Part shown: piece by piece, positions 1 to 27,781 of the stretch
How the letters are laid out: each line of letters opens with the position of its first letter
Numbering within the stretch: position 1 is the first letter of the stretch
Virus record (IMG/VR): IMGVR_UViG_3300047462_000741
Location: 1-27,781 of that record
Source: a virus
Length of the DNA stretch: 27,781 nucleotides
Reading direction: 5' to 3' (one strand)
Program-made: the position numbers and the translations under genes
Notes under the pieces: generated by a model
The model's database searches: none
Told to the model about the DNA's origin: nothing
Seen by the model: the letters and a program-made list of their open reading frames with translations, nothing else

Positions 1-336
1 CTAGCTTCGCGCCAGACGGCGCGCCGTTTGCAACAAAATGCGGCGATCCTCCGCCGAACATGCGCGATATAACCGCATCAAGGCGAGTTCGTCCCCCAGC
101 AGCGACCCGGCTTCGCCCGAGACCAGATAGCCGAGCGAGGTGTTAAGCACTTTCGCGATGCGTTCCATATTGTCCCGGACCTGACCGGCACGGTCGGTTT
201 CCCATTGCGCGATCGCCGAGCGGGAGACATTTAATTTCGCGGCGAATTCATCCTGCGTAAGATTTGCCGCCAGGCGGAGTGCACGAATACGGGCGCCGAC
301 GGATTCGACAGGAGGTTGCTTCTTGGTTGTCATCAC
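1..336 (-). CDS. XRE-family phage repressor (short, no peptidase domain)
   Basis: This is a cro/C1-type helix-turn-helix DNA-binding protein of about 110 aa. The HTH_3 domain covers roughly residues 16-71, with the characteristic segments LTQDEFAAKLNVSRSAIAQW and a trailing LGYLV. The remaining 40 residues form a short helical tail. There is no S24/LexA-type autocleavage domain, so RecA-stimulated self-cleavage, as in lambda CI, is not expected. The start is either GTG at 336 or the adjacent ATG at 333. An AAAGAG Shine-Dalgarno-like motif lies 2 nt upstream of the GTG and 5 nt upstream of the ATG, which favours the ATG. The stop TAG is at positions 1-3, so the gene is complete but touches the window edge. 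It is divergent from the HTH gene at 434 across a palindrome-rich region, so it most likely controls that promoter and its own. The prophage repressor role is inferred from this position. Confidence 0.88.
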   Translation of the reverse strand: MMTTKKQPPVESVGARIRALRLAANLTQDEFAAKLNVSRSAIAQWETDRAGQVRDNMERIAKVLNTSLGYLVSGEAGSLLGDELALMRLYRACSAEDRRILLQTARRLARS

Positions 337-370
337 GGCTCTTTAACACGGCATTGCGGGTGATGCCACG

Positions 371-417
371 TTAGTATTATTGACAATTTTAGTTATTTAT
401 ACTAACAAAAATTGTCA
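371..417. promoter_or_regulatory. Divergent promoter/operator region with two interleaved inverted repeats
   Basis: The AT-rich spacer between the repressor and the rightward HTH gene contains two inverted repeats. TTAGTAT (371-377) pairs with ATACTAA (399-405). TGACAATTTT (381-390) pairs with AAAATTGTCA (408-417), separated by 17 nt. A consensus -35 box TTGACA lies at 380-385 on the plus strand, with a weak -10 candidate TAACAA at 403-408 (17-nt spacing). The near-symmetry of the palindrome gives a similar CTGACA...TAACTA pair on the minus strand. The repeats overlap both promoters, as expected for operators bound by the dimeric XRE repressor. The promoter assignments are inferred by eye and the exact transcription starts are unknown. 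Confidence 0.6.
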
Positions 418-433
418 GATAAGGGAGAGCGCC

Positions 434-718
434 ATGCCACATGCAAGAACTTGGACGAAGCCGGCCGATGCGACGATTATAACAATGCGCGGGGACGGCG
501 CGAGTTGGGCTGCGATCAGCCGGGCACTGGGCCTTTCCAGAAACACCGTGATTGAACGCGGGCGAAGATTACGGGCGGCGGCGCCGGTGCGCGTTGCGGT
601 ACCGGTGGCGGAAAGACCGGAGATCGACGACCCGAACCGGCCGCCGCTCGCGGCCGGCCATCCGCTAACCTGGGGTTTGCTGACGAGCGAACCCTATCCG
701 GGGATCGATGCAAAATGA
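434..718 (+). CDS. Small HTH (GcrA-like) phage DNA-binding protein
   Basis: This 94-aa protein has a helix-turn-helix at about residues 22-46 (GASWAAISRALGLSRNTVIE) followed by an arginine-rich stretch. Its C-terminal tail contains RPPLAAGHPLTWGLL, a pattern I associate with small GcrA-like or resolvase-like HTH proteins in alphaproteobacterial prophages. The open frame extends upstream to 380, but that start lies inside the promoter/operator. The ATG at 434 has a GGGAGA ribosome binding site at the right distance, so I choose it. It is the first gene rightward of the repressor and overlaps the next gene by ATGA. A role as transcriptional activator of the late operon or as a Cro-like regulator is inferred from the fold and position. 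A small-terminase-like DNA-recognition role cannot be excluded. Confidence 0.72.
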   Translation: MPHARTWTKPADATIITMRGDGASWAAISRALGLSRNTVIERGRRLRAAAPVRVAVPVAERPEIDDPNRPPLAAGHPLTWGLLTSEPYPGIDAK

Positions 719-1218
719 CCCAGATAATTCGTTCGCGCCCGGTCGGGCAGGTTCTGGGTTCCGGTATGGGCCAAACAGCGCCCGTTGTGAGCCAAACACC
801 GCCACTGTCTCCCGCGGAGGTGATTGCCAGGCTGGAAGAGGCCGGCGCTGCTTTGCTCGCGATGCCCGCGCAGGGTTACACCACACATATGCGGCAGATG
901 CGTTTCGATATCGTTCACACGGCATTGGAAGCCTATGGCTGGGAAGCCCCGGCGCTGCGCCCGGCCCGGCCGAGCGCCGCGACGATTACGGCGATGGACG
1001 AGGCGTTCGGCTGGTTGCGGTTTATTCCCGAGGATTCGTTCGTGATACGGCGTATTTTAGGCGCGCGTGCGTTGGTGCATCCGCTGACGGCGCGGCATAT
1101 ATTTACGTGGCGGCGGCTGGCCGCCACGCTTGGTGCAGACCATAAATCCGTGCAGCGCTGGCACGGCAGCGGTATAACCATGATTGTTGAGGCGTTACGC
1201 CGGAATGGTGGCGCTTAA
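715..1218 (+). CDS. DUF6362-like phage protein
   Basis: This 167-aa protein is translationally coupled to the preceding HTH gene (ATGA overlap at 715-718). The first 40 residues look disordered. The C-terminal half has a conserved-looking block (ARALVHPLTARHIFTWRRL, then LGADHKSVQRWHGSGI) that reads as a helix-turn-helix-like segment near residues 130-155. The pattern resembles proteins labelled DUF6362 in alphaproteobacterial phages, for which I know no established function. Because it sits just before the large terminase and no recognisable small terminase is present elsewhere, a packaging-site recognition role is possible, but this is inference. The stop overlaps the convergent lipoprotein gene's stop by a few bases. 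Confidence 0.65.
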   Translation: MTQIIRSRPVGQVLGSGMGQTAPVVSQTPPLSPAEVIARLEEAGAALLAMPAQGYTTHMRQMRFDIVHTALEAYGWEAPALRPARPSAATITAMDEAFGWLRFIPEDSFVIRRILGARALVHPLTARHIFTWRRLAATLGADHKSVQRWHGSGITMIVEALRRNGGA

Positions 1219-1448
1219 TTGACGTGAATGCCAACTGAGACGCCCGGCGGCGGATAATAAGGCCGGGGCGGCGGCGGGTAATAGGGCCGCGGTGGCGGCG
1301 GATAGTACGGACGCGGCGGCGGCGCGTACACCACTTGTGGGGCGGGCCGGTAATATGCGACCGGGCGCGGCGGCGGCGCCACGATGCAGGCCGAGAGCGA
1401 CGCGGCCAGAATCAGCGATCCAGCCAGGCCGGCAATGAGATTCTTCAT
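1215..1448 (-). CDS. Proline/tyrosine-rich lipoprotein (moron-like)
   Basis: This 77-aa predicted lipoprotein has a Lys-containing N-terminus, a hydrophobic signal segment (residues 4-19) and a lipobox LSAC with the acylated Cys at position 21. The mature part is low complexity: an 8-residue unit RPYYPPPP is repeated about three times, flanked by similar PPPRP segments. An AAGGA ribosome binding site precedes the ATG by 8 nt on the minus strand. It is the only minus-strand gene inside the rightward transcription unit and it has its own sigma70-like promoter, which fits a lysogenically expressed moron that adds a surface lipoprotein to the host. A host-envelope role or superinfection exclusion is speculation. 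Similar short proline-rich lipoproteins also occur as ordinary chromosomal genes. Confidence 0.75.
   Translation of the reverse strand: MKNLIAGLAGSLILAASLSACIVAPPPRPVAYYRPAPQVVYAPPPRPYYPPPPRPYYPPPPRPYYPPPGVSVGIHVN
1245..1313 (-). repeat. 24-bp tandem repeat inside the lipoprotein gene
   Basis: About three imperfect copies of a 24-nt unit encode RPYYPPPP in the C-terminal half of the lipoprotein. The unit length is a multiple of three, so copy-number changes by slippage would keep the frame and lengthen or shorten the proline-rich stalk. Confidence 0.7.
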
Positions 1449-1477
1449 AAGTCAAGTCCTTTACAGTGCGTGATGGA

Positions 1478-1506
1478 AAGATAGCCGCGACCCTTTGATT
1501 AGACAA
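1478..1506 (-). promoter_or_regulatory. Sigma70-like promoter for the lipoprotein gene
   Basis: On the minus strand a -35 box TTGTCT (1501-1506) is followed after exactly 17 nt by a -10 box TATCTT (1478-1483). The expected transcription start near 1470 lies about 20 nt before the lipoprotein ATG and just upstream of its AAGGA ribosome binding site. The fit to spacing and position is good. Activity is not demonstrated. Confidence 0.5.
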
Positions 1507-1589
1507 GGATTGTGGCGGAAAGAGGATATAGTTGTGCGCAAATATTGTTCGCTGCTCGGGTGCGCATGGCCAGCGTTAAAAATTATTTC

Positions 1590-1602
1590 TAACATAATGT
1601 TA
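1590..1602. promoter_or_regulatory. TAACAT-A-ATGTTA palindrome upstream of the late promoter candidate
   Basis: A perfect 6-bp inverted repeat with a one-base centre lies in the AT-rich spacer before the terminase gene. If transcription starts near 1647, its centre would be at about -51, a common position for activator sites. It could bind the HTH protein encoded at 434-718 or a host regulator. This is inference from symmetry and position only. Confidence 0.35.
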
Positions 1603-1610
1603 TTTTCTCC

Positions 1611-1640
1611 TTGCCCACATACCCCAGTTTGCACTATACG
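1611..1640 (+). promoter_or_regulatory. Candidate late-operon promoter before terminase
   Basis: TTGCCC (1611-1616) and TATACG (1635-1640) are separated by 18 nt, giving a predicted start near 1647 and a leader of about 45 nt before the terminase ATG. The -35 is weak, as expected if an activator is required. It is the last intergenic stretch longer than about 40 nt before a long series of tightly packed rightward genes, so a late promoter is expected here. Confidence 0.4.
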
Positions 1641-1692
1641 TTTTTGCATACTGGTTCTTCCCGCAAACAATTAGACACATAACCAAAACTTC

Positions 1693-3054
1693 ATGGCTAC
1701 CGAAGCAGGGTTTCTAGGCTTTGCCCGGCAGGCTCTGCTGAATATTGGTCAAGCCCCGGCGCTGCACCATGAAATTCTCATTAAGCGTTTGCAAGCTATA
1801 GCGGATGCCGAATGCGACCGCTTGATGGTGCAGATGCCGCCGGGTTCGGCAAAGTCGACATACGGGTCCGTGTTGTTTCCGGCGTATTTTTTTGGCCGGT
1901 ATCCGGCGAGCCAGATTATTGCGACCGCGCACACGGCGTCGCTCGCGAATTATTTTGGCCGGCATGTGCGCAACACGGTGATTGAACATGCCGATTTGCT
2001 GGGGATAACGATTGCGAAAGAAAGCCGCGCGGCGGGACAGTTTTCGCTACAGGATGGCGGTGAATATTTTGCCGCCGGCGTGCGGGGGCCGATTACCGGG
2101 CGGCGGGCGGACCTGATTATTGTCGACGATCCGGTAAAGTCCTGGGCCGAAGCGGAAAGCAAAAGATATAGAGACGCGCTGTATGATTGGTACCGGGCGG
2201 AACTTTCGGCGCGGTTGAAACCGGGCGGCCGTATCGTGCTGATCATGACACGCTGGCATGAGGACGATCTGGCCGGCCGGCTGATGCAGACCGGCGATGC
2301 GTGGGCGCGATTGAGATTGCCCGCGCTGGCGGAGGCGGCGGATGAGTTGGGGCGCCGCGAAGGGGCGGCGCTGTGGCCGGAATGGCAGGATGAGGCGGCG
2401 ATTGCACGGCGGCGCAAGGATGTCGGCGAGCGGGCGTTTGCGGCGATGTATCAACAAAATCCGCGGCCGCCGGACCATGCGCTGTTCAATGTCGAGGCAA
2501 TAAGGATTCTGCCGGAGACGCCGGCCGCGCTGCGCAGCATACGGGCGTGGGATTTGGCGGCGAGCCTGGCTGCACCTGGCCGCAACCCGGATTATACGGT
2601 GGGCTTGAAATTGATAACGACGCCGGATGAGCAACTGGTGGTTTTGGATGTGATCAGGATGCAGGCATCGCCGGCGCAGGTGCAGGCCAAAATACTGGCG
2701 ACGGCAAAGGCGGATGGGCCGGGCACGATTGTCGCTCTGCCGCGCGATCCGGGCCAGGCGGGATTGGCGCAGGTTGCGATGTTAACGGATTTACTCGTGG
2801 GATTTACCATAAACGCAAGTCCCGAGACGGGCGCCAAGGTCATCCGTGCGATGCCGGCGGCGACGCGGGTGGATGCCGGCGATGTTGCGCTGCTGGCCGC
2901 ACCCTGGAACGAGAATTTCTTAAGCGAGCTGGCGGCGTTTCCGGATTCCAGCAAGGACGATCAGGTCGACGCGCTTTCACGGGCGGTGAACACGCTGGCG
3001 ACGACACATGAGACGGTGGCGCGGCGGTTGCACGTGCCGCTGCTGGGCCGCTAG
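1693..3054 (+). CDS. terL: Phage terminase large subunit
   Basis: This 453-aa DNA-packaging motor has an N-terminal ATPase and a C-terminal RNase H-like nuclease. Visible motifs are a Walker A-type loop PPGSAKST (residues 49-56), Walker B LIIVDDP (141-147, catalytic acidic pair 145-146) and a coupling motif TRWHEDD (186-192). Nuclease acidic residues appear as AWDLA (D287), RDPGQ (D352) and KDDQVDALS (D422-D426). The length is normal for the family. No clear Shine-Dalgarno precedes the ATG, but the N-terminus aligns in style with other terminases of this group (FARQALLNIG), so the start is reasonable. It opens the rightward late operon directly upstream of the portal gene. It hydrolyses ATP to translocate DNA into the prohead and cuts the concatemer. 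Confidence 0.95.
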   Translation: MATEAGFLGFARQALLNIGQAPALHHEILIKRLQAIADAECDRLMVQMPPGSAKSTYGSVLFPAYFFGRYPASQIIATAHTASLANYFGRHVRNTVIEHADLLGITIAKESRAAGQFSLQDGGEYFAAGVRGPITGRRADLIIVDDPVKSWAEAESKRYRDALYDWYRAELSARLKPGGRIVLIMTRWHEDDLAGRLMQTGDAWARLRLPALAEAADELGRREGAALWPEWQDEAAIARRRKDVGERAFAAMYQQNPRPPDHALFNVEAIRILPETPAALRSIRAWDLAASLAAPGRNPDYTVGLKLITTPDEQLVVLDVIRMQASPAQVQAKILATAKADGPGTIVALPRDPGQAGLAQVAMLTDLLVGFTINASPETGAKVIRAMPAATRVDAGDVALLAAPWNENFLSELAAFPDSSKDDQVDALSRAVNTLATTHETVARRLHVPLLGR

Positions 3055-3075
3055 CCACACAATTTGCGAGGCAGA

Positions 3076-4470
3076 ATGTTCGAGACGATTTGCGATACCG
3101 TGCCGGAGGATGGCGCCATGCCGGCGCGCGTGAAGCGGCTCGATGTGCTGCGCCGCGTGCTGGACGGCACGATTTATGACGGTCTGCCCTACCAGTTTTA
3201 TGAGGAGCGCAACGGCGCCGGCGAGTATGTGCCGTTGCGGATGCGCCGGCCATCGGTGCGTTATGGGCTATGCCGCGTGGTGGTGGAAGATTCGGTGGCG
3301 CTGCTGTTCAGTGCGGCGCATTTCCCGAGCGTGGAGTGCGCCGATGCGGATATGGCAAATATATTGGCTGATATATTGCGCGAGACCAAGCTGAACGAAA
3401 TCATGGTCGATGCGGCGATCCGCGGGTCGGTTGGATCGGTGGCGATATTGTTGCGGGTGTTGCGGGGCCGGGTTTTTTGCTCGGTATTGGATAGTCTGTA
3501 TCTGACGCCGGTATGGGATGTCGCGGCGCCGGATACGCTCTCCCGCGTGGTGGAAAAGTACAAGGTCAGCGGTACGGATTTGGCGGCGCAGGGGTATGAA
3601 AATGTTGATCCTGCCGCGGTTTATTGGTTTCAGCGCATCTGGGATGGCGCGGCGGAAACCTGGTATGTGCCGTGGGCGGTGAATGACCCGCTGGCGGCGC
3701 CGGTTGTCGACACCGTACGCAGCGTGGTGCATGGGCTGGGTTTTGTGCCGCTGGTATGGATCCGTAATCTACCCGGCGGGGACGGTGTCGATGGCGCTTG
3801 TACGTTCCGGGCGGCGATCGAGACCAATATCGAGATCGATTATCAATTGAGTCAGGCCGGGCGGGGGCTAAAATATAGTTCGGACCCGACATTGCTGATC
3901 AAGGAGCCGGCGAGCAGCGATTCGGAGATTGTCAAAGGTGCCGGGAATGCGCTGGTGGTATCGGAAAAGGGCGATGCCAGGCTGCTGGAGATCGGCGGGA
4001 CCGCGTGCGAGGCGGTGATTTCGTATGTGCGGACATTGCGGGAGTTCGCGCTGGAAACTTTGCATGGCAACCGCTCGAGCGCTGACCGGCTGACGGCGGC
4101 GCAATCCGGCCGGGCGCTGGAGCTGATCAATCAGGGGTTGATCTGGCTCGCGGACAATTTGAGGATTTCCTACGGCGACGGCGGCTTGCTGGCGCTGTTG
4201 AAAATGATCGTGCGGGCGTCGAATGTTTTTCCCTTGCAGGTGATGGGCGAGATGGTGCCGCCGCTGGATGCCACCCAACGGCTGACATTGCGCTGGCCGC
4301 GCTGGTATCCGCTTTCGGCCGACGACCGGTTGAAGGAGGCGCAGGCGATCGCGACGCTCACCAATGCCGGCCAGCTTTCCCGCGAGACGGCGGTGAAGTC
4401 GATGGCGGCGGGGCTTGGCATTGCCGATGTGGGCGCGGAGTTGGACGCCATTGATCAGGATGCAGCATGA
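3076..4470 (+). CDS. Phage portal protein (SPP1 gp6-like)
   Basis: This protein of about 464 aa should form the dodecameric portal ring at the capsid vertex, through which terminase pumps DNA. The family resemblance is to SPP1-type portals. Features are an N-terminal wing region, a central stem/clip-like segment (ETNIEIDYQLSQAGRGLKYS), and a C-terminal helical region with WYPLSADDRLKEAQAI and LSRETAVKSMA, the typical 'thresholding' block of this class. The frame opens at a TTG at 3064, but ATG 3076 has a GAGG ribosome binding site 4 nt upstream and is preferred. It follows terminase closely and overlaps the scaffold-like gene by ATGA, the canonical head-module order. Confidence 0.9.
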   Translation: MFETICDTVPEDGAMPARVKRLDVLRRVLDGTIYDGLPYQFYEERNGAGEYVPLRMRRPSVRYGLCRVVVEDSVALLFSAAHFPSVECADADMANILADILRETKLNEIMVDAAIRGSVGSVAILLRVLRGRVFCSVLDSLYLTPVWDVAAPDTLSRVVEKYKVSGTDLAAQGYENVDPAAVYWFQRIWDGAAETWYVPWAVNDPLAAPVVDTVRSVVHGLGFVPLVWIRNLPGGDGVDGACTFRAAIETNIEIDYQLSQAGRGLKYSSDPTLLIKEPASSDSEIVKGAGNALVVSEKGDARLLEIGGTACEAVISYVRTLREFALETLHGNRSSADRLTAAQSGRALELINQGLIWLADNLRISYGDGGLLALLKMIVRASNVFPLQVMGEMVPPLDATQRLTLRWPRWYPLSADDRLKEAQAIATLTNAGQLSRETAVKSMAAGLGIADVGAELDAIDQDAA

Positions 4471-4859
4471 CAGAGGAACCAAAGGATGATGGCGAGAACT
4501 GGCAGGTTCGCGCCGAGGCGGCGGAGGCGGCGCTGACGCGCGCGCAGGCCGAGACCGATGCGCGGCTGATCAGATCGGAGTTGAAGGCCGAAGCAATCCG
4601 CGCCGGCATGGTGGATCTGGACGGCCTGAAACTGCTCGACACCGCCGAGGTGCGGCTGAACGCGCAGGGCGAGATTGTCGATGGCAACATCATCCTGGCG
4701 AAATTGAAGCGCACGAAGCCCTGGTTGTTTGCGGGGCCGGCATCGTCTTCCGCGACGGTGAATGCGCCCAGACCGGAGCCGCCGCGGGTCCGGCACGCCA
4801 ACGAAATGAGCCATGAAGAATGGCTTTCCGCGCGGGCTGCCCTGATACGGCGGCGCTAA
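4467..4859 (+). CDS. Putative phage head scaffolding protein
   Basis: This 130-aa, strongly charged protein has a predicted long N-terminal helix/coiled coil (residues about 8-50, rich in Ala, Glu and Arg). A block follows, AGMVDLDGLKLLDTAEVRL, then KLKRTKPWLF near residue 85, and a basic C-terminal end. This helical layout, its position between portal and major capsid, and the ATGA overlap with the portal stop fit the small scaffold/minor-head proteins of SPP1-like and related phages. It would act inside the procapsid during shell assembly and leave before or during packaging. No protease gene is visible in the head module, so release rather than proteolysis is expected. The call rests mainly on context and secondary-structure impression. 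Confidence 0.72.
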   Translation: MTEEPKDDGENWQVRAEAAEAALTRAQAETDARLIRSELKAEAIRAGMVDLDGLKLLDTAEVRLNAQGEIVDGNIILAKLKRTKPWLFAGPASSSATVNAPRPEPPRVRHANEMSHEEWLSARAALIRRR

Positions 4860-4898
4860 AGGCATAATGTTCCACTTTAATTTGAAGGGTTTGAGCTG

Positions 4899-6221
4899 AT
4901 GGGTATTCAGAATTTTCCGGCTGCGCTGCAACCGATTATCACGCAGGGGTTTCTCGATCGCGAGTTCGAGATGGCGCTGAAATCGCGGCTTGGCTACCGG
5001 CTGATCGCCGACCGGGAGGAATTTTCCGTCGGCATCGGCGAGACTTTGACCAAGACGCGGGCCGGTCTGAAGCCCAGCATCACCACGCCGCTTGCGGCCG
5101 CCAGCAATACCAATCTGGACAATGGTCTGACCTCGACGAACTGGGGGGTGGAGCAATACACCATTTCGTTGAATTTCTATGCGGCGACGCAGGATTTGAA
5201 CATGGTGACGAGCCGGGTGGGCATCGCCAGCCAGTTTTTGCAGAACGCCGCCACCAATGGCGAGCAGGCGGCGCGCAGCCTGGATGAGCTGGCGCGCAAC
5301 GCATTGTTTGCGCCGTATTTCGGCGGCAATACCCGCGTGGTGACGACGCTGAGCGCGGCCGGGCCGAGTGTGCAGACCGACGATATCCGCGGATTTCAGA
5401 CGGTGTTCGTCAACGGCGTGCAGCAAAGCGTCTCTTCGAGCAATCCGCTGACCGTGACGGTGGGTTCCAACGTGTACAACGTGGTCGGCGTGACGCCGGA
5501 TGCGACGAACAACTCGACCGCGCCGAACGGTATCTCCGGTGCGCTGCTGTTCGCCAGCAATGTGACGGTGGCGGATGGCACGGCGGGGAATGCGATCAAG
5601 GCCGCGACGGCGAGTTCGATCGTGCGGCCGGCGAGCCGCGCGACGACGGCGGCGCTGCAGGCGACCGATACGCTGACGATGGCGAATTTGCTCGACTCGG
5701 TGGCGCTGCTGCGGCGTAACGCGGTGCCGCTGGTGGATGGGGTTTATAATTGCTATCTCGATCCGATTTCCGCCAGGCAGTTGTTCGCGGACTCCGATTT
5801 CAAGCAGTTGTTTCAGGGCGCCACCTCCGCCAACGCGGTGTTCCGGCAGGGCATGGTGAGCGATTTTCTCGGCCTGCGATTCCTGACGACCACGGAAGCC
5901 TATGTGCAGACGCATCCGAGCATTGCCGGGCTGTATGTGCGGCGGCCGATCGTGTGCGGGCAGGGCGCGCTGATCGAGGGCGATTTTGCCGGCATGGCGG
6001 CGGATGACGTGGCGCCGAAAGACAGCCTGGTGAACGTGATCGACAATGTCGCGATGGTGACGCGCGAGCCGATCGACCGGCTGCAGCAGATCATCGCGCA
6101 GAGCTGGTACTGGATTGGCGGCTTCTGCGCGCCGTCCGACACCACGACGACGCCGACGACGGTGCCGACCGCGACCAACGCGAATTACAAACGCGCCGTG
6201 ATGATCGAGCATGTCGGTTAA
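4899..6221 (+). CDS. Major capsid protein
   Basis: This 440-aa protein has the expected size and position (after portal and scaffold) for an HK97-fold major capsid protein. The N-terminal part contains GFLDREFEMALKSRLGYRLI and the long spine-helix-like segment around residues 100-135 (QFLQNAATNGEQAARSLDEL). A beta-rich insertion at about residues 165-225 (VNGVQQSV, LTVTVGSNVYNVV) may form a surface domain. The later part includes VYNCYLDPISARQLFADSDF and GLRFLTTTEAYVQTHP, a common A-domain pattern. A GAAGGG motif lies upstream of the ATG. No N-terminal delta domain of HK97 type and no neighbouring prohead protease are seen, which agrees with a separate scaffold gene. The exact subfamily was not determined. 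Confidence 0.88.
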   Translation: MGIQNFPAALQPIITQGFLDREFEMALKSRLGYRLIADREEFSVGIGETLTKTRAGLKPSITTPLAAASNTNLDNGLTSTNWGVEQYTISLNFYAATQDLNMVTSRVGIASQFLQNAATNGEQAARSLDELARNALFAPYFGGNTRVVTTLSAAGPSVQTDDIRGFQTVFVNGVQQSVSSSNPLTVTVGSNVYNVVGVTPDATNNSTAPNGISGALLFASNVTVADGTAGNAIKAATASSIVRPASRATTAALQATDTLTMANLLDSVALLRRNAVPLVDGVYNCYLDPISARQLFADSDFKQLFQGATSANAVFRQGMVSDFLGLRFLTTTEAYVQTHPSIAGLYVRRPIVCGQGALIEGDFAGMAADDVAPKDSLVNVIDNVAMVTREPIDRLQQIIAQSWYWIGGFCAPSDTTTTPTTVPTATNANYKRAVMIEHVG

Positions 6222-6232
6222 GGGGGCAGACC

Positions 6233-6541
6233 ATGGCGACAGGATCGACGCAACCATTCCGCCCCGCCGGCACGGCCAGCGTGGCGGCTTCGACGGCATC
6301 GTCCGCCGTTGCCCTGGCGGGCGGCGGCAGCGCGGTGCTGGTGTATAATGCATCGGCCGCGACGGCATTCTTCCGGCTGGGTGCTGCAACCGGGTTGACC
6401 GCGCTGGCGACGGATACGCCGCTGCCGCCGGGTGCGCGGATGCTGGTGGATGGCGGACCGTTCGTCGGTTATGCGGCGGCGATTCTTTTGAGCGGTACCG
6501 GCACGGTTTATTTCACGCTCGGCGATGGGGATGCTTACTGA
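6233..6541 (+). CDS. Small beta-rich head protein (possible decoration protein)
   Basis: This 102-aa protein starts 11 nt after the major capsid stop. It is rich in Ala, Gly, Thr and Val and reads as successive beta-strands (SAVLVYNASAATAFFRLG, AAILLSGTGTVYFTLG), without charged helices, membrane segment or signal peptide. Head decoration or stabilising proteins often lie directly next to the capsid gene, so this is the best guess. It could instead be a virion accessory protein. Its last 17 bases overlap the next gene's start region. Confidence 0.55.
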   Translation: MATGSTQPFRPAGTASVAASTASSAVALAGGGSAVLVYNASAATAFFRLGAATGLTALATDTPLPPGARMLVDGGPFVGYAAAILLSGTGTVYFTLGDGDAY

Positions 6542-6938
6542 AATGACCGGTACGGTGGCGGCCTCATTCTCCGATGCGCAGAAAGCCGATATCAGGCGGT
6601 TTTGCGGCTATCCGGCCTATGGCGCGGGCGCGGCGGGATTTGATTCATGGCGGTTCTTTCAGTCGTTCGGAACGCTGGAATACCGGCTGAACAATCTGGC
6701 GCCGGCGGAGATTGCGGTGACGCTGCAATATATTTCGACCTTGGCGACGCTGGAGGCGGCGATCCCGCCGAGTTCGGACAATCTGGATACCGAGAGTGCG
6801 GCGGCGTGGACGCATAACCAGAGCGAGGCGGACGACCGCGCCAAATTGTTCGATGGCTGGCGGCGCCGGCTGTGCGGGTTTCTGGGCGTGCCGCCGGGGC
6901 CGGCGCTGGCGGCCGCCGGCATAAGTCTGGTGGTGTAG
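6525..6938 (+). CDS. Putative head-tail connector protein
   Basis: This 137-aa, mostly helical protein has an N-terminal block FSDAQKADIRRFCGYPAYG and a central helix TLEYRLNNLAPAEIAVTLQY. A C-terminal DDRAKLFDGWRRRLCGFLGV helix is typical of neck/connector proteins that dock beneath the portal. ATGs at 6525, 6531 and 6543 are all possible. The first overlaps the upstream gene by 17 nt, and the choice is not settled by a clear Shine-Dalgarno. Position after capsid/decoration and before tail genes supports a connector (gp15/gp6-like) role. No direct motif proves it. Confidence 0.6.
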   Translation: MGMLTEMTGTVAASFSDAQKADIRRFCGYPAYGAGAAGFDSWRFFQSFGTLEYRLNNLAPAEIAVTLQYISTLATLEAAIPPSSDNLDTESAAAWTHNQSEADDRAKLFDGWRRRLCGFLGVPPGPALAAAGISLVV

Positions 6939-6940
6939 CG

Positions 6941-7585
6941 ATGGATGGGGTGCGGCTGGCGGACCGGCTGGCCTACGGGGCCGGTTGCGCGGCGCGGCGG
7001 GTGGGGTTTCTGCATGACGCCTACCGGCCGGACGGGCCGGAGGCGCCGGTGGACCTCGCCAAGCGGTTTCTGCGGCTGCCGGTGGCCTTTGTGCTGCCAG
7101 GCGGCAGCCTGGGCGCGCCCAGCGGCTTTGCGGTGCCGTTCCGGCAGGCCTGGGCGGATTGGAGTTATCTGCGCGTTGGCGATTATCTGGCCGGCCCGGA
7201 AGGCACGGTGTTTGTCGCCGCCATAGAACCGCCGAAGCCGATGCTGGTGGTGATGACGAACAGCGTGGTGGCATTGTCCCGCCCGGCGGCGCCGGTGCTG
7301 GCGGGGGTCAACCCTTACGGCGCGGTGCTGCCCGGCACGATGACGGCGCTGATTACCGGTTTTCCGGCGAGCCTGCTGACCGGCGGGCTGGGCGACCGGA
7401 CCAAAGCCGGGCTGCCGGACGATACGCGGGTGCCGGGCTTTACCGCCCTGCTGCCGGTGGTACCGTGCGTGCAGCCGCGCGTGGCGGACATTCTGACCAA
7501 CGAGCGGGCCGAACGGTTCGTAGTGACGGCGGTGGAGACGGTTTCCGGCGTCTGGCGGCTCTCCCTGGTGCAGGCGGTAAGCTGA
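6941..7585 (+). CDS. Putative neck / head-closure protein
   Basis: This 214-aa protein has its ATG 2 nt after the preceding stop. The open frame extends further upstream to 6872, but that part lies inside the previous gene and is rejected. The protein is Pro/Gly/Val-rich with a beta character (LPVAFVLPGG, GDYLAGPEGTVFVAAI, RFVVTAVETVSGVWRLSLVQ). The last segment resembles a small beta-barrel edge, as in head-tail stopper proteins. It ends in TGATG, so the following gene is translationally coupled. I do not recognise a named family. The role is inferred from the place between the connector and the tail sheath genes. Confidence 0.5.
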   Translation: MDGVRLADRLAYGAGCAARRVGFLHDAYRPDGPEAPVDLAKRFLRLPVAFVLPGGSLGAPSGFAVPFRQAWADWSYLRVGDYLAGPEGTVFVAAIEPPKPMLVVMTNSVVALSRPAAPVLAGVNPYGAVLPGTMTALITGFPASLLTGGLGDRTKAGLPDDTRVPGFTALLPVVPCVQPRVADILTNERAERFVVTAVETVSGVWRLSLVQAVS

Positions 7586-8415
7586 TGGCGGACCAGGCGG
7601 ATGTGGAAACGGCGCTGGCCGCGCTTGTCGCGAATGCGTTGTATCCGGCCGGGACGGCAGCGCCCGGCGTGACGGGGTATGTTTGCCGGGTTTACCGGGG
7701 CTATCCGGCGGCGCCCACGCTCGATGCGGATTTGGCGGCCGGCAACGTGAACATCTCGGTTGCGGCGGCGGGCGGCGCGGTGAAAAACGTGACGCGCTAT
7801 CCGCGGGTGTGGACGACAGTGGCGCCGGTGCCGGCAAGTTTAAGTGTGACCGTGGGGCCGGACAGTGCGCGTTTCGCCGGACAATGCGCGGTGGGGCAAC
7901 TTGCCGGCATTGCGGTGAATGGGGCGTTGTTTCCCTATGCCGTGCAGGCGAGCGATACGCCGGCGACGGTGGCGAGCAATCTGGCGGCGTTGCTGCGGCA
8001 GGCCGGATGGCTGGTGAATTATGCCGGGACGACGGTGACGGTGCCGGGTGCCGCGATGTTCGCCGCCCGCGTGGTGTATGGCGCCGGCGCATTGCAGGAG
8101 ATCAAGCGGCAGGCGCAGGATTTCAGAATATCTTTGTGGTGTCCCAATCCTGTGTCCCGCGATGCCATTGCGCCGGTGATCGACGAAGCATTGGCGGCGC
8201 AGAATTTTGCGGCACTCGCGGATGGTTCATACGCACGGCTGATTTACGCCGGCGGCGAGACGGTGGATTCCAATGCGGATGCCACGCTGTACCGGCGCGA
8301 TTTGATTTACAATGCGGAATATCCGACGACCCTGGCGCAGATGACGCCGGCGATGCTGTTCGGCACGGCCGGATTTTCGGCCAATGCCGAATTTGTTCAA
8401 AATCTAAACGAGTAA
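7585..8415 (+). CDS. Putative tail terminator/completion protein
   Basis: The ATG overlaps the previous stop (TGATG), giving 276 aa. The frame continues upstream to 7159, but that is out-of-frame translation of the neighbour and is left out. The N-terminal part is helical (ADVETALAALVANALYP), followed by a beta-rich middle and a block FRISLWCPNPVSRDAIAPVI with DEALAAQNFAAL. The combination of a short N-terminal helix, a 'CRVYRGYP' strand and a later helix resembles tail-completion or baseplate-adjacent proteins in Mu/P2-type phages. The site just before sheath and tube favours tail terminator. The assignment is moderate to low because the sequence has no diagnostic motif. Confidence 0.48.
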   Translation: MADQADVETALAALVANALYPAGTAAPGVTGYVCRVYRGYPAAPTLDADLAAGNVNISVAAAGGAVKNVTRYPRVWTTVAPVPASLSVTVGPDSARFAGQCAVGQLAGIAVNGALFPYAVQASDTPATVASNLAALLRQAGWLVNYAGTTVTVPGAAMFAARVVYGAGALQEIKRQAQDFRISLWCPNPVSRDAIAPVIDEALAAQNFAALADGSYARLIYAGGETVDSNADATLYRRDLIYNAEYPTTLAQMTPAMLFGTAGFSANAEFVQNLNE

Positions 8416-8425
8416 GGATTCCTAA

Positions 8426-8566
8426 ATGACATTTCAGTTGGTGGTGCTGAAATCCTTCGCCGGATTCAAGCGTGGCGATGTGATTGCCGATAAAGCGGCG
8501 GTTGCAAAAATTCTGGCCGGGCCGGAGGCGAGTTTCGTCGTCCGCGTCGCCGCGAAGGAGGGCTGA
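8426..8566 (+). CDS. 46-aa conserved-position phage protein before tail sheath
   Basis: This small ORF runs from ATG 8426 to TGA 8564-8566, with AAGGA (8414-8418) 7 nt upstream, a strong ribosome binding site. The product has 46 residues with alternating strands and a short helix: FQLVVLKSFAGFKRGDVIA near the start and an ILAGP...FVVRVAAKEG end. The GGAGG within its last codons serves as the ribosome binding site of the tail sheath gene 3 nt downstream, so the two are coupled. In Mu-like phages a comparably small gene (DUF2635) precedes the sheath. I cannot say whether this one is homologous. Its function is unknown. A minor tail or assembly factor is a reasonable guess. Confidence 0.7.
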   Translation: MTFQLVVLKSFAGFKRGDVIADKAAVAKILAGPEASFVVRVAAKEG

Positions 8567-8569
8567 GCC

Positions 8570-10117
8570 ATGCCGATTGTGAGCCAGGGTGCGATTAATA
8601 CGACGGCGCTGATTGTGCCGGATTTGTACGTGCAGATTGTGGCGCCGCAGACGTTGCTGCTGAACGGGGTGTCGACCGATACGCTGGGCGTGGTCGGCTC
8701 GGCCAGTTGGGGGCCGGTGGGCGAACCGACGATCATCGGCGATATGGGCGGCTATGCGGTGGCGTTTGGGGCGGTGATGCCGCGCAAATACGATATGGGG
8801 ACGCAGGTTGCGACGGCGGTGCAACAGGGTGCGGCGAATTTCCGTTGCGTGCGGGTAACGGACGGGACGGACACCGCGGCTTCACTTTCGGTGCTGGGTG
8901 CGGTGAATTTTACCGCGGTCTATACCGGCAGTATGGGCAACCATCTCAGCCTGACATTTTCCGCCGGGTCGGCCGCCAATTCCTGGCGCCTGGCGGTGGC
9001 GATGCCGGGCCAGAGCCCGGAAGTTTTCGACAACATTACCGGCGCCGGGCCGGTATTCTGGAGCAACCTCGTCAACGCCGTGAATAATGGCGCCGGGGTG
9101 CTGCGCGGACCATCGAAACTGGTTATTGCGAGCGCAGTTTCCTCGACCGCGACGCCGGTTGCCGGGGCGTTTCCATTCAGTGCCGGAACGATCGGGTCGG
9201 ATGGCGCCGCCGGGTTGAACGCGGCGTCGCTGGTCGGCATCGATACGCTGCCGCGGCAAGGCATGTACGCGCTGCGGGGCCAGGGCTGCGCGCTGGCGCT
9301 GCTGGCCGATACCGACGACGCGACGCAATGGAGCGTGCAGACCGCGTTCGGCCTGTCCGAAAGCGTGTACATGATCCTGACCGGGCCGGCGGGGGATACG
9401 ATCAGCAATGCGGTGGCGGCCAAGGCGGCGGCCGGCATCGACAGCTATGCGGCGAAATTGATGTTCGGCGACTGGGTCTATTGGTATGACCAGGCGAATG
9501 CGCTGACCAGGCTGGTTTCGCCGCAGGGGTTTGTCGCCGGGCGGCTGGCGAATTTGTCGCCCGAACAATCGTCGCTGAACAAGCCGCTTTATGCGATCAC
9601 CGGCACGCAGAAATCCGGCCAGCCAGGTGTGGGTGTCGCCACGACGTACGCGACGGCGGATCTGTCCGCGTTGCTCTCGGCCGGGATCGACGTGATTGCC
9701 AATCCGCAGCCGGGCGGCGCTTATTGGGGCGTGCGCGGGGGGCACAACTCATCCTCCAATGCCGCAACGAACGGCGATAATTATACCAGGCTGACGAATT
9801 ACATCGCGCGCACATTGTCGTCCGGCATGGGGGTTTATGTCGGGCAACTGGTTAATTCGACATTGTTCCAGAATATCCTGGCGACGCTGATGGCATTTTT
9901 GAATGCGCTGCTGGGCCAGGGACTGCTCGGCAGCACCGATGGGTCGCTGCCGTTCGCCGTGGTATGCGATATTACCAACAATCCTGCGTCGCGCACGGGA
10001 CTTGGCTATGTGCAGGCGGATGTGCAGGTGCGGTATCAGGCGATCAACGAGAAATTCATTGTCAACGTGCAGGGCGGGCAGACCGTGCAGGTGAGCCGGC
10101 AGACGGTCAGCAATTAA
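8570..10117 (+). CDS. Contractile tail sheath protein
   Basis: This 515-aa protein of the Mu gpL/P2 FI-like sheath class shows that the virion is a myovirus. The N-terminal part has PDLYVQIVAP and LGVVGSASWGPVGEP, the usual start of sheath proteins, where a prior strand leads into the sheath handshake arm. The C-terminal region has GVRGGHNSSSNAATNGDNYT, then TRLTNYIARTLSSGMGVYVG and a final beta-strand segment (EKFIVNVQGGQTVQVSRQ), matching the conserved sheath C-terminal domain. A GGAGG ribosome binding site lies upstream of the ATG at 8570. The sheath polymerises around the tube and contracts to drive it through the host envelope. The tail tube gene follows immediately. Confidence 0.92.
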   Translation: MPIVSQGAINTTALIVPDLYVQIVAPQTLLLNGVSTDTLGVVGSASWGPVGEPTIIGDMGGYAVAFGAVMPRKYDMGTQVATAVQQGAANFRCVRVTDGTDTAASLSVLGAVNFTAVYTGSMGNHLSLTFSAGSAANSWRLAVAMPGQSPEVFDNITGAGPVFWSNLVNAVNNGAGVLRGPSKLVIASAVSSTATPVAGAFPFSAGTIGSDGAAGLNAASLVGIDTLPRQGMYALRGQGCALALLADTDDATQWSVQTAFGLSESVYMILTGPAGDTISNAVAAKAAAGIDSYAAKLMFGDWVYWYDQANALTRLVSPQGFVAGRLANLSPEQSSLNKPLYAITGTQKSGQPGVGVATTYATADLSALLSAGIDVIANPQPGGAYWGVRGGHNSSSNAATNGDNYTRLTNYIARTLSSGMGVYVGQLVNSTLFQNILATLMAFLNALLGQGLLGSTDGSLPFAVVCDITNNPASRTGLGYVQADVQVRYQAINEKFIVNVQGGQTVQVSRQTVSN

Positions 10118-10132
10118 AAGGGGTTCATAACG

Positions 10133-10561
10133 ATGCCGTATAATACGTTTTCGGTTGGTAGTGACTGCCAACTGGTGGTGATGGGGCCGTTCGGCCGGGT
10201 GGACCTGGCGCACGTGACGGGGTTTGAGGCGAGCCAGTTGACGCAGGCGGTGCGGGTGGACCGGCTGGACGGTGTGCAGCTCGGCGCCGAATTGCCGAAG
10301 GGCTGGAGCGGGGTTTTTACGCTGGACCGCGGATCCTCGGTGGCGGATGATTTTATTGCGGCGATCGAGCAGGCGTACCTGGCTGGGCAGTCGATCGCCG
10401 CGGGGACGTTGTATCAGTATGTTAACGAACCGGATGGCTCGACCTCGACCTATCAGTTCAGCGGGGCGGTGTTTAGGCTTTCCTCCGCCGGCGCTTACAG
10501 GGGGGATGCGGCGGTGGGACAGAAATTGCAATTTTATGCGTCCAGCCGGAAGCGCGTGTGA
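10133..10561 (+). CDS. Tail tube protein
   Basis: This 142-aa protein directly downstream of the sheath has the standard size for tail tube proteins. It is beta-rich (FSVGSDCQLVVMGPFGRVDL, YQFSGAVFRLSSAGAY) with one central helix (DDFIAAIEQAYLAGQS), the layout of the tube/Hcp-like beta-barrel fold. A loose AAAAGGGG ribosome binding site precedes the ATG. Its TGA overlaps the next gene's start (TGATG), giving coupling to the tail chaperone. It forms stacked hexameric rings inside the sheath. Identification rests on order, length and fold impression. Confidence 0.85.
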   Translation: MPYNTFSVGSDCQLVVMGPFGRVDLAHVTGFEASQLTQAVRVDRLDGVQLGAELPKGWSGVFTLDRGSSVADDFIAAIEQAYLAGQSIAAGTLYQYVNEPDGSTSTYQFSGAVFRLSSAGAYRGDAAVGQKLQFYASSRKRV

Positions 10562-10860
10562 TGACGGAGATTGTAGATAAAGCCGGGCGGCGGATTGCGC
10601 TGCGGCGGGTGGGGGTGGTTGAGCAGTTGCGGCTTTTTAAGGCGCTGGGGCCGGAGCTATCGGTGATCCCGCCATACTTGACCGGTGCGATGATTGCAGC
10701 CTCCGTTGCGATGATCGACGATGTGCCGTTGCCATTTCCCACCAGTGAGGCGGGGGTGGAGGCGGCCCTTGAGCGGATTGGGCTGGAGGCGATGGCCTTG
10801 ATTGCCGCGGCAACGGCCCGGCCAGCGGCGGATGTGCTGGAGGCGGCAGCGGGAAACTAG
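10561..10860 (+). CDS. Tail assembly chaperone (short form, gpG/E-like)
   Basis: This 99-aa, helix-rich, acidic protein is encoded immediately after the tube gene, the invariant place of tail assembly chaperones. The segment RRIALRRVGVVEQLRLFKAL at residues about 9-28 and the Ala-rich C-terminal helices fit P2 gpE-like and related 'tail assembly protein' families. ATG 10561 (TGATG overlap) is preferred over the GTG just before it. The final two sense codons and the preceding base form GGGAAAC immediately before TAG, a canonical -1 slippery heptamer. This short form should be the abundant product, with a longer frameshifted form made at low frequency. The chaperone coats the tape measure protein during tail assembly. 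Confidence 0.85.
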   Translation: MTEIVDKAGRRIALRRVGVVEQLRLFKALGPELSVIPPYLTGAMIAASVAMIDDVPLPFPTSEAGVEAALERIGLEAMALIAAATARPAADVLEAAAGN

Positions 10861-11027
10861 CCAGGCACTCTGAGTTAACGGATTGTTTGTATCTGGTTAA
10901 TTGCGGGGTGCCGTATGATGTGGCGTTTGGCCTGGATGAGGCGGAACGGATGGCTCATGTGGTGATTTTTGGTGAGTTGAGCGGCTTAAAATTCGATTGG
11001 AAGCGGTTTAGCTGGGAGGCAACATAA
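10561..11027 (+). CDS. Tail assembly chaperone, -1 frameshifted long form (gpGT/E+E'-like)
   Basis: Reading slips back one base at G GGA AAC (10851-10857) and continues in the -1 frame from CTA 10857 to TAA 11025-11027. This adds 56 codons after residue 99 and gives about 155 aa. The extension is a clean coding frame with helical, charged content: LTDCLYLVNCGVPYDVAFGL, then DEAERMAHVVIFGEL and LKFDWKRFSWEAT. It has no start codon or ribosome binding site of its own near its 5' end. The long form is expected to contact tape measure and tube proteins, as lambda gpGT does. The -1 mechanism is read directly from the heptamer and the overlapping frames. The fraction of slipping is unknown. Confidence 0.88.
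10851..10857 (+). promoter_or_regulatory. -1 programmed frameshift slippery site GGGAAAC
   Basis: The heptamer fits X XXY YYZ in the zero frame of the tail chaperone (G GGA AAC) and is followed directly by the TAG stop. Both tRNAs can re-pair after a -1 shift on GGG AAA. Sites of this type are known in the tail chaperone genes of many tailed phages. No clear stimulatory hairpin or upstream Shine-Dalgarno was identified by eye. Confidence 0.88.
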
Positions 11028-11039
11028 AAAACTTAAGGT

Positions 11040-11813
11040 TTGCTAATCATCTTGTGTTATACTGTGTGGAGATTTCATATTCGCATAGCACGAGTTAGGT
11101 ACAAATTGCGCGTATTTTTTAAGCGGCTTGGAATATTGTTTTGGTGGATATTCATAGGATATGGATTTCTACTTTTTGTACTTATATGTAATGCTTGGGT
11201 TTATCCTGAAGTATATGATGGCACTCGTTCGTCCTGGTCGGGGGAATCGCTAATAATTTATTTTCCCCTTCTTATCGTCGTCATCATCGTATGTCTATTC
11301 GTCAAACGTAAAGCCATTTACGCACCACTTTTTGTTTTGGCCCTAATCATTAGTGAATTCAGTTTTGGATTCATTCGCGCATTTGTCGTTGCCATGGAGT
11401 TTTGGACATTTAATTTTCCAGCAGCAACAGATGTACAGAATTACTGTCATCCAGTAAAATTTATCCAAGATGGGAGCATTTATAAGTTTGGGGTTTGTGG
11501 CGGCGAAGTGCCTGACGAAGATGGTCAAACCGGATTTGGCCCCGAGATTGTGTATGATACCAGCGGAGATATTGCCTATAGCACGTATAGTTTCTCAGGC
11601 GATGGCCAGATATTCAAACCGGAGCGCAAAGAATTCGTCGATGCCGTAAGAAAATTTTATAATGACGATCCTGAAGAGGCATTTGAAGTTGCGGATTTTC
11701 AGACCACACCAATTTATGGCCATTTTTATGTAGTTGTTACGGATGATGTCGGTGGTGGATTTACGGACACATACGGGCCGCCACCCTATAACAAAGAAAA
11801 TCCGTATAAATGA
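11040..11813 (+). CDS. Unknown multi-pass membrane protein in an AT-rich insert
   Basis: This protein of up to 257 aa has a TTG start at 11040 with AAGG too close to be ideal. Downstream TTG or GTG codons (for example GTG 11064) are alternatives. A basic N-terminus (RFHIRIARVRYKLRVFFKRL) is followed by three predicted membrane segments at about residues 31-53, 70-88 and 93-117. An acidic soluble domain (130-257) has Cys136 and Cys153 and a C-terminal Pro/Tyr-rich tail. Base composition is clearly more AT-rich than the neighbours, indicating separate acquisition. It sits where a tape measure gene would be expected and does not resemble one (no long helical repeats). I recognise no family. Moron, superinfection-exclusion or immunity roles are all possible. 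Confidence 0.6.
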   Translation: MLIILCYTVWRFHIRIARVRYKLRVFFKRLGILFWWIFIGYGFLLFVLICNAWVYPEVYDGTRSSWSGESLIIYFPLLIVVIIVCLFVKRKAIYAPLFVLALIISEFSFGFIRAFVVAMEFWTFNFPAATDVQNYCHPVKFIQDGSIYKFGVCGGEVPDEDGQTGFGPEIVYDTSGDIAYSTYSFSGDGQIFKPERKEFVDAVRKFYNDDPEEAFEVADFQTTPIYGHFYVVVTDDVGGGFTDTYGPPPYNKENPYK

Positions 11814-11832
11814 TTTGTGAGAAGGTTTGTGT

Positions 11833-12013
11833 ATGAACGACCCATCAAATCCTTACGAAAATAGATCGGAATTTTATATTTATCCGAGAAAACCGCAAAA
11901 AAATTATTTTTGATAATGGTCGTATCCCTTTATTTAGAAATATAGCGCCAGCAGATGAAAGATTTTATGTTGCTGTCAAGTACCTTTGGCTTAATGTTCG
12001 GTGGCGCTTATAA
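11833..12013 (+). pseudogene. Small AT-rich ORF with an apparent +1 frameshift at an A7 run
   Basis: An ATG at 11833 with a GAGAAGG ribosome binding site 8 nt upstream opens a 26-codon frame ending at TGA 11911-11913. Immediately before the stop is a run of seven A (11897-11903). If one A is skipped, reading continues as a coding-like frame (FDNGRIPLFRNIAPADERFY, then VAVKYLWLNVRWRL) to TAA 12011-12013, for a total of 59 aa. This looks like a small gene broken by a one-base insertion in the homopolymer, or a sequencing error. A programmed shift is less likely because it would be +1. It follows the membrane protein gene by 19 nt and shares its AT-rich composition. Function is unknown. Confidence 0.5.
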
Positions 12014-12038
12014 TTTGAGGCACCTAAATATTTCCAAT

Positions 12039-12872
12039 ATGGCTTTTCCTTACGGTATGAGCCAGCAAGATACCGAGAATTTTGAGGCGGGGTTTGCCTG
12101 GGCCAAAGCGCAGATGCATGACCCTAATTCTACATTTTACAAACAGGCCAAGGCTTTTGGTTTGGGCGTCGAATCTCAGCCGAAGCGTTCCGGCTCACTC
12201 GCGCCGCGCGGGCGATTTGTGGCGCCGCGGAACACAAAAAATGGTTCGAACCATGCCAGCAATGACGGTGGCGCGGCGCCATTCGGCAAGCCGGCAAACG
12301 GTGGCATATATGATGCGATCTCCGGTCCTGGCGCGCCGGCGATGTTCGCCGTGCTTGACTTGATGCCTATGCTGTATGGTAGGGGGGCCGCTTCTGCCGG
12401 CGCGGCTTTTTTTCCGGCACGAAGTGAAAGAGCCGCGGCCGCAGAAGGAACTCTGGCCTCCGGCGTGCGTTGGCATCGCCAGGTAAAGTCGATGAATGGC
12501 GCGAAACCATTAGCGCCGCGGGGCGCCGGGTTGCAGCCACGCTTCAGCCAATCCGCAAGCGTGGATGCCCGATACGCCATGCCGGGAGCAGCCCAAACGG
12601 CGCCGGCCGGGGTGACGATGCAGCGCGGAATAAGCGGCAATTTCTCACTTGAAATGCGCCGTCCGTTTTCAGCGCAAACATCTTCCGGCGTCGATGATAT
12701 GGTTCCGCAAGCCCAGGGATCTGCGTTAGGCAATGATTATATCAAACGCGATGAACTCGGGGGATTGATGGAAGATCACCTCAACCGGCAGGCGCGGCTG
12801 CCGTCCTCCGGTTATACCGGCTTCGATCCGTGGCTGAGCCCGGCCTGGCCCGGACGAAAACTCCCGAACTGA
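12039..12872 (+). CDS. Possible C-terminal remnant of the tape measure protein
   Basis: The open frame begins at ATG 11955, but its first 28 codons lie in AT-rich sequence that overlaps another ORF. ATG 12039 or 12057 is a better start, although neither has a good ribosome binding site. The product (about 277 aa) is low complexity, rich in Ala, Gly, Pro, Ser and Arg, and has no long helical repeats. The C-terminal 35 residues look conserved (LMEDHLNRQARLPSSGYTGF, then DPWLSPAWPGRKLP), a style I associate with the ends of tape measure proteins in related prophages. It lies exactly between the tail chaperone and gene U, the tape measure slot. Contractile tails usually need a tape measure of more than 500 aa, so this is probably truncated at its 5' end by the AT-rich insert. 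It may alternatively be a complete, very short or unrelated protein. Confidence 0.5.
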   Translation: MAFPYGMSQQDTENFEAGFAWAKAQMHDPNSTFYKQAKAFGLGVESQPKRSGSLAPRGRFVAPRNTKNGSNHASNDGGAAPFGKPANGGIYDAISGPGAPAMFAVLDLMPMLYGRGAASAGAAFFPARSERAAAAEGTLASGVRWHRQVKSMNGAKPLAPRGAGLQPRFSQSASVDARYAMPGAAQTAPAGVTMQRGISGNFSLEMRRPFSAQTSSGVDDMVPQAQGSALGNDYIKRDELGGLMEDHLNRQARLPSSGYTGFDPWLSPAWPGRKLPN

Positions 12873-12879
12873 GGTTTGC

Positions 12880-13569
12880 ATGAGCAATGTGGTGGTGACC
12901 CTGGGCGGCGTGCCGTTCCGGGATTTCGAGGTGCCGGAAAAAATCAGTTTTGGCGGGGCGCAGCGCGTGGCGGTGAACCGGCTGATCGGCGGCGGCCGGG
13001 TGGTGAATGCGCTGGGCGAGGATGACGGGGAAATCCATTTCGGTGGCGTATTCAGCGGCGATGACGCGGCGGCGCGCGCGCAGTTGCTGGATGCGGCGCG
13101 GACCCTCGGCACGGCGATCCCGCTCGCCTGGGGCAGGTTTTTTTACATGGTCGTTCTGGCGGAATTTGCCGCGGAATATACCAAGCCGTGGTGGATTCCT
13201 TTCGCCGTGCGCTGCGTGGTGGCCACCGATCCGGTGGCGGCCCTGGCCGGCCTGGTGACACCGGTGGCGGACCTCATCGGCAACGACATTGCGGCCGCGG
13301 CATCATTGAGCGTGCAGGCCGGGATTTCGCTGCTTGGCTTGAGCGGCAGCAATCCGGCTTATGCGGCGGCGCAGGCCACCATCGGTTCCGCGATCGCGTC
13401 CAATGGCTTGGCACTCAGCAATGGCGCGGATGGATTGGCGGCGGCGAACGATGCGGCCGGCGGCGTGGCGGGGATGGGTGAGATTATGATTGCGTCATCG
13501 CAACTTGCGGCACTCGGCGGCATCAACGGCTATGTCAACCGGGCGGCCTCGCTCGCGGCGCAATTATGA
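12880..13569 (+). CDS. P2 gpU-like tail protein with C-terminal extension
   Basis: This 229-aa protein has an N-terminal 110-residue part that matches the P2 gpU layout. It contains VTLGGVPFRDFEVPEKISFG, then NRLIGGGRVVNALGEDDGEI, a helix (AARAQLLDAARTLGTAIPL) and a strand ending FAVRCVV. The remaining half is an Ala/Gly-rich extension that may form a hydrophobic helix or a baseplate-linked linker. A GAGG ribosome binding site is 7 nt upstream of the ATG. The gene order U-X-D with the two following genes is that of P2-like tails. In P2 gpU is a tail completion/terminator protein. The extension is longer than in P2 and its purpose is unknown. Confidence 0.75.
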   Translation: MSNVVVTLGGVPFRDFEVPEKISFGGAQRVAVNRLIGGGRVVNALGEDDGEIHFGGVFSGDDAAARAQLLDAARTLGTAIPLAWGRFFYMVVLAEFAAEYTKPWWIPFAVRCVVATDPVAALAGLVTPVADLIGNDIAAAASLSVQAGISLLGLSGSNPAYAAAQATIGSAIASNGLALSNGADGLAAANDAAGGVAGMGEIMIASSQLAALGGINGYVNRAASLAAQL

Positions 13570-13757
13570 TGAGCGGACAGACGGTTACGGTTGCGGGCGG
13601 CAATCTGTTTGCGCTGGCGGCGCAATATTTGAATGACGCAACGCAATGGATCCGCATCGCGCAGGCGAACAATTTGTCCGACCCGGTGTTGCAGGGCGTT
13701 TGCACCTTGGTGATTCCGCCAGTGAACGCCGCGGCCGGAGGCGGCATTGCCGGTTGA
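13566..13757 (+). CDS. LysM-like tail protein (P2 gpX-like)
   Basis: This protein of about 63 aa starts at ATG 13566, overlapping the gpU-like stop (ATGA). An adjacent ATG at 13569 is an alternative. The sequence QTVTVAGGNLFALAAQYL and WIRIAQANNLSDPVL, followed by LVIPP, is a single LysM-type motif of the sort found in P2 gpX. Such proteins sit at the tail hub region and may help cell wall contact. Its 3' end overlaps the hub gene by 11 nt. The small size, motif and place in the U-X-D order make the call fairly safe. Confidence 0.82.
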   Translation: MMSGQTVTVAGGNLFALAAQYLNDATQWIRIAQANNLSDPVLQGVCTLVIPPVNAAAGGGIAG

Positions 13758-14721
13758 CCGGCCGCAGCCGCGCGTGACCATCGGCGGTGTTGTGGTGCCG
13801 GGGGCGATGGCGCTACAGGTTGAGAGCCTTGGGTATTTCGCCGCCGATCGGTTCAGGGTGGATTTTGCGATCGGCGCCGGCGACGTTTTCACGGCCGGCT
13901 TTTTTGCCGGACTTGGCGGCCAGGTGATCGGCATCGAAGCCGCGGTCGATCTCGGTTATGTGAGTTTGATCACCGGGCAGATCGATAATATCCGGATCAA
14001 TTTTTTGAGACATATCGCGACGCTGAGTGGGCGGGATTTATCGGCGCGGATGATCGATGCCGAGATTGCCGAGACGTTCAATAACCAGACATCGAGCCAG
14101 ATTGCGGCGGCGATTGCGGCGCGGCACGGTTTGAGCGCGAACGTGACGGCGACCAGCACGCAAGTGGGGCAGTATTACGAGCTTGACCATGCGCGCAGTG
14201 CGCTGGGGCTGAATGCGCGTGCGACGACCGAGTGGAATTTGCTGACGCAGCTCGCGCAGATCGAGAATTTTGCGTTGTCCGTGGTGGGCACGACGCTTAA
14301 TTTTGGGCCGCCGGCCGTTCCAGTTCCGGTGTTTTTAAACCCGCTCGACATGATCTGTTTGGAGTTCGATATGGCGGCGTCCATTCCAACATCCGCGACG
14401 GTACACTCATGGAGCACGCGCAACAAAGCGGCAATTACGCAAAGCGCCGGCGGCAATGCGGGCGTTACGATTATTCGGCCGAATCTGACGACGGCCCAGG
14501 CCAATGCGCTGGCGGCGAACCATTTATCGGCACTGGCGCGGCACAAAACCGTATTGACGGCGACAATGCCGGGCGATGTGACGCTGACGCCGGCAGCGCG
14601 GATACTGTTTACTGGTACGGAGTCGGTTTTCGATCAAACATACGGCATCGATATGATTTCCCGCACGCTGAGCGCGGCGCATGGGTTTACCCAAATCGTT
14701 CGCGCCTACGCGCTGAATTAG
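13747..14721 (+). CDS. Baseplate hub protein (P2 gpD-like, late control D family)
   Basis: This 324-aa hub protein starts at TTG 13747. The rare start is supported by GGAGG at 13737-13741, five bases upstream, and by overlap with the preceding gene. It resembles the Phage_GPD family: an N-terminal beta region (VVVPGAMALQVESLGYFAAD), LITGQIDNIRINFLRHIATL and the block GRDLSARMIDAEIAETFNNQ. A late part contains DQTYGIDMISRTLSAAHGF, a typical hub C-terminal pattern. It forms the trimeric central hub that bridges tube and spike. The spike gene V follows 10 nt later, as in P2. Confidence 0.85.
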   Translation: MPVDRPQPRVTIGGVVVPGAMALQVESLGYFAADRFRVDFAIGAGDVFTAGFFAGLGGQVIGIEAAVDLGYVSLITGQIDNIRINFLRHIATLSGRDLSARMIDAEIAETFNNQTSSQIAAAIAARHGLSANVTATSTQVGQYYELDHARSALGLNARATTEWNLLTQLAQIENFALSVVGTTLNFGPPAVPVPVFLNPLDMICLEFDMAASIPTSATVHSWSTRNKAAITQSAGGNAGVTIIRPNLTTAQANALAANHLSALARHKTVLTATMPGDVTLTPAARILFTGTESVFDQTYGIDMISRTLSAAHGFTQIVRAYALN

Positions 14722-14731
14722 CGAGCCTTTA

Positions 14732-15277
14732 ATGGACCGGTTCTGGAACGAAGTTAAGGCGCGGGCGGGTGGGCTGGACGGGATGGCAGGTGTTGCCAGG
14801 TTCGGGTTGGTTGCGAGTTTCGATCCAAAGTCCTACGCGGCAAAAGTGCTGATCCAGCCGGAAAATGTTTTAAGCGGCTGGTTGCCGATTACTGCCGCCT
14901 GGGTGGGCGCCGGCTGGGGCATGGCGGCGCCGCTGACGCCGGGCGACCAGGTGCTGGTGCTGGCGCAGGAAGGCGACGCCGAACAGGGCGTGATTATCGG
15001 CTGCGTGTGGTCGGCGGTGGATCAGCCGATGGCGGCGCCGAGCGGTGAGTTATGGTTACGGCATCAAACGGGAAGCTTTTTGAAATTGCATAATGACGGG
15101 ACGATTGCTTTGCAGGCGCCGGTGGTGAATATTGCCGGGAACCTCGTGGTGAGCGGCGATATTTCCGACCAGGCTGGGGCGCATGGCACGCTGGCGGCGC
15201 TGCGAAATGCGCATGACACGCACGAACATGCGGACCCACAAGGCGGTGTCACGGGCCTGCCCACGGTGACCGTGTAA
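14732..15277 (+). CDS. Baseplate assembly/spike protein V with iron-binding HxH motif
   Basis: This 181-aa protein of the P2 gpV/phage baseplate V family has a short N-terminal helix and an OB-fold (FGLVASFDPKSYAAKVLIQP, then TPGDQVLVLAQEG). A beta-prism segment (LHNDGTIALQAPVVNIAGNL) follows, then the apex sequence HDTHEHADPQGG at residues 161-172. In P2 gpV-type spikes, histidines of an HxH motif from three subunits hold an iron ion at the tip. Here His164 and His166 are the natural candidates. The protein pierces the outer membrane at contraction. The stop overlaps the next start (TAATGG context), in the V-W-J-I order of P2. Confidence 0.9.
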   Translation: MDRFWNEVKARAGGLDGMAGVARFGLVASFDPKSYAAKVLIQPENVLSGWLPITAAWVGAGWGMAAPLTPGDQVLVLAQEGDAEQGVIIGCVWSAVDQPMAAPSGELWLRHQTGSFLKLHNDGTIALQAPVVNIAGNLVVSGDISDQAGAHGTLAALRNAHDTHEHADPQGGVTGLPTVTV

Positions 15278-15639
15278 TGGCCGATCTGGCGGTGCAATTC
15301 GGCGGTGATTTGAGCATCAGCCCGGCGGGCGATATTGCCCTGGTTGACGGAACGGATCTCACGCAGCAGCGGGTGCTGCGCCGGATGCTGACAAACGCCG
15401 GCGATTATATCTGGCAACTCGGCTATGGCGCCGGGTTGGGGCAGTTTATCGGACAGCCCGGCGCACCGGCGGCGATCAACGGTGTCGCGCGCACGCAGAT
15501 GCTGCGGGAAGCGGCGGTCGCGCAAACGCCGGCGCCGGTGGTCACCACTGCGGCGGCGACGGACGGCACGGTGACACTGACATTGCGTTATGCCGATGCG
15601 GCGACCGGACAGACCAATCTCGTTTCATTTTCAGTGTAG
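15277..15639 (+). CDS. Baseplate wedge protein W (gp25-like)
   Basis: This 120-aa protein overlaps the spike gene by one base. It has a beta-strand start (DLAVQFGGDLSISPAGDIAL) and a helix with QQRVLRRMLTNAGDYIWQLG, the standard gpW/gp25 lysozyme-like wedge pattern. It continues GYGAGLGQFIGQPG and ends in a beta-strand. In the P2/T4 system this protein sits at the inner edge of the baseplate and starts sheath assembly. It follows V and precedes J, supporting the assignment. Confidence 0.84.
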   Translation: MADLAVQFGGDLSISPAGDIALVDGTDLTQQRVLRRMLTNAGDYIWQLGYGAGLGQFIGQPGAPAAINGVARTQMLREAAVAQTPAPVVTTAAATDGTVTLTLRYADAATGQTNLVSFSV

Positions 15640-15646
15640 GTTTTAA

Positions 15647-16771
15647 ATGCAGTTATCGTTGCAGAATTTCTCCACGCTGGTGGAGGGCATGGCGGCTGCC
15701 GTCCAGGGCGCGGCGCAGGCGTTGCTGGATTTGACGGTAGGCTCCGTGCTGCGCGCGATTCTGGAGGCCAATGCGTCGCTTGCGTTGTGGATGCAATGGC
15801 TGATCGTGCAGGTGCTGGCGACCACGCGGCTGGCGACGAGTTCCGGCGCGGATTGCGATAGTTTTGGCGCGGATTTCGGGTTTGTCCGGCTGCCGGCCGT
15901 GGCGGCGGAAGGCGATGTCACCTTTGCGCGCTTTACGCCCGGCGTGGCGGCGTTCATTCCGCTTGGGACCAATGTTTCCACCACCGCCAATACGCAGAGC
16001 TTTACCGTAACGGCCGACCCCGCAAATGCCGCGTTCAGCGCCGCGGCGGGGGGATATACGGTCGCCGCCGGGGTCGCCAGCATCACGGTGGCGGTGGCGG
16101 CGGCAATTGCGGGCAGTGCCGGAAACATCCAGCCTGGCGCGATAACGGTGTTGAGTTCGGCGGTCGCCGGCGTGGATACCGTAACGAATGGCGCGGCCCT
16201 CACAGGTGGTCTGGACGCGGAAAGCGACGCGGCCTTCCGGGCGCGCTTCGCCAACTATCTTGCCAGTCTGTCGCGCGCCACCAATCTTGCGATCGGTGCT
16301 GCCATCACCGGCATTCAGCAGGGGCTGAGCTACGCGATCGATGAGAACATCAATCAGGCCGGCGCCGTGCAGATGGGACATTTTGTCGTTACGGTCGACG
16401 ATGGTTCCGGCGACCCGCTGGCAGCGTTACTGAGCACCGTCCAGCAGGCGGTGGATGCGGTGCGTCCGGTTGGCAGCAGTTTCGCGGTTCAGGGTCCGGT
16501 TGTGGCGTTGGCAAACGTTTCGATGACGCTGACAACCGTGACCGGCGCCGCGTCGCAGACGATTGTGGCGGCGGTGGCAGGCGCCATTGAAACCTACATC
16601 GCCGGCCTCGCGATCGGCGATACTTTGAATTACACCAGGCTGGCGCAACTGGCGTACGGGGCGTCGGCCACCGTTACGAATGTTTCGGCGGTTCTGCTGA
16701 ATGGCGCGACGGCGGATTTGATCCCGCCGCTGTTCGGGGTGATCCGCGCCGGCACCGTGACGGTGGCCTGA
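15647..16771 (+). CDS. Baseplate J-like protein
   Basis: This 374-aa protein of the phage baseplate J family forms the wedge that links gpW to gpI and the fibres. Its N-terminus is helical (LSLQNFSTLVEGMAAAVQGA and LLDLTVGSVLRAILEANASL). A beta-rich middle contains GTNVSTTANTQSFTV and IQPGAITVLSSAVAGVDTV, and then comes the diagnostic block LTGGLDAESDAAFRARFANY. The later part has GHFVVTVDDGSGDPLAAL and a C-terminal helical bundle. The stop is 4 nt before gene I. The ribosome binding site is weak (TAGG), so translation may be coupled to W. Confidence 0.9.
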   Translation: MQLSLQNFSTLVEGMAAAVQGAAQALLDLTVGSVLRAILEANASLALWMQWLIVQVLATTRLATSSGADCDSFGADFGFVRLPAVAAEGDVTFARFTPGVAAFIPLGTNVSTTANTQSFTVTADPANAAFSAAAGGYTVAAGVASITVAVAAAIAGSAGNIQPGAITVLSSAVAGVDTVTNGAALTGGLDAESDAAFRARFANYLASLSRATNLAIGAAITGIQQGLSYAIDENINQAGAVQMGHFVVTVDDGSGDPLAALLSTVQQAVDAVRPVGSSFAVQGPVVALANVSMTLTTVTGAASQTIVAAVAGAIETYIAGLAIGDTLNYTRLAQLAYGASATVTNVSAVLLNGATADLIPPLFGVIRAGTVTVA

Positions 16772-16775
16772 CGCC

Positions 16776-17432
16776 ATGACCGGCGATACCAACGATATGC
16801 TGGCGCGGCTGAAACTGGTTCTGCCGGTGCGGTGGTTCGGCGATGTCACGCCGGTGCTGGATGCGGTGCTGAGCGGCCTGGCGAGCGCCTGGAGCAATCT
16901 GTATGGGTTGCTTGCAAACGTCAGGCTGCAGGCGCGGATTGCGACCGCGAGCGGCGTGTTTCTGGACATTGCGGCGGGCGATTATTGCGGTTCCGGCCTG
17001 GTGCGCCGGGTGGGCGAGCCCGATGCCGCCTACAGTGCCCGCATCCGTGTCAATCTGCTGGCGCCGCGCGCGACACGCGCCGGCGTGATTGCGGCACTTG
17101 TCAATTTGACAGGCCGGACGCCGGTTGTTTTCGAGCCGTTGAATGCCACCGATACCGGCGGCTATAACGTCAATCTCGGTTATAATGTGACCGGCGGCTA
17201 TGGTTCGGAAAATCTGCCGTTCCAGTTTTTCGTTACGGCGTACCGGCCGAACGCCACGCCGGTTAGCAATGCCGGCGGTTATAACGCGGGGCCGGGCGGT
17301 TATAACACCGCGCCGATGTTCTATGCGGATCTCACGCAATTTGCCGGGGCCGTTTCCGATGCGGAGATTTATGCCGCGGTCGCCGGGGTATTGCCGACGA
17401 GCACTGTCGCCTGGACCAGAATTTCTAACTGA
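16776..17432 (+). CDS. P2 gpI-like baseplate/tail protein
   Basis: This 218-aa protein directly after J is in the gpI place. It has an N-terminal helical part (NDMLARLKLVLPVRWFGDVT and LASAWSNLYGLLANV), then RIATASGVFLDIAAGDYCG, a pattern shared with wedge proteins that carry fibres. A C-terminal beta part contains four GGYN-type motifs within about 60 residues (GGYNVNLGYNV, GGYNAGPGGYN). It completes the wedge and provides the fibre anchor. The tail fibre gene follows 9 nt later with a GAGGAACC ribosome binding site. Identification is by order and fold impression. The GGYN repeats are unusual relative to what I know of gpI. Confidence 0.75.
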   Translation: MTGDTNDMLARLKLVLPVRWFGDVTPVLDAVLSGLASAWSNLYGLLANVRLQARIATASGVFLDIAAGDYCGSGLVRRVGEPDAAYSARIRVNLLAPRATRAGVIAALVNLTGRTPVVFEPLNATDTGGYNVNLGYNVTGGYGSENLPFQFFVTAYRPNATPVSNAGGYNAGPGGYNTAPMFYADLTQFAGAVSDAEIYAAVAGVLPTSTVAWTRISN

Positions 17433-17441
17433 GGAACCATC

Positions 17442-18683
17442 ATGGATCGCAATATTGTCTATCCCGGGAGCATCCCGCTGGATACGGATATTCTTGGGCC
17501 GAATCGCAATGGCATGGTGGGGATTGCCGCCCTCACCGCCGCCGTACTGGGGAATAATGTGGTGGTGGATGGCCTGGCCTGCACACCGACCGCGCCGGCG
17601 TCGCTGACCGTGAATGTGGGGCCGGGCAGCATCACCCAGCTCGCCGTGCTGGATGCCAATGCCTATGGCTCACTGGCGGCCGATCTAACCGATGAAATTG
17701 TCAAAACCGGCATCAATTTGCGGAGTACGAGTTTCACGTTCGCGGCGCCGGCGACCTCCGGACAATCGGTAAACTATTTGATCGAGGCGGCGTTTTCAGA
17801 AACCGATACGGCGCCGGTGGTGCTGCCTTACGTCAATGCGGCGATGCCTTATTCGGGGCCGGCGAATTCCGGCACCGCGCAGAATACCCAGCGCATTCAG
17901 CGTGTGCAGTTGCAAGTGAAGCCCGGGGCCGCCGCGGCGGCCGGTGCGCAGACCACGCCGGCGGTCGATACCGGGTGGGTGGGGCTGTATGTGATCACGG
18001 TCAATTACGGCCAGTCCGCGATCCTGGCGGCGAATATTATCCTGGCGCCGGGGGCACCTTTTTTGAATTACAAATTGCCCGCTTTGCGGCCGGGTTTTGC
18101 CACGATGCAGGTGTTCACCAGTTCCGGCGTGTTCACCGTGCCGAATGGCGTGAGTGCCGCGCGGGTGACCGTGATCGGCGGCGGCGGGTCGGCCGGGTAT
18201 CACAGCACCATGCCGGGCGCCGGCGGTGGGGCTGGCGGCCACGCAACGGGGACGGTGAGCCTGACGCCTGGCCAGAGCATTGCGGTGACGGTGGGCGCCG
18301 GAGGGGCCGCGCCCGCCAGCCCGGCGAATGGCGCCATGGGCGGAACCTCGAGTTTTGGCACGCTGATGTCGGCAACCGGCGGCGCCGGCGGCGTTGGCGG
18401 CACGGCGGCCCAGTTCGCGCTGGCCGGCGGCGCCGGTGGTTTGGGCGTAGGCGGGAAGATCAATGCCGGCGGCTCGATGGGAAGCGATTGCATCGTCGCC
18501 GGCAGCCGGGGCGGCGACGGCGGCGGCCCCGGCAACGGCCGTGGCGCCAGCGGCCCGCAGCCGGGCTTCTCGGGCACCGCCTATGGCGCGGGCGGCGGCG
18601 GCGGCGGCGCCAGCACCGGCGCCAGCCCGGTTGGGTATCCGGGCGGGGCGGGCGCGGCCGGCGCCGTCATCATCGAATATTAG
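17442..18683 (+). CDS. Tail fibre with glycine-rich receptor-binding domain
   Basis: This 413-aa protein has residues 1-215 as a virion-attached fibre head (IVYPGSIPLDTDILGPNRNG, VVVDGLACTPT, NVGPGSITQL) of the type seen in myovirus tail fibres. After a linker, FTSSGVFTVPNGVSAARVTV leads into a long glycine-rich region (about 244-409). Its many Gly-Gly, Ala-Gly and Ser-Gly steps resemble the polyglycine-type domains of phage adhesins such as S16 gp38. The end AGAVIIEY is the standard closing strand of these domains. The gene follows the gpI-like gene and precedes a probable fibre-associated protein. Surface loops between Gly-rich helices would set host range. The specific receptor is unknown. 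Confidence 0.82.
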   Translation: MDRNIVYPGSIPLDTDILGPNRNGMVGIAALTAAVLGNNVVVDGLACTPTAPASLTVNVGPGSITQLAVLDANAYGSLAADLTDEIVKTGINLRSTSFTFAAPATSGQSVNYLIEAAFSETDTAPVVLPYVNAAMPYSGPANSGTAQNTQRIQRVQLQVKPGAAAAAGAQTTPAVDTGWVGLYVITVNYGQSAILAANIILAPGAPFLNYKLPALRPGFATMQVFTSSGVFTVPNGVSAARVTVIGGGGSAGYHSTMPGAGGGAGGHATGTVSLTPGQSIAVTVGAGGAAPASPANGAMGGTSSFGTLMSATGGAGGVGGTAAQFALAGGAGGLGVGGKINAGGSMGSDCIVAGSRGGDGGGPGNGRGASGPQPGFSGTAYGAGGGGGGASTGASPVGYPGGAGAAGAVIIEY

Positions 18684-18692
18684 GAGGCCGTA

Positions 18693-19175
18693 ATGACCAC
18701 ACCGGCAAGCCATATCTGGCGACCCTCGAATGCGCGTTACGTGCAGATTGACGGATTTGTCGCGACCCCGCGCGGCCCGCAGATACCGCCGGCCCGGCCG
18801 TTGGCGTGGCCGGCCAAAGACCCCGGCGACACGCTCGATTATGTGTTTGACGTGGCGCCGGCGCTGACCGCCAATCCCGGCGATTCGATCAGTACGCTCG
18901 ACGTAACGATCAGCCCGGCTCAACCCGGCGACGTGACGCTGACAGCGGCTTCGGCCGATGGCGCGCAAGCGGTGCTGTGGCTGACCGGCGGGCAAGCGCT
19001 GACGACCTATACGGTGACGGTGAATATCACCACGGCGGGCGGCCGCACCCTGGCGCGCAGCATCGCGCTGCCGGTGCTCGCGCTGGCATCCAATCCGGCG
19101 CCGGCGAGCGCGCTCACCACGGTGTCCGGCCAGCCGCTGACCGACCCTACGGGCACGCCGCTTACGACGATTTGA
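18693..19175 (+). CDS. Fibre-tail adaptor-like / fibre-associated protein
   Basis: This 160-aa protein is 9 nt after the glycine-rich fibre, with an AGGAGG ribosome binding site. It begins MTTPASHIWRPSNARYV, followed by a beta-sandwich-like part (DTLDYVFDVAPALTANPGD, ISTLDVTISPAQPGDVTL, TYTVTVNITTAGGRTLARSI). The end is Pro/Thr-rich. The DYVFDV...NPGDSIS pattern recalls proteins labelled phage fibre-tail adaptor. It could instead be a fibre chaperone. Its role in attaching fibres to the baseplate is inferred from position. Confidence 0.6.
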   Translation: MTTPASHIWRPSNARYVQIDGFVATPRGPQIPPARPLAWPAKDPGDTLDYVFDVAPALTANPGDSISTLDVTISPAQPGDVTLTAASADGAQAVLWLTGGQALTTYTVTVNITTAGGRTLARSIALPVLALASNPAPASALTTVSGQPLTDPTGTPLTTI

Positions 19176-19195
19176 GAAGTAGCCTTAAGAAAGAA

Positions 19196-19309
19196 CTTCT
19201 TTTTGTGAACAAAAAGAAGCAAAAAAACTTTTTTAATCTGGTGCGGAGATGTTCGGGCGCCGCAGTCCCAGAGTAATAAAAGTTTTTGCGCGCTTTTTTC
19301 AAAAAGCGC
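19196..19309. repeat. Composite palindromic (REP/MITE-like) intergenic element
   Basis: The 179-nt gap between fibre genes contains several nested inverted repeats. There is a perfect 10-bp hairpin CTTCTTTTTG-TGAA-CAAAAAGAAG (19196-19219). GCAAAAAAACTTTT (about 19219-19232) pairs with AAAAGTTTTTGC (about 19279-19290), with a 2-nt bulge. Between these arms lies an inner stem in which TCTGG-TGCGG (19237-19246) pairs with CCGCA-GT-CCCAGA (19260-19272). A final hairpin GCGCTTTTT...AAAAAGCGC (19290-19309) closes it. The composition differs from the flanks. The arrangement resembles small repeated palindromic elements in Acetobacteraceae-type genomes, but genome-wide copies cannot be seen here. It may act as an RNA structure or partial terminator within the late operon. 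Confidence 0.62.
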
Positions 19310-19354
19310 TGCTTGCTCCACTTCGTTTTAGAAGACTGATCTGAGGGTAAAATT

Positions 19355-21910
19355 ATGCCGACAATCGGACAATTGCCGCCGGCGAGTTCGGTCGCCGATA
19401 CTGACGAACTGCCGATTTATCAAAACGGCCAGACCTATTACGCCACGCGCGCGCAACTGCTGGCCGGTGTGCAGCCGCTGCTTAGCCTGCCGCAAAATAC
19501 CCTGCTGGGTGGTTTGGGGCCGGGCACCGCGGCGCCGGTGCCGATCACCATCGGCGCCAATCTGACCGTGTCCGGCAGTACGTTGTCGGCCAATGCGGCG
19601 GCGTTTGAAATCGCCACGCTGCCGGCCGGCACGCCGCCGGCGCCCGGCGATCTTGTGCCGCTCGGCCAGGGTGGTAACAACACCGCTGTCAGTTATGCGA
19701 GTTTTCTCGGCGCCATGGGGAGTGTCGCCGGTCTGCCGGGCGGGGCGCTGACGGCGACCGCAACCGCCGCCAATACCGCGCGCACGTTGGCGGCGTTGGC
19801 AACCAATGCCGTCTCGATTGAAGATTTCGGTGCGGCCGGCAACGGCACGACGGACGATAGCGCCGCGCTGCGCGCCGCCATAGCGTCCGGCGCGCCGGTG
19901 CGTTTTGGGCCAAAAACCTACGCCATCGCGGGGGAGTGCGATATTTCCGGGGCAAATTGCACATTGCTCGGCGTACCCGGCCAGACCATATTGCTGCGTC
20001 CGGCGCAGTCGAATCTCGGAACCTCCGCGACGCCGGCCTGGATCAGCGTTGCCGCGGCGACGGCGTTTATCGACGGGATCGTATTCGATGCGAATACATC
20101 CGTCACCGCCAATACGATCAGCGTCGCCGTGCAGGCGAGTTGCACGAAATCGCATATTACACGCTGCCTGTTTCGCAACGCGCAAGGCTCGACCAACGGT
20201 TCCGGCCTGACCTACATCGCAAGCGATCCGGCGATCACCCAGCACCATGTCGACAACTGCGAATTTACCGCCAATGTCCTGAACGGCTTATATGCGCAGG
20301 CGGTCGATGCGCTCAGCATCACCAATTGCCGGGCGCATGACAATGGCAGCAACGGCATCCGCGTCGACAGCCAGGACCCGGCCTTCGTTTTGAAAGTCCG
20401 TGAACTCCACATCGTCGGCAATACGTGCTGGAACAATAATTGCGGCATCATCGTCGGCAATTTCAACGCCAACAATACCGGCAGCGTCGTCTTTGGCAAC
20501 GCCAATCCGGATATTCTGGGCGCGGTGATCGCGGCGAATAATTGCTATACCAATCGCGGCTACGGCATTTATATTTCCGGCCGGAATATTCTTGTTTCAG
20601 GCAATCTGTGCACCAATAACAGTTCGATCACGGCGAGCGGCGCCGGGATTTTGTGCGATACCGGTTATTGCAAAGTCAGTGGCAATATGATCTCCGGCGC
20701 TTCCGCGTTCGGGATCGATTGCGGCGGATCGATTTACACCGAGGTTTCCAATAATTATATCAACGGCGCCTTGATCGGCCTGAATATCGGCGGCGGCCAG
20801 AACTGCATGGCGCGGGATAATTTCATTCAGGATTGCACCGGTGTGGCCGTTGCCGTGCAGAACGTGGAATCCAACGGCGGCGGGATCAATTTCAATCTTG
20901 CCTGCAATAATCTTTCGATCATCGGCAACTGGATCAATTACAGCGGCAGCGTGATCGGTATTCTGATCCGGGATGCGGCGCAGAATATTCTGGTCGCCGA
21001 TAACGTCATTCTGGCCAATCCGGGGGCCAATCTGAATGATGCGATATCGCCGTACACCGACAGCCTGACGTTGCGCGGCAACATGCTGAATTTTACCCCG
21101 CGCTGGCCGGTCAATCCGGTCAGCGTCGGCGGTGTCTATACGCTGGTGATTCCCGATATCGCCGATGCGGTGAGCATCTCGCAATCCAGTGCGCAGGTGA
21201 CCAGCATGGTGACATCGCAGGCAAATCTGGCGAGCGGGCAGGTTTGTTATGCAAAAGTAACTAATGGCGGCAGCGGCTATACCAATGCCACCGTTACGTT
21301 TGCCGGCGCCGGTAGTGGTGCCGCGGCCACGGCCTGGGTTTCCGGTGGCGCCGTCATCGGCATTCAAATGAGTAGTTTCGGGTCCGGTTATGGCGCCGGA
21401 ACGACGGTCAGCATCAGCGGCAATGGCACGGGCGCGACCGCAACCGTGCAGGTCGGGCTGCCGGTTTTGCAGAACCGGGAAATCACGGTGGATTGCCTGG
21501 CGGCGGTGAGTTTTGCCGCGGCCGGCAGCGCGCCGTTGCAGAGCAACTGGACCGGTGCGCCGATCACGATTCCGGCGGGTGCCTCGATCGACTGGATCGG
21601 CAATAACGGCGGCTGGCGCGCGGCGCGGTTTTCGCAAAGCGACTATGTTTCGCCGAATGGCGATGGGAGTGTCACACTCCGCACGCGATCTGGTGATATT
21701 TCGTTGCACCCGGCGGGGGCTGGCATGGTGCGGCTGATCTCCGACACCGAATCGACCGGGGCGGTGGAACTGATCGGCCGCGGCTCGCCGTTGAGCGTGG
21801 TTTCGGCACCGGCCGGCTCGACATTCCGGAATTTGAACGGCGGCGTCGGCAGCACGTTCTGGGTGAAACAATCCGGAACCGGTTCGGCCAACTGGGTCGC
21901 CATAGCTTAG
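19355..21910 (+). CDS. Tailspike with beta-helix (pectate lyase 3-like) domain
   Basis: This 851-aa protein has residues 1-80 as an attachment module (TIGQLPPASSVADTDELPIY, then LLGGLGPGTAAPVPITIGA) shared with the next gene. A second copy of the same short motif appears at about 88-120. At 154-175 the sequence SIEDFGAAGNGTTDDSAALR marks the start of a pectate lyase superfamily 3 domain. About 430 residues of right-handed beta-helix repeats follow, rich in Asn, Ile, Gly and Cys (for example CNNLSIIGNWINYSGSVIG). Residues about 632-695 hold a duplicated GGSGYT...TVTFAGAGSG block. The end is a small trimerisation-like beta domain. A GAGGG ribosome binding site precedes the ATG. Such proteins bind and often cleave surface polysaccharide. 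The catalytic residues are not identifiable by eye. Confidence 0.85.
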   Translation: MPTIGQLPPASSVADTDELPIYQNGQTYYATRAQLLAGVQPLLSLPQNTLLGGLGPGTAAPVPITIGANLTVSGSTLSANAAAFEIATLPAGTPPAPGDLVPLGQGGNNTAVSYASFLGAMGSVAGLPGGALTATATAANTARTLAALATNAVSIEDFGAAGNGTTDDSAALRAAIASGAPVRFGPKTYAIAGECDISGANCTLLGVPGQTILLRPAQSNLGTSATPAWISVAAATAFIDGIVFDANTSVTANTISVAVQASCTKSHITRCLFRNAQGSTNGSGLTYIASDPAITQHHVDNCEFTANVLNGLYAQAVDALSITNCRAHDNGSNGIRVDSQDPAFVLKVRELHIVGNTCWNNNCGIIVGNFNANNTGSVVFGNANPDILGAVIAANNCYTNRGYGIYISGRNILVSGNLCTNNSSITASGAGILCDTGYCKVSGNMISGASAFGIDCGGSIYTEVSNNYINGALIGLNIGGGQNCMARDNFIQDCTGVAVAVQNVESNGGGINFNLACNNLSIIGNWINYSGSVIGILIRDAAQNILVADNVILANPGANLNDAISPYTDSLTLRGNMLNFTPRWPVNPVSVGGVYTLVIPDIADAVSISQSSAQVTSMVTSQANLASGQVCYAKVTNGGSGYTNATVTFAGAGSGAAATAWVSGGAVIGIQMSSFGSGYGAGTTVSISGNGTGATATVQVGLPVLQNREITVDCLAAVSFAAAGSAPLQSNWTGAPITIPAGASIDWIGNNGGWRAARFSQSDYVSPNGDGSVTLRTRSGDISLHPAGAGMVRLISDTESTGAVELIGRGSPLSVVSAPAGSTFRNLNGGVGSTFWVKQSGTGSANWVAIA

Positions 21911-21920
21911 GAGCACATAT

Positions 21921-24077
21921 ATGACGACCATTGCCGAACTTCCGCCGGTTGCGACGGTCGGGAGCAGCGATCTGCTGCCGTTGTCGCAGGCGGGGTTGCT
22001 ATATTCCGTCAGCGTTTCGCAACTCACCGCCAACTTGCAGCCGCTGATCGAGATTGCCAGCGGCGATCTGCTGGGGCGCAACAGCATCGGCGCGGGGACG
22101 CCGGAGGTGGTGACGGTCGGCGCCGGCCTGAGCCTGGCCGGTGGGACGCTGCAGGCGAACGGCGCGGATCATGCCGGGTTTGCTGTTCAAAGTACGATGT
22201 CTCTGGGCGATGAGATCGTGATCAGCAATGCCGGCGCGCCGGGGCTGTTGCCGGTGACGGCGCTGCGCGGCCTTTTTGGTGCCGGCAGCGGTGTTAGCAT
22301 AAGTGGTAGCGGCGTTATCGCGGTGACGGCTTCCGCCATCGCCGGGCCGGCCGGGCCGCAGGGTGTCGCGGGGCCGGTTGGTCCAACCGGGCCGGCGGGC
22401 GCCGCCGGGGCCACAGGCAGCGGGCTGGCCGCGCCGGCGGCGGGCAATTCGGCCAGCTCGATCGGGGCCTCTGATTACGTCGCGATCTGGCAGAACGGTG
22501 CGAATGCCTGGATGCCCTACGGGCAGTTTCTGGGCGGCCAGACGATCGACCAACTGCCGGCCGCCGGGCCGGTTGCGGATAGCGACGAGCTGCTGGTGGC
22601 GCAGGGCAGTTCGTCGCTCAGCGTGCAAAGTTTTGGCGCGCTCTGGACCTATATGCAGGCCAAGCTGCCGAGTTTCAAACCCGCCGTGTTGGAGCTGACC
22701 AGCAATACCGTGCTGGACGCCACCACGCATAATGCGCGCATTCTGGTCGCTAGCGCGCCGATTACGCTGACTGCGAATTTTGCCAATATGGGGGCCGGGT
22801 TTTCCTGCACGCTGGTGAATCTCGCCGCCGGTTCGGTTACCATGGGCACCGGCATATCCTCCGGCTCGGGTGGCACCAGCCTGCCGCCCGGCGCCTCCAC
22901 AACTTTGCTTGGCCTGGCCTATTCCGGCGGCTCGCTGGTGTGGTGGAGCGGGATCGTGCCGAATGCGCCGACCATTACGGTCGGCAGCATCCTGGCACCC
23001 GCGCCCGGCGCCGCCTTCACCGTCGGCGGCGGTATTTTCAACGATGCGCCGACCGCGCTGGATTACTCCACCAATGGCGGCACCACGTGGGCGGCGGCGG
23101 CCAGCCCGGTAATTTCCACGAACGCCTATAGTTTCACCGTTCCTGGCCTTACGGGCGGCACTTATTCCGTGCGGGTGCGCGACCATGGCAATGTCGCCGT
23201 TATAGGAATTTCCAACAGTTTTACCATTACGCCGCCGTCGGTCAGCATCAATGCGCCGGGTGCGGCGGTGACGCTGGGCGCGACGCTGGCGCTTTCAGGC
23301 ACGGTGTCGCCGGGGTCGAATGCCGTGCGGGTGGGGATGTCCGCCAGCAATACGACGGCGCCGGCGGTGTGGGTGAACGCGGCGGTGAGCAATGGTGCCT
23401 GGACCGCGAGCGTGACGCCGGGTGCGGCAGGGACGATCTATATCTGGGCGCAGCAAACGGCGGCAACGAGCGTGCAGGCGATTTCCGGCGCCATCAGCGT
23501 GGTTGCGGCGTCGCTCACCGTGACCGCCGATGCAACCGGCACGGCCGGTACGGCGCTGAATGTTTCCGGCACCGTCTCTCCCATTGCCGACAGCGTGACC
23601 GTGCAACTGGCGACACAGAATACCGTGCCGCCGACGTCCGCAGGGACAGCCGCGACCAACAGTGCGGGCAGCTTTACCGCCGCGCTCACGCCGAGTGCGG
23701 CCGGCACCTATTATGCCTGGGCGCAGGACGCCGCGACGGGTCTTTCCGCCGTTTCGGCCGCAATTACGGTCGCGGCCGGCGCCGGACTGGTGTTTGGCTT
23801 CAACAATCCCGGCGGCACCTACACCCACGGCGTTAGCACCGTGCCGCTCAATGGCAGTGTCACGCCGCCACAATCCGCATCCGTACAGGTTGCCTTCTCC
23901 ACCTCCAACACGGTGGCGCCATCGTCCGGCTGGCAGCCCGCCAATATCATTTATGGCGGCGCGCTCTGGGCGATTTATTATCCCGTGCCTGCCAGCGCCG
24001 GCAATTACTACATCTGGGTGGAAACCACGACCGGCGGCAGCCAGGCGGTGAGCAGCTTTACCGTCAGCGTGACCTGA
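21921..24077 (+). CDS. Tail fibre with collagen-like and Ig-like repeats
   Basis: This 718-aa protein has an N-terminal attachment module (TIAELPPVATVGSSDLLPLS) that parallels that of the tailspike. A G-X-Y collagen-like stretch lies at about residues 140-168 (GPAGPQGVAGPVGPTGPAGA), typical of trimeric fibre stalks. A second copy of the short module follows (IDQLPAAGPVADSDELLVAQ). From about residue 349 to the end there are four beta-sandwich, Ig-like repeats of about 90 residues, with recurring elements such as LSGTVSPGSNAV, VSGTVSPIADSV and LNGSVTPPQSASV. A GGAG ribosome binding site precedes the ATG. The stop overlaps the next start (TGATG), so it is translated together with the esterase-like protein. 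Confidence 0.8.
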   Translation: MTTIAELPPVATVGSSDLLPLSQAGLLYSVSVSQLTANLQPLIEIASGDLLGRNSIGAGTPEVVTVGAGLSLAGGTLQANGADHAGFAVQSTMSLGDEIVISNAGAPGLLPVTALRGLFGAGSGVSISGSGVIAVTASAIAGPAGPQGVAGPVGPTGPAGAAGATGSGLAAPAAGNSASSIGASDYVAIWQNGANAWMPYGQFLGGQTIDQLPAAGPVADSDELLVAQGSSSLSVQSFGALWTYMQAKLPSFKPAVLELTSNTVLDATTHNARILVASAPITLTANFANMGAGFSCTLVNLAAGSVTMGTGISSGSGGTSLPPGASTTLLGLAYSGGSLVWWSGIVPNAPTITVGSILAPAPGAAFTVGGGIFNDAPTALDYSTNGGTTWAAAASPVISTNAYSFTVPGLTGGTYSVRVRDHGNVAVIGISNSFTITPPSVSINAPGAAVTLGATLALSGTVSPGSNAVRVGMSASNTTAPAVWVNAAVSNGAWTASVTPGAAGTIYIWAQQTAATSVQAISGAISVVAASLTVTADATGTAGTALNVSGTVSPIADSVTVQLATQNTVPPTSAGTAATNSAGSFTAALTPSAAGTYYAWAQDAATGLSAVSAAITVAAGAGLVFGFNNPGGTYTHGVSTVPLNGSVTPPQSASVQVAFSTSNTVAPSSGWQPANIIYGGALWAIYYPVPASAGNYYIWVETTTGGSQAVSSFTVSVT

Positions 24078-26218
24078 TGACGCTGCTGTTCACCTCGCAT
24101 GGTTCGCCGCTGGCGACCGGGTTGGATAAACGCGCCATGGTGGCGGCGTTGGCGGCCGGCAGTACGCCGCCTGCCGGTGTTTTCAGCGGGCCTTATCCGT
24201 CCGCGATCGCCGGATTGTCCGGCTGGTGGGATGCCGGGTTGCTGAGCGGCCTGAGCGACCCGAACAATCTGCCGCTGACGGTGAGCAACACTGTCGTCGG
24301 CAGTGTCATCGATAAATCCGGCAATGCGCAAGCGCTGACGCCGTATCATATCGCTGCCGATACGGCGCCCGCCGCCACGCTGGCGGTGCCGCGGGTGAAT
24401 GCGTATCTCGGCGCTGTGGGCGCGCCGGACGCCGCCATCGTGAATTACGGGCCGAGCCTGGACCCTGACTGGGGCCTGTCCCACCCGGGCTTCGAGCTGG
24501 GCGCCAATGCGGCGTGGACGCGCTATCTCGTCTGGACCCGGCCGAACTGGCGGCAGGGGACCTACTACGTCAATGGCAGCCCGATTCCGCTGCTCCATTG
24601 TATTGCTTCCGGTACGACGATCTTGCAGGCGGATAGCGCTGGCGGGACGAATCTGACTTTGTTTCCCGGTACCGCCAGCCAGACCGTGCTCAGCGCGGCG
24701 ATGACGCGGCGGCACTCACACGCTGTTATTCTGCGTAACACGCCGGGTAGCGGTGTGGATGTCTGGCTGGACGGCGTCCACGTGGCGAGCGGCATCGCCA
24801 ATCCGTTACCGGCCAGCGCCGCAGGGCAGGTGTTATATCTACATGACGCAACGATTCAGGGTTCCGCGCAATGTTGGTTCCATGAGGCGGCGAACTGGGA
24901 ACGCGCCCTCGGCACCGCCGACATCACCACGCTGATCGCGGCCGGCGGGCGCTGGGTTCTGGGTCCGCGCAAGGGCGTGAATTTGCTGGTGATGGGGCAA
25001 TCCAACGCCGCCTGGTTCATCAATGCCGGTGGCCCGCTGGCGCTGGCGCAGGGGATTGCCTGGTATCTCGGCGCGGCGTCCTACGCCTGCACGGCGGCGA
25101 TTGCGAGCGGCGGTGCCTCGCCGGAACGCTATTCGGTGATCTCGGGTCATCCGATTTCCAATTCTTCGCCGCCGTTATTTCCGCCGGGTGCGGGCAATGG
25201 CACGTTTCTGACCAACCCAGGCGATGGGTCCGATCCTTCGACCTGGAGCGGCGGGCCGGATTTTGCGGCACTTAGCGCGTATTTGGCGGGCGCCTACGCA
25301 TTGGTGTCGGCGGTCGATGAATCCGACATCGCGTTTCTGATCTGGCCGTGGTCCGAGCAGGACAGCACGATGCCGTATGCTAACAAGACGTTATACAAGG
25401 GCACGGTCCTGCGTTTGTTGGCGCTGACACGCACGTTGCTGGGCCGGAGCGCCGCCAGCCTGCCGTTGCTGGCCTGGAACGCGATTCCGTACCAGACCAA
25501 TGACGGCGTGCAGATGGTGCGGGAATCGATCGCCGATCTCGCGGCGATCAGTTCCAATAATATCATCGTTTTTGCGCCGCAGACGGCCGACGCGAATCCG
25601 CTGAATGCGAGTTACGACCCGTCGACCGGCATTTTTACCGGCGGCGATCCGCAGCATCGGGACCAGCCGGATCTGCTTCGCTTTGGCCGGGCCGGTGCGC
25701 ATGTTGCGGGCCGCGCCGCGATGAGCATGGGGCTGGCGGATACGATTGCCGCGACGGCGCTGCCCGCCAGCGGTTTGCCGGCGAGCGGCGGGCCGCGCAT
25801 TACGCATGTTTATCGCGCTTCCAACACCAGCATCGTTGTCACCATCGTGCATGATTCCGGCAACGATATCGTGGTGCCGCTGCAGGCTGCCAACGGCGCC
25901 GGTTTCGCGCTGATGGATGGCGGCAGCGTGGCCGCACCCGGCAATATCATTTCGGCGACGGCGGCGGCGCGGATCGATGCCACGCATGTTGCAGTCACGC
26001 TTGCGACGGCGATCATGAATCCTTCCGCCAGCGTGCTGTTTTTCTATCCGTATGGCAGCACGCAAATTGGCCGTGGCGATGCCGTAACGGATAATGCCGC
26101 CAGCATCGCGCCACCCTCGAACTGGAATATCGGCAGCGATCTCGGCGCCGCCTGGCGCATGAATTTTCCGCTGCAGGCGACAACCTACCCGATCACTTTG
26201 TCAGACACGCCTGGTTAG
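24077..26218 (+). CDS. LamG-like plus SGNH/sialate-esterase-like tail protein
   Basis: This 713-aa protein has residues about 45-290 with the strands and WWDAG...DKSG pattern of a concanavalin A/LamG-like lectin domain. From about 300 an SGNH-hydrolase-like domain begins: LLVMGQSNAAWF gives a GQSN nucleophile block (Ser309). FLIWPWSEQDS (about residue 418) is placed like the QGESD block of acetylesterases. GGDPQHRDQPDLLRFG gives a DxxH block with Asp524 and His527. A beta-rich C-terminal domain follows. The expected reaction is removal of acetyl groups from sugars on the host surface, coupled to binding by the lectin. It overlaps the fibre stop and is the last gene before the lysis cassette. 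The enzymatic call is inferred from motif order; the substrate is unknown. Confidence 0.74.
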   Translation: MTLLFTSHGSPLATGLDKRAMVAALAAGSTPPAGVFSGPYPSAIAGLSGWWDAGLLSGLSDPNNLPLTVSNTVVGSVIDKSGNAQALTPYHIAADTAPAATLAVPRVNAYLGAVGAPDAAIVNYGPSLDPDWGLSHPGFELGANAAWTRYLVWTRPNWRQGTYYVNGSPIPLLHCIASGTTILQADSAGGTNLTLFPGTASQTVLSAAMTRRHSHAVILRNTPGSGVDVWLDGVHVASGIANPLPASAAGQVLYLHDATIQGSAQCWFHEAANWERALGTADITTLIAAGGRWVLGPRKGVNLLVMGQSNAAWFINAGGPLALAQGIAWYLGAASYACTAAIASGGASPERYSVISGHPISNSSPPLFPPGAGNGTFLTNPGDGSDPSTWSGGPDFAALSAYLAGAYALVSAVDESDIAFLIWPWSEQDSTMPYANKTLYKGTVLRLLALTRTLLGRSAASLPLLAWNAIPYQTNDGVQMVRESIADLAAISSNNIIVFAPQTADANPLNASYDPSTGIFTGGDPQHRDQPDLLRFGRAGAHVAGRAAMSMGLADTIAATALPASGLPASGGPRITHVYRASNTSIVVTIVHDSGNDIVVPLQAANGAGFALMDGGSVAAPGNIISATAAARIDATHVAVTLATAIMNPSASVLFFYPYGSTQIGRGDAVTDNAASIAPPSNWNIGSDLGAAWRMNFPLQATTYPITLSDTPG

Positions 26219-26227
26219 GAACGTTAA

Positions 26228-26554
26228 ATGGACACGGACTCCATGATGATGTTGCGCACGGATATTTTGGCTTTACGGAGCGAGGTGACCGCCATTCTGC
26301 AGGATATCGGCGTGCTCGAAGCGAAATCCGATTCACTGGAAGCGTGGCGCGTGCGCTACCTTGTGCAGGAAGATCAATTGATCAGCAAGCTGTTTGCGAA
26401 AATCGATGAATTGGTGATGAGTTTGAGCGACATGCGGGCCGAAATTTCGCGCATCCGCGGTGAGCGCGACGCCGAACGGCGCGCCAGTACGATGATTATC
26501 AGCTTGCTCTCCGCGGCCTGCGGCGGGCTGATTGCGAGTTTGTTCCGTGGCTGA
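26228..26554 (+). CDS. XhlA-like membrane protein (lysis accessory or holin)
   Basis: This 108-aa protein has a long, charged N-terminal coiled coil (residues about 5-85, with MRAEISRIRGERDAERRAS as its end) and one C-terminal membrane segment (about 87-106, MIISLLSAACGGLIASLF). This topology matches the XhlA family, which works with a holin in PBSX-type lysis. It starts 9 nt after the esterase gene, and its TGA overlaps the endolysin's GTG region. It could equally be a single-TM holin in its own right. Confidence 0.68.
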   Translation: MDTDSMMMLRTDILALRSEVTAILQDIGVLEAKSDSLEAWRVRYLVQEDQLISKLFAKIDELVMSLSDMRAEISRIRGERDAERRASTMIISLLSAACGGLIASLFRG

Positions 26555-27059
26555 TTTTTCGCGTTGTTTTGCCTTCACGCTCGGCGCCGAAGGCGGCTAT
26601 TCCAGCAACCCGGCGGACCCCGGCAACTGGACCGGCGGGGCGGTCGGCCACGGCGAACTGCACGGCACCAAATTCGGGATCAGTGCGGCGGCGTATCCAA
26701 AAATCGACATCGCCAACCTGACCCTGGATGCCGCGCAACAGATTTATAGAAAAGACTATTGGGCGGCCCTGCATGGCGATGAATTGCCGTTGCCGATCGC
26801 CCTCGTGGCGTTCGATGCGGCGGTGAATGCCGGGCCGCGCCGTGCGGTGCTGTGGCTGCAGCAGGCGGTGGGCACCGGCGATGACGGCGTGCTGGGCCCC
26901 GCCACCATTGCAGCTTTGAACAATGGAAATGCGATTGCCATCGCGCGCGAGGCCTTGGTGCGGCGGCTGGATTTTTCCACGCGCCTGCCGGCGTGGCAGA
27001 CCTTTGGCCTCGGCTGGTCGCGCCGGATGATCGCGCTGGCCGGTGAGCTTGCCGGGTGA
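26547..27059 (+). CDS. Endolysin, GH108 family muramidase with peptidoglycan-binding C-terminus
   Basis: This 170-aa protein cleaves peptidoglycan, GH108 enzymes being N-acetylmuramidases. The N-terminal domain has FTLGAEGGYSSNPADPGNWT with the catalytic Glu15 in EGGY. The family's TKFGISAAAYP and AAQQIYRKDYWAAL follow, then LVAFDAAVNAGPRRAVLWLQ. The C-terminal part contains GTGDDGVLGPATIAAL, a peptidoglycan_binding_3 pattern. A GTG start at 26547 is chosen because the domain begins right after it and it overlaps the upstream gene. A TTG at 26532 would add only five residues. There is no signal peptide or anchor, so export must rely on a holin. Confidence 0.9.
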   Translation: MADFSRCFAFTLGAEGGYSSNPADPGNWTGGAVGHGELHGTKFGISAAAYPKIDIANLTLDAAQQIYRKDYWAALHGDELPLPIALVAFDAAVNAGPRRAVLWLQQAVGTGDDGVLGPATIAALNNGNAIAIAREALVRRLDFSTRLPAWQTFGLGWSRRMIALAGELAG

Positions 27060-27352
27060 GGCGCTTTCTGGCTGCGCTGCTGACCGATAATCAGGGCCGG
27101 CCGGATGAGCAGGCGCTGATTTCCATAGCCGGCGCCGCGGTGTTTTTCGGGCTGGAAATTTATTCCGTTGCCGTAAGAGGACAGAATTTTGACCCGTTTG
27201 GTTTCGGCGCCGGCATCGGCGCCCTGCTTGGCGCGACCTCGGCCGGCTTCGGCTTGCGCGCCCGCTGGACGCCGGATTCCTCGGACAGCGACGGCATCGA
27301 CCCCATCACAGGCCGTTTCATAGGAGAAAGCAATGACACTCATTCTGCTTAA
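27056..27352 (+). CDS. Two-TM membrane protein, probable holin
   Basis: This 98-aa protein begins at GTG 27056, overlapping the endolysin's stop (GTGA). A short basic/polar N-terminus (RRFLAALLTDNQGRPDEQ) is followed by two hydrophobic segments, about residues 19-40 (ALISIAGAAVFFGLEIYSVA) and 48-68 (GFGAGIGALLGATSAGFGL). A charged C-terminal tail ends in DTHSA. This is class II holin-like topology directly downstream of the endolysin. The C-terminal end overlaps the spanin gene by 20 nt. A holin call is by topology and context only. The XhlA-like protein could be the partner. Confidence 0.66.
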   Translation: MRRFLAALLTDNQGRPDEQALISIAGAAVFFGLEIYSVAVRGQNFDPFGFGAGIGALLGATSAGFGLRARWTPDSSDSDGIDPITGRFIGESNDTHSA

Positions 27353-27701
27353 ATTTTTGCGGCCTCTCGCGCCGTATCTGGCGGCAGCGGCGCTCCTGCT
27401 GGCGGCGGTGCTCTATGTTGCCACGTTGCGGCACGACCTGGCCGTTGCGAAGGATAAAAACATTACGATGGCGGCACTTAATGCCGCCAATGCCGCCGCC
27501 ATTGCGGACTACAAAACGCAAGAGGCGAAATGGAACAGCGCACTGGACACGCTGGATGCGCAAACGCTTGACACCAATACCGCCACCGGCCGGATCGTTG
27601 CCAAAATCAACGCGGGACCGACTTCATCCGACGGGCCGGTGGCGCCCGTACTAACCGAGGCGTTGGACAGTCTGCGCGCCTTGCAGGGGACTGCGCCATG
27701 A
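27333..27701 (+). CDS. Inner-membrane spanin (Rz-like)
   Basis: This 122-aa protein has one N-terminal membrane anchor (about residues 12-31, LAPYLAAAALLLAAVLYVAT). A long periplasmic helical part follows (ALNAANAAAIADYKTQEAKW), consistent with a coiled coil. The end has a Pro/Ser-containing tail. This is the i-spanin architecture. An AGGAGAAAG ribosome binding site precedes the ATG. It overlaps the o-spanin gene by ATGA. Together they span the periplasm and fuse membranes in the final lysis step. Confidence 0.8.
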   Translation: MTLILLKFLRPLAPYLAAAALLLAAVLYVATLRHDLAVAKDKNITMAALNAANAAAIADYKTQEAKWNSALDTLDAQTLDTNTATGRIVAKINAGPTSSDGPVAPVLTEALDSLRALQGTAP

Positions 27702-27781
27702 GCCCGCGGCTTCTGCTGCCGCTGGCCGCGCTGGCCGGCTGCGCCACGCCGCCGCCGCTCACCCGCATTGTCACCATCACG
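27698..27781 (+). CDS. Outer-membrane spanin lipoprotein (Rz1-like), partial
   Basis: Only the first 28 codons are in the window. The N-terminus has a short signal sequence (LLLPLAALAGC) with a lipobox LAGC, followed by a Pro-rich start (ATPPPL), the usual look of Rz1-type o-spanins. The start overlaps the inner-membrane spanin's stop (ATGA). The rest lies beyond the window's right end. Confidence 0.75.
   Translation, partial: MSPRLLLPLAALAGCATPPPLTRIVTIT

What the first reader, a model, noticed from the sequence alone, without database searches (positions are those of the whole stretch)
11028..12872. The tape measure slot is taken by an AT-rich block and a short 3' ORF
Between the chaperone and gpU-like genes a contractile tail should have a long tape measure gene. 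Here there is an AT-rich stretch with a membrane protein, a broken small ORF, and a 277-305 codon Ala/Gly/Pro-rich ORF with no long helical repeat but a conserved-looking C-terminus. The simplest reading is that foreign DNA replaced the 5' part of the tape measure gene, which would make the tail defective. The alternative is a truly short tape measure. At about 1.5 angstrom per residue, 305 residues would give a tail of only about 45 nm.
Basis: partly seen in the sequence, partly recalled or inferred. Interest (0 to 1): 0.75.

Follow-up and report, generated by a model that had tools for sequence, protein, structure and literature searches.

The report
Short tape measure carrying exchangeable toxin
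In a phage-like particle that acetic-acid-family bacteria inherit from parent to daughter, the gene that normally sets tail length has shrunk to a small ruler protein onto which toxin-like enzyme domains with matching protector genes are swapped; the copy in this window keeps the ruler and the protector but its toxin part is naturally broken.

Summary
Between the tail-assembly chaperone and the gpU-like gene lies an AT-rich membrane-protein gene, a 26-codon ORF fragment and a 277-305-codon ORF, with no long tape measure gene (TMP). This is not a wrecked TMP. Dozens of related loci carry a short protein here that shares the window's C-terminus. In more distant members it also keeps a normal TMP N-terminus (hhalign 97%), with a Pro/Ala-rich middle replacing the helical core. 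Ten of ten host genomes tested have one clear copy; in four it has moved ~15 kb, beyond the endolysin. Many window-like loci fuse a variable N-terminal domain to this ruler (three types). Each type travels with its own upstream protein predicted to be membrane-bound or secreted, sometimes in tandem or as orphans. This resembles a polymorphic toxin-immunity system. Against its nearest relative, the window lost the toxin domain (+1 A, 389-bp deletion) but keeps a chimeric protector gene and the ruler. The element shows no recognised integrase, sits at fixed chromosomal sites, co-varies with neighbouring host genes and is under purifying selection: a domesticated, GTA- or PBSX-like particle. Toxicity, immunity and particle formation are inferred, not shown.

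The parts
1..336 (-). XRE/HTH_3 regulator; left boundary of the fixed chromosomal site
   Evidence: Pfam HTH_3 1.5e-13; same gene in same place in 9 host genomes
380..1218 (+). two small conserved genes (112 and 167 aa; DUF6362/HTH-like)
   Evidence: Pfam DUF6362; conserved order XRE-112aa-167aa-terminase
1693..3054 (+). large terminase
   Evidence: Pfam Terminase_6N/6C; 71% identical to Acidocella MAG
8570..10117 (+). tail sheath
   Evidence: phrog_23 1.2e-44
10133..10561 (+). tail tube-like protein
   Evidence: phrog_12993 9e-37 (function unknown there; named tube by position); dN/dS 0.01-0.13
10558..11027 (+). tail assembly chaperone with programmed -1 frameshift (slippery GGGAAAC 10851-10857; 56-aa extension to 11027)
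   Evidence: phrog_20383; GGGAAAC in 93 and AAAAAAC in 6 of 100 TAC genes (redundant set), extensions 50-69 aa
11040..11813 (+). immunity-like membrane protein, three hydrophobic segments, C-terminal part with two invariant Cys; chimera of two tandem copies seen in L002
   Evidence: profile match to partner genes of stand-alone cassettes, 98.6%, E 1e-15
11833..11913 (+). remnant of the start of the type I N-terminal domain; frame ends after A7 run 11897-11903 (A6 in L002)
11994..11995 (+). junction of a 389-bp deletion relative to L002 that removes most of the type I domain
12039..12872 (+). ruler protein (short TMP-like), 277 codons from ATG 12039; the open frame starts at 11955 but its first codons lie before the deletion junction in a shifted frame
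   Evidence: dN/dS 0.43-0.46 vs L002; minimal relatives 244-358 aa
12195..12215 (+). motif A (SLAPRGR), junction between cargo domain and ruler
12732..12869 (+). conserved C-terminal domain ARLPxSGxTGFDPxLSPAWxG
12880..13569 (+). gpU-like tail protein
   Evidence: phrog_21362 4.5e-35 (function unknown there; named by position)
13566..17432 (+). LysM/X-like, hub gpD-like, baseplate V, W, J and I-like genes
   Evidence: identity of the X-like and I-like genes by position
26532..27059 (+). endolysin (glycosyl hydrolase 108), right part of the element
   Evidence: Pfam 1e-21

Best explanation
The window is a domesticated, vertically inherited contractile phage-like element of Acetobacteraceae. Its tape measure gene has been reduced to a short, low-complexity ruler with a conserved C-terminus. 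In the window's subclade the ruler has gained an exchangeable N-terminal enzyme domain, encoded with a partner gene just upstream. Most likely mechanism (inferred): the ruler lies in the tail tube with its C-terminus at the assembly machinery; the N-terminal domain rides along as cargo and is released into the periplasm of a target cell on contraction; the partner, predicted to be membrane-anchored or secreted, protects the producer. In this copy the cargo domain is naturally dead, while the protector gene and the ruler persist. Shown: homology, domain swapping, partner coupling, the lesions, fixed location, co-variation with host genes, purifying selection. Inferred: packaging, toxicity, immunity, periplasmic site of action, killing.
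For: (1) Short TMP: more distant loci have slot ORFs of 316-405 aa whose N-terminus matches long TMPs (hhalign 97.4%, E 1e-11), whose C-terminus matches weakly (P 6e-5), and which share the window-type C-terminus. (2) One strong copy in each of 10 host genomes, in 4 of them relocated downstream of the endolysin. (3) Modularity: N-domain type I (A3, A5), type II (A4) or type III before motif A, or none. (4) Coupling: type I with a 3-segment membrane protein, type II with a secreted ~160-aa protein, type III with NAGPA plus small membrane protein; tandem copies in L002, L014, L046; orphan type III-like partners in L014 and L190. (5) Type I plus homologous membrane genes recur as a stand-alone cassette between portal-like and capsid-like genes in unrelated phage contigs (partner homology 98.6%). 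(6) Intact type I domains are under purifying selection, dN/dS 0.13-0.17. (7) Lesions and chimeric partner in the window. (8) Vertical inheritance: two conserved sites, Mantel r 0.34-0.96, p 0.0002-0.03; sheath and tube dN/dS below 0.15.
Against: No enzyme fold was identified: the deeper type I model (pLDDT 79) has no significant PDB or BFVD match, and similarity to Ntox44 is weak (hhalign 24%). Type II is called lysozyme-like only from its motifs (no Pfam or PDB hit). No type I domain was found in 397 sampled Acetobacteraceae genomes, so it may be confined to uncultured lineages. One allele group (L052, L205) has an open type II frame but a frameshifted partner, against strict addiction. The TMP homology of the window protein itself rests on its C-terminus, through intermediates. 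The vertical-inheritance test used host genomes, not the window's own host, which is unknown.
Confidence: 0.62

Rival explanations
1. Foreign DNA replaced the 5' part of a normal tape measure gene, leaving a defective tail.
For: AT-rich block with a fragmentary ORF; no long TMP in the slot.
Against: Relatives without any AT-rich block have the same short ORF; one strong copy per host genome; purifying selection and conserved chaperone frameshift.
Confidence: 0.07
2. The N-terminal domain is not a toxin but a cell-entry enzyme that opens the envelope for DNA delivery, and the upstream gene blocks superinfection or self-damage during the producer's own expression.
For: Type II looks like a peptidoglycan hydrolase by motif; TMPs can carry such domains (established knowledge); partners predicted to be membrane-bound or secreted.
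Against: Many relatives have no such domain at all; swapping of unrelated domains with matched partners and orphan partners fits antagonism better.
Confidence: 0.2
3. The slot protein is no longer a tape measure but a cargo/effector that inherited the TMP's packaging end; tail length is set some other way or by an unrecognised protein.
For: No helical core; the gene can leave the tail operon; TMP-related CIS effectors without ruler role are known (Sle1, PMC13277306).
Against: Retained position after the chaperone in most loci and fairly even length of the minimal form, 244-358 aa.
Confidence: 0.3
4. An ordinary active temperate phage family rather than a domesticated element.
For: Complete-looking head, tail, packaging and lysis genes; listed as a viral contig in IMG/VR.
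Against: Fixed chromosomal sites, no recognisable integrase or replication genes in the flanks read by eye, co-variation with neighbouring host genes.
Confidence: 0.1

Closest known systems
Sle1-type tape-measure-related effectors of actinobacterial contractile injection systems (PMC13277306, 2026)
   Same: A TMP-related cargo protein with variable functional domain; one member forms an effector-immunity pair.
   Different: Sle1 has a coiled-coil TMP-like N-terminus, a variable C-terminus and a DUF4157 partner in a headless tail particle. Here the variable domain is N-terminal, the constant part is the TMP C-terminus, the middle is Pro/Ala/Arg-rich and the element has head and packaging genes.
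Phage tail length tape measure proteins (phrog_28; long form in related L031, L029 and phage phiKX1)
   Same: Same slot after the chaperone; homologous N- and C-termini through intermediates.
   Different: 270-430 aa or less instead of 500-740; no helical/coiled-coil core; N-terminus lost or replaced in the window's subclade.
Domesticated phage particles: gene transfer agents (RcGTA) and PBSX-type killer particles (established knowledge)
   Same: Vertically inherited head-and-tail module with lysis gene, no integrase recognised, purifying selection.
   Different: Contractile-tailed Acetobacteraceae family with tail cargo domains and partner genes; DNA transfer or killing not tested.
Polymorphic toxin-immunity systems (e.g. 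Ntox44, PF15607)
   Same: Swappable domain on a constant carrier, adjacent immunity-like gene, tandem and orphan copies.
   Different: Swapped domain at the N-terminus of a tail protein; no Pfam toxin domain recognised; Ntox44 similarity weak.
Shared phage-like contigs of Sphagnum metagenomes aligning to Acetobacteraceae genomes (PMC12142844, 2025)
   Same: Probably similar phage-like regions in Acetobacteraceae, thought to be temperate or degraded prophage.
   Different: The passages read report neither the tape measure change, the cargo domains nor fixed-site inheritance; no sequence comparison was made here.

Membership tests
Phage tape measure protein (TMP) | Gene in the slot directly after the frameshifted tail assembly chaperone and before gpU/hub genes | tested here: met
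   Window and most relatives; moved in 4 genomes
Phage tape measure protein (TMP) | Sequence homology to known TMPs | tested here: inconclusive
   Intermediates match long TMPs at the N-terminus (97.4%) and weakly at the C-terminus (65%); the window-type C-terminal profile matches weakly (57.6%); no direct HMM hit
Phage tape measure protein (TMP) | Long helical/coiled-coil core whose length sets tail length | tested here: not met
   Region is Ala/Gly/Arg/Ser/Pro-rich low complexity, total 277-305 codons; helix content judged from composition only
Polymorphic toxin-immunity system | Constant carrier region with exchangeable toxin domain | tested here: met
   Three domain types or none on the same ruler
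Polymorphic toxin-immunity system | Adjacent cognate immunity gene, type-matched | tested here: met
   Type-specific partners; one exception with frameshifted partner
Polymorphic toxin-immunity system | Demonstrated toxicity and neutralisation | not testable with these tools
   Needs expression assays
Ntox44 (PF15607) | Profile match to the Ntox44 domain | tested here: not met
   No hmmscan hit; hhalign 23.9% over 73 columns
Gene transfer agent / domesticated phage element | Fixed chromosomal location and vertical inheritance | tested here: met
   9 genomes at HisPhos-FGAH-GT-XRE (RecX-RplT on the other side in several), 8 at GroESL (Ppk on the other side where the contig reaches); Mantel tests
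Gene transfer agent / domesticated phage element | No integrase or replication module | tested here: inconclusive
   None recognised by eye among flanking ORFs in 4 genomes plus the synteny set; no integrase HMM scan was run
Gene transfer agent / domesticated phage element | Purifying selection on structural genes | tested here: met
   dN/dS tube 0.01-0.13, sheath 0.02-0.14
Gene transfer agent / domesticated phage element | Packages and transfers host DNA | not testable with these tools
   Needs particle sequencing
Sle1-type CIS effector | Coiled-coil N-terminus, DUF4157 partner next to sheath gene | tested here: not met
   Variable domain is N-terminal; slot neighbours are TAC and gpU; no DUF4157 hit among the proteins scanned

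The most novel reading that the evidence does not exclude
In a vertically inherited, head-bearing contractile particle of Acetobacteraceae, the tape measure protein itself has become the effector carrier: a short disordered ruler whose N-terminus is a swappable periplasm-acting toxin with a type-matched protector. A phage tail is thereby turned into a kin-discriminating weapon that may also package DNA.
Probability: 0.45. Interest if true: 0.85.

Novelty: new variant of a known kind. Interest (0 to 1): 0.72.

Why it matters
Tape measure proteins are thought to need a length-defining helical core. Here is a natural family in which the core is gone, the rest is conserved, and the gene can even leave the tail operon, so the ruler rule can be tested directly. 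If the N-terminal domains are delivered, the family is a new route by which phage tails evolve into toxin injectors, with the variable part on the opposite end from Sle1. A gpU-like profile matched 158 of 397 sampled Acetobacteraceae genomes (distant relatives included), so the element may be an overlooked, widespread bacterial nanomachine.

Tried and rejected
Relatives of the window's own genome could not be drawn because it is a virus record. Pfam, PHROGs, NCBIfam and PDB sequence searches gave nothing convincing for the slot protein, the N-domains or most partners. The first type I model from 7 sequences was poor (pLDDT 50) and its matches meaningless; the 15-sequence model was good (78.6) but matched nothing in PDB or BFVD. 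Ntox44 membership considered and rejected. A long TMP elsewhere was sought with one long TMP as query in 17 viral records and by ORF listing of 4 longer contigs: none in the short-TMP family. Complete loss of the gene in genomes with an empty slot was considered and rejected, since the gene is relocated in four (G247, G375, G210, G163) and matched on another contig in a fifth (G279). The name 'GcrA' used in work notes for 380-718 is not supported by Pfam.

Full report
Observation. The layout described is in the sequence. After sheath, tube and a frameshifting chaperone (TAC), the slot holds a 257-codon AT-rich membrane-protein gene (11040-11813), a 26-codon ORF fragment (11833-11913) and an ORF of 305 codons from 11955, or 277 from ATG 12039, before the gpU-like gene. 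There is no long tape measure gene (TMP) elsewhere in the window.

Relatives. A gpU-like query found 30 viral contigs, a C-terminal query 55 loci (overlapping) and a profile scan 10 genome contigs, mostly Acetobacteraceae MAGs. In close relatives the slot ORF ends in the same ~46 residues and most carry two short motifs (xVAPxR and PSIAPxR) about 215-280 and 85-112 residues from the end, with low-complexity sequence between. In more distant Acetobacteraceae loci the slot ORF starts like a normal TMP and ends with the same C-terminus, with a Pro/Ala-rich middle. Profile comparison links these N-termini to long TMPs (97.4%, E 1e-11) and the C-termini weakly. Long TMPs of 501-742 aa sit in the slot of the most distant relatives and after the chaperone of the isolated phage phiKX1. 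Myovirus-type particles induced from acetic acid bacteria have 156 nm tails (PMC8566455). The series long TMP, short TMP with TMP N-terminus, short TMP without it, is therefore natural and the window protein belongs to its end.

Conservation. Ten of ten host genomes tested have one strong copy of the C-terminal domain (E 1e-11 to 1e-21). In G375, G210, G247, G163 and G279 the slot is empty (gap 180-236 bp). In the first four the gene lies ~15 kb downstream, after the endolysin; in G279 the match is on another contig. The slot protein evolves fast (dN/dS 0.27-0.72) but stays open, while tube and sheath are tightly constrained (0.01-0.14). The chaperone slippery heptamer is GGGAAAC in 93 and AAAAAAC in 6 of 100 sequences, some of them duplicates.

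Cargo and partner. Many window-like loci have 150-250 extra residues before motif A. Type I (window remnant, L002, L004, L013, L016, L026, L067, L188, L190) has the pattern F-x2-GG-x2-DLQR...WGVP...SAS. Type II (L009, L014, L052, L065) has a RESGDxY...GAYQM pattern that I read as lysozyme-like; no search confirmed that. Type III is in L027 and L046. Other relatives have none. The upstream gene matches the type: a membrane protein with about three hydrophobic segments and a C-terminal part with two invariant cysteines for type I; a secreted ~160-aa protein for type II; a NAGPA-domain protein plus a small membrane protein for type III. By the positive-inside rule the type I partner's C-terminal part should be periplasmic (inference). 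Partners are duplicated in L002, L014 and L046, and type III-like partners lie as orphans behind the slot gene in L190 and L014. Type I also occurs as a separate gene with tandem membrane genes between portal-like and capsid-like genes in other phage contigs (those two labels are from my reading); the two partner families are homologous (98.6%, E 1e-15). Intact type I domains are under purifying selection (0.13-0.17). This is the signature of a toxin-immunity pair; activity is untested.

The window allele. Against L002 (83-92% DNA identity by block), the window has one chimeric copy instead of two tandem partner genes, one extra A in a homopolymer at 11897-11903, and a 389-bp deletion at 11994/11995 that removes most of the type I domain. 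The extra A could be a sequencing error; the deletion is unlikely to be. The ruler remains open and resembles the minimal relatives. L003 and L023 have damaged both toxin domain and partner; L046 has a broken type III frame with partners kept; L052 and L205 are an exception, with an open type II frame but a frameshifted partner.

The element. In host genomes the same gene block lies either next to histidine phosphatase, N-formylglutamate amidohydrolase, an ~850-aa protein and XRE, with RecX-RplT on the far side in several (9 genomes), or next to GroESL, with Ppk on the far side where the contig reaches (8 genomes) (several gene names from my reading of the sequences). The window and toxin-bearing contigs show the XRE-type left end. 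Pairwise identities of element genes track those of neighbouring host genes (Mantel r 0.34-0.96, p 0.0002-0.03). No integrase was recognised by eye, but no HMM scan for one was run. A gpU-like match occurs in 158 of 397 sampled Acetobacteraceae genomes, including distant relatives that may be ordinary prophages. This fits a domesticated particle of the GTA or PBSX kind.

Mechanism. I commit to this: the short protein is the tape measure's descendant, packaged in the tube, and in the window's subclade it carries an N-terminal enzyme into target cells, against which the partner protects the producer. Homology, coupling, lesions and inheritance are shown; packaging, delivery, toxicity and protection are inferred. 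Fold searches did not identify the type I enzyme and it was not found in 397 sampled genomes.

Known context. TMP-related effectors of actinobacterial contractile injection systems (Sle1) are the closest functional parallel (PMC13277306), but with the variable part at the other end and no head. Similar phage-like contigs of Acetobacteraceae were noted in peat moss (PMC12142844). My searches of an open-access library found no description of this family; the library is incomplete.

Noticed in passing
G375, G210, G247, G163 (loci L145-L170); G279: The short TMP-like gene has left its slot and sits ~15 kb downstream, after the endolysin, in at least four genomes; in G279 the match is on another contig.
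   Followed up: yes
L194-L202: Stand-alone cassette of type I domain plus one to three tandem membrane-protein genes between portal-like and capsid-like genes of unrelated phage contigs.
   Followed up: partly
L190:4480-6024, L014:7461-7904: Orphan partner genes of type III (NAGPA protein, small membrane proteins) between slot gene and gpU-like gene.
   Followed up: partly
L052:6210-7331, L011:1306-2427: Pectate-lyase-like genes (Pect-lyase_RHGA_epim hit in L052; L011 similar by eye) inserted between slot gene and gpU-like gene.
   Followed up: no
G255, G309, G365, G119, G219, G176, G023, G022: Element sits next to groES/groEL and before ppk, a second fixed chromosomal site.
   Followed up: partly
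window 1215-1448 (-): Small Pro/Tyr-rich lipoprotein-like gene where many relatives have an outer-membrane barrel-like protein upstream of the terminase.
   Followed up: no
window 19355-26218: Three long conserved tail-fibre-like genes (851, 718, 713 aa) in a row.
   Followed up: no
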